64,000 nt of DNA from Haliclona indistincta (taxonomy: Eukaryota > Porifera > Demospongiae > Haplosclerida > Chalinidae). The translations under genes were made by a program, and so were the position numbers. The notes under the pieces were generated by a model. It saw nothing but the letters and a program-made list of their open reading frames with translations, was not told the origin of the DNA and searched no databases. The DNA lies in NCBI GenBank assembly GCA_964017065.1, contig OZ024788.1:1506305-1570304 (forward strand). The letters are read 5' to 3'. The stretch's first letter is position 1. The number at the start of each line of letters is the position of its first letter. Shown one piece after another: positions 1-64,000 of the stretch.

Positions 1-2752
1 ATAACTGGTGATGTTAGCACCAGTTTGAAGATTTTCAATTAGTGGAGCAGTTTCACAGGACAGAATGTACTGCTAGATAATACATTTCAGTGCTCTTGTG
101 TAGTTGGTTACGATAACTGGTGATGTTAGCACCAGTTTGAAGATTTTCAATTAGTGGAGCAGTTTCACCGCACAGAATGTACTGCTAGATAATACATTTC
201 AGTGCTCTTGTGTAGTTGGTTACGATCAAAGGTGATGTTAGCACCGGTTCGAAGATTTTCAATTAGTGGAGCAGTTTCACAGGACAGAATGTACTGCTAG
301 ATAATACATTCCAGTGCTCTTGTGTAGTTGGTTACGATAACTGGTGATGTTAGCACCAGTTTGAAGATTTTCAATTAGTGGAGCAGTTTCACCGCACAGA
401 ATGTACTGCTAGATAATACATTTCAGTGCTCTTGTGTAGTTGGTTACGATCAAAGGTGATGTTAGCACCGGTTCGAAGATTTTCAATTAGTGGAGCAGTT
501 TCACAGGACAGAATGTACTGCTAGTTCAGTGCTCTTGTGTAGTTGGTTACGATCACAGGTGATGTTCGCACCAGTTTGAAGATTTTCAATTAGTGGAGCA
601 GTTTCACAGGACAGAATGTACTGCTAGATACTACATTTCAGTGCTCTTGTGTATTTGGTTACGATCACAGGTGATGTTAGCACCAGTTTGAAGATTTTCA
701 ACTAGTGGAGCAGTTTCACAGGACAGAATGTACTGCTTGATAATACATTTCAGTGCTCCTGTGTAGTTGGTTACGATCACAGGTGATGTTAGCACCAGTT
801 TGAGGATTTTCAACTAGTGGAGCAGTTTCACAGCACAGAATGTACTGCTAGATAATACATTTCAGTGCTCTTGTGTAGTTGTTTACTATCAAAGGTGATA
901 TTAGCACCAGTTTGAAGATTTTCAATTAGTGGAGCAGTTTCACAGCACAGAATGTACTGCTAGATAATACATTTCAGTGCTCTTGTGTAGTTGGTTACGA
1001 TAACTGGTGATGTTAGCACCAGTTTGAAGATTTTCAATTAGTGGAGCAGTTTCACCGCACAGAATGTACTGCTAGATAATACATTTCAGTGCTCTTGTGT
1101 AGTTGGTTACGATCACAGGTGATGTTAGCACCAGTTTGAAGATTTTCAACTAGTGGAGCAGTTTCACAGGACAGAATGTACTGCTTGATAATACATTTCA
1201 GTGCTCCTGTGTAGTTGGTTACGATCACAGGTGATGTTAGCACCAGTTTGAGGATTTTCAACTAGTGGAGCAGTTTCACAGCACAGAATGTACTGCTAGA
1301 TAATACATTTCAGTGCTCTTGTGTAGTTGTTTACTATCAAAGGTGATGTTAGCACCAGTTTGAAGATTTTCAATTAGTGGAGCAGTTTCACAGCACAGAA
1401 TGTACTGCTAGATAATACATTTCAGTGCTCTTGTGTAGTTGGTTACGATAACTGGTGATGTTAGCACCAGTTTGAAGATTTTCAATTAGTGGAGCAGTTT
1501 CACCGCACAGAATGTACTGCTAGATAATACATTTCAGTGCTCTTGTGTAGTTGGTTACGATAACTGGTGATGTTAGCACCAGTTTGAAGATTTTCAATTA
1601 GTGGAGCAGTTTCACCGCACAGAATGTACTGCTAGATAATACATTTCAGTGCTCTTGTGTAGTTGGTTACGATCAAAGGTGATGTTAGCACCGGTTCGAA
1701 GATTTTCAATTAGTGGAGCAGTTTCACAGGACAGAATGTACTGCTAGTTCAGTGCTCTTGTGTAGTTGGTTACGATAACTGGTGATGTTAGCACCAGTTT
1801 GAAGATTTTCAACTAGTGGAGCAGTTTCACAGGACAGAATGTACTGCTTGATAATACATTTCAGTGCTCCTGTGTAGTTGGTTACGATCACAGGTGATGT
1901 TAGCACCAGTTTGAGGATTTTCAACTAGTGGAGCAGTTTCACAGGACAGAATGTACTGCTAGATACTACATTTCAGTGCTCTTGTGTATTTGGTTACGAT
2001 CACAGGTGATGTTAGCACCAGTTTGAAGATTTTCAACTAGTGGAGCAGTTTCACAGGACAGAATGTACTGCTTGATAATACATTTCAGTGCTCCTGTGTA
2101 GTTGGTTACGATCACAGGTGATGTTAGCACCAGTTTGAGGATTTTCAACTAGTGGAGCCGTTTCACAGCACAGAATGTACTGCTAGATAATACATTTCAG
2201 TGCTCTTGTGTAGTTGTTTACTATCAAAGGTGATGTTAGCACCAGTTTGAAGATTTTCAATTAGTGGAGCAGTTTCACAGCACAGAATGTACTGCTAGAT
2301 AATACATTTCAGTGCTCTTGTGTAGTTGGTTACGATAACTGGTGATGTTAGCACCAGTTTGAAGATTTTTAATTAGTGGAGCAGTTTCACAGGACAGAAT
2401 GTACTGCTAGATACTACATTTCAGTGCTCTTGTGTAGTTGGTTACGATCACAGGTGATGTTAGCACCAGTTTGAAGATTTTCAACTAGTGGAGCAGTTTC
2501 ACAGGACAGAATGTACTGCTTGATAATACATTTCAGTGCTCTTGTGTATTTGGTTACGATCACAGGTGATGTTAGCACCAGTTTGAAGATTTTCAACTAG
2601 TGGAGCAGTTTCACAGCACAGAATGTACTGCTAGATAATACATTTCAGTGCTCTTGTGTATTTGGTTACGATCACAGGTGATGTTAGCACCAGTTTGAAG
2701 ATTTTCAATTAGTGGAGCAGTTTCACAGGACTAAGTGTACTGCTAGATAATA
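1..2752. repeat. 112-bp satellite array with higher-order structure
   Basis: About 24 tandem copies of a 112-bp unit run from the window edge to about 2752, so the array continues off the left end. Monomers differ by a few diagnostic bases: the unit start reads ataactgg, atcacagg or atcaaagg, and the middle reads ttagtgg or ctagtgg. At least two monomers lack about 13 bp (near 525 and 1746). Variants recur in the same order about 448 bp apart (near 802 and 1251), and a longer block recurs about 1335 bp apart (near 631 and 1966), which is higher-order repeat structure. Short minus-strand reading frames of 60-69 codons recur only because the monomers are similar; 112 is not a multiple of three, so I call it non-coding. 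Confidence 0.95.
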
Positions 2753-3155
2753 CATGTCAAATGTATACCACAAATAAGGGCTTAGACTATACTAGAGGTA
2801 GCAGAATGTTCAATATCTACGAAACTGATGCCAACAATGATTCTAGTAACAAGATGCTTTAAAATGCATACTACCAGAAGATGGCTTGGACTACTAGAAT
2901 CAGCCATATTCTCTAAATTCATGAACTGAAATGTGGAAAACAATCATGTTGACTAGTCAGCAAGATGATGCCATAGCAATTGTTCGGGTGTTAGGATGTA
3001 TAATGTATTCACTTGTAGATAGGTGAAAATGTATAACAGCGAAGAAACACGCAATAACTCTTTTTGCACACTTAATTCGGGGTCTTCCCTACATAACCGT
3101 GCCGACCGGCATGGTTAATTATTTTAAGCTTGAATTGTCTTATTTATAATAAAAA
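2753..3155. other. gene-free stretch between satellite and SET gene
   Basis: I see no coding exon or clear repeat here. It holds the 3' flank of the minus-strand SET-domain locus and the edge of the satellite. No terminal inverted repeat pairing with the other side of that locus (near 8.1-8.4 kb) could be recognised by eye. Confidence 0.5.
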
Positions 3156-3709
3156 TTAAGATGATAACCATAAAAATGAAGCTAAGCTTGTTTTTGTCCT
3201 ATCTCCATAGTCATACAAGATTTCCTCATTTTGTTCTATGTTTCTAGATGCCAAGGCGATCAACCTTGGCACGCCATCTTCAGTGTGAAACAGCCTCATA
3301 GTACAATTGTACTGCTTTCTTGAATGATTGATTAGCCTTCCAAGGCGGCCACTTTCAGATGTTGCATCAACACTGCTCAAGAAATGATAATTCTGATGCA
3401 TTGCATAACAATTAAAATTACCATAACTTCTTTCCTTTGTCCTCAAAAAAGAACATGTAGCATTGACTTGAGTTGTAAGTCTTTTCTCGAAGCTTGGCCT
3501 CATTTCCAGAAATTAATTCACCAGCATATTCAACTATGTACTCTCCTTTCTTGAAATACCGGGTTGACTTTACCCCTCTGCCTTTTCCTGAAATTTTGGC
3601 AGCCTGATGGATGTAATAAACATGAATAAAAATTTATGTAAAAATTACTAACTCTGATGCCTTCATCTCCCTCGAAAATTTTCATTTCAATTTGTGCTTT
3701 CCATTGATT
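3156..3709 (-). CDS. KMT5A/SET8-like SET-domain exons (H4K20-type lysine methyltransferase)
   Basis: Three minus-strand exons (3653-3709, 3422-3603, 3156-3372) separated by introns of 48-49 bp read as one open frame of 152 codons ending at TAA 3158-3156. The order is a short lead-in, then GKGRGV (cofactor-binding start of SET), an EYAGELI strand, CVDAT, RLGRLINHS and EILYDYGDR. These are the diagnostic blocks of the KMT5A/PR-Set7 branch, which monomethylates histone H4 Lys20; the NHS and YDYGD residues that form the active site are present. The piece covers essentially only the SET domain, without the long N-terminal part of animal KMT5A. It lies 190 bp downstream of the Ulp1 gene on the same strand. 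The first exon is phase 0 and can be joined in frame to the catalytic Ulp1 exon (4067-4135) if the exon with the stop is skipped; an internal ATG could instead start a separate protein. Confidence 0.82.
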
Positions 3710-3899
3710 CTATGTTAATATTTTTGTCATGAAACAACAATGTTACAAAAACAAACATGTAGGTTGTAATTATTACAGTCATCAGAAATTCAATTCAATT
3801 GGCAGGCTTCACCTGTTGTACTGCACTTGGCACTCTCTTTGTTTTATCACTCCTATAGTGCATAATATAGCTATTATACATAGAGCAATTACAGTTATT

Positions 3900-6800
3900 T
3901 CAGCACCTTTGGTCATTATACATGTGGTATAAGATTGAGCCTCTTAAGCATGATGGCTCAAAAGAATCTTGTAATTGAACACTGTTCATGTCAGATGCCT
4001 ATTAAAATTATTGAACAGTTTTAGCCTACGATGTTCAGTGTGTGCCTTGTGTTCAGTCTAGCTCACCTTGTACAATAATGTTATGTTGTGCAACATATGC
4101 AGCCCACAGTCATAATTGTTGTTTTGCTTATTCACCTGCATGTTTGGTATTAATAGCTTTATTTTGAATAATACACTAACCTTTAAAACCTTAGGTACTA
4201 GTACAGTAGAACTTCCAGTCACAGAATTGATGAATTCGTTTAAATGCTTGACTTCTCTTACATGAGAATTAGCTGACATCGAATCAAGTACGTACACACT
4301 ACAAAATTTTTAATCTACTTTCATTATAATTACTTCAAACAACTTACAGTCTTGTGTTGCGTTCTACCACAAGTAGGATCCAATGCCATGCATCTCTATA
4401 ATACAAATAACATTGCTGATTATACTTATAAAGAGTTACTAGACAACCTTATGTTGCAAGGAAAAATGCTCAGAGAATGGGTCCAAAATGTTTTCCCTCC
4501 ATTTACTGCCTTGTGCATTGCTTTCATGGCCTTTTTCTTTTCATCAACTGACTGAGAACTTTGTGCAATTCTTGTGATGCCCTGAAATGTTAGGGCGCTA
4601 ACAATGTAAGATTTGTCAGATTCCGGAAGCATGGCTCTGTATTATTAAAGTAGCTAATACATTGCAAAGTGTACATGTTTTATACGCACCTTACAAAGAA
4701 ATCTACAATTCCATCACTAATCCCTCGTCCAGGATAAACAGACTGGATATCATTGTAGTGTAGTTGGTAATTCTTTGACATCCTATTATTTAAATTAATT
4801 TGAATCATTGAATTTTGTCAATGAAGTAAACTCACACTTTATTGTTGCTATCACTCATTTCTTTGCAGCAGATAAATTGGTCATCTTCAGTCAGTGTCAT
4901 TCCCGTGCAAACAGTATGATACCAACTGTAGCATCGGTCACACTGCACCCAGTCCAGTAGTTCACTCTCGAGCTTATCAGACACGCACTGCCCCATCCTT
5001 ATCATTCCACAGTGAGAAGCAACGAAAGTGGCACCTTTAGGGCCCATTCTTTTTGGCCTAGGGGCTATAAGATGCATTAAAGTAGTGTATAGTTGTTATT
5101 ATTAGCAATTTCACCTAAGGATGGTATCAGTGGAATAATATGATTAGGTGCCCTGGATTCCTCCTTTGATCGCACCCACATGATGTGGACAGTTGGTGCT
5201 TTAGTGATCTTAGAAAACAACGGTAGGATTTGTCTGTCGTATCCACAGCCTGAAAACTGTTTTTCAACATATTGCTGAATTGGAAGTTCAATTACGTCTG
5301 TCAAAAATTGCAGCTGCAGAAGGCCTGCAACCAAAATGGTCCAACGGTACAATAAAATTATAATACTTACCAGAATATGCTCCAAAATGTGCTGTTGACA
5401 CTATTTCTTCTTTTAGAATGTATTCCACAAGATTCTCAGTCGTTGGATTGGACTGTGGCCTGTTTAAGAAAGTAGCATCGCTGCTTGCTACCGTGCACAC
5501 AAATTGCTGAGCACGGTCTGGATCATGTAAGTCTGCAGTGTACTGAAACAGCAAGTATAACAGCATGAGTGTTATAGTTGATTAAGTTATTCACCAGTTT
5601 GAGATAGTCGAGAAACTTTTCTACAGCAAAACAGACACTGTTTAGTCGTAGAAGACTGCTTGAATCAGTGTTTCCGAACAAAGCAACACTGACACTACTG
5701 TATAAGCAGTTTCCGTCGCCACTAGATTCAAGAGGAGTAAATCCTCGTGGAGGGGTAACGCATTCTGCTGTGCTATACCAAGTAGCAAATAATCATTACA
5801 GTGAAAGTTGGTCAAATCACTTACTTGCAGAATTCAACTTGTGGCATCCCTATTGGTGCAAGATTTTCAGCCAGGTCTTTTTTTGCTTTAATTTCTGTTA
5901 CTTTCTGAACAAATTGATTCCAGTCATTCCTGCAACTGCAGATATCAGCGAGCACCATTTCTTCCAATGGCACTCTCTGCAAAAGTTCATTAACTTGAAT
6001 AAAATTACTTAAAACTTCCATAATGCTGACCTGAGTTAATGGAGCTATATTGGTTGAGACAACTGGAGACTGCAATTTGGACTGTGCCATCTCAGATAGA
6101 CAAGGTACTTCTTTGGGTGACACATCCTCCCTCTGCCAAAGTTATTAAAATTAATGATAATAATTATAATTTATTATTTATGATTGCCAATTAACTTACC
6201 TCCAAATCAGATGAAGTATCAGCTGATTGCAACCTGGCACCATGATCAGTTGATGGAGAAATTTGGTGATTTTCACCATCACTCCTGATAATTAATATGT
6301 TCAACGATAATTGCACATGTGCTTTCTTACACATTGTACATATTTGGACAACTCTGTATAAATGCTCTCATGATGTCGCACATCTCAGTGAAGGAATACT
6401 TTTTGCCTCCACCTATACAGTACATAATAATAATAGCATGTTAATTATAGCAAGCTATTCAAAAACACCTTCTTGATGTGATGGACATTTGAACTCTATT
6501 TCTGCTGGAAACCATGCAGGTTTGTTCCTAACATCCCTGTAAAATCCTCCTTTTCTTCCTGCATAGAGATGTTTACAATGATTTTCATGCTCAGATTCTT
6601 TACTTACGCCAAGGATTTAGCACACGATTAGTCAGTTTGTACAGTGTGTCAGTTGTGAAGTCAGCAGGCTCATTTGTAGGCAGCTCCAGAGGCCTAATCA
6701 CAAGAGGGTGGGTTGCTGGTGAACTTGGCTCGACAGCTATGTGTTAAAAAATAATTATAGGAACCTGAAAAAAAATAATGACCATGCACAGATGAGGCTG

Positions 6801-7341
6801 TTCTTATGAAGGTATTCCTGACGTGCTCATCCTCGCAAAATTTTTTCATGAAGGGTGGACCTAAAAATTTTAAAAACAATTCTAAGTTTCTTTGTGATCT
6901 ACATAAATTATTTGCTTTACCAGTCCACACAATCTGAGGTGGGCGACCTCTCTCTGTTTTAAGATACATTAACGCAAAACTAGGAACAACAGGTTCGCTG
7001 CCTTGTGTCCAGCTTTTTGCCTTTAATAATGAACACATTGTAAAGTAATGATTTTAAACTTTCCATTTTGATCACCTTTTTCACCATTTGCTGCCACTTT
7101 TTGCTATTCCGTTGGCGCTTTCTCCGAATAAGCTGAGGAAGAGTTTCCTATAATATAAAGTGGTATTTTCATTATTGTGGCAATTATAGCAATTATGATT
7201 ACTTTTTGTTGAACTTGCATTTCTTCACTTGAACTATTTTGCGACAATCACACAATAATTTATTATTATTAGGAGCACTGACCAAGATTGAGCAATTTGA
7301 TCACACCCAGGAATCATTGGATCACTACTTGAGTTATCCAT
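3900..7341 (-). CDS. multidomain OTU-PHD-Ulp1 peptidase gene, 20 exons
   Basis: Start ATG 7341-7339, stop TGA 3902-3900. I could trace 20 exons (from 7283-7341, 7203-7233 and 7076-7147 down to 4067-4135 and 3900-3998) joined by short GT-AG introns, all phases matching, for 812 codons. Residues 1-54 are basic; 55-240 hold an unknown domain with a W-F-P motif; 243-344 are leucine-rich. Residues 345-531 are OTU-like, with SGDGNCLY (Asp364, Cys367) and a closing APNHIIPL (His523). Residues 550-598 are PHD-like: the middle ligands (QCDRC, WYHTVC) are clear, the outer pairs irregular. Residues 609-780 are Ulp1/C48 with His706 (AWHW), Asp723, Gln761 and Cys767 (NNYDCGLH). The OTU fold cleaves ubiquitin, C48 cleaves SUMO; both triads look intact. 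A transposon accessory gene is the likeliest context; a domesticated host gene is the alternative. Confidence 0.8.
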
Positions 7342-7439
7342 CTATTACGAATAAATTAATTTTAAATTGAATCATTACATGCTGCATCTGTACCTTATGG
7401 TTGTGTTGTTATGAAATGCACTCTCTCGGTGATAATTAT

Positions 7440-8350
7440 ACTAACTCGTTAGTGCAATTGTGAGAGCTAAATCAGCTGCACACTGGAAGGACTGAAAAAC
7501 AATGAAAACTACATGGTTGTTGCAAAATTGGAAGGCTATAAAATACCTGAACTGTTGGAGAACTGACTGCAGGGCCAATATCCTGGCAGGCTGCTGAACT
7601 CTGAATAAGTATGACTTGATTGGCTGCTGCTAAACTTGGAACAGGGAGAATGGCAGTTCAGTAGAACTATTAGGTGATTGCTGCTAACTGGCTGCATGCA
7701 TATGCTAACAACTGGGAGAACTGATTCAAAGCTTTTCCCCTTTATAATAAACTCTCATGTCTCAAGGGACTTTGTTCAAAGCAAATTTAATTTTATTCAT
7801 TAGAGTGTGTATCTTTGTACATGTAATATAGATAATAATTTTAAAGGGCTTAAACTTTGTTTTAATTGATACATGCAAGATACCATTGCAACTAGTATTT
7901 GTAAAAATAATAATTCCAATAGTCAATTTTCTAAACAAAAAGTCCAACTGAATAATAACATGCATGCAGAAAGAGCTGGTAGCCTAGTATGCAAGCTGGT
8001 TTGCAGACATCAGGTTTGCAGCAACCACTCTGCCTGAGTGACTCAGCTCAAAGGGAACTGCATTTTGCTTTTACATACATGTAGGTTTCTACACATACAC
8101 AAGTGCGCGCGCACGTGATACACTTCAACAGACGCGAGGTCATATATTATATCATATTATTCAAAATGTAGGTCATGGTGGCTTAGATGTAGCTAGCTAT
8201 GGACGGGCGTGGCCCGTCCTTGTCTAGCTTGGATAGACTCTCTTTGATATCAGGTATGCCTAACTATCTTGACTGTAACCGATGCGCGCTAACTTACTGA
8301 ATTATGTACATGTATAGGGCAAAGAGTCAAGGCCGCGGGAAGGACCAGAA
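7440..8350 (-). promoter_or_regulatory. 5' leader/promoter region shared with the transposase-like locus at 23.6-24.3 kb
   Basis: This stretch directly upstream of the OTU-Ulp1 start shares ordered blocks with 23640-24310: ctcatgtctcaa followed by a caaa..ttattcat block, GCAGACAT with TTTGCAGC, GCGCACGTGA or GTGCACGTGA (E-box CACGTG), and GACTCT..TTTGAT / GACTCTTTCTGAT before CAGGTATGCCTA. The blocks keep the same order and orientation relative to each gene start, so they are homologous rather than chance matches. Which bases are promoter, 5' UTR or transposon end is not resolved. Confidence 0.6.
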
Positions 8351-8471
8351 GATCACACCAATAATATTACACTATATATAACTGTGTGAGTCGATCAGAA
8401 TTGTCTAACACTCGTAATGTAAATGGTAAATACACATGTATAATAAGTCTGTTTCTGGCACTGTCCTAGGT

Positions 8472-8756
8472 CAAGGGGTGGTCACTCCAATAGGTCCTGT
8501 ACTCACAGCTGCGACCGCGGTCAAGATTTTTGACCGCCCAAAAAGCAGCTTGACCGTTTGACCGCCTCGATTTTACAGCATTGACCGTTGACCGGCGCAC
8601 TAAAATTGAGCGATGAGTAAGCCCCTGGTAATTAACTAGCCCGAAGCCGTCTTGATCGTTGACTAGAGGGTCCAAAATTTGTCCTTGACCGCTTGACCGT
8701 ATCTTGACCGCAGTTGCGGATGTGAGTATAGGACCAATTGGAGTGACCACCCCTTG
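8472..8756. mobile_element. MITE, 5-bp target duplication (hAT-like, possibly hAT5)
   Basis: 285-bp element with imperfect terminal inverted repeats of about 50 bp beginning CAAGGGGTGGTCACTCCAAT and ending with the complement. TAGGT is duplicated at 8467-8471 and 8757-8761. The inside is rich in TTGACCG words in both orientations (gaccgttgaccg). No coding capacity. The family call rests only on the 5-bp duplication and the CAAGG terminus. Confidence 0.8.
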
Positions 8757-8761
8757 TAGGT

Positions 8762-9230
8762 TTTTGAGTATCTTCGTTGTTTGTGTGTAGTTGGGTGTGG
8801 CCCAACCTTTGGTCATAATTGTGTTGCATAAACAGAATTTCAGCTTGCACCTTTGTTGGTTGGTGATGTGTACTACACTCTACCTCATGTGCATGCATCC
8901 CTTACATTGTTATATTCACAAAGATCAGCTTTTCAAAATTGAAATGTGCCATAATTTTTTAGACATCATGACCTTAGTCCCATAATGAAAACATTGCAGG
9001 TCAAAATGGTTGATTTCAAAACTAAAGTCTGGATGCTTGCATAAACATAAATGCCATAGAAATACTCTGCTACCAGTTTAGCTGGAAGGCTGACAGAATA
9101 GCACCCAACTTAGCACATATTGCACAATAGATGGCAATGTCCATTTCTGTGTGTGACTGCAGGCTCTGTTGTCACCATGGGAAACCTGTTGGCACAAGAA
9201 TGCAATGGTTTATAATTTTTTAAACAGAAT
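8762..9230. other. gene-free spacer between two MITEs
   Basis: No exon, repeat or conserved motif recognised. Confidence 0.4.
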
Positions 9231-9238
9231 ATGCTGAA

Positions 9239-9582
9239 TAGTGTTGGGCAATAAACCGATATTTAGTTACATCGGGATATAAAACGGCAATCGAATACAT
9301 AATCAAATTGGCTACCGTATTATCGGTTTATCGAATCATTTATATGCAATCAGATACTACCACATGTTCCATTCACTGATTGATCAATTGTGCGTACTCA
9401 TACTCTACTGAAACCAGGAAAAGTGAACATGTTGGTGTTTTTGTCAAAAAAGGTTCATTTTGTTATTAATAACCTCAACAAACAATAGCTACATTATTAT
9501 CGGCCGGCCGGGATATCTAGTTATATCATATTTCAACTGCATTGATAGTTGAATATTTAAAAATCGATATCGCCCAACGCTA
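9239..9582. mobile_element. hAT-type MITE with 8-bp target duplication
   Basis: 344 bp. Ends read TAGTGTTGGGCAATA on the left and its near complement (cgatatcgcccaacgcta) on the right. The flanks ATGCTGAA (9231-9238) and ATGTTGAA (9583-9590) are an 8-bp target duplication with one change. An 8-bp duplication plus a GTTGGGC terminus is characteristic of hAT elements. Internal sequence is AT-rich and carries CGATAT/ATATCG words. Confidence 0.85.
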
Positions 9583-9600
9583 ATGTTGAATGTGACTTGT

Positions 9601-9881
9601 CAGTAGCGTAACTACCGTGAGGCGGAGGAGGCGCTTGCCTCCTCGCTTTTGCCCAACCAGAATTTTTATGAACGTACTATACCTTGCCTGGTACAGCTGT
9701 CTATCTTGCTCAATTCTCCAGGCAAACTCGAATGCACTATTATTCTAAATAATGCACCATGTTTTTTGAGTCAGCGAATGACGAAAAATGACTAAATCTA
9801 ATGAATATTAATTAGTTAAGTTTCAAAATCGCGCGCTTACGCGCGCGCCTCCTTACTTCAAAATTTCTTGTTACGCCCCTG
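9601..9881. mobile_element. MITE, 5-bp target duplication
   Basis: Terminal repeats CAGTAGCGTAAC and, at the right end inverted, CAGGGGCGTAAC, with GC-rich subterminal blocks (ggcggaggaggcgc and gcgcgcgcct). CTTGT is duplicated at 9596-9600 and 9882-9886. It begins ten bases after the previous MITE's target duplication. It shares the 5-bp duplication and CARGG-like terminus with the elements at 8472 and 32463. Confidence 0.65.
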
Positions 9882-9886
9882 CTTGT

Positions 9887-11229
9887 GACACTAATTCAAG
9901 CTATTTATACTTTTGTTGTTTGACAAAAAAATTATACATTTGCTAGTCTCGTCTGACTACTACGTCTGAAATTTTTATGGAATAATTATAGTACAAATGG
10001 CCTATTTTTGTTGTTTTACACATTCGCTTCTTTTGTAAATTCATTCCTGCAAAACTTTATTCCTACACAATGTTTACTTAGGAATCTGCTGTTTCCTACG
10101 TCATATTTGCTTGTCGTGTTTCCTAGCACTATTCACATGAGCTAGTGTTGCATTGTACCTAGTCTAACTGTAGTAAATACCTAGTCTAGCTGCCAAACTT
10201 CCTGACATGAGTCAGAATGCTAATTGGACTTTTAATTTACTTGCTCTAGCAAGTAACAATTACCTGACAAAGTGGTTACATCGGTAGGTATGTGACGTTA
10301 GACATTAGGTGATGTGTGTCGATATAGTACTGTACTACTGGTCAGTTGATAAAAAAGGGCAGCTTAAAGACGCCATTATGCTTAATCATGGTTTTAAACA
10401 GTTCGAACTAAAAGCAGCAGCTCACGTCGCTACTACCCATAGTGGTAGTCATGTCCTTGAAATACTTTAGAGCTTGTTCAAGACTTGTGATACATTGTTA
10501 AGTGCCATCCGAATGACAAAATATCAAGTCAACACAGCAGACAAGAGGGCGATACCATTTGCATTGGCCATTTAAGCTCAACCCACCATTCATCAAACTC
10601 TGCTAGGTCCAACACTGCTGTAAATTCATTACTAACAGCTGTTTAGACATCTCAACCACAGCATCAATCTTGTTCAAAGAATACTGCCAAAGTATTTATG
10701 TGGTTTTCTGGTCAGACTTCTGAAGGAACAAAGGATCTTTAAAAGCTTTGTAGTGGTTTAGTTGCAGACCACATCATAGCTAATACCTATCCACTTAGTG
10801 GTCTTGTTTAGTCACACTACTTGATGACTACAGGGCAGTATTTGCCTTCTTGATAAAGAGCTGGGCAGCTTTCCCTAGTTTTTGTTGGTATAAAAACGTT
10901 GTAATCCATCATGTGAGAACAAGAGATACAGCACTTCACCTGCCAGTAAAACTAGGCACCTAAGATGCTGATGCCTCGGTGGATTATGCACTGACTATTT
11001 ACACAGGCGAAACAATTATTATTGCTACCACAGTATCTATTCAAATATCACACAGTACACTGAGCAGGCAGAAGGCCTGAAGCTGCAGTAATTTTGGTAT
11101 GCAATCAGAAGCCAAACAATGCTGACCACATGGTGTGACTATTAATTTACTGGGCGTGTCTACAATGAGTAGCCATTGTAGTAGCCAGTGAGTCAGTGAG
11201 TCAGTAGCCAGTGAGCCAGTGAGTAGCTA
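9887..11229. other. gene-free stretch with a dispersed repeat fragment
   Basis: No exon recognised. About 10637-10820 is similar to 25725-25900 (shared blocks: actgccaaa, atgtggttttctggtcagacttc / atgtggttttttgatcaaacttc, gctttgtagtggtt), so it is a remnant of an unidentified dispersed repeat. The right edge (11190-11225) has short gtgagtcagtgagt tandem wording. Confidence 0.45.
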
Positions 11230-11239
11230 GCTTGCCATG

Positions 11240-11838
11240 TAGCCTCGTCCCCAGGCTCTAGGCGTGGGCGGCAAGCGTGGGCGGCAAAGATAGAGCCTGG
11301 TACGCATTGCAGGCGCATGCGCTGAATTTTAAGTATTAACCATCAGATGGTTAATCCGTATACCACAGTAAACTACTGTTGATGTCCGTGCATTCTTGTT
11401 TTTATCAGGATACTCATCGTTTAGTTTTGAAAAATACAGAAGCAGCAGTGTTTAGGCCAGCAAAGCATGCCACGATGAATCATTGTACTGTTACGAGCCA
11501 TATCTAACGCCACAAGCAGCGAATATTCTCGATTTTGGCCTAATTTCGACAAAGTAAGTGCTCAGTCTAAACAGGTCTCCAATTGCTCACAATTATGCTG
11601 TGTACGGTACCTGCACAAGCGGCAAAGTAGATGCAGCAGCTTACCTGAGCATGGTTGGATCCCAAAATCTTTCCAGCGTTGGTTCGCATTAATGCATAAA
11701 TTTATAAAGGCGGAGCGAGGGCGGTGTCTTACGATTAATCTCCCGCGCTTTTCAAAATCTGGCGCATGCGCCTACATTGCGTACCAGGCTCTATCTTTGC
11801 CACCCACGCCTATAGCCTAGAGCCTGGGGACGAGGCTA
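11240..11838. mobile_element. long-TIR element with 10-bp flanking repeat (Mutator-like candidate)
   Basis: 599 bp. The termini are inverted repeats of about 80 bp starting TAGCCTCGTCCCCAGGCTCT, continuing through GGCAAAGATAGAGCCTGGTACGC and GGCGCATGCGC at both ends. The flank GCTTGCCATG occurs at 11230-11239 and 11839-11848. Because the terminus is itself partly palindromic with the flank, the true duplication could be 9 to about 14 bp. Long TIRs plus a duplication near 9-10 bp suggest a Mutator-like element. No coding capacity. Confidence 0.75.
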
Positions 11839-11949
11839 GCTTGCCATGTAGCTTCCTCGCGCATTTTGTCCGGACTTACGCTGCTATACTGTAGTCTAAA
11901 CTAACCTACAAGCTACTAGGCAGTCGTCTATGACCAGTTTTGTCTTCAG

Positions 11950-14900
11950 ATAAGTCTAGATCGCCGGCAGCAGCCATCGAGGTAAGCATATCACGCCATA
12001 ACTCACGAACAGAGCTTTATAACTAAAATTCTTACAATTCATTTCCGAGCAAACATTGACTTTTGCTTGTATTGCACGTTTCAGTGCTTAGTTTTCAGCG
12101 AGCGACGAGAAATCCTGCCGACAGCCGTATGCCTCCGTGGCTCCACCCACCGAGGCATAATAATTATGGCTAAGTCAAAATTGTACAATACTTACTTTCC
12201 TGAACCCACTGGCTAGGAACAAGAGTGGTCACACTTCAATGTACCTAGTAAGTAACCATTTAAAAGGTTCATACGAATATTCTGGTCATTTCCACAATGT
12301 AAGAGAGACTTGATTCCTGTGTACACATAATCCTAACTGGATACAGTAATGGTATCCTTCATTTCTAGACTTATTTCCTTTGTAGGAGCTTGGATTGTGG
12401 ACCTCTTTATGTTTCTGTGCTATTCATACTTTGTGTCATGATCCAGCGGACATCAAAGTATGTTAGCATAATGTCAAATTAAAGTTTTTGTACATATCTA
12501 CAATTAGTTTTTCAGTCGCAATCTTTCAGTTTTCTTTGAATTTTTTTAATTTTCAGTGATCAATTTTTCAGTTGCCAATTGTCTGCATAAAACAGCCAGA
12601 CAAAATCATTAGCAAATTTTGTTGCAATGGCATGTGTGTGCCACTTACATGTTCCCTAATTTCCTGAGCTTATTTGCCACATCAGGGTGAAGCTGTACAT
12701 CTGGGATAAAGCCAGCTAGTTATTAAGTCCATTGCTAGTTATGTAGCCACTTTCGAATGTTTTAGGCACTTTCTGCGGCGATCTCAAAACTGACTTAGTG
12801 CATCTTTGATCATTGTTTTGTTTCTGCCATATTAAATTCACTATTGTCCACAGGCAATGGTGATTGGAAGCAACATACAAAGATGTGTTTGATCCAGTGT
12901 TGTTTTCATGAAGGTTTGACTTTTAATACAGACAGATTCAGTTTACTATGTATTCCTATAATCACAGAAACTGCATTGTAGTACACATACTAGACAGAAT
13001 TGAGGAAATTGATCTTTCTGACAAACTGTGATCAAAAACAGGTCCTCCAAGAGGGACCTCTTACAGCCTTTCCTGTTTAGAACTCACATTTCAAGTCTGG
13101 GGAGACAACTCGACTTTTATACCAAGTCCAAAGGATCAGGATGAGACTAGGACTGTTCTCTCTCTATATATAGCAGGTTAATAAAGCACACATCTCAACA
13201 AACACACACATACATGGTCAGCCATTTTTTCTCTAGTGGTAGTGGGTGGTACGTGTTGCTGTGATAAGTGGTGATGAATCTGTTGATGGTGATGTGGGTT
13301 TGGTTTTAACCATGCTCTTCACTGAAAGTCGTCTCAGCTAGTATATATTAAGTATTTGTATACTTTAAAGTGATGCGTGTCATGAGTAGTAGCCTCACTC
13401 TTTTACGCAGGAGTCTGACTGACTATCCATCAGCTGCCCTTTGGGCACTAGCAGTAAAACAGATGTAGTATTGTGGACAGCTTTCAGACTCATTCAGGTG
13501 TGTGTGTGCGTGTGCGTGCGGGCGGGCGAGCAGCTGGGTGTGTGGGTGACCTAGCTGATGGTTTAACTAGTAGAGTTTTGGGCTTATACATGTAACCCAC
13601 AGAGCCAAAAATAATTTTTGAGCATGGGTGGTCGTTTGTCCAGTCAATGTACATTTTGTCCAGCCATCATTCAATTTTAGTCGGTCATAGGGGCGTGGTC
13701 GCAATAATAGGTGTGGCGTTTGGGGCGTTAAATAGAATGTCTGCAGTAGTAAGCACATGCGTGCGTTTTTGTGTTGGGCCTACATAGCCTACAATCAGAG
13801 AAGCGCCTTTTGCAGGCTTGGAAAGTAGCCCCAGGTAAGTGCTAAGTATAGCAATAGCCTTTAGATCATGAAAGAATGCCCGGACAGAATGACCGATCGA
13901 GCGTTTATTTGCTCGGCCCATTTGCTTGATTGCGAGGAAATTGGCCGGTGGCCGGACGTTATTTTGTGCTCTGAACCCAGAGGATACCGGTTCGAATCCC
14001 AGAGCAGAGGGAAAAACATCACAAGTACTTCAGCGCTAGCCCACCAGCCCTCCCATCTGTAAAACGGGTACCTGGTATTGTACTGGGGAGCAAAGTACAC
14101 TGGCTGTGTCTCACAGATCACCAACAACGTTAGTGGGACTTTGGGTGCCCACACTGGACCTGTAGTGAGAGACACAGTTGGTGCTCCTGTGAGTTCCTTA
14201 CCTGGCTCCAGGAGAATGCGCATGCAGCACTGGCACATAGTACCTTCTTGGTGCACAGATGCCTTAACTTCGCTAGATATGTGTGACCATTTGTATGTAT
14301 CTGTCATTGTGCATGTGCAAGTTGTCACAGTTTTGTCATATTTATGATAGCCGTTAGTGTGAATTCACTTATCATAATTGTTCTATTTCTTCAGGTTCAT
14401 GGTCGTATGCATGACACATGATAGAGGGTTGTCATCCCAGCTCCAAAAATAGGATGGGAAATAAGTCCAGAATATTATATGGCAGGAAGTTGATAGTAGC
14501 TCCAAGACAGGGCAGGGAATAGAGAATAGAGAGAATAAGGTGAGCTCTATCAGGAGTACACTAATGGCTAGTGGTGTGCTGTTACTTACTCTTCTCGCTG
14601 CTTCCTACCTCTCCAAGTGCCTTGATTACTCTCACAGTACAGTGCTGTTACGTGATACCGCTGATATGTAAGGTCATTGTCGGACCTTTAAGAATTAATG
14701 TGTCTCACTTTCTCTCCGAGTCACACCACAACTATATACCTTATAGATTATTGTCATGCTTCCTAGTCTCATATCTCTTGTCTTATTGTAGTCATGTTGC
14801 CCCAGAGTGAATTGGGGGTGGGGGCGATGGGTAGATAAAATGTTCTGTAATGTTCTGAGCGTTCTATGCATGTGTTTTATAATTTTGTGTAGAATATTTT

Positions 14901-17900
14901 TTTCTTTTGCATGCCATTGTTATATTTTACATGTCCATTGAATTTGTTCGCTTGCGCATCCTGTTCCCGTTTTCTATACCCATGAATCACGTACCCTCAA
15001 GATAAGCTCAATAAGGTCTGGCCCATAATGACTAGTCTTGTTTTTATTGCTTCATCCTGTGTTAATTCTATCTGCCTATTTATTTGTTTCTGCTTCCCTC
15101 AATGATTGGCCAAGCAACTGTTCAAACAGGTCATAGAGCAGTTTAATCCTATGTTGAAGTCAGGGCAGACAGTTCCTAACGTTATTTCATCTTCCATACT
15201 ACCATCTGTGTGCTACGGCAACTTATCAGCTACCTACTGTACTATGAAATGAATTACTTTAAACATGCCACTAAATAGTACATATTCACATAACCATTCT
15301 TTCTCCCTCAGGACACTCTAGTATGCATTAAGGAACCACTGTTACTGGATATCTTGCTTTGTCTTCAACTGCCACTACTTGTGCTAGAGAGAGAAGATAG
15401 AGGCATGCCTAGTCAACCGTACTCCATTATTGAAGTAAATAACAAGAAGAGATACGATGTGATGTTGCCGGTTATTGTATCAGTAGTGAGATAAACAAAG
15501 AGGAGCTAGGTCAATAATTCTCAAGTGTCTCGCTCAATCTGCATGTAGCGAACTGCTGAGGAGAGACACCATATTTGGTGAGATGTGAATACTTTGCGTA
15601 TATAGGCTCATTTTGTATATAGGCTCGCAAAAAGATTGAATTCAAGAAAAGTTGGTTTGTGAGAAGGTGTATGTTGTAGTCCTGAATGCAAGCAAGTATC
15701 TCTACGTAGACTGGTAACTGTCTCAAACATTGTAGTCTATTGAGACCGTGAGCCTCATTCTTCTCGAATTCTTACTCACTCAATAGGTGTCCTCTATGTC
15801 CCAATGCTACAATACTGCCAGTATGGACAAACTACCACTGGCTAGAGTGTCATGTGTGGAGAAAAAAGTAGGTGTGACGGATTTTTGTCATCTTCTCTCC
15901 AATTTCTTCTTGTCTATGTAATGTGGGTTGGTTCTAGACAGCCGTTATCAGCTGCGCAAGACAAGATTAGATGTAAGCAGTACTGTCACTAGCAATGTTC
16001 TCGCTAGAAATTTAAATCCAAGGGGGGATTTTAACATACCTAACAGCGCGTTTACACTTGAGCCCAGAACGGTTCCAGAACCATTCCCTTTCTAGTGTAA
16101 ACGAGTACAGAACCGTTCTGAACCGATCCGTTCCAGCCGAGAACGGTTATATGAAAAGCGGTGGTCCAAGAACGGTGTGAACGGTTCTAGCTGATAGTGT
16201 AAACAGAATCGGTCCACTAGAACCAGTTATCGCGAGCATTGGTGTGCTACAGCTGACTAGACAGGTGTCTTGCTACATGCTGTTGGCTGAAATAAGTAAG
16301 TATAAGACAATGAAAGTGTTTCAGCCCCACGCGGATTGCCTGAGAACGCTGCATGCACTTTGTGGCAGGCTTACTAGCAGATTTCGTTGATGTTCGATGT
16401 CCTGCAGCTGTCAGTAGCAATCCATGAGTAAGCACTGTAATGCCTAAGCCAAGTAAGATATCTTCGAGCGCTGAGGCAAGCAATATAATCGAACAGAAGC
16501 TGCAACAAGACTTTCTCGGTCGCCATAATTGGACAATAATGAATAGGCGTGTTCAGAGTAATAATTTTTTAATCGTTTTGTGTCGGTTATTTGAGCCTAG
16601 TGTAAACAGTGCTCAGAACGGTTCTAGAATCATTCCTTGAAACCGTTCCAGAACGGTTCTTCAATGCTGTAACTGGTATATTATTAACACCTGTTACAAC
16701 AGCTATCATGTTGGCAGTTGGTCAAATTGGTTAGAGCATCAGGGTTAAGAAACAGAGAGAAAGGGTTTGAATTCTGCTTTCAGGCTTCAGCATAATTATT
16801 GTTTCTTTTACTAAGCGTTCATTGAACATTTTTTAGCAGTTATCCAGGGGGTTTTTGCTACAATCCAAGGGAGGAAACCCCCTCAAAAAGGCCTACCAAG
16901 AACATTGGTCACTAGTTCTCTTGTTGTACAGAGCTGCTGCTTGACTCTGTTCAAACCTCTGCTAGCATCTGTTAGAGAAGGCGTGCTCCAATCCCTCACG
17001 CATGCCCTGTGAGATGCTTTCACCTATTTTATTTTACGCTGTGGCTAACATCCCGGTACCGGGATCTTAATTTTCAATGTTATAATCCCGGCAACAAGAA
17101 AAACCACGCTTAGACAGCAGAAAACACTAAGACTAAACCCTAAACCTTAAAAAAACCTTCTCCTAACAGCGCTGAGGCCCAGGGGTAAGCTCCAGTATTC
17201 GGGTAGGGGTAAGCACCAGTATTCGGGTACCACTAATGTCGCCACTAGCCCCTAGCAGCGCTTTACCACTAATGCTTTAACATTGTCGACAAACTTAAAA
17301 CTTAGTAAAAAAACTAAAAAGCAAAAAAAAGCAACACTAGCAGGGACCGAAAGCCACCGCCCTCACCACCAGTCCACTGCAACTCACACCGACCACTCCT
17401 TGTAGTTAGCATTATTATAGTGTGCAAAATGCGTGGGCATTATTATCGCGCGTGCCGGGACGCCAAGACTAAAAATTAAGATCCCGGTACCGGGGCGTTA
17501 GCCACTGTGTTTATTTTACCTCTCTTTCTCCTCAATGTCCAGTCTATTCAACTCCTCTGAGCCTGGACTCATGAAGGTACATGTGTATGCAACGTTTATT
17601 TTGCTACAATTATCACCTCTGCATTCTTCTAAGTCTCCCCTCCCTCTCTCTCTCACTCTCTCTCTTTCCCTCCCTCCCTCCCTCCCTCTCTCCCTCCCTC
17701 CCTCCCTCCCTCTCTCCCTCCATCTCTCACTTAGTGCATTTTTTCAGGCCCACTAAACAGACTAAATTCAGACACTACGCCTAGCACAGTTATGCTTACA
17801 AAGGAGTTATTCTATCCTCATCCATAAAACAAAGATGACCTGAGTTCAACATGTATCGAAAATTCATGACATGTCAATGGTTAGCATGTTTGATCCGTTC

Positions 17901-18513
17901 CTATAGTGTAGAAATAATGCTTGTTTTGCAGAAAGAGAGAAATGCAGATTTGCTGTTCATTGTGACTGTTTGTACAACAGACCTTCGTTTTCACTTTCTT
18001 GCAGTTGGTGGAGATGAGCTGACTAACTTACTAGCAGCAGAGAGACTGTACAGCGAAGGACTGGACAAGATTAATATAACAAGAAACTATCCTCCACACA
18101 AGATGAAATCAGACGGTACTATGCTACCAACAGTGAGTGAGCGTAGATTTTTTGAGCTTGTATTATTATTAATTTTGGTGTTATCTCAGATATTATGGAC
18201 AAGGTTGTGACGCATTGTTTGATGGGCTGTGACACTATTTCTGTCTCCATATTCATGGCTTGCGAACCATTGAGACTGCGTTGAATTAATTCAAACTTGC
18301 TCAGATGTGCAGCTAAATGTGGGCTAAATACTTTTAATTTATACTGTCTTATTGCTGGCACTGTAGGAAACGCTACAGAGACTCTTATTTCACCGCTACG
18401 AAGATCCTCCCATTACTAAGCTCCACCTTGGGCCTAACCACACCCAGGTGCTGCTCATCATCGCCCTAGCATCTAACGCTGAAACATCATCCACCAATCA
18501 CATACATTATTAA
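11950..18513 (+). CDS. host gene of unknown identity, partial exon model
   Basis: I do not recognise this gene. Exon candidates bounded by good AG/GT signals are 11950-11981, 12386-12457 (ELGLWTSLCFCAIHTL...), 15312-15434 (41 codons), 15787-15867 (27 codons), 18005-18132 and the terminal 18367-18513 (49 codons, TAA 18511-18513). The last two join in frame and read AAERLYSEGLDKINIT, RNYPPHKMKSDGTMLP and ETLQRLLFHRYEDPP, which looks like a conserved C-terminus. 15312-15434 joins 15787-15867 in phase 0 and is leucine-rich, like a helical-repeat protein. Links between the groups are missing, and several introns are enlarged by inserted MITEs, so it may be one gene or two. Confidence 0.5.
12458..13860. 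other. intronic or intergenic stretch, no feature beyond a dispersed repeat
   Basis: No convincing exon. About 13130-13360 (aggttaataaagcacacatc, acacatacatggtcagccattttttctct, gatgaatctgtt) is homologous to 26400-26470 plus 27480-27540 and to 35690-35770, a dispersed repeat of unknown class. 13500-13540 is GT/GC-rich simple sequence. Confidence 0.4.
13925..14340 (+). repeat. tRNA-derived SINE candidate
   Basis: 13940-14010 resembles a tRNA of the Leu/Ser type: an A-box-like TTGGCCGGTGGCCGG, a potential anticodon stem CTCTG..CAGAG, and a near-perfect B box GGTTCGAATCC at 13990-14000. The following 300 bp (catctgtaaaacgggtacc and on) would be the body. The acceptor stem does not close, so it is not a functional tRNA gene. 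A second copy in the window was not found; SINE status is inference from the pol III boxes. Confidence 0.5.
15990..16914. mobile_element. possible outer element interrupted by the Harbinger-like MITE
   Basis: CTAGCAATGTTCTCGCTAG on the left and, inverted, CTAGTGACCAATGTTCTTGG on the right, each followed inward by a tccaagggRgg block (16018-16030 and 16863-16874), suggest a roughly 0.9-kb element whose middle was hit by the MITE at 16044. No clear target duplication. Confidence 0.35.
16044..16669. mobile_element. PIF/Harbinger-like MITE, copy 1
   Basis: 626 bp flanked by TAA (16041-16043, 16670-16672), the 3-bp duplication typical of PIF/Harbinger. The left end is CAGCGCGTTTACACTTGA; the right end is decayed (complement CAGCATTGAAGAACCG). 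Both arms are filled with the words AGAACGGTTC/GAACCGTTCT in alternating orientation. The same element lies inverted at 27680-28308 and as a remnant near 35288. No transposase. Confidence 0.88.
17039..17507. mobile_element. MITE with palindromic CCCGGTACCGGG subterminal block
   Basis: Inverted termini of about 35 bp: CTGTGGCTAACATCCCGG and, from the right, CAGTGGCTAACGCCCCGG, both running into TACCGGGATCTTAATTTT. Each end contains the perfect palindrome CCCGGTACCGGG or its near copy. No clear target duplication. A short cctaaaccttaa run inside is telomere-like only by coincidence of a few units. Confidence 0.7.
17630..17735. repeat. CT-rich simple repeat (CTCC/CTCT)n
   Basis: About 100 bp of pyrimidine-only CTCC and CTCT units on the plus strand. 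The serine/leucine/proline reading frames through it are artefacts. Confidence 0.9.
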
Positions 18514-20150
18514 GTCCCACACCCCCTCACAGTATAACCACTCTTTTGTGTATAAACCGAACATTATAATTCTAATAAATTTCTAACGAGTTGTTTTTGT
18601 GTTGTTGGTTAAATTAAAAATTCTCACCACTGACACGTTTCTGGTGAAAAACTGATTAATGATGAAGAGTGAGAGAAAAAAATCAGTTTAAAGTCACTTC
18701 ATCGAGCTTTATTTTGTCTGTGCTTTTATTCCTCTGATGTCTCGTAAAGAGAGTCCATGCCATTGGTCTAACCAACAGAACACTTGATGAGAGCAAACAT
18801 TCATAATCCTGTTCTGGACTAGTCCAAACCACTTGAAGTCACACTCCACTAGTTATGGGCACACATAATGGGCTCGCTGGTCTCCTGTTAGAACAACTAT
18901 GACCTCTCAGTGTGTGTGCAATCACCACAGTTGGACTTCAATGGTCCTCTTCTTGTTTTCTGAAATCTCATTTTAGTAGGGTCCCATTCTGGTCTGTAAT
19001 CCTACAGATGAACGTGTGTCTCTCTCAATAGGTACACACAGTGTGTGAACAGTGTTTTGTCTGCACTACAGACACATAACTGGTGCATGCCCTAGCGTCT
19101 ACTGCATCATTAACTATCAAATTGAATATTTACCACTTCACTACTAGCTAGCTTTTCCTGCAACAACTTATGTCCCTAAAAAAAGCATACTACACTTGTG
19201 ATGCATACATACATCTCTAGTGGTGAAAGTGATATGGAACCCATCTCTCATGTAGCCTGAATTCTGTATAATAAAGCATAGTAAATACATACATTCATGT
19301 TAATTGTGCTTGAGCATGAGTTAGTGAAAGTGTGCCTCTAGTCTTGAGTCTACTAGTCTTGCTAGTCTACTTTAGTTGTTCAGACCTTCTCCTGTAGTAT
19401 GCATTTGACTGCATCTTGCAACTGGAATCATTGTTCAGGTCATTTTTGTGAATTTGGTGCGACTGGATTGCTCTGGTGGTGCAGACCTTCTCCTGTAGTA
19501 TGCATTTGACTACACAGTGCAACTGGAATTTGGTTTACTACGTACTATCTAATACATATACTACTGAACACACTTTTTATGATACATTAATTGAATAATA
19601 ATAATAATGTTTGGATAATAATTTTAAATTGATTTGTTAGCAGCTGTTAATTTTTTTATAATTACGATACCATAAATAAAACGAACAATGCAACATAAAG
19701 TTTTCTCTGTTCATGTATGATAACGATGATTTGATTCTTTTTAGTGATGAATTTCTCTGTTCGACAATTTCACTGTTTAAGTTCTGATACTGAGGATAAC
19801 GATTCATATTGTAGGCAATGCTACATCCTGTTCATTGGGAAAATTAATAAGACATTACAAAAAATATAATTTTAATTACCAGTGTGATTTGCCAGTGAAA
19901 CCTGTCAACTAGAAATCTTGATTTGCGAAAGAAGTCTGGTTCTCGATTTAAGCAGTATTGGTGAAGATTGCATCCATTATCATACACTATAATCTTTGGA
20001 GCTATAATAATTATGTTAAATAATGTGTAATCTGTGTTTTTAATTTATAGTTGGTTACCTGAGGAAAATCGCTCATAGAGTATGGTGAAGGGTATATTTG
20101 GCGACTCTTGCACCTGCATCACTTGATATCCATAGCAAATTCCTGTAGTA
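18514..20150. other. gene-free stretch
   Basis: 3' flank of the host gene. A roughly 95-bp tandem duplication carries cagaccttctcctgtagtat at 19381 and 19483; a diverged relative (tagtatgcatttgacagcat) lies near 59850. The rest is AT-rich with no exon seen. Confidence 0.4.
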
Positions 20151-20465
20151 TCATAATTATCATAATAATAATTATCTTAATTATTAGTAAGCTACCGTGC
20201 TGGCAAAAAAGATAAAAATTCCTGGAAGTAATGACGGGTGTCCGGAGTTTTTTTTAGTGCAGATTCTACTGCTGCTTCTGTCTTCTGAGTAACTTTTTCG
20301 AGCACGCAGTGATTTTAATTGAGGAAAAAAGCTAGCAGGTTTTCCATTGGAGATATTCTGGACAAGTATTTACTGGTGCCAGATCTTTAAATGGAGCTAG
20401 CGATACAGCTATAAGCCTGCGGAGAATTGGCTCAATAAGCTCCGTTGGATAATTTGGTAAGTTAT

Positions 20466-23400
20466 CTAATAGCGCAAAAGCACTGGCACTTCTTGTTGAA
20501 GCAGCATCATTGATGTAGCATCAGACAAAATTGGCATATGTAGCATTTTTTTCAAAAGTTCAATAACCTCTGGTACAGGCTCAACTAGAGCACACACTGG
20601 TGATGCAGAAGAAATTGCTTTGCAAAGCTCTTGCCATTCCTGAGGGCATTTGGCTAATTCTTGATGGACAGCTTTAATGTTAGTCACCAGGCTGACAAGG
20701 CAAGGGACATGTGACTTCAACAGTTCAGTTAACTCTACGAAATCAACTTGAGGAATGCCAGTTGTTGAAAATTTGTGAAACATCTGCCTTGTAGATTTGT
20801 CAGGTATGAAAACACGTTCCTGGAACCTAGTATAAAGTGATAAATTCCATCAGTTTAGGGACAAATATGACAAGCAAACTAGCTTATCTTCCAAATTGGC
20901 TTCATTCTCTTAAGAGAGTTTCATCAGCCTTCCATTGCAGAAATTCTTTGCGAAATGACAGGGAAGTTGCATCCATCAGAACAATATCTGGAGCAGTACC
21001 ACATTCAGGACACATAAAGGCTGATGATGGATCTATGTCCAGCAGTTTTAAAAATGAGTACCAACTCCAGCGAAAATGATTGTATGTGAACTCCTTCTCA
21101 AAACTGTAATTTCCTGTGTCTTCGTGTGCTTTCACAAGGACACTGTACTGTGTATGTATTTTATCGTTGTCCTATAATTATCGATTATGGGAAAATAGTT
21201 ATGCAAGCCATCATTAAAATTGTAGCTTACTATCCTATAAGAAACTGATGCGCCATTCCTCTCAAAACCTCATATGAGACACAAAATTTTCCCATATTGA
21301 GTAGACAGCATGATTGTCCATCAAACGAATACTCTTCGTTACACTGAGTGCACTTCCCTGTTATAACTACATACACAGCATCAGCTACATCTTATAGTAG
21401 TAAATACATACCTTTTGCACTGATGACTGAGTTTGTTAGTATAATTTTACTCTGTCGTTCGAATTGTTGCACTGCTTCAGCACACAACCATGCAGAGCAG
21501 TTTGTTGAGAGATCAGGAGCTAATGTTGCGACATTCTCTGTAATGTTGAATCGAGTAATGGTTGGTAGATTAAGCACCTCCACCAGTGAAGAGGATAAAA
21601 TGAAGGGAATTTTTGAAATCGAGATACAACTGCATGCACCATTCATTTTTTTATTTTTGTCCACTCCCCTGATGCAGTACATGTCGGAATTCTGATATGG
21701 CATCAGGCAGGTCAGCATCTGGAGTTGATGATGCCATCTCTTCAACAAACTTGACATGATCACAGTGATGTTTCTTGTGTTTGCAAGTTGTACACTGGAT
21801 TTTCTGAGAGTCAGAAACACTCACAACTCCATATTCAGAATCTGTACGGATTCATACGACTGGTGGCTGACCAAATGAAGCAACAACCTGCATTAACCAT
21901 AAATGTATGGGGTCTTATTAACACTTTGCACGCGAGTTAATTATTCATGTGGCTCCACCCACAACGCGAAATTTGTGTTGGTCAAAATGGCGTTTTCGTT
22001 GGAGGGGTTGTCAAGGGCTGTTTTGTGTAGCTAGGCGCTTGTTTATTAGTTGGAAACTGCTACCAACGGATCGTAGCAACCATTGGGCACCTTGTTGAAG
22101 CCTAGCTAACGGCTGTTTTCTGAATTGCAGAGCCCTGTTCGCGATCACTAGGTGAGCAATGTGTTCGTGTTACAGACACAGCTTTAGCAATGGTTTTGTT
22201 ATGCTTACAGGCTAAACATGTTAGATATTACAAGGTAAACACTACAAGCCATCCCAGACATAGTAACTAACAGCTGCTACTCTAGCGTTGGTTGTGTGAA
22301 GCTTGACAGCGCCTGGTGTTCAACATGCAGCTGTTACTATCTCGTCTGATTCATTCCCCAAGCGCTACTTTTGCCATCAAGCTAACTCATGTTGAAGACC
22401 TTATGCTTAGCAACTGTTATTATAATACAGAAAGTAAAACAACATTCAATAAAGTTGTGATCTGGGAAGATGCGCAGCTGTGGCAATATAATGGCTTCTC
22501 GCGCTACACGAGGCGGGGTCAATAATTAATTTTGAGCCATTTTATTGGCTTCTCGCGTGCAAAGTGTTAATTAATCATAATTACCTCTGGACCATGGAAA
22601 GATTCTCGGCTACCATACCAGTGATCTATAAAACATACAGCAGGTTCAATAACCATAAATACAGCTAAAGTACCAGAAAGCTAGGTCTTGTTCAGGAAAT
22701 ACGCTGGGAACATCGTCACTTGTGGATAGGATCTCGAAGTGCAAGTATGTGGATACACTTTGATGGAATTGTTTTGCAAAACTCAGTGTATTCCAACTCA
22801 AGGACAGGTGAAAGACTATTGAGAAGGTGTGCCCTAGGTTTGTCACAACTGCACCAGTATACCCAATGAAAATCTTTGTTGAAGCATCTTCCAGTTCGGG
22901 AAACAAAGAGATACAGTAGTCATGATGCTGTAAAAGCAGTAAGTAACTTCTGATTATTATGCAGTGCTTTTTACCTTCGAAGATAAGTCAACTGCATTAA
23001 TTTCTTGCATGACAAAATTATGCAGGGCACTGTCAATGGAAGCAACAGCATCCTTAGACTTCAGATGATACACATAAGCTTCCAGAGCTGAAAGAACACC
23101 AGCAATGTTTTCAGAGCTATCCTGCATGTGCTATAAACAATATCAATTTGATGTGGCATTATCTTACGGCTGATGACATGAAATCTGAGTCGAATGGTTC
23201 ATCTGATACAAATTGTTCTTCAATTCTTGTTGTCTGCAGTGGCAGCATTGTGTTTGTACTTTGTGGGACAGCATGAGCAGTAAATGAATGCCCAGTCGAT
23301 GTTCTTCCATGGCACCTTTTAATGAATTAAAACAATCATTTTAAAGCACATAAATTATTGTCATGCCAATGCTAGGTCGTGAAAGTCTTAGAGTATTAAA

Positions 23401-23620
23401 GGGTTTCCTAACACGTAACATGCAGCACTGGAGAAGACTGTCTTCATGCATTCTCCTCTTTAACTGTTTTGTTTTCCATGACTTCTGACATGAGGCTATA
23501 TGCAATCCAGACTTCTTTTTCTGAATTCATTATAGTATTACATCACTGATTCACTGTGTTAATATAATTTGAAATTATATACCATTGTTCCCAGATGTTC
23601 ATAGCTTCTAATTGATCCAT
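20466..23620 (-). pseudogene. decayed transposase-like gene with zinc-ligand clusters (KDZ/CxC-type candidate)
   Basis: A series of minus-strand exons with short introns can be read from an ATG at 23620 to about 20470. Recognisable parts in order: a basic segment (KKSGLHIASCQKSWKTKQ), an acidic/serine segment, two blocks of about 50 and 90 codons around 22650-23120, a C-x2-C-x6-C-x-H cluster (IQCTTCKHKKHHCDH, near 21770), then CTQCNEEYSFDG (about 21335), FMCPECG with IVLMDATSLSFRKEF (about 21000) and a leucine-rich C-terminus (20466-20783). FxCPxCG..P followed by a D-[AG]-T-S-L-x-F motif resembles transposase-like proteins of the KDZ/Zisupton-Dileera group; that is from memory of the family. 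The copy is broken: an in-frame TGA (21854-21852), a frame that does not join after exon 1, and a MITE in an intron. No other host function fits. Confidence 0.6.
21922..22566. mobile_element. MITE with TTAA target duplication, inside the transposase-like gene
   Basis: 645 bp, TTAA at 21918-21921 and 22567-22570, inverted termini CACTTTGCACGCGAG. TTAA duplication is a property of piggyBac and Kolobok elements; the terminus does not decide between them. It lies in an intron, just after the donor that follows the FHGPE codons on the minus strand. An AAAATGGCG motif lies at 21985-21993. Confidence 0.9.
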
Positions 23621-23639
23621 AATATTAGCTGGTACTGAG

Positions 23640-24310
23640 AATTGACTGGAGAACTGAATCCTGGTAGAAAAATAACTGGAAGAACTGCGAACTGCTTAGT
23701 GGCAGAGCTGCGAGTATAAATTGAGGACTGCTACAACTGGGGTGAGCTGAATCTCTTTTAAACCATACTGTCATGTCTCAAAGGAGTTGTCATGATCAAA
23801 ACAAATCTTATTCATAGTGAAGTCAAACATACAAGAGTACTGTATACTGATAATCTAATGTGCAATACAGAGAATGATGGAATTCTGTAAGCTTTGAATG
23901 ATATGACCAAATGCAACTAGTTACAATTGCAGTAAATCGAGTTGAGTTTCAATTAGTCACTAACTGCAAGAGCGCCAGTGGCTAAAACATGAAACTACAA
24001 ATTTAGTACTGACAAGTTTGATATTTACGTAGATATAGCAGGTACTAATTACCCGTTGGTTGCAGCAGGAACGCTCCTGCTTGCAGACATGAAGTTTGCA
24101 GCTCAAATGCAAGCTGCATGCATGCTAATAGTACAATTGAAGTATGCGCGTGCACGTGACTTCGCACGAGGCGGGCAGGTCGAAGGTCACGCTCCACGAT
24201 CAGGATCACTGATGATGGTGTTAGACTCTTTCTGATCAGGTATGCCTATCTCTTAGACACTCGGTATTGTGACTGAGCGCTCTTATTATTCAGTGGCTGG
24301 TATGCTGACT
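23640..24310 (-). promoter_or_regulatory. 5' leader of the transposase-like locus, homologous to 7440-8350
   Basis: Diverged copy of the region upstream of the OTU-Ulp1 gene, in the same orientation relative to its gene. Conserved points include ctgtcatgtctcaaaggagt, gcttgcagacatgaagtttg, gcacgtgac and gactctttctgatcaggtat. Shared position and order argue for descent from one mobile-element end or promoter. Confidence 0.55.
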
Positions 24311-24329
24311 TGAATCAGTCATGGAGTCC

Positions 24330-26570
24330 GCGGCCGTGAGAAACCTATGATGCCGATCGAGGTATGATACAAGCGCACACGTTTATAAGAACTTGTGCTA
24401 ATTTGTGCCTTAGCCAGAGCCGATACTGGCTCCCTTGAGGTTGCGCTATCACAGAGCCAGTCCTCTGCTTTGCAAAAGTGGGTGTGGTTAGTTTGGTCTA
24501 ATAATGAAAGCAGCATGTGAGCAAAATGACATGTTGCAATTCGTAACATGACATAATACTCTAATGCCACATTTTTCCTGAGCTTTTGGAAATCTCATTT
24601 ACTGGAGATGTATTATTAATTTTAACAGAGGGGGTGGACTGTCTTAGAATTGGTTGACCTTGTAAAAATATTGTTATGGTCAACATCTGCAAAAAAAATC
24701 AGCTGCTGGAGTTGCTTGTAAAACTTGCTTGCTGCTACTATTCATGACTTGATCAATGAATGCTTAATTTTGTTGCATTTCTGATTGACACTGGAGCCCA
24801 AGGGTGTGTTCGGATTAGAGGATTATGTGATTGTTATTGAGGGTTAATAGAATGATCCTTTTTGACAGTTACCTGATCAAGGGTTAATAGAGAGTTACTG
24901 TATTACGTGATCAGCTACTTGTACATGAACTGATGCTTGATTGGGTTCTTGTAAAGTACATTCCTGCTGACCTTCTGTGAATTAACAAACAACTTCCTGC
25001 TTTCCAGTATTCACTTCTATTTAGCATCACAAAGAACATTGTTTATTAGCCCTTGACTTTGGTATTGTGTAGCAAAGTTATGTGTTAATGCACCCCAGTG
25101 ACTGTGCTTTGATGATATCAATTATGTTTGGCATAATAGTGGGTCAGACTGGCACACCCTGGTGATGCTTTGTTAGTGCTGACTCACCATAGGCAACTAG
25201 ACTGGGAACCCTGGTTCTAATCCGGCTGACCTGTTTGGGTCAAGGCTCACAAGGGTACTGCCCAACCGGATAAGCAAACTAGGAGGGACGAGTGGTGGGC
25301 GAGAAAGAACAATACTCAAGTGAGACTGTTTGTTGCAGTTCACTCAGTATTGGCATTGCAGTTCACTCACTCATCACTCAAAGCATCAGGATTCACAGTA
25401 CTATTAATTTTAAAGCCTGGGCTTTGTGAACCCTGTTGGTTGTTTATGCTTGCAGTCCACACTTGTGCCTGTGCTTACTGGTACATGTTTACCATGCTCA
25501 ATGCCTGGTCTGCAGCTGATACCTGTCCTTGTCAACATGTTTGTGTCTTGCTTACCAGCTGTGTCTCAGTCATCCCTAGAGTGCAATGCATGGTGACTAG
25601 TTACATAGAAGCTGTGTTCAAAAGGTGCAATGTTTTAAGAAACCATCAGTGTCATAACAATGTTCTGGTGCATAATGTAATAACCACTAGAAAGGACAAT
25701 TAATTAAGTTCAATTCAGCCACACCAAAGACACTGCCAAATGTTTAGATGATAGCTAGAGTCATTTTCATGTGGTTTTTTGATCAAACTTCTTACGCTTT
25801 GTAGTGGTTGTGTGTGAGCTTCAAAGAGACCACATAGCACATTATTACCAAATGGAACATAGCTGATTAAAAATACAAGCTTACAGGATTTCTTTCAAGA
25901 GTACCATATTTCTCGTAAAGGTTCAGCACCTCCTATTTTTAGCACCTTGTCGTTGAAATGCGCACTAAAACCTCCAAATTTTGGCAAGCGCATTAGTTTT
26001 TCTCATAGTTAGGCAACAACAAGTCTCCTACTTCATAGAACAGAGATGTAGACACGATCTTGTTCAAAACACATGCTCATTGCCACACTCCAATTCAGTG
26101 CTTGTGGAACTTCTGCTACAATTACCTCCAGATATTTGGGCAAGCAAATCTGAAATTATTTATTTGTGCCGAATTTTTTGAACAGTAAAAGCTAATGAAA
26201 TATTCATGACTTAATCAAGTAGTATCTATATTATTTCTAGCCATGGGTATTCATACAGACAGACTATAGTCTGCAGCTTGTTTGTTATTAACTGTAGCAA
26301 ATTTCAACCTTGGAGTGACAGTGACTAATATCAATAGTCTAGTGAGACATTTGACTTTTTTAAACCAAGCTAACCCAGAGCAGACTAGGATCCTTCTTTT
26401 TGATACTATAAAGCAGGTTAATATCACACAACCAACACAAACACACGGTCAGCCACTTTTTTCTCTGGAGCATAAAAAATTTAATCCTCAGCGCGTATGG
26501 TAATCTGCGCGCGCATGGTACCTCAGCGTGTATGGCGCGTATGGTACATTAACCCTCAGCGCATGCACGA
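24330..26570. other. gene-free stretch
   Basis: No exon with convincing splice signals. 25725-25900 is the second copy of the dispersed repeat seen at 10637-10820. GGTTCTAATCC at 25213-25223 resembles a pol III B box but lacks an A box at the right distance. Open frames such as 25320-25703 show no domain and weak composition. Confidence 0.4.
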
Positions 26571-26579
26571 GGGTTACGG

Positions 26580-27430
26580 TACTTGCTCTGTCATGCGTTT
26601 GTTCATTCATTTATTCTTCTACGCACTGGTAAGGTCACGACATAGCTTGACAATTTGCTAAAATGCTTTCATTCTTGAGTTATGGCTGCCAGCCATCTTG
26701 GATGTCTCTGATAGCAAAAGCGCTCATAGTTTACTTTTTAGAGCTCATCCAAACAGCAGGACAGCTCTGAGTGTGCATAGATATCTCAAGAAAGTAACAT
26801 AGCAATGGCTACCTACTCTGTATGGTCATGCCCACATGACACGCCTAGAAAGCGGTCAGCATTATGCTGTCTTCTGGTTAGCGGTAGGTTTCAATATAGC
26901 TACAGTCACTAGCTGCAACTCCTGCTGCAATCCCAACTAGGGAGCTTAGTGCTAACGCTATAATGCGTGAATATTATGCTGAGGCCTAGGGTTTGTGAAA
27001 GTCATTCATTCGTTCATTCTGTCCATTGAGCTGCAGAGAACATGGCTCACTTCTGAAACTCGGTGAAGATATGATCAGGCTTAGCATGACAATGGCTTGC
27101 GATGTGACTTGTGGATTTTGCTAAAGTGCATTTTTTAAAGTTATGGCTGGCTCACCTTAATGACCATCTAATAGACTTGTCTGACACCAAAAGCGCCCAT
27201 AGTTGACTACCAGTCCTGCAGGACAGCTCTGAGGGTGTAGAAAAGGCCTATCAAAGCCCTATCAAAGCCTAGATCAATTAGCAATAGCTTTGAATGCATC
27301 GTCACGCCAACATAGTGATCAACATTTTTCTGTTTCAATATGGCAAGCACAGCCGCAGGTTGGAACTAGCTGCTTACTGCAATCCAAAAATAGGAAGCTA
27401 ATTCTACAGGGGGCACGCTGAGGGTTTTGT
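26580..27430 (+). repeat. pair of diverged direct repeats of about 430 bp
   Basis: 26580-27000 and 27000-27430 share ordered blocks: ttcattcRtt, gacaatKgctaaa/tgctaaagtgca, agttatggctg, aaaagcgcYcatagtt, gcaggacagctctgag, gtttcaatat and cctgctgcaatccc/gcttactgcaatcc. The region opens with several gcgYatggta units (26485-26560) and closes with ctgagggttttgtga. Class unknown. Confidence 0.6.
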
Positions 27431-27679
27431 GAAATTTGTTCATTCTCTCATGGGTTTTGAACATCTTATAATCTCAGGTACAATTTGTGGTTTCATTGCT
27501 GGTGATGAATCTGTTTTGGGTTTGTTTTTAAGTTTGTCCTTCACTTAGCACTCAGTGCCATGGAATCAGTCCATGCAGTTACATCAGTCCTACTGACACC
27601 CATGCCCATCTTGGGAACTAGACAAGATGAAATGAACTGGCTGCCTGTCTTGGTAGTATGGTATTTATTAGGTGCTTAA

Positions 27680-28308
27680 CAGCGTGTTTACACTTGAAGA
27701 ACCGTTCTGGAACGGTTTCAAGGAACGGTTTTAGAACCGTTCTAAGCACCGTTTACACTAGGCTCAAATAACCGGTACAAAATGATTTTAAAAATTACTA
27801 CTCTGAACACGCCCACTCATTATTGTTCAATTATGGCGACCGAGAAAGTCTTGCTGCAGCTTTTGTTCGATTATACTGCTTGCCTCAGCGCTCGAAGATA
27901 TCTTACTTGGCTTAGGCATTACAGTGCTTACTCATGGATTGCTACTGACAGCTGCAGGACACTGAACACCAACAAAAACTGCTAGTAAGCCTGCCACAAA
28001 GCGCATGCAGCGTTCTCAGGCAATCCGCGTGGCTGAAACACTTTCTTATACTTACTTATTTCAGCCAACAGCATGTAGCAAGATACCTGCCTAGTCGGCT
28101 GCAGCACACCAATGCTCGCGATAACTGGTTCTAGTGGACCGATTCTGTTTACACTATCAGCTAGAACCGTTCACAATCGTTCTTGGACCACTGCTTTTCT
28201 TATAACCGTTCTCGGCTGGAACGGATCGGTTCAGAACGGTACTGTACTCGTTTACACTAGAAAGGGAACGGTTCTGGAACCATTCTGGGCTCAAGTGTAA
28301 ACGCACTG
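27680..28308. mobile_element. PIF/Harbinger-like MITE, copy 2 (inverted relative to copy 1)
   Basis: 629 bp flanked by TAA (27677-27679 and 28309-28311). Termini CAGCGTGTTTACACTTGA and its complement CAAGTGTAAACGCACTG are better preserved than in copy 1. Dense AACGGTT/AACCGTT words. A 67-codon reading frame (27782-27985) crosses ATGGCGACC at 27833 but shows no recognisable domain; it may be a relic of an autonomous element. Confidence 0.92.
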
Positions 28309-28363
28309 TAAGAGGTCCTGGTTTTGTGTGGATACCTGTTGATTCTGTTTGTGTGATAATGTG

Positions 28364-28812
28364 TGTATACATGCCTTCGGCGTAAACTCTCACCTCATTA
28401 ATCGCGCGGCGATTTTGGTAGGTGTGCCTGGCCAACGCATGCAAGTTACACCCCTTGGTTGTCAAAACTCGGAAAACATGAGCACAGTTGTTTTTTCTCG
28501 ACAGGAAAAAGCTGGGAAAGATGGAAACCAATGCCTGGGTCGCTTGTGGAGCAAGATGTACAGCCAAACGCCACCAATGTAGCGCCAAGCCTTACACGTG
28601 TGGTGTTTGGCTGTACATCTTGCTCCACAAGTGACCCAGGCATTGGTTTCCATCTTTCCCAGCTTTTTCCTGCCGAGAGAAGACAACTGTGCTCATGTTT
28701 TCTGTGTTTTGACAACCAAGGGGTGTAACTTGCATGCGTTGGCCAGGCACGCCTACCAAAATCGCTGTGTGATTAATGAGGTAAGAGTTCACGCCGAAGG
28801 CATGTATATATC
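28364..28812. repeat. long inverted repeat, two arms of about 212 bp with a 24-bp loop
   Basis: Left arm 28364-28576 and right arm 28601-28812 are near-perfect complements by eye, including ggaaaaagctgggaaagatg and cgcatgcaagttacacccct. A transcript across it would fold into a hairpin of over 200 bp. Overlapping 60-140-codon frames on both strands are consequences of the symmetry. No target duplication seen; it starts 55 bp after the Harbinger-like MITE. Confidence 0.9.
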
Positions 28813-28819
28813 TAGCTGC

Positions 28820-30935
28820 TTACATCGTCCTGTCAAATTGTGATCGCATTCATGCTTGTACAATGCACAATGCCTTTATCTTTTTGTCTCCTCAGCTCTC
28901 TTGCAAGACATTGCAGTGACTCTCTGTTCATATCACTCCATGGCTGTCTTCATCTCTTGTATAAAGGAAGTCACTTATAAATTTTGGTAAGTGAGGTTGG
29001 GTTTAACTTATTGTTTATAATTAATTTTGTTCTCTTAGTGCCAAGCTTGCCTGCAGTCTCGCGTGATCAGTGTTTAGTACATAGCTCACCTACAGCACTT
29101 GCCATTACTCAGGTATGACAGAGGGGTAATATAAAGGGCTGTCATTTTTATTATGTCACACTAAATCCAATATCAGCAAACTTCTACTACGTTTATGTGT
29201 AGGACTGGTTGATAGCAAGGGTGCATATTGTCATTGTGATCCAATAATGTAGCCGCCTACACTGCAGGCAGGGCTTCAAATCAGCACCAGCCTGCTAACC
29301 TGAGGCTAGTATATTGTACAGGTTGGTAACCCAAGTGGCTAGAGATACTTGTAGACTTACAGCAGAATTTGACTGGAAACAAGTTCAGAAGAGCTTTCTA
29401 GATTGATGTATATGAGAGATTAACACTGAGTGCATGAATTTATCGTCGTAATTTTTATCAGAGCAGGTAGTGAGCCTGGGTATGTCTAAATTGTGTTCGT
29501 TGCTTGGGGACTAAAAGACATCCTGACAGTATGCTGCCCTTAAGGTGTCTTGAGCAGTATGTTTTTCATGTGATTTGCTTCGTAACAAGGCACTGTGTCT
29601 CACTTGAGTACCTATTTGAGAAATGCAAGGCAGTTTAATGACTCGATCATCACCTCACCATGTGCTTATACCCCTGATCATATGGGTACACAGTTTATTG
29701 TCCCAATTGTTCAACATTGTACAGAAATGGCAAACTACACAGCTACTATGCATCTGGAGCACACAACACAAAATATGTTATGCAGCTGAATATAGTAGCT
29801 TTTGCATGCTGGATAGTGGGATAGTGATGTCACATGTGCTGTTCTTGTGTTCTCTGAACATCATGACAACACAATTTATGTTGTTGTACAAAAAGTTGAC
29901 AGCTCAAAAAATTGACACTCATCAGAATGCCCTGATCAGACTGAAAGGTGACATTCCTCAGTGACTTGTTGTAGTATTGGAAGTCCACTGAGCTTGTATG
30001 TGGTTGTTGTCACACTATGTCGGGCTAGTGTGTGTCCATGCGTGTGTGTGTACGTCAAGTGATGCAAGCCTGTAGCTTAGCCTGTCCATGTCACCCAATT
30101 TGTGCTGCTTGTAGCCTACTCACTTGCTGTGCTTTGTGTGCCTGTACCTCTTGTCTTAATTGAACACTCGATATCTCATAGCAATTTGTGGTGATACAAC
30201 AAGCATCGAAGAGTACTAGTAGGTTTCAGTGGGGAAGATCAGGAAGGGATTAATTTATATTGCTAATTGCAATGGTGTGGTCTTGTGCTTCTGTTTAATA
30301 CAATGTGTACTGAATGTGGACATGTTTCTTACTTCAGTCATAGCACGCACCATTGTCTGTGTCTCTTTTCACCTGCGCTGGTTTGCTGTTCCACTTGCCT
30401 TCTCTCTGTTGTGATTGTGATCACTCGTAGTTCACTCTATCCCTCTCAATGCCTGCTGCTCACTTGCTTGTAAGTTGTTAGCTAGTGTAGTGCACCTGCT
30501 GTGTTTACTGATCTGGTGAATGTACTCAGTAGTGTATGTAGTGTATTGTTCATTTTACAAACTGGTATCCAAGCATGTTGTTTTATTATCCTCATACCCA
30601 GTTGTCTGCAGAGTAGCCTTTTCCTTTGTAGCCAATATTCAATTCTGTGGTGTAGTGTCTACTGCTGACTCAGCTTATGACACCTCCCTAGTCACCTTAG
30701 TGAGGCTTCAATTGTTCTATTCATCCCAATTTAACACCTTGGGTCTTCTGTTGCACTGGGCCGGGCGCTGGGGCCGGGCGCTGAGCTGGCACACTCACAC
30801 ACACCTTGACTTAACGCTGCCCTATGGGTCATGGGTCCCCTCAAATGAGAGGAATGAGTGATGATTGTTTGTGCTATGTGGAGCCTGTAGAACAACGGTG
30901 AACAGCCAAACCACCTCTGCTCCTAAACCACTTGC
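28820..30935. other. gene-free stretch, beginning of a duplicated block family
   Basis: No confident exon. From about 30350 it is similar to 34600-35000 (see the block-duplication entry). Reading frames of about 110 codons at 29623 and 30520 have no recognisable motif. Confidence 0.4.
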
Positions 30936-30940
30936 CACAA

Positions 30941-30942
<2 letters not shown>

Positions 30943-31018
<76 letters not shown>
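30943..31018. repeat. (CA)n microsatellite
   Basis: About 38 uninterrupted CA dinucleotides. Cys-Val and Thr-His frames through it are artefacts. Confidence 0.98.
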
Positions 31019-31019
<1 letters not shown>

Positions 31020-31832
31020 CATGACATGCTGTGCTTGCTGTGTATTTGTAGTGCTTGTTAGAATCCATAATAATCTTGGATCCCAATACTTTTGACTAGT
31101 TTTTATGAGACATGTTCTCAACATTATGCATTAAATATTCAGCTTGTGCTCCTCTACATATCACCAGAAAAGAAAGGCATATTGTAGATTTTTTGCCACT
31201 TGCTTGCTGTTGAAAATGTGGTTGCCAGGACCTACCTCCACAGTATACCAATCGGTTTTTCACACCACCACTGTGGTTGACTGATGTTTTTATTGAAACT
31301 CAACCACAGTTGTGAGTAGGAAGTAAGAAATATGCCTCTGAAGTCATAGTAGAATAGTGATAGTGGTTTGTGGAAGTTCTTGCATAGAGAATACAAAAGC
31401 AGAAGTTGATCAATCAAACACATTAGCATTCAAATACAATGTGACTAGAAGTTAGTTTGATGTACAACCAGGCACAAATCTGAGCAAATATTCTACAGCA
31501 CTTGGGTTTTAGCAAGCAATGATTGGTAGTTCCATGATGTGGAACGAATCAGAGACAGATAGACAGCATGTATATGCCTCTGGTCCGTGTTCCAATGGGG
31601 CATGGTAGTTAGCATTGTCTTGCACATGCACCTAGCTGGTTCACAATAACCACACATGCTTGCTCATGCTATTTGAAGCGAGATAAAATCAACTATACTT
31701 GCTGTGTATTCACTATAGTGTCCTTGGATCCCACAACACTACATTTATTTTCAAAACCAGTTCTTAAGAAATGTAATACAGGGTCCTCTCACACTTGTGC
31801 TGCAAGGTCACACATTACGCACCATGTCTCTC

Positions 31833-32088
31833 AGGTTTGTAGGTCACTTGTCTCATGGTAAAACGAATTTGACAAGGCCACACCCACGCACTCAGCGAAA
31901 AAGAAATTCCTGACAGACATGCTTGTAGTGTCCTACAAGGTAGCATGTCTAATAACTAAGGACAGTCTGCTCTTTGACTTGATAGGTCAAACTTTGTAAC
32001 TGTGCGATACTACAAGCATTTCTTATTGTGCTTGATGTGTGGGCGTGGCCTTGTTGACTTTTATTTCACCATGGGCCAAGTTACCTGA
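31833..32088. mobile_element. degenerate TA-flanked-type MITE, relative of the 46037 element
   Basis: Termini taggtcacttgtctcatgg and, inverted, caggtaacttggcccatggt, each followed by a gacaaggccacRcccac block. The same blocks occur at both ends of 46037-46350. Boundaries are approximate and the target site is not preserved. Confidence 0.65.
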
Positions 32089-32462
32089 AGACATGGAAGG
32101 TTACCTAAACAAAAATTTCCAAGCTCTAACCTAGCCCATGGTCCTGTGCAATTCTGACAGAAGACAATCTGTTATTCTGTGGTTAGGCTGCTGACATAGT
32201 CTTGACCTCCTGTCAAACCCCTAGCCGGCCTTTAGTCATGTCTAAGCTGGCTGGCCATTGCATTGTGTTGAGCTGATACTGGTTTGTATCTGTTGGACTG
32301 ATGTAACTAGGTTAAACACTGACTTCTGATTGCAGTATCGATAACAAATTCATTGTTCAGTTCACATGCTAAACAATGTAAAATGTATTTGCAGTCATAG
32401 TTGCACACAATACTACAGGCTGCACAGAGAGTAGGCACTCTCCTTTTGTGTTTGTTACCTAC

Positions 32463-32730
32463 CAAGCCCGTAGACAGGGGGGTTCAGACGAACTGCCCAG
32501 GCTACCCAGCGGTCTGTTTGAAGTCTTCAGAAAATTACTATACTCGCTACTTTTGACTCTGTTACAAGTGTAGAAGACTGCAGTAATACGGCTAGCTTCC
32601 TAGTTGCCTCGAGTTGCATGCACGGTATGAACCATGTACGATCTCGCAACAAATCATGGTCACGCTCCTCATGAATAATAATTTTCGTACGGCAAAAGAA
32701 CCTCCCTCTGAAATTTCTGGCTACACCTTG
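32463..32730. mobile_element. MITE, 5-bp target duplication CCTAC
   Basis: 268 bp. Ends CAAGCCCGTAGACAG and, from the right, CAAGGTGTAGCCAG. CCTAC lies at 32458-32462 and 32731-32735. Subterminal blocks cagggggg and, inverted, ttcagagggagg. Same duplication length as the elements at 8472 and 9601. Confidence 0.72.
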
Positions 32731-32739
32731 CCTACTATT

Positions 32740-33250
32740 GTATATAGGTCCACATTGTTCTGGTGTCCACTGCCCTATCCCAGCATCATGATTCATAATG
32801 ACAACACTGTATGTGAGAATGTGATCTAGAAAGAAAACCAGTTAGTGTTTATAGTCAAACTTAGCCACGAGGCATACAGTGGTTCATTTGTCTGTCATTC
32901 CATATGTTTTGCAGCGTATGCTGAAAGGTAAGCTCTAATGGTAGTACAAGTTGATATTATCTTGCTCTTGAGTCCATTATAGCCATCCTTTAGCACAAAA
33001 TATGATAGTATGGTGGTTTCATAGTTTGCACTGTAAGCCTCCAATACAAACCTTATTTGGTAGTAGGTATCCCCTTGAGCATTGGAGCTTTACTAGTTAT
33101 GGGCTCCTGTCTCACTTTTGAAGTTCTCAAGTTACCTAGTGGTTTGCTTATTTGGTGATCTAGACTTCTCCAGTGACAAAACTTTTCACAACTGACTTTT
33201 AACAATGTACTGATTCTACAGAAACAACTAGCAAGCCTCAAGGAACAGAG
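32740..33250. other. gene-free spacer
   Basis: No exon or repeat recognised. Confidence 0.4.
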
Positions 33251-33253
33251 TAA

Positions 33254-33660
33254 AGGCCCGTTCACATGGACAGTGCAAAGTGGATTGAATGCGCATTCAA
33301 TCCACTTCGTTAGCGTTCACATGAATCCGCTTTCGCTCGATGCGAATTCAATGCGCATTAATTGCGTTCAATCCACCTCCGGAGGTGGATTGAAAGTGGA
33401 TTGGAAGCGAATTGAGACTTTAGCGCGTGGGTGCGCGCCATCGCGAGTAGACAAAAGGCGCTTGGCAGACTGGTAAACCTTCGTAACGGACATTTGGAGC
33501 ATCGTTGAAGGCCAGGAAGAGCGCAGTGTAGGTTTTTGAGGGGCGCAATTCGCATCCAATTCGCTACATGTGAACGCTTGCGATGCGCATTGAATTCGCT
33601 TTCAATTCGCACATGGGGATTCAATGCGCATCAAAAGTGGATTCCATGTGAAATGGAGTT
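33254..33660. mobile_element. palindrome-dense MITE, TAA-flanked
   Basis: 407 bp between TAA at 33251-33253 and 33661-33663. Termini end in TTCACATGGA (left) and TCCATGTGAA (right). The arms are filled with ATTGAATGCGCATTCAAT (a perfect 18-bp palindrome), TGCGAATTCAATGCGCATT and GCGAATTG words. Organisation parallels the Harbinger-like MITEs at 16044 and 27680, with different words. Confidence 0.78.
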
Positions 33661-33669
33661 TAATATTAT

Positions 33670-34340
33670 TAAACGTAGTTAACTAAGGAACCAGCAACAG
33701 TCAGCCACACCTCGATCAGCGAGCGAGGGTGGTACGTAGGCGTAACTAGCGTAGTCCACGAGGTGGTTGGCGCATGCGCGCTGAGCGAGCACATGCTTCA
33801 TACCTGAGCTGACAGAGGGCCAACGTCGAAGGCAGCGAGACCTTGTCGTGTCCCACCATCCACCCCAGAAGCCACCTCGTCGTAACAGGCGGTTAAGAAA
33901 TGTAGATTTAATTAGGAATCCACCCTTGAGGTGTGAAACCAGGTCAGAAGTTTGGGGGGTTATGCCCCTCCCAATCACACCTAAGGGAGGGGCACACACT
34001 AACGATCACTCCCTGACAACAGGTAACAGGAAGTGACTCATCTGGTTGTGTGATCATAAACAGGCATGCAACTGGGTAAGGCGCAATGCATGTCTGTTCT
34101 TGACCCCTCAACAGGTTCAAGAACGATGATCACACAACTACCCAAGGCTGACCTGGTTCCTGCCAAACCGTGTAAAGAGATAAGTTCATAACATCAGTCA
34201 TCACATGACCATTTATTGAGGGACTAAAGTTAACGCGCCTTAATAGTAGCATGCTGACCATTAGAACATTGTAAGCACATCTATACATCTAACACCTTGC
34301 TGGATTACTAGGCTATAGCGTTCAAGCTTATACTGCTATG
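33670..34340. other. gene-free stretch with local inverted wording
   Basis: 33690-33840 is relatively GC-rich, with gcgcatgcgcgc and a run of short inverted words. 34036-34140 holds gttgtgtgatcat and, inverted, gatgatcacacaac around a tgttcttgacccctcaacag centre, a probable small foldback. No gene seen. Confidence 0.35.
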
Positions 34341-35287
34341 TTAATGTTTGGGAGTTGTGCTTGTGTTTAATGTACTGAATGTGAACATGATGTTAGCACT
34401 CACTGTCTTATTTCTAGCCACTGGTACGGCGGTTTTATTATTCCTTGCAATGATGATTTTAGTGAAATGTGTCACCTTGCAATCGCTGATGTGTGAAATC
34501 ACAGGTATTTATTCACACAGTGGATCATGATCAAAGACTTAATAGCATTTAACACATTAATGCATCACACTTCACCGTCTATGCTTTACGGTCTACGCTT
34601 TTCCCTTGCAAGAAGTCATAAACCGCTGTATCATCACTCCTTGTTCACTCTGTCCCTCTCGATGCCTGCTGCTTACTGGCCTGTAATACACCTGCTGTGT
34701 TTACTGATCTAGTGAGTATTTCCTATCAGTAGTGTGTTGTTCACGAATATATCTATCCAAGCATGTTGAATTGTTAGCCTCGTACCCAGTTGTCTGCACT
34801 TCACTCTGAGCTCACCACTTTTGTACTACATACTGTAGCACTTTGCAAATGGTGTATTATGTCAATTGTGTGGTTCTTTTCAATCTTTTGCTGACTCAGT
34901 TAATCAGTCCATTCTCACCTAGTGTGGCTTCTAGTTTAACACCTTAGGTGTTGCATTTGTGTGGGAACATAGATCGGCAGTGCAGGTGTGTTTCATGATG
35001 ACAGAGTTCTTGCTGTGTATTCACACAATCCTGTTTTGATCTTCAAAACCTATTCTTGAGATATGTATGTCCCAAGCTTGTGCTGCTCTACATGCATGTC
35101 ACTAGAAATAAAAGCAACAGCATCTACATGTTGCTGCTTGGTACATTTATATGTTAAAAATGCCATTGCCTATCTTGTATCTCTGAGGCTGAAGGCAAGA
35201 ATGTCACATGAGTACATAATAGTGTAAGAAATGATCTGGCTATGCTTTTGTACCATGTCTCTAGCAAGAAGCCTTCCTCATCTGCTG

Positions 35288-35450
35288 TAGCACACAAATA
35301 CTAGTAATAACTTGGTTATGGAGACCGTTCTATTTGCACTATAAAGATTGGTCTTGTACTTCAAACCAATGCTAGCAGACAGTGCTGCGTTTGTTTACAT
35401 TGAGATTGGAAGGTTCAAACCATTCCAAGCTCAAGTGTAAATGTGTTGTG
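35288..35450. mobile_element. remnant of the Harbinger-like MITE, copy 3
   Basis: The order gataactggttctagtggac..gctcaagtgtaaacgca of copy 2 is seen here in decayed form as ataacttggttatggagacc, attggtcttgtacttc and gctcaagtgtaaatgtg. The left part is missing. Confidence 0.55.
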
Positions 35451-36562
35451 AGAGACATGGTGTGAAAGTGGTAACGTAACCAACCCTCTAGCCTAACCCA
35501 TGGGCCTATGTAATTCTTACAGCTGACATAGCCTTGACCCTTGTCAATCCTCCAGCTGGCCTTTTTGTCATGTCTAAGCTGGCTGGCCCTTGTATTGTGT
35601 TGGTCTGAGAATAGTGAGTGTGTACCTCAGTTCTAGACACTGGTTTGGACCAATGTATGTAACAAACTGATGTGGTTTTGTTGTGATGAATCTGTTTTGG
35701 GTTTGGTTTTAAACTTGCTTTTCACTGAAAGTTGTCTCAGGCTCAGCTAGTACATGTATATTCTCTCCAGGTGGTTGGAATTCATCTCAACAGGAACGTA
35801 CTTGGTGTCAATGGAATCAGTATACAGATGCAAGTCAGGCACTCAAACTCAGTCCTACTGAGTTTGAGTCCTCCTACTGGCTAGGTATGTGTTAATTCAA
35901 GTTAAACTTGTCAAGGTTGATTTTCAATATTGGTTTTTAAGACGTGCCCCAAATTTATGCATGAATTGAGAAACATGAATGTATGTGAATAGACGAAAAT
36001 ATTTTACCAGCCTCTAGCCTGACCCATGGGCCGTATTCTTTTGGTATTGTTAGACTGCTGACATAAGGCTTGACCTCTTATATCAGCCTTCTAAGCTGAG
36101 CTGGCTCTTGCATTGTATTGAGCTGTGAAAGGCGCAGAGGAGGTTGGAAGCATGTGACATTAATTTTTTTGTGGTTTTTAAATGTACTCCTTTACAAGAA
36201 ACTTAGCTGTTGCTATTTTTTGGACAGATTTTTAACAATCTAATAGCTCTGATTACAAATATTATTTGATCTACCCATGAGCTGCTATGGCCGAGAATCG
36301 AAAGCACAGTAGCATGAGCAATCAGAAGTTTTGAGCTTATTAGAGTGCCTGCCTCCTTTGAGAAAGGTGTATGTGTGTTTGTGTGTGCAGGAGCTCATGT
36401 TGAGCATGTAGTGAAGGAGGAGTGAAGGCAAGTAACTCTGTAAACAGAAACAGTGAACTCCTGATCTAAACATAGTATTGTCCAAATAAGAAAAAAGTTT
36501 TAATTTCATTGACCACACTGCATGTTATTTTTTATCATAGCAGTATACTTTAGCAGCAGCAG

Positions 36563-37060
36563 GAGCCCATCGAGACGCAAGCGCAAGGGAGCATGCAACT
36601 CAGTATACGGCGAAATCCAAACATGGCTGCCAAAAATTAATTTTAGTAACACCAAATATGGACTGATTCAGCTGTTCTTGCTCGTGATCGTCGTCTACGC
36701 ATTTTGAACAGCAAGCAGCAGTGACTAGGCAGTGTTACTAGTGCTGGGCTAACGATATCGACAGCAGTAAACCGCGTGCACGTTGACTAAGCACGTAGTG
36801 CCAGACTGCCCGGTCACGCCTTCGCGTTCGCTTCTGGATACAACGAAGAGCTTCTTCCGGCGTGTTACAAGCTCCTCTCCGTCGTCCTTACCTTTGTTTT
36901 GCCGATTTGTTTGGTTCTCTGTGTCTGCCAGCGATTTTGTCCATATAAGGGTATACTAATGTTAGAAATCAGCCGCCATGTTTGGATTTCGTCGTATACG
37001 TTATGATATTCGGAGTTGCATGCTCCCTCGCCGCTTTGCGGCTCGATATGCTCCTGGCAG
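36563..37060. repeat. foldback element with a partial third arm
   Basis: 36563-36640 (ggagcccatcgagacgcaag, ggagcatgcaactc, gaaatccaaacatggctgcc) is complementary to 36970-37060 (ccgccatgtttggatttcgt, gagttgcatgctccctcg, cgatatgctcctggc). A second, tandem copy of the right arm runs 37090-37180. The arms carry an ATGGCGGC-type motif. No target duplication determined. Confidence 0.75.
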
Positions 37061-37199
37061 CAATGAACAGCAGATAAGCGTTGGTTTCATACAGCCGCCA
37101 TGTTTTGGATTACAACGTTCTGTTGTGAGAATGTGGAGTTGCATGCTCCCTCGACCACTCTGTGGGCTCCATAATATGCTTATGGTGTTTGTGTGTGTA

Positions 37200-38390
37200 A
37201 CAGGTAACAATAGACTTCATTCTAAAAGTCACCCTCTAACACATTGCTGAGTAGGCACTCTGTTTCTTTTAGCCTTGACCTAATGGCTGCATACAGGCTC
37301 ACATTATTTTATTGTTGTTGTTTGCTTGTTCCTGTGTGCAGCAGGTGTCGTACCCTGTCCTTCAAAAGTGCCTAGTGCAGACTGTTTACTCTGGCACACT
37401 CGCATATTAACGATTATGCAATAACATGCGTGGGCGAGGTGATTAAGGGCAAGTGACGTTACGTCACAATTCTCTGTCTTTTTCTGTCAATTCTCTGTCT
37501 TTTCTTACAAACTACATGGAATTCTCAGAAACCTCTTACATGTATTCCTGGTTGTTGGTGAGGGTGGGGAAGTGCTAGCAAATACATGTAGTAAAACAAT
37601 TGTTGAACTTCTGAAGTGTAGACTCATGTGTTGCTGACGTGTTACGAAAATATCTGGATTTTGGAGGCACCAAAATAGTGGAGCTAATTGTAGTGTGCTG
37701 GTCATCTATACATGTAGCTGCATACATTGTAAAGTTCTCATTGATTCTCTATTATCCACAGTGCACAAGGTCAGGGCTTCTAGAAGTACTTCTTTCTACT
37801 TCATTTGCTGGCTCCAAGCAAGTACTACGGTGGAACCTCTGTGGCATCTGGAGACATGGACTCGCGTTAAAACTTATCTAATGCAGTTTATGGTTAAAAT
37901 GGACACATATCATTGATCAAATGCAGAGTCATGTGTATGTTTTATCCCCTCAGACCATTAACAATTTTTCTATCCCGTGTGGATTTGTGAGATACATGTA
38001 CCATTGCAGTTAATTTTGTTAATTCAAATTGAATGATGACATTATTTTTTGTGCTCTCTATTCTAATGACTGATTTATTTTTTACGCAGTGAAAATGCAA
38101 ACAGTGTCATAGATAGACTTAGAGCAGTAACTTTAGACGAAGGCTGATATTTATTCGGGCTCGCGCGGGTTGGTGATAAGTTTCATTGGCTGGAGGTCAC
38201 GTGATATGGTTTAATAACTAAACTAATAACTAGTAACTAGGTGTAAATTACATATCATGGACATCTATCCGTGATGGACACAGATAAAAGGGCAGATTGC
38301 ATGCGCAGAGCGAGCGCAGATATATATAGAGACTGTCAGACTGTTCGTTCCTGCTCCTGTCCTCTCTGCTGGTACGTATTGTTTGTGTAT
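37200..38390. other. gene-free stretch
   Basis: No exon supported. A ggtcacgtgatatgg block (E-box CACGTG) lies at 38195-38210, ahead of sequence that becomes the first unit of the 38.4/41.6-kb duplication. Confidence 0.35.
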
Positions 38391-38614
38391 ATATATTGAA
38401 CTACTGTTCCTACTTGTACTGTCTTAAATTAACTTCAAGCCTACTTTCTAGCTTGTTGGCAGTTGTTAGTATTATGTTCCTAATGTCCGTGTTATTGACA
38501 GCTTTTGTTGCTACTGTATACATGTGTGTGGTTTGCAAATTTCCTCCCTCTTTCTCACCCTGTCATTTTGACATTTCTATGACAGCTAGTGCAATGACCT
38601 CAGTTACACATTGG

Positions 38615-38729
38615 CACTAGGTATTGCCTCTAATGCCACTAGGTATTGCCTTTAATGCCACTAGGTATTGCCTTTAATGGTATTGCCTTTAATGTATGGC
38701 ACTAAGCACTAGGTATTGCCTTTAATGCC
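38615..38729 (+). repeat. 24-bp minisatellite (CACTAGGTATTGCCTTTAATGC)
   Basis: Four to five copies with one partial unit; copies differ by single bases. Confidence 0.85.
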
Positions 38730-39073
38730 TAAAGAATATTGATGATTGCACATTTCTAAACCATTTTTGAATCCGTGTTTCATGTACACTTGTCTTTGCC
38801 AGTGCCGGTGTTGTTAATTGTTCTTTCATTTTGAAACGTTCTTTTCTTGCTACCAGAGAGCTACTGTTCTCCTAAGCTTGTGTGGTGAGCTTTGTAGTTA
38901 AATTAGTAGCATGTTTCTGCATAGCCTTAGTGTGATATTTGATAGTGAGAAGCACAGCCTCGAATAGCTGAAGAATGTAATTACTGATAATTAAAAGTAA
39001 ATTCACTTCCGTAGTACTTCTGCATGCCTACCCACCAACCAACTATTAATTGTCTTTGTCACACACAGGTTGC

Positions 39074-39160
39074 CTGTGCTGCTCACCTGGCCCTTGTGCT
39101 GCTCCCCTGGCCCTTGTGCTGCTCACCTGGCCCTTGTGCTTCTCTTGGCCCTTGTGAGTG
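39074..39160 (+). repeat. 20-bp tandem repeat (GTGCTGCTCACCTGGCCCTT)
   Basis: Three full copies and one degenerate copy, followed by cttgtgagtg. Confidence 0.85.
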
Positions 39161-39311
39161 TTACCTTGTACACAATGTAAGTGTATCGTGTAAATCGCTA
39201 CTGTATGTACCAATTTTAACAAGTGACTTGCGTATTCCTAAATACACTGTAGCTTGTTTGTAGGCTAGCTGCACGCTGAGGCTCATGGATCCTGTTGGAC
39301 TTAGATAAACT

Positions 39312-39313
<2 letters not shown>

Positions 39314-39386
<73 letters not shown>
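39314..39386. repeat. (CA)n microsatellite
   Basis: About 36 CA dinucleotides, uninterrupted. Confidence 0.98.
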
Positions 39387-39389
<3 letters not shown>

Positions 39390-40229
39390 CTAGCAGCTGT
39401 GTATTTGCTAGCATGTAGACTTCTATTGTGCACAGTGTGATACAAGCTACATGTAGCTACATCCATGTATAAATACAATTTCTCATCTCTTAGTTCATGT
39501 ATTATCTGCTGACTAGCTGTAAGCTACAGTTGGCTCCAGCCCTCTTGATTCTGACCCTCATCACACTAGCTCATGAGTCCTGCTATGCACAAATGAATTT
39601 TGACTTGTTGTCGTCTATGTATTGCCACTGCATATACATGTACATGTACAGCCGGTGATTCAATCCTTAACAATAATGGCTTGAGGTTGTTGTGGCACTA
39701 AGCAAAAATGGTACCACAGATGTTCTGTACAGTGGTGCAGCTACATTGCATTTAGTTGTCCTTTAGTGATGATGAGTTCCATTATTATTGCGTGCTTGTT
39801 GACTGTATGGTTGTATTTCACTACATGCCACTCTATGTGCCAGTGGCTCGTAGAATCCGTGTTTGACATCTTTGCTGCATAGCGTGGTATTGCTAGTATT
39901 GTATTGTATTATTTGTGTTGTATTATTTGTATCTTTGTATTGCTTTAATGTTGTAACTGTAAATATACTATTATGTGTAAACCATAATGTGTAGACTGTA
40001 AATACTTTAGTTATTATTGTGTAAACGTACTAAGAATGTGTTGTAGAATAGTCTTTGATTCTTGCTATAAATAGCTGTATGATTGTGAATTAAAAGTCTT
40101 CTGTTAGTATTAACTTGATCACCTATCGAATGCACTAGTCCTGGGCACGATATCACACATAGCTTGTTGATACATTGTAATGTATCTTGTAGACTGTATA
40201 TTGAGCTTGTGTTGTTACTGTAATGCACC

Positions 40230-40480
40230 TTATTAGACCGTAGTTCAATGAAATTCTGCAATTTGATTGGTCCATTAGAGGTGTCTATTTGCCATAGACA
40301 CCTACTTAGAACACCTGCGTTTACTTAGACACCTCTTAATTAACCACGTTGTTAATAACCACAAAAAACATGGCGACGTTGAAAAACGCACGCGAGTTTA
40401 CACTGCCAGCGTTCGAAAACGCGCTGTTGTACGTCAAGAAAAGTCCGCGATAATCTTCGCGCGCTGCAACCAGCTCGCGA
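40230..40480 (+). mobile_element. transposon 5'-end-like block, inverted partner at 44400-44640
   Basis: GAAATTCTGCAATTTGATTGG, three spaced acttagaacacc-like words, TTAACCACGTTGTTAATAACC and ATGGCGACG followed by AAAAACGCA. The complement of 44400-44640 has the same blocks in the same order (ATGGCGTCG, AAAAACGCATGC). Two inverted copies 4 kb apart, possibly the 5' ends of one element family. The open frames after the ATG diverge and stop early. Confidence 0.6.
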
Positions 40481-41889
40481 CCCCACGTTTTTGTGGGATA
40501 GCTGCGACAGTTTTTGTGGCGAGTGTTACCAGGCCCTCATTCGGTAATTAATTATTAATTAGAGGGTGGGGCCTGGGGCGGAGGCTACAAGTTTTTAGGA
40601 TCAAACACCACACCTACATCTACGGAGGCGAACGGCAGAATATGACTAGATTATGAAACAATAATGATATTCATCATTCCAATGATTTGCGTGGGCACAA
40701 CTGGTAACCGTCACCTTATATTGTTACACTCCTTTTCTAATCTTGTTTTCATACTTTTTTCTGAAATCATCAACTCCAAGTCTTAGTTCATTTTTGTTGA
40801 AAATGTTTTTATTGTGTAATAAGTACACCATGTAGTTTGCGGACATTTTGCTTCACTCAGTGCCCCTCTCTTCTGCCACCCTAAGCTAGCAAAATTGCTA
40901 CTATTGACACCTATTTCACTGGTTGCCTGTACCTGTACCTTGATGTAACTATGTGCTTAGGAACTGTGTGTTTGTGTTTTAGATTGGGGGGAGACTTTGT
41001 TGTGCACAGTTTGATACCAGCTAGCTACATCGATGTCCATGTCATACAGTTTAGCATCAGCCTGTTCATGTGTGTTACTGAGAAAATAATTTTATGCTTA
41101 GCATCTGTACGCAAATTGTTGAAGTATTTATATGATTAGTTGCACATTTTGTTTGTCCCATATTCGGACCACCATGTTTGCGTATATATTATGTCCTTCC
41201 CCACTCCCACGTATTGTGTCGTTGTTGGTGTAAAATACTGAGCATTAACATACAGTATGTACAGTGTAGTTACATGTATAGCCTAGGTCAGTGAGTTTGT
41301 ACGAAGAAATCTATCATGCTTTAATGATAGTTTAGTTGTGTTCTTCTCCCAATCTAGTTTTCCTTAGTAATGACATAAACAGATTTTCTTTTCTTAGTTC
41401 TCCAGGCTGTCCTCCATCGCTGTCCTGCTGCTCTGTCCTTTGTCCTGCTGTGCCTCTCTGCTGGTATGTATTGTTGTGCATGTGTATGTATTAGACATTT
41501 GAGGGTGCCTCCCACTTACGCCTGATACTTTGTCTTCCCTAAGCTAGCTAGTCCTCTTTGTTCAGCAGAATGCTACTATTGCTGCCTTGTGTATATTGAA
41601 CTATTGTTGTTCAAGCTTGTTGCTGGTATATTGAGCCAATGTTTTTACTTTCTAGCTTGTTACCAGTATCTGTTCATCTTATTGTGTTGCTACTGTGTTG
41701 TTATACGCACATGTGTGTGGTTTGTAAATTTCCTCCCTCTTTCAACCCTGTCACTTTTGACGCTTTCCATGACAGTTAGTGCAATAATGATAGCATTTGA
41801 GACCTCAGTTACCTGCCGTGTGTTAAGGTGTTGTTAGTGTCTATGTCACATTGATTGGTGTTACTCTTCTAATCGTGTATCAATGATGT

Positions 41890-42990
41890 AGTGTCAAGGG
41901 CATGCAACTTCGTATTTTCAAGCATTTGGTTTTGATAATTGTAATCAATCTTCTCTAGCAATAACGTGTTAGCGAAAAATAATGCTTAGCATCTGTGCAC
42001 AAATTGTCAAAGTACATGATTAGTTGCACATTTATTTTTGTTTGTTCCATATTCAGACCACCATGTTAGTGTATAATGTGCTTGGAATAGGCCATTCCCA
42101 CTAAGTGCCCAAGGAATTTAATTAGCATTAATAGCTTGTAAATTGACTTCTAGGTAGGCAGGGCTAACTCTGGGGGAAGAATGAGTTACGTAAGCGCTAA
42201 AAATAATACACGAATTTATATGGCGCTTATGGAGAATGTATCGACACTTTTGAGGACTGTGTAGCGCTCTTTGTATGCTGCACAGCTGCGTAGCTTTGCT
42301 GGTTGCGTTCGTCTAAATACTAAGTATTTGACCCCAAGTCTGGCCTCCTACTATTGTGTCTTCCGAAGCTGGTTAGTTGACCTTCACCTGAAGCTGCTAC
42401 TGGTCTATATTATTTTATTGTGTGTACATTAATCCTAGCGTTTCAAGCCTCAGTTACCTGTTGTGTTGTTAGTGTCCATGTCGCATTCCTCTTCTCGTAC
42501 ATGCATATCCTGATCATGTATCAAAAGATGTAATGGTATAAGAGCTTCATATAATATGTATCTTCAAGCATTAATTTTGGTATCGAGAATTGTAATCAAT
42601 TACATGTAGTATCAGTGTTGTATCTGCTACCACTCTAGTATGGTCCTGTAAACAGTCATACATTTGTACTGTATATCATCGGTGTATTATGCTTGTGTAT
42701 TTCCCACTGGGTGGTGTGATGTGAATGTGTTGTGCAAGTTAGTCTACCCTTTATGCTCTATCAGCAGTTTATCGTATGCATCGGCTCACATGCATGTTCA
42801 TTGTGTGTTGTTTCATGCCTTCCGTACTGCTATTTCTCTTAGTACATTGCATGTACTTGTGCCCACATGTGTGTACATGTATTTTCGGTTACTCATAGAA
42901 TCAGGTGATTGGAATCTGTGGTTACTGGTCAATTTTAGTAGTGACAATGAGTTGGTTCCTCTAATTGGTTTTGATGTGCTGTGAATAATT
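41890..42990. other. gene-free stretch with decayed copies of the 38.4/41.6-kb unit
   Basis: No exon supported. 42420-42500 keeps cctcagttacctgttgtgttgttagtgtc from the neighbouring units. Confidence 0.35.
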
Positions 42991-43006
42991 ATGTTTTGCA
43001 AGTTAG

Positions 43007-43846
43007 GGGTGTCTGTATTCACTGGAATGGACTACTGGAATGGAATAGTGGAATGGAATACTGGAATACAAAACCACACCCAAAATGACCAAAAGCCCAA
43101 CTTTGCTCCGCCCACAAGATGGCGTCTTCCATTGTGAACAAACAGTTTTTCTATCGTAGCTTAGAAAAAGATTTGATTCACGCACTTATACTTCGTAGTT
43201 AGCTTCTCCATTCTTAAGCGCTTATAGTGAGACCCAAAGTAGCGCTTCTACACAGCTGGAAGATAGTAAATCGAAGCGTCGTCACTAACTTACGAATTCA
43301 AACTTCCCGCTCTTGCATGATCGTCGCTCGATGATAGAAACAGCAATACTAGTGGCTTCTAGCAACTGCAGATGGCTAGGGACGTCTGTACTACACCTGT
43401 GACCATCGGTTTCTGCTGTGATTTAAATCTCGTATTGCCCGAAAGTTGCAAGCTACAGGTATATGGTATTTATACCATAAAGCACTCTCAGGTAAGCTTC
43501 CCATGGCTAAGGCTACCAAGCACTGATACAAACCTACTGTTGCGAGAAGCTAGTAGTATCGCAGTTTCGCGACGATCGTGCAAGAGCGGGAAGTTGCTTC
43601 GATTTACTATCTTCCAGCCGTGTAGAAGCAATACTTTGGGTCTCACTAGAAGCGCTTAAGCATGGAGAAGCTAAGTACGAAGTGTAAGTACGTGGATCAA
43701 ATCTTTTTCTAAGCTACGATAGAAAAACTGTTTGTTCACAACGGACGACGCCATCTTGTGGGCGGGCGTTTGGACATTTGGGTGTGGTTTTGTATTCCAT
43801 TCCACTATTCCATTCCAGTAGTCCATTCCAGCGAATACAGACACCC
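43007..43846. mobile_element. Mutator-like foldback element with 9-bp target duplication
   Basis: 840 bp. GCAAGTTAG is duplicated exactly at 42998-43006 and 43847-43855. Termini GGGTGTCTGTATTC followed by ACTACTGGAATGGAAT; the inverted repeats extend about 300 bp inward (ctggaagatagtaaatcgaa is in both arms). Exact 9-bp duplication, GGG terminus and very long TIRs are the Mutator-like signature. A CAAGATGGCGTC motif lies in both arms. A 95-codon frame at 43372 shows no domain. Confidence 0.93.
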
Positions 43847-43859
43847 GCAAGTTAGTCTA

Positions 43860-44390
43860 CTCTTTAGTGCCTCTCCATCAGCTTATTCTTGAATTGTCTA
43901 TGTGTGCAGTGTGGACCTGTTCACCATGTGTTGTATGTTTCATGCCTTGTTAGCTTACTGCTGTCTTTATAGACACTTACACACTTAACCATCACATAGA
44001 ACTGTGTCCGTCATATCTTTCAATTCACTATTGCAAAACAACAAAAGGAATTCAGGCTTTGCTTAAATCTCCTTTGATAACACAATACACTTATACTTTG
44101 TCCTGAATGAAGATAGATACATGCAGAGGGTCATGGGCACTACACGTCCTTAGACGACCAATTCCTTTCTATGTATAAAGCTAAGAACAAATTTTCGTGG
44201 AGTTCAAATTTTTGAGAGGATGAACAACCTTGAAAATTAAATCTCTTGAAAATTTAAATATTTCTCCCTTGAAAGTTTGTGTCTATATATAGGTTAGACG
44301 CTGGTTTCTCAGTTTTTATGTGATTTAGAGCACCGCGGAAACCGATGTATAGACGTCCCGAGCGCGTAGCGCGAGGGCGTCTATTTTGGT
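43860..44390. other. gene-free stretch with a small palindrome
   Basis: 44353-44388 (gacgtcccgagcgcgtagcgcgagggcgtc) is a 30-bp imperfect hairpin at the base of the 44400 block. Nothing else recognised. Confidence 0.4.
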
Positions 44391-44399
44391 TTTCAAGGT

Positions 44400-44640
44400 G
44401 GCGCTCAAGGTAGTAGAGAGCCCAGAGAAGTCGCCAAAGTCAAGTGACGGCGCGTTTTTGGACAGCAGTGTAACTTGCATGCGTTTTTCGACGACGCCAT
44501 TTTGTTGTGGTTATTAATGACGTAGTTAATTAGTGGTGTTCTAAGTGAATTTACTGGTGTTCTAAGTGGATTTGCAGGTGTTCTACTTGATTTAGAACAC
44601 CAGTAATTAACCAATCAAATTGCAGAATTTCACTTATTTT
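44400..44640 (-). mobile_element. transposon 5'-end-like block, inverted partner of 40230-40480
   Basis: On the minus strand the order is GAAATTCTGCAATTTGATTGG, repeated ACTTAGAACACC words, TAATAACCACAACAAAATGG and CGTCGTCGAAAAACGCATGC. The three AGAACACC words look like binding sites. A short frame after the ATG (44614 downward) has no known domain. Confidence 0.6.
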
Positions 44641-44946
44641 CCTCTTGCTATGGTCTAAGGTATTGTGTTTAGCAGCTGTCTCGTCCCTTGTTTGCTTGCT
44701 GCTACTTCTTGTGTTCTCTCTCTCAGACTCATTTCACTGCTGCTGCTCGCCACTGCGCTCCTCCACTGCTGCTCCTCGCCTCGCAGCTGCTCCCTCACCT
44801 TATTGTGAGTGCCACCATGTATAAAATACAATGTATTGCTACTACCACCTAAGACTCATTTCACACTTTGTTTGTCCATTACTAGCATAAGCAATTACTA
44901 AGTAGGGACTTACTGATGTTTACCGAGGCTATGATCCTGTATCCGA

Positions 44947-45049
44947 GGATCTACGCGATTTAGGATCTCGAGCGCCGTTGCTATATAGCATCTGAGCATA
45001 GCGAAGATGCTATGGTAACGGCGTGAGGGCTTCTAAATCGCGTAGATCC
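44947..45049. repeat. hairpin with 48-bp imperfect arms
   Basis: GGATCTACGCGATTTAG at 44947 pairs with CTAAATCGCGTAGATCC ending at 45049; inner arms gcgccgttgctatagcatc / gatgctatggtaacggcg. Possible minimal foldback transposon. Confidence 0.85.
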
Positions 45050-45356
45050 AATTGGATGCGTTGTCTAACTGATTTAGATTATAGCAACAGCAGACAGAAA
45101 CGACGCAAGCCACGAGCAAAGACGCACGAGCACTGTAAAAAATAGTCTATACCGCACGGCGGGATTACAGAGTCACGGGATTGTTCCCAAAATAGCAATT
45201 TGCTACTGTAGGTCCTCCACCCACCTCCTTCGTGGGAGACGTTCGTGTGTATTATTATGCCCATTGTTAGCTGTGCCCTGTTCCTAATTGTGTTTTAGAT
45301 ACATGTAGAAGATGGCTACTTGGTTAGTATTAGTGTATACATCACTGGTGACAGTT

Positions 45357-45440
45357 GGTCGATCACGTTCTATAACAGGTCGATCACATTCTATAACACA
45401 CCGATCATGTTCTATAACAGGTCAATCACGTGCGACACAA
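45357..45440 (+). repeat. 21-bp tandem repeat, four copies
   Basis: Unit GGTCGATCACGTTCTATAACA; copies 1-3 are nearly identical, copy 4 is diverged. 21 bp equals seven codons, so open frames from ATG 45312 and 45320 are kept open through it, but no splice or domain support makes them genes. Confidence 0.85.
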
Positions 45441-45946
45441 GATGCATGCTGTCACAAAGAACACAAAATTTCTCTTACAATGGTCAATGTAACAAAAAAG
45501 TTCAGCTAACACATAAAAACAACATGTCAACATTATGCTTGGAAGATCGTTGTTGAATTCTACTGGAAAGTGGGTTCCTTGATCATACTTTGATGCCAGG
45601 ATCTTTATTCATTGCTTTCTAAATGACTGTCCCTCTCCCAGTACCCACGAGTGTTGATTAAAGCTTCCCCAACTACACAAAGACGTGATTCAAAGGGGCA
45701 CGCCAAGAACATGTGGGACTTACTGTCAGCAAAACGTTACACCAAGTAGCCTGAGCCATAACAGTAACACAAACAGCATTATTCACCATCGAGACAAGGC
45801 AGCAACACCAGAAACAGGCGAGCTGAGCAGCAGCGCCTAGCCAACGAATCCATATTGAGCGCCAAGCGGTCAGAGGATGACGTCAGCAGTTGCTAAACTG
45901 TAGGTTAACGCCTTTGATCTTATGACTTCCAGAGTAATAAATGTGT

Positions 45947-46010
45947 CAATGTATGGGCGTGTTCGCGCTTCGGGATATTTCCCGTAGCGCGAACACACCC
46001 ATACATTAAC
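45947..46010. repeat. perfect-arm hairpin of about 60 bp
   Basis: aatgtatgggcgtgttcgcg and cgcgaacacacccatacatt flank a cttcgggatatttcccgtag centre. Flanking agtaat/attact words extend the symmetry. Probably a minimal MITE. Confidence 0.8.
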
Positions 46011-46036
46011 CATTACTTCACACATATTAGTATGTA

Positions 46037-46350
46037 CAGGGTTTTTCAGGTCACTTGTCGCAGTGAAAACGTCGACAATTCAACGAGGCCACGCCCACTT
46101 ATCCAGCATCACAGAAAGTCGCTAAAAACGCTTGTATTATGCAGTAAGGTGCAAAAATGTAGAGTGTCTTGCTGTTAAATCACCAAGTATAGTGTATGCT
46201 TTGAATACAAAGGTCAAGCTTCGCTCAGCAAAAGCAGCGCGCACAATACTACGAGCGTTTCTTTTCGGCAACTTTCTGTGGTGCTGGATAAGTGGGCGTG
46301 GCCTCATTGAATTGTCGTTTTCCTCTCGACAAGTGACCTGAAAAACCCTG
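46037..46350. mobile_element. MITE flanked by TA, termini CAGGGTTTTTCAGGTCACTTG
   Basis: 314 bp with near-perfect inverted repeats of about 70 bp (cagggtttttcaggtcactt, gaggccacgcccacttatcc, agcatcacagaaagt). TA on each side fits a 2-bp duplication as in mariner-like elements, but this could be shared palindrome. Relative at 31833-32088. Confidence 0.82.
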
Positions 46351-46800
46351 TACTTTGATGTGTCTATATAGCAGTTGTGTGATAGTGACTTGGTCAGTGT
46401 GTAGACTACTATTGTGCACCAAGCTCTTGTATTTCTCACTGGATGATGTGATGTGAATAATATGTTGTGCAAGTTAGTCTAGTCTTTACTGCCTCTCCAT
46501 CAGCTGCTAGAATGTCATACAGTTTAGCATCAGCTTGTTCATGTGTGTTACATGTACATGTAGTGTTTCACGCCTTTCTTACTGCTGTGACTAAACCTAC
46601 TGGTACACTTGCAATTACCTACTGTTTCTCAGTCATTGTCACACAGGCTCTGCGGGCTCCTGGCCATTGTGTGCTCCTGGCTTTTGTGCTGCTTGCTTGC
46701 TCCCCACTGGTGTCCTCTCCACTGTGAGTTCCTTTTATAATAGTGGTGCATTCCTGCATGGAAATCGATGAAGCAGCGCCGCTATCATAGGGTTAGGGTT

Positions 46801-46833
46801 AAGTGTCCTTGGCTGTTTCAGCCAAGGACACTT
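46801..46833. repeat. perfect 15-bp stem hairpin after two TTAGGG units
   Basis: AAGTGTCCTTGGCTG, loop TTT, then the exact complement. GGGTTAGGGTT precedes it at 46788. It lies 186 bp upstream of the kinase-gene start codon. Bidirectional terminator, insertion scar or regulatory hairpin cannot be told apart. Confidence 0.85.
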
Positions 46834-47018
46834 AGTTGTCACACACGAAATTTTGAACTGCCCTAGCAACGAAAAATTTTGGCCGGGGATGTACTAGGAC
46901 TAAGTATGTTCTTGCATAGATAATAACCATAAGAGGATTACCCACAGCTACCCTATATTTTTATCTTATCTTAAATTTTACCCTCAGTTTGCTGTCTGTG
47001 CTCATGTGATTTTTAAGT

Positions 47019-48705
47019 ATGGCCACTTCAAGCAATTTCACTATGATCACTCGAAGTAAGGCTCGCTCAAGAAGTGAAGCAGCGGTTCTAAAATGTAGAA
47101 AAGGTATTTAGATAGATTGATGAATTGTGCCTTAGACAGGCAGTCAAGTCCTATTTATACAATTATACTTTTTTTATTATAGAGTCAGAGTCAACTCCCT
47201 CCAAAGAACGAGCGTCTTCTGAGTTAAAACCTTTTTCTGAAATCTTCCATCATAACCTTGTTGAAATTTCTGGTGCCTTTTCTACTGTTGGATTAAGTCA
47301 AGAAGCGTTCACTGTACAATCCTTAAGAGTGAATGAGAAAAAGCAATACAGTTTTCTTGTTCACAGAGATAAACCGCTAAGTGGAGATTTTAGACTCGGA
47401 AAGTTTGTTTGTGAGTGTTTGAAGCGTGCTCATTCTACTGCTAATGTTTGGGTGTATGTTGACAAGGAAATCGAAGTAATGAAAAAAATACATTCATTTG
47501 GGTGTTCATCGACCTTTCGCCCAGACACCTGTGTGTGTCTAGATATTGACGGTTACACCTTGCCAATTGTGGACATGGAAGTGCAATCGTCGCCATTCGA
47601 AAATTCTGTTTGTAAAAACGTCGCCAATGTAATAGCCTTATTGCGTCTATTACGTCATGTAAATCTTGATATTTGTGAACTGTCAGGGTTTACATTCCCT
47701 AGCGAAGGAAGTAAAGAGAGACCAAATAGTCCTCGTTGTGCTGTTAAGTCCACAGTTTCTTGGAAAATGTTTCGGTTCGTCGTAGTCTTTGCTGATATTG
47801 AAATGGAGAGTGTTAGTAGTGAAATAACTGCTGAATTTAAAAGAATTCAAAGCAAGTTAAATACATGTAGTGTTCCTGAACACTTTGTTTATTTTTGTCC
47901 GTTGTCAGAAGAAGATATGCAGAACTTCCACAAATCTGCCGTTCAGGTTGAATCGAGGTTTAGCATAATTGTTCAATCACCATTGGAAAACAAAATTTAC
48001 AAGTATTCCCCTTACTTAACACTGACTTTTGATTTGTTTCAAAGAACGATCGAGGAAGACCCAGCCAGTTCCAGTCATTTCTTGCTCTCAGCCCCCAAAC
48101 GTAAGCGTGTTTATAACACTACTTTTCTTGTTTTTGATCTATTAAATGAACCACTGTCTGCGAGTGAGGCTTGTACTTGCTTGGCTGAATTGGTAGAAGA
48201 AATTGCTGCCGCTCTTCAACAATTGCATGGTTATGGATATGCTCATCTGGACGTTCGACTCCCAAACATATGTTTTAGAGATTCGAAACCTGTGCTTATA
48301 GACTTCGACCGTGTTTGCATGACAGGAACATCTGCCAGCTTAGAAAACAAATATCATGGTCAAATGTATAAGGCAGAAACAGGTTGGCTTATCGAACAGT
48401 TAGACTGGAAGCAACTAGGAATTATGATAGTTCAAATACTTGATAAAATTGACCCAGCCGAATATCACAATATTCGATTACCCGAAAAAGGCAAAACCAC
48501 ACTAAACCTTGATGAAAATCAATTCATAAAAACTCTGATTGAAGAAGGTATGCTAAAATTGTTTTGAAGGTGTATGCTATAATTTGATTTATTGTTCTTT
48601 TCAATAGGGAGGTGGGATCCATCTTCCTTTCGTACAAGCGAAATTGCAAAGACTTACAAGCAAACAATCCAGAGCATATTAGCATCTAGAACAACAGAAA
48701 CTTAA
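47019..48705 (+). CDS. PD-(D/E)XK-like plus divergent protein-kinase fusion (Crinkler-type architecture)
   Basis: Three exons, 47019-47103, 47183-48547 and 48608-48705, with matching phases and 60-79-bp introns, give 515 codons from ATG 47019 to TAA 48705. The downstream third exon is required: reading on past 48547 would stop after 6 codons. Residues 141-163 hold R-P-D, a hydrophobic strand and M-E-V-Q, which fits the D...ExK core of PD-(D/E)XK nucleases with Lys replaced by Gln. Residues about 340-480 are a kinase C-lobe: HLDVRLPN (HRD with Arg to Leu; Asp385 and Asn390 kept), then IDFDR (DFG with Gly to Asp; Asp402 kept) and a LDWKQLG helix. A glycine loop and VAIK lysine are not evident. 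Nuclease-kinase fusions are known among Crinkler-like proteins; the match is by architecture only, and activity is uncertain. Confidence 0.72.
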
Positions 48706-48737
48706 TATAATTTATTGCATTTTGTAGCGCTCTGCGT

Positions 48738-49063
48738 TAGTGCTGAAACGAATACAGTTGCTATTCGAATATTCGTTCGTTTAGACACTATTCGAATGTT
48801 AGTACAGCTGTTTGACTATTCGAAATGGGCAGGATTACATATTATAGTCCTGTTTGTATGCCACTTGAATGCCTGTCCTACTGGTCAGCAGATAATTACT
48901 TGTTTATACACATGTAAAAACACCTACTTATCCTAATACCTAAATGAAAGACAGGTGGTTTGAACTCTAAACCAATTTATTGGACTATACAGACTATTCG
49001 AATATTCCATCATTTAGCTTGTGACTATTCGACTATGAAAATATGGTATTCGTTTCAGCCCTA
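48738..49063. mobile_element. hAT-type MITE with 8-bp target duplication
   Basis: 326 bp. CTCTGCGT is duplicated exactly at 48730-48737 and 49064-49071. Ends TAGTGCTGAAACGAATA and, from the right, TAGGGCTGAAACGAATA. Internal ATTCGAAT words recur in both orientations. It lies 32 bp after the kinase-gene stop codon, so it is probably in its 3' UTR or flank. Confidence 0.93.
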
Positions 49064-49069
49064 CTCTGC

Positions 49070-49630
49070 GTGGGTAATGGAACTGTCTCATGTTCTGTGT
49101 CTCAGTTTGCCCATGTGCTGTGTCACAGTTTGCACAAACTGGCTGAGTGAATATTGTGACACAATGAGTATTGTGAGACACAATGAGTATTGTGAGAGTT
49201 ACAGACACAGTGAGACACAGCTCACATCAGAATATTTCACTCCTTTCTATGGTCCTCTAGCTGACAAGCACTGTTGAGACTGGCTAATGGACAGTGCATA
49301 CCTACATCAGAAATCTGCACATAGGATTTGTTGCTGCAGCTGGCAGCACAGCAGTCACTGATGTAGGTATGCATGGTCTCAATTGTGTTACCATTCTGTT
49401 CCATGTCATCTTGTTGGTTTACATTGGGGGCCAGCGACAGATTTCTTCATTGCTACTCTACCTTCCCTACATTCTCTTTTAATTTTTACGGTTGCTGTGT
49501 ACTATGCACTTCACCGAGGCATCGGCACCCTTGGTGCCTAGTTTTAGTGGTCGTATACCTATAATAATTATTATGTTTTTGTTTACAGTTATATATTGGC
49601 ATTCAATACAGAAGCCCAATTTATGTAATG
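49070..49630. other. gene-free stretch
   Basis: Short tandem wording (tattgtgagacacaatgag) at 49150-49200; otherwise nothing recognised. Confidence 0.4.
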
Positions 49631-49632
49631 TT

Positions 49633-50282
49633 GGCGCTTTACCGGAAACAGGAAGCTAATTGATTAGATTCATACTTTATGCATGAAATTCATGATTTCC
49701 AGGCAGTTGCGGAGAATCTACAAAGGTTCCGCCTCCGTAAACATAGTATACGGAGCTGCTATCATGGCGGCAAGGTTCAGTAATTAGGTCTGTTGTTAGA
49801 TCCCTAAGGCTCCGTTGTTCTACGATGCAAGCACCCAGCAATGGCTGGAACGAGTCTCTAAGAGATCTGACCAGGTAGCTATGCATCGATATTAACACAG
49901 TAGACGGTATCTTTCGAGCAATTGCTGCATATCTACAAGCAATTAGCAGTACAGGTCGATACTCACGGAACCAGCCATAATAGTCAGAAAAACGATGCAT
50001 AGCTACCTGAAGCACCACGAGGCAAGCGTTTTTATGTCACTAAATCTTGTTTAGCTTGTGCCGTCACGATAGAGCAGCATTCTATCGCTCGACAGTGAAC
50101 CTCGTCCATCCTACGAGTACTGTTTATTGTACAACCACCAAAGTCGATTTAGTAGAAGAAGATAACTGTGTAACTATATAACATTCATAAGAACTCTGTA
50201 ACTAATAGTACAGTGGAAAAGAAAGAGTAGTTGCAAAAAAGCGTGAATATCATTAGCGACTTCCTGTTTCCGGTAAAGCGCC
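49633..50282. mobile_element. MITE with GGCGCTTTACCGGAAACAGG termini
   Basis: 650 bp between GGCGCTTTACCGGAAACAGG (left) and its exact complement (right, ending 50282). The flanks do not show a convincing target duplication. Left interior contains ATCATGGCGGC (49762-49772). It ends 112 bp upstream of the FRS2-like start codon, so it may sit in that gene's promoter. Confidence 0.82.
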
Positions 50283-50393
50283 ACCTTAACTTATTAAACA
50301 ATTTTTTAATGTGAAGGGTGACCATCTCTACTTAGATCAACACTTAGTATTCATTGTTTACCTAATTCTTACATTTTATTTGCAGTTGTAGTT

Positions 50394-51333
50394 ATGGGCA
50401 GTTGTGTTGGAAAAGCTCCACATAGTAATAGGTTCAAAGTACGAAATATCAATAATGAACATGTCCAGGTACACAATGGAGTAATGGAGGTGACCACAAG
50501 TGACCTCATATATACTGATAGTCACACCACTGATGAATGGAAGTGGCCATTAAAATACCTTCGTCGATATGGTTGTGAAGGAAATTTGTTCTCTTTTGAG
50601 GCAAGTCGTAAGTGTGCTACTGGAGAGGGCCTCTTTGCTTTTACTTGTGCTCCTTGTAGCGCATAATATAAAAGAAGGAAACCTTCAACCAGCAGGGGAG
50701 CAGTCTCCTTTTGCAGCTGAGACTCAACAACCACCTCCTGTAATGCACTTCCCTCATAAACACAAACAAGATAGTGGACGTGCTGCTGTTAGTTCTCCTC
50801 CACCTGCCTGGACAGTTCCTCCAGCAACAACTGTGCCTAATCCTGCTGAAAAAATAAGATCTCGCTATGCTTCAAGCTCAGCTACTCCAAAATTGGATGC
50901 TTGTCCTGAAGAAGGTTGTGTTAGAGTGAGCACAAGTAGCATTCAAAGTGCTGGAATGCAGACTAAAGAATCTTCTCCAATGTGCCAGACTGTTCAAGTT
51001 TCCTTGGAAGACCCCACCTAGTGACCCATCACCCTCCACACATCACAAAGCTGCACCAACCTCCATTACTGAACACCCAACTACACACCGCCAGTAGCTA
51101 CACCTATTCGCCCAGATTCTTCTGCTCCTTCTCTTACTCCTGTACAACCCCACTTGGATATTCCCAGCACTATAGCCAGCTGTATGCTAAATTAGATATT
51201 CTTGGTTCAACTTCACCAGAGCCTTTTAGTGAGTTTGGTCATATGGACTCTGCTCATAGGGACACAAGTGCCACGTCATTGGTTCATTCAACCAGCACCT
51301 TTACCAAGGTCTATTGCTCAAGCAATGCTTGTG
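50394..51333 (+). pseudogene. FRS2-like PTB adaptor, frame-broken and truncated
   Basis: From ATG 50394 the protein starts MGSCVGK, an N-myristoylation signal with a nearby cysteine, then an IRS-type PTB domain (residues about 13-87) with [18 protein letters not shown] and [10 protein letters not shown]. This order and the RRYG phosphotyrosine pocket match FRS2/FRS3, which couple receptor tyrosine kinases (FGFR, NTRK) to GRB2 and SHP2. Right after TCA the frame meets a stop (50664), where the closing PTB helix should be. Proline/serine-rich tail sequence then continues in other frames (to 51021, 51021-51100, 51100-51210, 51170-51333), the last with a YSQLYAKLDI tyrosine motif. At least four shifts in 650 bp argue for a pseudogene; sequencing error is the alternative. 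A Mutator-like element interrupts the 3' end. Confidence 0.72.
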
Positions 51334-51342
51334 ACTATTCAC

Positions 51343-52705
51343 TAGTTGGGCGTGGCCCGACCTCTGCGTCCTGCGGGAGGTCGGGTTGCAAACCTGCATT
51401 GGACTTGTTCTAGCCGCCAGGAATCTGGCGGCTCCAATCAGATTGCAGTCTTCAAGTGCTTTAACCACGATTTACTTAACGCGACCGCACGTATACCGAG
51501 TAGCTGAGCACATAATTAGAATAAGCTAGTAATCTAGTGCATTATCTAGTGCTCTCCTGTCCTTTGAATTGGGAAGGCCTACACCACAGCCAATACAGTA
51601 CATTCCTCAGCTAGTGTTCAAAGTGTTTTGCCAGTGAGCCTGGTAAGAATCACGTTGAGCATGCAAGTTTGCTTCTAGATGATGATCGCCGAATACTAGC
51701 GCCCGAGAATATCGTGGCAAGTCTGTAAATTCAACGTTCTGCAGCTGGATAATGCGTTCTTGGCTATAGCTGATGATTTCGTTTTAAACCACAAATCAGC
51801 TGTTAATAATTTACACCCGCCAATGTGAAAACAAATGGTTGACCTACGGAAGCCGAGAGCGACATTCGTGTTCACGTTCACACGTACGTGTTCACGTTCG
51901 CAGTTGCGCGTTCACTTTCAAAGTATTGCACTCTTTGCGTGCTAATGGCTGGCATTAGCTACGTACACTCGTTACATTATTGCTATACTACACTACAAGA
52001 TAATAATAACAAAGAAACAAGAAAGTTTGCTGTGGACTAGTCGACTCAAGTTTTAAGCCACACCCACTCGAGCCCTACCCACCTTTAACATTAATTTTTA
52101 TCGACGTCTTCTTACAGCCAGGCTGAATTTTGCCAATGCAATGGTATACTATTATAGCTGTATTGCAAACAAAGTAGCAAATTATGACAATGATTAACTG
52201 CTTTGTACTCGAAATGATAGTCTTTAATTTTTGCCTGCGCATTTTACCACGACTATTTCCATAGCCTAGCCTGGGCCTGCACACGACAGGTGTGGCTCGA
52301 GTGGGTGTGGCTTGTAGATCTTGCATATGCGCAACAAACTTTATTGTTTCTAAGTTACCTTATTACCATTACCAGTTCCTACTTTTTATTACCTCTACTC
52401 TTACAGTAGTCTAGCAATAAAATTAATTTTATTAGCTGACAACTCATGTAACGAGAAATAAACAATGTAGGCAGCCATGAGCACGCAACGAGTCAGTGTG
52501 AAGGTGAACGCGCAACTGCGAACGTGAACGCGTACGTGTGAACGTGAACACGAATGTCGCTCTCGGCTTCCGTATTGACCACCTACTTCACATTATAAAC
52601 ATTTACACAAGATTTGCAAGGTATTACATAACTGCCAGAACAAGTCCAATGCAGGTTTGCAACCCGACCTCCCGCAGGACGCAGAGGTCGGGCCACGCCC
52701 AACTA
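51343..52705. mobile_element. Mutator-like element with three concentric inverted repeats
   Basis: 1363 bp. ACTATTCAC is duplicated at 51334-51342 and 52706-52714 (9 bp). Outer TIR of about 75 bp: TAGTTGGGCGTGGCCCGACC, ctgcgggaggtcgggttgca, ttggacttgttct. Middle inverted pair: 51848-51925 and 52498-52573 (cggaagccgagagcgac, gtgaacgtgaac words). Inner inverted pair: 52057-52085 and 52285-52316 (aagccacacccactcgagcc). No transposase. Inserted in the 3' part of the FRS2-like gene. Confidence 0.92.
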
Positions 52706-52897
52706 ACTATTCACAGTATAAACATTCATCATCTATTTTCAGCTTATTGTAGCTGATCATGAAAATTGTATACGAAATCTCAAATTTCACTTTTTTTTAT
52801 TAAAAAACTTTTGTAACTGGGATGTCTGCAATGACTGTAGAACAGCAAGTACTTAGTCCAAATTAATGTGAGCAGTTTTATTCACAGCTTTACCAAT

Positions 52898-53055
52898 GCA
52901 CAAAACTGATGCTGACAAGCATTCTAGTCACAAGATCCAGTCAAATGCATTCTACATAAGAGAGTTTGGACTACTAGAGTCAGCTGAAAGCTCCAAATTC
53001 ACAAAACTGATGCTGACAAGTATTCTAGTAACAAGATTCAAGCGAAGTGTACTTT
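52898..53055 (+). repeat. imperfect direct repeat upstream of CARM1
   Basis: cacaaaactgatgctgacaa at 52899 and again at 53000, each followed by attctagtMacaagatYca. The second copy runs into gccgccattttgacg (complement of a YY1-like ATGGCGGC) at 53057, about 120 bp ahead of the CARM1 start codon, so the region may act in its promoter. Confidence 0.6.
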
Positions 53056-53177
53056 ATGCCGCCATTTTGACGTTGGTCCATGGCATAAAGCGGGTCCGTA
53101 TCCTATTTTCAATTACTATAATAGCTCCAAAATTATAAAAGAGAATATTAAAAGCAGCGCCTTCAGGAGCAGCCGAG

Positions 53178-58624
<5,447 letters not shown>

Positions 58625-58639
58625 CGATTTTATTTTTTT

Positions 58640-59800
58640 ATCAATTTTGGTTTAGTAGAGACTGCTTGAAAAGCACAGTATCATTAGCTTATTCCTACAC
58701 CAAGTAACAAGTGTGGGTCCTTATCGAATCGAATATATATGATTGCTGTTGTAATATTAGTGATGGTAATTACACATCACAAGCATGTTTAAAATAGATA
58801 TAACTTATCTGAGAGAAAGAATAGAGTTAGTAGAGAAGCACAATAACATTAGCCTGTTCCTACATTAAGTAACATGTGTGGGTCCTTATCGAATCAAATA
58901 TATATGATTGCTGTTGTAATATTAGTGATGGTAACACATCACAAGCATGTTTAAAATAGATATAACTTATCTGAGAGAAAGAATAGAGTTAGTAGAGAAG
59001 CACAATAACATTAGCCTGTTCCTACATTAAGTAACATGTGTGGGTCCTTATCGAATCAAATATATATGATTGCTGTTGTAATATTAGTGATGGTAACACA
59101 TCACAAGCATGTTTAAAATAGATATAACTTATCTGAGAGAAAGAATAGAGTTAGTAGAGAAGCACAATAACATTAGCCTGTTCCTACATTAAGTAACATG
59201 TGTGGGTCCTTATCGAATCAAATATATATGATTGCTGTTGTAATATTAGTGATGGTAACACATCACAAGCATGTTTAAAATAGATCTAACTTATCAGAGA
59301 GAAAGAATAGAGTTAGTAGAGGCTGGTTGAGAAGCACAATAATATTAGCCTGTTCCTACATTAAGTAACATGTGTGGGTCCTTATCGAATCAAATATCTA
59401 TGATTGCTTTTAGATAATAGATTCGATAAGGACCCACACATGTCACTTAATGTAGGAACAAGGTAATATTATTGTGCCTCTCAGCCAGTCTCTACTAATT
59501 CTATTCTAGCTCTCTGATAAGTTAGATGTATTTCAAGCATGCCAGTGATGTGTTACCATCACTAATATTAGAACAGCAATCATAGATATTGGATTCGATA
59601 AGGACCCACACATGTCACTTAATGTAGGAACAAGGTAATATTATTGTGCTTCTCAGCCAGTCTGTACTAACTCTATTCTTGCTCTCTGATAAGTTAGATG
59701 TATTTCAAGCATGCTTGTGATGTGTTACCATCACTAATATTACAGGAACAATCATAGATATTTGACCCACACAAGTTACTTAATGTTTAGAACATTTTTG
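58640..59800. repeat. 162-165-bp satellite with an internal orientation switch
   Basis: Direct copies with gtgtgggtccttatcgaat at 58711, 58876, 59038, 59200 and 59369, then from about 59405 the complement (attcgataaggacccacac) in two copies. The switch centre is tatctatgattgcttttagataatagattcg. It starts right after the CARM1 stop codon. Confidence 0.93.
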
Positions 59801-59859
59801 CTGATTTGGAGAATAATACGAACTTCTGTAGTGCAAACCTCTTCTTTAGTATGCATTTG

Positions 59860-61315
59860 ACAGCATCAGATTTGATATCTCACTAAATATGTTCGTTATC
59901 TCGACAATATCTCACTGGTATCTCAGTTATCTTCATAATATTTTATTAAAATCTCAGTTATCTCGATGATAACTCGGTTATCTCCACAATATCTCACTGA
60001 TATCTAGGTAATTTCAGCGATATCTCACTGATATCTCGGTTACCTTGATGATATCTCACTGATATCTTGGTTATCATGAGTGTATTTCTCTGAAATATCC
60101 GACTGATCGGGAAGAACTGTTGTACAGTATAATAATTATTAGCGAATTATAACTAAATGTACCAAAAATTATAGCTAAAATATAAGAAGCCATTGAGTGG
60201 TGAAAATGAGACAATTCGTAATCACACAGATTTTGAGTTAGTAATGGAGATTTATACCTAGGTCCAAACGTGAGCAGTTTTGATTACAAATGGACCACTT
60301 GATTAATCCAAAACTTGAGCATCGTAATTATTTGTACCTTGTTTATCTTAATGACATCTCACCGATATCTTACTCATGTCTCAACAATATCTCACTAAAT
60401 GTGTTCGTTATCTCGACAATATCTCACTGGTATCTCAGTTATCTTCATAATATTTCACTAATATTTCAGTTATCTCGATGATAACTCGGTTATCTCGACA
60501 ATATCTCATTGATATCTCGGTTATCTCGACAATATTTCACTAATATGTCAGTTATCTCGACAAAATCTCACTGATATCTAGGTTATTTCAATGATAACTC
60601 ACTGATATCTCGGTTATCTTGAAGATATCTCACTGATATTATCGTTATCATGAGAAATATCCGACTGATCAGGAAGAACTGATGTTCTGTATAATAATTA
60701 TCAGCGAATTATAACTAAATGTACCAAAAATTATAGCTAAAATATAAGAAGCCGTTGAGTGGCGAAAATGAGACAATTCGTAATCACATCGATTTTGAGT
60801 TAGTAGTGGAGAATTACCTAGGTCCAAACGTGAGCAGTTATGATTACAAATGGACCAATGTATTATACTAATGCTTGAGCATCGTAGTCATGACACAATA
60901 TTACTGGTCTACTCAGTCCATGCAAATGGTTACCTTGTTTATCTTAATGACATTTCACAGATATCTTACTCATGTCTCAACAATACCTCGCTAAATATGT
61001 TCGTTATCTGGACAATATCTCACTGTTATCTCAGTTATCTTCATGATATCCCACTGATGTCTCGGTTATCTCGACGATATTTCACGGATATCCCGAGTAT
61101 CTTGACAGTATCTCACTGATATCTCGGTGATATCACACTGATATCACACTGATATCTTGGTTATCATGATGAGATCTCACTGATATCTTGGTTATCATGA
61201 TGATATCTCACTGATATCTTGCTCATGTCTCAACAATATCGTCTCACTAAATATATTCTGTTTGTTATCTCGATGAAACCTCACTGGTATCTAGGTTATC
61301 TCGATGATATCATCA
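59860..61315. repeat. GATATCTC minisatellite with an embedded 560-bp duplication
   Basis: Units of roughly 28 bp built from gatatctcactgatatctcggttatctc with much variation occupy 59860-60110, 60345-60660 and 60940-61315. Between them a 240-bp block (gaagaactgttgtacagtat to gagcagttttgattacaaat) occurs at 60110 and 60675. A related block recurs at 63650-63790. Confidence 0.9.
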
Positions 61316-62110
61316 CTAATAATTATTACAACAGACATCATAGATAATAGATTCAATAAGGACCCACACTTGTTACTTAATGTAGGAACAAGCTAATATT
61401 ATTGTACTTCTCAGCCAGTCTCTACTAACTCTATTATTGCTCTCTGATAAGTTAGATGTATTTCAAGCATGCCAGCCTGATGTGTTACCATCACTAATAT
61501 TAGAACAGCAATCATAGATATTGGATTCGATAAAGACCCACACATGTCACTTAATGTAGGAACAAGCTAATATTATTGTGCTTCTCAGCCAGTCTCTACT
61601 AACTCTATTCTTGCTCTCTGATAAGTTAGATGTATTTCAAGCATGCCAATGATATGTTACCATCACTAATATTACAACAGCAATCATAGATATTGGATTC
61701 GATAAAGACCCACACATGTCACTTAATGTAGGAACAAGGTAATATTATTGTGCTTCTCAGCCAGTCTGTACTAACTCTATTCTTGCTCTCTGATAAGTTA
61801 GATGTCTTTCAAGCATGCTGGTGATGTGTTACCATCACTAATATTACAACAGACATCATAGATATTTGATTCGATAAGGACCCACACTTGTTACTTGATG
61901 TAGGATGAAGCTGATATTAATGTGCTGATCAGACAGCCTCTACTAACTCTATTCTTGCTCTCTGAAATGTTAGATCTATTTTAATCATGCTAGTGATGTG
62001 TTACCATCACTAATATTACCACAGTAATCATAGATATTTGATTCGATAAGGACCCACACTTGTTACTTGATGTAGGAACAAGCTAATATTATTGTGCTTC
62101 TCAGCCAGTC
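61316..62110 (-). repeat. inverted-orientation copies of the 162-bp satellite
   Basis: Five copies in the orientation complementary to 58640-59400, more diverged than the left block (ataaagaccc, acttgatgtagg variants). The GATATCTC minisatellite lies between the two same-orientation groups, so it was probably inserted or expanded inside one array. Confidence 0.9.
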
Positions 62111-62134
62111 TCTACTAACTCTCTTTAGTCACAC

Positions 62135-63370
62135 AGTTAGTCACTCAGTCACTTACTCAGTCAGTCACTCAGTAACTCATTCCGTCACTCACTCACTAAG
62201 TCATTCAGTCAGTCAGTCACTCACTCACTCACTCACTCACTCACTCACTCACTCACTCACTCACTCACTCACTCACTCACTCACTCACTCACTCACTCAC
62301 TCACTCACTCACTCACTCACTCACTCATTCACTCAGGTGAGTATGTCAGTCACTCAGTTAGTCACTCAGTCACTCACTCGCTGACACACTCACTGACTCA
62401 CTCACTGACTCACTCACTGACTCACTGACTCACTGACTCACTGACTCACTGACTCACTGACTCACTGACTCACTCACTCAAATACTCACTGACTCGATCA
62501 CTCACTCACTCACTCACTCACTCACTCACTCACTCACTCACTCACTCACTCACTCACTCACTCAAGTGACTAAGTCAGTCACTCAGTTAGTCACTCAGTC
62601 ACTCACTCAGTTAGTTATTCACTCAGTCACTTAGTTATATTCACTCAGTCACTCAGTCAGTCACTCAGTTAGTCACTCAGTCACTCAAGTCAGTCATCCA
62701 TTCACTCACTCACTCACTCAGTCACTCACTCACTCACTCACTAGCTCACTCACTCAGGTGACTCAATCAGTCACACAGTTAGTCATTCGGTACCCCATTC
62801 AGACACTCATTCACTCAGTCAGTCAGTCACTCAGTCAGTCGGTCACTCACTCAGTCATTCACTCACTCGCTCACTCACTCGCTCACTCACTCACTCACTC
62901 AAGTGACCAAGTCACTCTCTCACTCACTCGCTCGCTCACTCACTCACTCACTCACTCACTCACTCACTCACTCACTCACTCACTCACTCACTCACTCACT
63001 CACTCACTCACTCACTCACTCACTCACTCACTCACTCACTGAGTCTCTCACTCACTCACTCACTCACTCACTCACTCACTCACTCACTCACTCACTCACT
63101 CACTCACTCACTCACTCACTCACTCACTCACTCACTCACTCACTCACTCACTCACTCACTCACTCACTCACTCACTCACTCACTCACTCACTCACTCACT
63201 CACTCACTCACTCACTCACTCACTCACTCACTCACTCACTCACTCACTCACTCACTCACTCACTCACTCACTCACTCACTCACTGAGTCTCTCACTCAGT
63301 CACTCAGTCACTCACTCTGTCAATCACTCAGTCACTCGCTCAGTCACTCACTCAGTCACTCACTCAGTTA
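62135..63370. repeat. (ACTC)n tetranucleotide expansion with variant spacers
   Basis: More than 1.2 kb of ACTC units, with uninterrupted runs of about 100 bp (62216-62330), 95 bp (62490-62565) and over 300 bp (62940-63285), separated by gtcactcagttagtcactcag and aagtgac variants. The Leu-Thr-His-Ser frames are artefacts of the repeat. Confidence 0.97.
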
Positions 63371-64000
63371 CGGATGGACCAATGCATTTGATCAATCTAC
63401 TGCATAATGCAAATCAGGTTCTTTCAATGTAGTATTATAACTGGGCGACTCAGACCCATCACGTGCACACTGTACTACTAGTATGTGGTTGCCAAGCGGA
63501 AGACAACCTCAGATACCTTGAACAACAATATTCAAATACAAATATCTTAGTTATCTCCATGATATCTCATTATATTTTCATAATATCTTTAGTTATTAAA
63601 ATGATATTTTATGATATCTCTCACTGTCATCTCATCTATTACCAAATGGAACAAAATTGATTAACTATAATTTATTACTTTGACTTCTAGCAAGAAAATC
63701 ACACAATTTGTAATGTGCATAGACTTTGAGCTTGTATTACTGTGCATGCTTGGTCCAAAAGTGACTAGTTTTAGTTACAGATGGACCAATGCATTTGATC
63801 AATCTACTGCATAATGCAAATCAGGTTCTTTCAATGTAGTAGTATAACTTAACTGGGCGACTCAGACCCATCCCTTGCACACTGTACTACTAGTATGTGG
63901 TTGCCAAGCGGAAGACAACCTCAGATTCCTTGAACAACAATATTCAAATACAAATATCTTAGTTATCTCCATGATATCTCATTATATCTTCATAAAGACT
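63367..64000 (+). repeat. 409-bp direct duplication at the right edge
   Basis: gatggaccaatgcatttgat at 63369 recurs at 63780; the copies are almost identical for over 200 bp (gggcgactcagacccatc, gtggttgccaagcggaagac). It runs off the window. Confidence 0.92.

Follow-up and report, generated by a model that had tools for sequence, protein, structure and literature searches.

A predicted protein joining OTU-like and Ulp1/C48 peptidases, a PHD-like finger and a KMT5A-type SET domain, encoded by a dispersed and mostly decayed gene family

Introduction

Separate enzymes normally carry out deubiquitination, the removal of SUMO and the methylation of histones. Ulp1 domains occur in Mutator elements and OTU domains in Helitrons, and both are typical passengers of DNA transposons. 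The Ginger1 DNA transposases are reported to carry an OTU or a Ulp1 domain at the C-terminus, not both; one family has Ulp1 with a PHD finger, the integrase is of the Gypsy type, families have 0 to 4 introns, and no SET domain is listed in the portion of the account available (Bao, Kapitonov and Jurka 2010, PMC2836005). Plant VANDAL/Kaonashi (KIU) Mutator-like elements have a VANC-type gene with a Ulp1 domain that acts in escape from silencing, the exact function of this domain being described as unknown in the accessible text of a review (PMC13317346). Additionally, fungal KDZ elements carry TET/JBP dioxygenases. KDZ transposons have defined termini and a 7-8 bp target-site duplication, and Kyakuja elements are described, in the text available, as being without terminal inverted repeats (PMC12730594).

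Here we describe a gene found in a stretch of 64,000 nucleotides of Haliclona indistincta DNA (the window) that shares features with each of these systems. Like Ginger1 it encodes peptidase domains of OTU-like and Ulp1 type, but it has the two together and a SET domain in addition. Pfam found no integrase family in the window protein or in its second intact copy, and membership of Ginger1 was rejected because the window protein is without an integrase. With 25 exons the gene has many for a transposon gene when set against the 0-4 introns of Ginger1 families. VANDAL elements likewise have Ulp1 in an accessory gene, although theirs is a plant VANC-type gene for which the accessible text mentions no OTU or SET domain, and the window family is a candidate mobile element. 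The TET/JBP genes of fungal KDZ elements offer, as far as that source goes, a parallel as chromatin-modifying cargo accompanying a KDZ transposase; however, the fungal cargo is a DNA dioxygenase and the KDZ link of the window gene is circumstantial.

Two groups of enzymes supply the closest comparisons for individual domains. The window SET domain aligns to the C-terminal end of KMT5A (SET8), with GKGRGV, NHS and YDYGDR; to our knowledge KMT5A has no peptidase domains, which in this comparison belong to the window protein only. The window C48 domain has the His-Asp-Gln-Cys set of SENP/Ulp1 peptidases, including QNNNYDCG, but the likeness is modest (E 5e-5) and the window domain is fused to OTU, PHD-like and SET domains. 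Limited searches requiring shared 5-residue words found no protein relative with both OTU and C48; one returned 12 proteins, each of which has a SET domain and aligns over 18-28% of the query, another returned two proteins at E 2.1e-5 and 0.021, and a third returned none. Viral contigs, searched with two peptide patterns only, likewise yielded no OTU plus C48 relative.

Results

The whole predicted coding region lies on the minus strand at 3156..7341, with the ATG at 7341 and a stop ending at 3156, and consists of 25 exons forming a 957-codon frame (957 aa). Exons 1-9 are at 7341-7283, 7233-7203, 7147-7076, 7020-6921, 6860-6783, 6736-6608, 6558-6469, 6412-6331 and 6284-6200; exons 10-17 at 6132-6031, 5976-5825, 5772-5595, 5542-5371, 5324-5115, 5064-4836, 4782-4690 and 4636-4448; and exons 18-25 at 4395-4348, 4298-4181, 4135-4067, 3998-3907, 3852-3813, 3709-3653, 3603-3422 and 3372-3156, all on the minus strand. 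The predicted protein reads, in order, OTU-like peptidase, PHD-like finger, Ulp1/C48 peptidase and KMT5A (SET8)-type SET domain. The original prediction of these four domains at this locus is confirmed, OTU and PHD as borderline matches, and the observation is stronger than had been claimed. Its open joined frame holds, although the figures of 20 exons and 812 aa do not; and the SET8-like enzyme, said to follow the peptidase frame, is present but lies in frame with both peptidases of the same gene.

Every intron (24 of 24) is GT-AG, both in the window gene and in a second intact copy at C7:10.27 Mb. The 54-nt segment 6030-5977 is called an intron because its C7 counterpart, of 55 nt, has two stops; the window frame is open with or without it, giving 957 or 975 aa. 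A reading of C7 exon 10 as broken was rejected, since the apparent frame break with two stops is read as this intron, common to both copies. The exon-joining program strings exons through a poorer region too; a spliced frame that stays open therefore says little by itself, and the support for the model is comparative. On that support, the window gene very probably encodes one protein with four domains.

Domains were assigned by a Pfam run on the first, 975-aa model with E up to 1 (cut-offs: SET 22.4, Peptidase_C48 20.7, PHD 24, OTU 23.3). The N-terminal region (aa 1-242; 6200..7341, minus strand) had no Pfam match in that run, and its C7 segment matched 0 families up to E 10. The OTU-like peptidase (aa 327-513; 5115..5772, minus strand) contains GDGNC with Asp346 and Cys349 and NHIIPL with His505, and scores 21.0 bits (5e-4) in the full model, 23.1 as a window segment and 24.1 as a C7 segment. 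Its nearest relative is P0013, which Pfam itself does not name; almost the full OTU segment can be aligned to the C-terminal portion of P0013, where DGNC and the final His are retained. Among solved structures there was no significant OTU match (best E 0.079). The Asp position varies among copies, with GDGNC in the window, GEGNC (Glu) in C7 and REGDC (Glu) in a copy on C9; thus this Asp is not fixed and the OTU domain may be weakened. The PHD-like zinc finger (aa 514-590; 4836..5064, minus strand) scores 24.8 bits as an exon ORF alone, 20.9 in the full model (3.8e-4) and 23.1 as a C7 segment. Read from the sequence, its ligand spacing is irregular, the final pair being CC instead of CxxC and the first pair being without CxxC, and the finger would be PHD-like at best.

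The two remaining domains score higher. The Ulp1/C48 peptidase (aa 591-762; 4067..4782, minus strand) reaches 46.2 bits for Peptidase_C48 (6.3e-12, 975-aa model), with SENP7 (5.4e-5) and Ulp1 (0.0053) as the nearest solved structures. Its His688, Asp705, Gln743 and Cys749, identical in the window and C7 copies, are like the other diagnostic residues of the window protein in that we take them to be catalytic. The KMT5A/SET8-type SET domain (aa 826-957; 3156..3603, minus strand), whose C-terminal end is YDYGDRTKTSLASFLWLSS, reaches 68.4 bits (8.3e-19, 975-aa model). In the solved-structure search its best 14 matches are all KMT5A/SETD8 (147 to 130.6 bits), followed by another SET protein at 81.3 and with KMT2A at 53. 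Between C48 and SET lies a linker encoded by exons 21-23 (aa 763-825; 3653..3998, minus strand), across which the frame is unbroken in both intact copies. The OTU, C48 and SET diagnostic residues named in the original prediction are thus all in the window copy, and of the two peptidases for which it looked to profile searches, C48 is clearly over the cut-off while OTU, like PHD, appears as a borderline profile match.

The C7 copy encodes 960 aa, is 81% identical to the window protein and has the same 24 introns. Once intron 6030-5977 is set aside, all exon indels between the two (9 of 9) are multiples of three. Over 940 codons dN/dS is 0.183 (bootstrap 0.14-0.23), not near 1, which bears out the selection on the frame that had been proposed. 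By part it is 0.129 for OTU, 0.144 for C48, 0.123 for SET, 0.21 for the N-terminal region and 0.23 for linker exons 21-23 (bootstrap 0.09-0.65). This codon comparison shows that the OTU, C48 and SET parts have evolved under purifying selection. Synonymous divergence is uneven, with dS 0.91 in OTU and 0.38-0.39 in the N-terminal and SET parts, which suggests a mosaic gene history. The introns are 76% identical, that is, less diverged than synonymous sites, and for this reason are not a clean neutral yardstick.

A search of the same genome with the gene gave 81 matches (47 of 91 candidates scored). Copies are found on several contigs, with introns retained, and are mostly dead. Besides the window and C7, five further copies were compared and all are truncated or frame-broken: frame-breaking gaps occur in copies at C26, C4:4.169, C4:4.311 and C4:5.889 Mb, and the copy at C9:0.454 Mb comprises OTU and PHD only, with stops just ahead of the OTU part. 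Three truncated C4 copies have ~1.3 kb of upstream sequence in common (89-93%) that the window is without, and they were therefore copied along with other DNA. SET pieces stand alone at some genome sites. A separate KMT5A-like SET gene is present at C9:7.936 Mb; the window gene is thus not the sole KMT5A of this genome. A copy at C3:12.70 Mb was rejected as evidence of mobility: its 99.3-100% identity continues over ~21 kb, the one end that was reached is formed by a gap of 200 Ns, and the differences, in a tandem array and an inserted repeat, are of the kind seen between alleles. Because introns are kept in the copies, the family appears to spread as DNA, leaving mainly dead copies, a pattern somewhat more in keeping with a mobile element's accessory gene than with an ordinary gene of the host.

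The gene is part of a larger duplicated block. Window positions 3146..26221 are collinear with ~C7:10267685-10289293, over ~23 kb at 67-90% identity piecewise with gaps. Pieces of a KDZ-transposase-like gene, found by same-genome search, lie within this block at 19661..21851 on the minus strand, ~12 kb upstream of the multi-domain gene in both the window and C7. Pfam gave this gene a weak KDZ match in one exon (E 0.11) and none for the joined pieces, and a KDZ link by Pfam alone was rejected as too weak. A tblastn search with the KDZ-like gene over five loci matched (9.8e-7) an ORF at C3:9.31 Mb that is itself over the Pfam KDZ cut-off. The upstream region of the multi-domain gene (7498..8067) recurs with 77% identity at C2:16793507-16794124 beside the KDZ-like gene, and window ~7708-8072 is 66.5% identical to sequence upstream of the C7 copy. 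C2 is a third, rearranged instance, in which 219 nt separate the upstream region from sequence of the KDZ gene and the multi-domain protein has no match. A KDZ-like fragment also lies ~6 kb from the copy at C4:5.890 Mb. Pfam KDZ matches number 14 in this genome, and all of them are more than 100 kb away from any copy of the multi-domain gene; with the KDZ-like gene as query no match was found within 50 kb of copies at C4:4.086, 4.166-4.170 and 5.251 Mb, C3:11.98, C6:10.62 and C9:0.454 Mb. Comparison of the block ends for terminal inverted or direct repeats gave none convincing. Another multicopy unit nearby, spanning 14.5-19.4 kb of the window, is dispersed as well.

Discussion

The explanation that we favor overall, at a probability of about one half, is a multi-enzyme chromatin protein that combines H4K20 methylation with removal of ubiquitin and SUMO and whose gene has spread in the manner of a mobile element. 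Judged from sequence, the locus would encode a deubiquitinase of OTU type and a SUMO peptidase of Ulp1 type, which a PHD-like finger joins to a KMT5A-type H4 lysine-20 methyltransferase. The finger and N-terminal region would put the protein on chromatin, where it would strip ubiquitin and SUMO from proteins nearby. SUMO is a usual tag for recruitment of silencing machinery. The protein would also write H4K20 methylation, and the target region would thereby exit the silenced state. Our proposals for what the three enzymes do, and for a role against silencing, are inferences; a mobile-element association, whether original or present, seems slightly more probable than its absence, while a role in modulating silencing is a tentative proposal that we hold at well under even odds.

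A transposon-borne origin, raised as a possibility in the original prediction, has in its favor the dispersed, intron-retaining, mostly dead copies and the KDZ-like gene within the block, but element ends were not found, several copies have no KDZ-like match within 50 kb and the Pfam KDZ match is weak. These observations leave serious room, somewhat short of an even chance, for an ordinary nuclear gene formed by domain fusion and segmentally duplicated with its neighbours, the KDZ-like gene being among them by chance and the decayed copies being pseudogenes. Strong purifying selection and the 25 exons fit such a host gene family, and it would account for the duplication of ~23 kb of mixed sequence, intergenic stretches included, for block ends without convincing terminal repeats and for the dispersal of the neighbouring multicopy unit; it accords less well with the scatter of truncated copies across several contigs, in three cases together with upstream DNA from elsewhere, with a KMT5A-like SET gene already separate at C9:7.936 Mb, and with OTU and Ulp1 being typical passengers of DNA transposons.

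A bolder and narrower form of the explanation that we favor makes the protein an accessory product of a large KDZ-type element: it would clear silencing signals of SUMO and ubiquitin from the element's own copies and rewrite H4K20 there. The KDZ-like gene inside the collinear block, the C2 instance with the gene's upstream region so close to KDZ-gene sequence and the KDZ-like fragment on C4 all point this way, as does the precedent of VANDAL and of TET/JBP on fungal KDZ elements, with Kyakuja described in the available text as without terminal inverted repeats. We nevertheless consider it rather unlikely, as the KDZ identity consists of one weak Pfam match and a link through the C3:9.31 Mb ORF, element ends were not found, and several copies have no KDZ-like match nearby. 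Far less probable still is a pair of adjacent genes, one OTU-PHD-C48 and one SET. The short, loosely constrained linker exons and the SET pieces that occur alone would fit two genes, but frame and splice sites are conserved across the linker in both intact copies, with no stop between.

Returning to a single multi-enzyme protein, one conserved product with all three activities would allow a direct test of their joint action on one nucleosome or silencing complex. Within limited searching, we know of no earlier transposon-encoded chromatin modifier that combines a histone methyltransferase with peptidases of both types. If mobile, the family would add a further transposon-encoded chromatin modifier alongside VANC and TET/JBP. 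It may even be, although we think this unlikely, that an animal-like genome here harbours a family of mobile DNA with one protein that strips ubiquitin and SUMO and methylates H4K20, a self-contained chromatin resetter acting at the family's own copies.

Gene model and domain content

The window, C6:1506305-1570304 of an assembly of 144 Mb in 46 contigs, carries the fusion gene on its minus strand from 7341 to 3156, where a dynamic-programming model joins exons via GT-AG introns into one open frame. The exon-joining program also chains exons across a poorer region, and an open spliced frame by itself is no proof. Pfam names OTU, PHD, C48 and SET domains in this order from the N-terminus and has no match for the N-terminal 242 residues. 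The original prediction that Pfam would recognize the domains was borne out for SET and C48, which score far above the cut-offs on the full model, and less fully for OTU and PHD, which score somewhat below. Exon-by-exon searches return the same families, with the PHD exon ORF alone clearing the cut-off; the PHD-like finger, close to the cut-off in score, has irregular zinc-ligand spacing.

The enzyme chemistry of the protein is predicted from its domains, with presumed catalytic residues assigned by analogy with known families. The 14 top solved-structure matches of the SET domain are all KMT5A/SETD8, and the alignment reaches the C-terminal end. For C48 the closest matches among solved structures are to SENP7 (5.4e-5) and Ulp1 (0.0053), and His688, Asp705, Gln743 and Cys749 are identical in the window and in a second copy on contig C7. 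The Pfam score of the OTU segment, 23.1 bits for the window and 24.1 bits for C7, straddles the cut-off of 23.3, and the segment has no significant match among solved structures. Among proteins it is closest to the C-terminal part of P0013, which belongs to a cluster of 94 members and itself matches no Pfam family up to E 0.1; about 175 residues align, with the Cys motif and final His both present. This motif is GDGNC in the window, GEGNC in C7 and REGDC in a decayed C9 copy, so its Asp varies. Another unusual fusion involving a SET8-like SET is P0012, a Fundulus protein of 970 aa that begins with this domain and continues with a long stretch in which the sole match is a weak one to MamL-1.

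Comparison with the C7 copy and selection

A search of the sponge's own genome located a full-length relative at C7:10267697-10271678, and gene-to-gene alignment showed that C7 has every one of the 23 introns in the first model, with GT and AG. A reading of C7 exon 10 as broken by a 1-nt gap and two stops was rejected; the stretch is instead interpreted as an additional, 24th intron of 54 nt in the window and 55 nt in C7, which begins with GT and ends with AG in each copy. The final models encode 957 aa in the window and 960 aa in C7 at 81% identity, and the window protein could be either 957 or 975 aa because the 24th intron there has no in-frame stop and its length is divisible by three. With this intron set aside, nine of nine exon gaps between the copies are multiples of three.

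Nei-Gojobori counting over 940 codons of the two copies gave a dN/dS of 0.183 (bootstrap 0.144-0.225). The ratio is 0.209 in the N-terminal part, 0.129 in OTU, 0.144 in C48 and 0.123 in SET, with wide intervals accompanying the values for the first linker (0.419, upper bound 0.91), the PHD region (0.289, upper bound 0.65) and the second linker (0.231, upper bound 0.65). It follows that selection has maintained the N-terminal part as well as the three enzyme domains. On this comparative evidence the earlier claim of a selected open frame is upheld and extends to all four domains: the gene is real and under purifying selection, its ratio not near 1. The dS values are uneven, at 0.91 in OTU versus 0.38-0.39 in the N-terminal and SET parts, and the two copies may therefore have a mosaic history. 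Their introns are 76% identical, a divergence below that of synonymous sites.

Copies across the genome

Searching with the fusion model gave at least 81 matches, and copy counts are lower bounds because 47 of 91 candidates were scored. Matches occur at C26:18373-21444, on C4 near 4.086, 4.166-4.170, 4.298, 4.312, 5.251-5.253 and 5.890 Mb, and at C3:11.98, C6:10.62 and C9:0.454 Mb, while C4:10638886-10650940 holds a local array of fusion-family fragments, seven SET-exon pieces in one orientation. Exon-by-exon comparison revealed frame-breaking gaps in the C26, C4:4.169, C4:4.311 and C4:5.889 Mb copies. The C9:0.454 Mb copy is partial (OTU-PHD), with stops in the stretch preceding OTU; the surrounding 11.4 kb gave neither a C48 nor a SET match. 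Introns are kept in the copies examined, so these spread as DNA. The C7 and C26 copies are 97.6% identical across 4.1 kb. Three truncated C4 copies have about 1.3 kb of upstream sequence in common (89-93%), and about 150 nt 3' of the stop codon are common to C7 and three C4 copies; both stretches are absent from the window. Matches at C9:7.936 Mb and C1:12.06 Mb involve SET alone and were taken as other SET genes; the separate KMT5A-like gene at C9:7936069-7936520 is 46-49% identical in two exons.

A copy at C3:12.70 Mb, which starts at a 200-N gap, matches the window at 99.3-100% identity for about 21 kb; a tandem array and one inserted repeat distinguish the two. This copy resembles an allele or an assembly duplicate and was not counted as independent. 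The array (window 7-2759), with 24.7 copies of a 112-bp unit inside the window, continues into upstream C6 and is longer in the C3 copy. The repeat (window 11250-11834, about 585 bp, inverted ends), absent from C3, is flanked by a direct duplication of about 16-18 nt, more than is usual for a DNA transposon. Window 1-17816 is near-identical to C3:12.69-12.71 Mb and window 23634-26400 is identical to C7:3.74 Mb, as if haplotype pieces sit in different contigs. Other window features are a hairpin-like repeat with 56-nt arms and several genome relatives (8472-8756), a plus-strand ORF of 483 aa with weak C-terminal protein-kinase matches (47116-48567; Pkinase E 2.4e-4, below cut-off) and a long TCAC tetranucleotide array (62141-63366).

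Genome-wide, scoring 150 of 171 OTU candidates gave at least 134 matches, many within ORFs of about 2200 aa that are perhaps Helitron-like; C48 has 38 matches, some within ORFs of 1600-2057 aa.

Association with a KDZ-like gene

Window 3146-26221 is collinear, piecewise at 67-90% identity with gaps, with about C7:10267685-10289293. This block contains the fusion gene, a multicopy unit (about 14.5-19.4 kb) and a KDZ-transposase-like gene (19.66-21.85 kb). Eight or more other places have matches to pieces of this gene-like unit (14500-19400) at 69-94% identity, and one of them is located some 5 kb from the KMT5A-like gene at C9:7.936 Mb. The KDZ-like gene has relatives on C7, C2, C6 (1.482 Mb), C4 and elsewhere. 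One exon matches Pfam KDZ weakly (E 0.11) and the joined pieces do not; in a search of five loci the gene matched a Pfam-recognized KDZ ORF at C3:9.31 Mb (9.8e-7). At L007, a locus at C2:16780258-16783536, the OTU match of a 213-aa ORF lies next to a Cys-rich stretch, which we take to resemble a CXXC finger, and part of the KDZ-like gene.

The distance from the fusion gene to a KDZ-like match is about 12 kb in both the window and C7; for the C4 copies at 5.890 and 4.312 Mb it is about 6 kb and about 44 kb, respectively. No KDZ-like match lies within 50 kb of the copies at C4:4.086, 4.166-4.170 and 5.251 Mb, C3:11.98, C6:10.62 and C9:0.454 Mb, and 0 of 14 genome matches to the Pfam KDZ profile are within 100 kb of a fusion-gene copy. 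On C2, a homologue of the region upstream of the fusion gene (window 7498-8067) comes 219 nt after the KDZ-like gene; no match to the fusion protein was seen in C2:16789801-16798500, nor did the genome search give one elsewhere on C2. No convincing repeats were found at the block ends, which is still compatible with a Kyakuja-type element because such elements are described without terminal inverted repeats in excerpts of the fungal KDZ study (PMC12730594). The association of the fusion gene with a mobile element is therefore circumstantial.

Precedents and a possible role in silencing

An OTU-PHD-Ulp1-SET protein is not described in the titles and abstract openings of the papers listed by the literature searches, where coverage of subscription papers is limited. 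Protein searches and a viral-contig scan, based on shared short words and reaching close relatives only, gave no relative with both peptidases. Excerpts of the Ginger paper (PMC2836005) describe Ginger1 transposases with OTU or Ulp1 but not both, list a family that combines Ulp1 with PHD, and note further that Ulp1 occurs in Mutator elements and OTU in Helitrons. The fusion gene differs in having OTU and Ulp1 together. KDZ elements with TET/JBP enzymes are reported in fungi in excerpts of PMC12730594. In plant VANDAL elements a VANC-type gene with Ulp1 functions in escaping silencing; the excerpted review (PMC13317346) adds that what exactly the Ulp1 domain does there is unknown. It is a reasoned guess that the sponge fusion protein would resist or adjust silencing.
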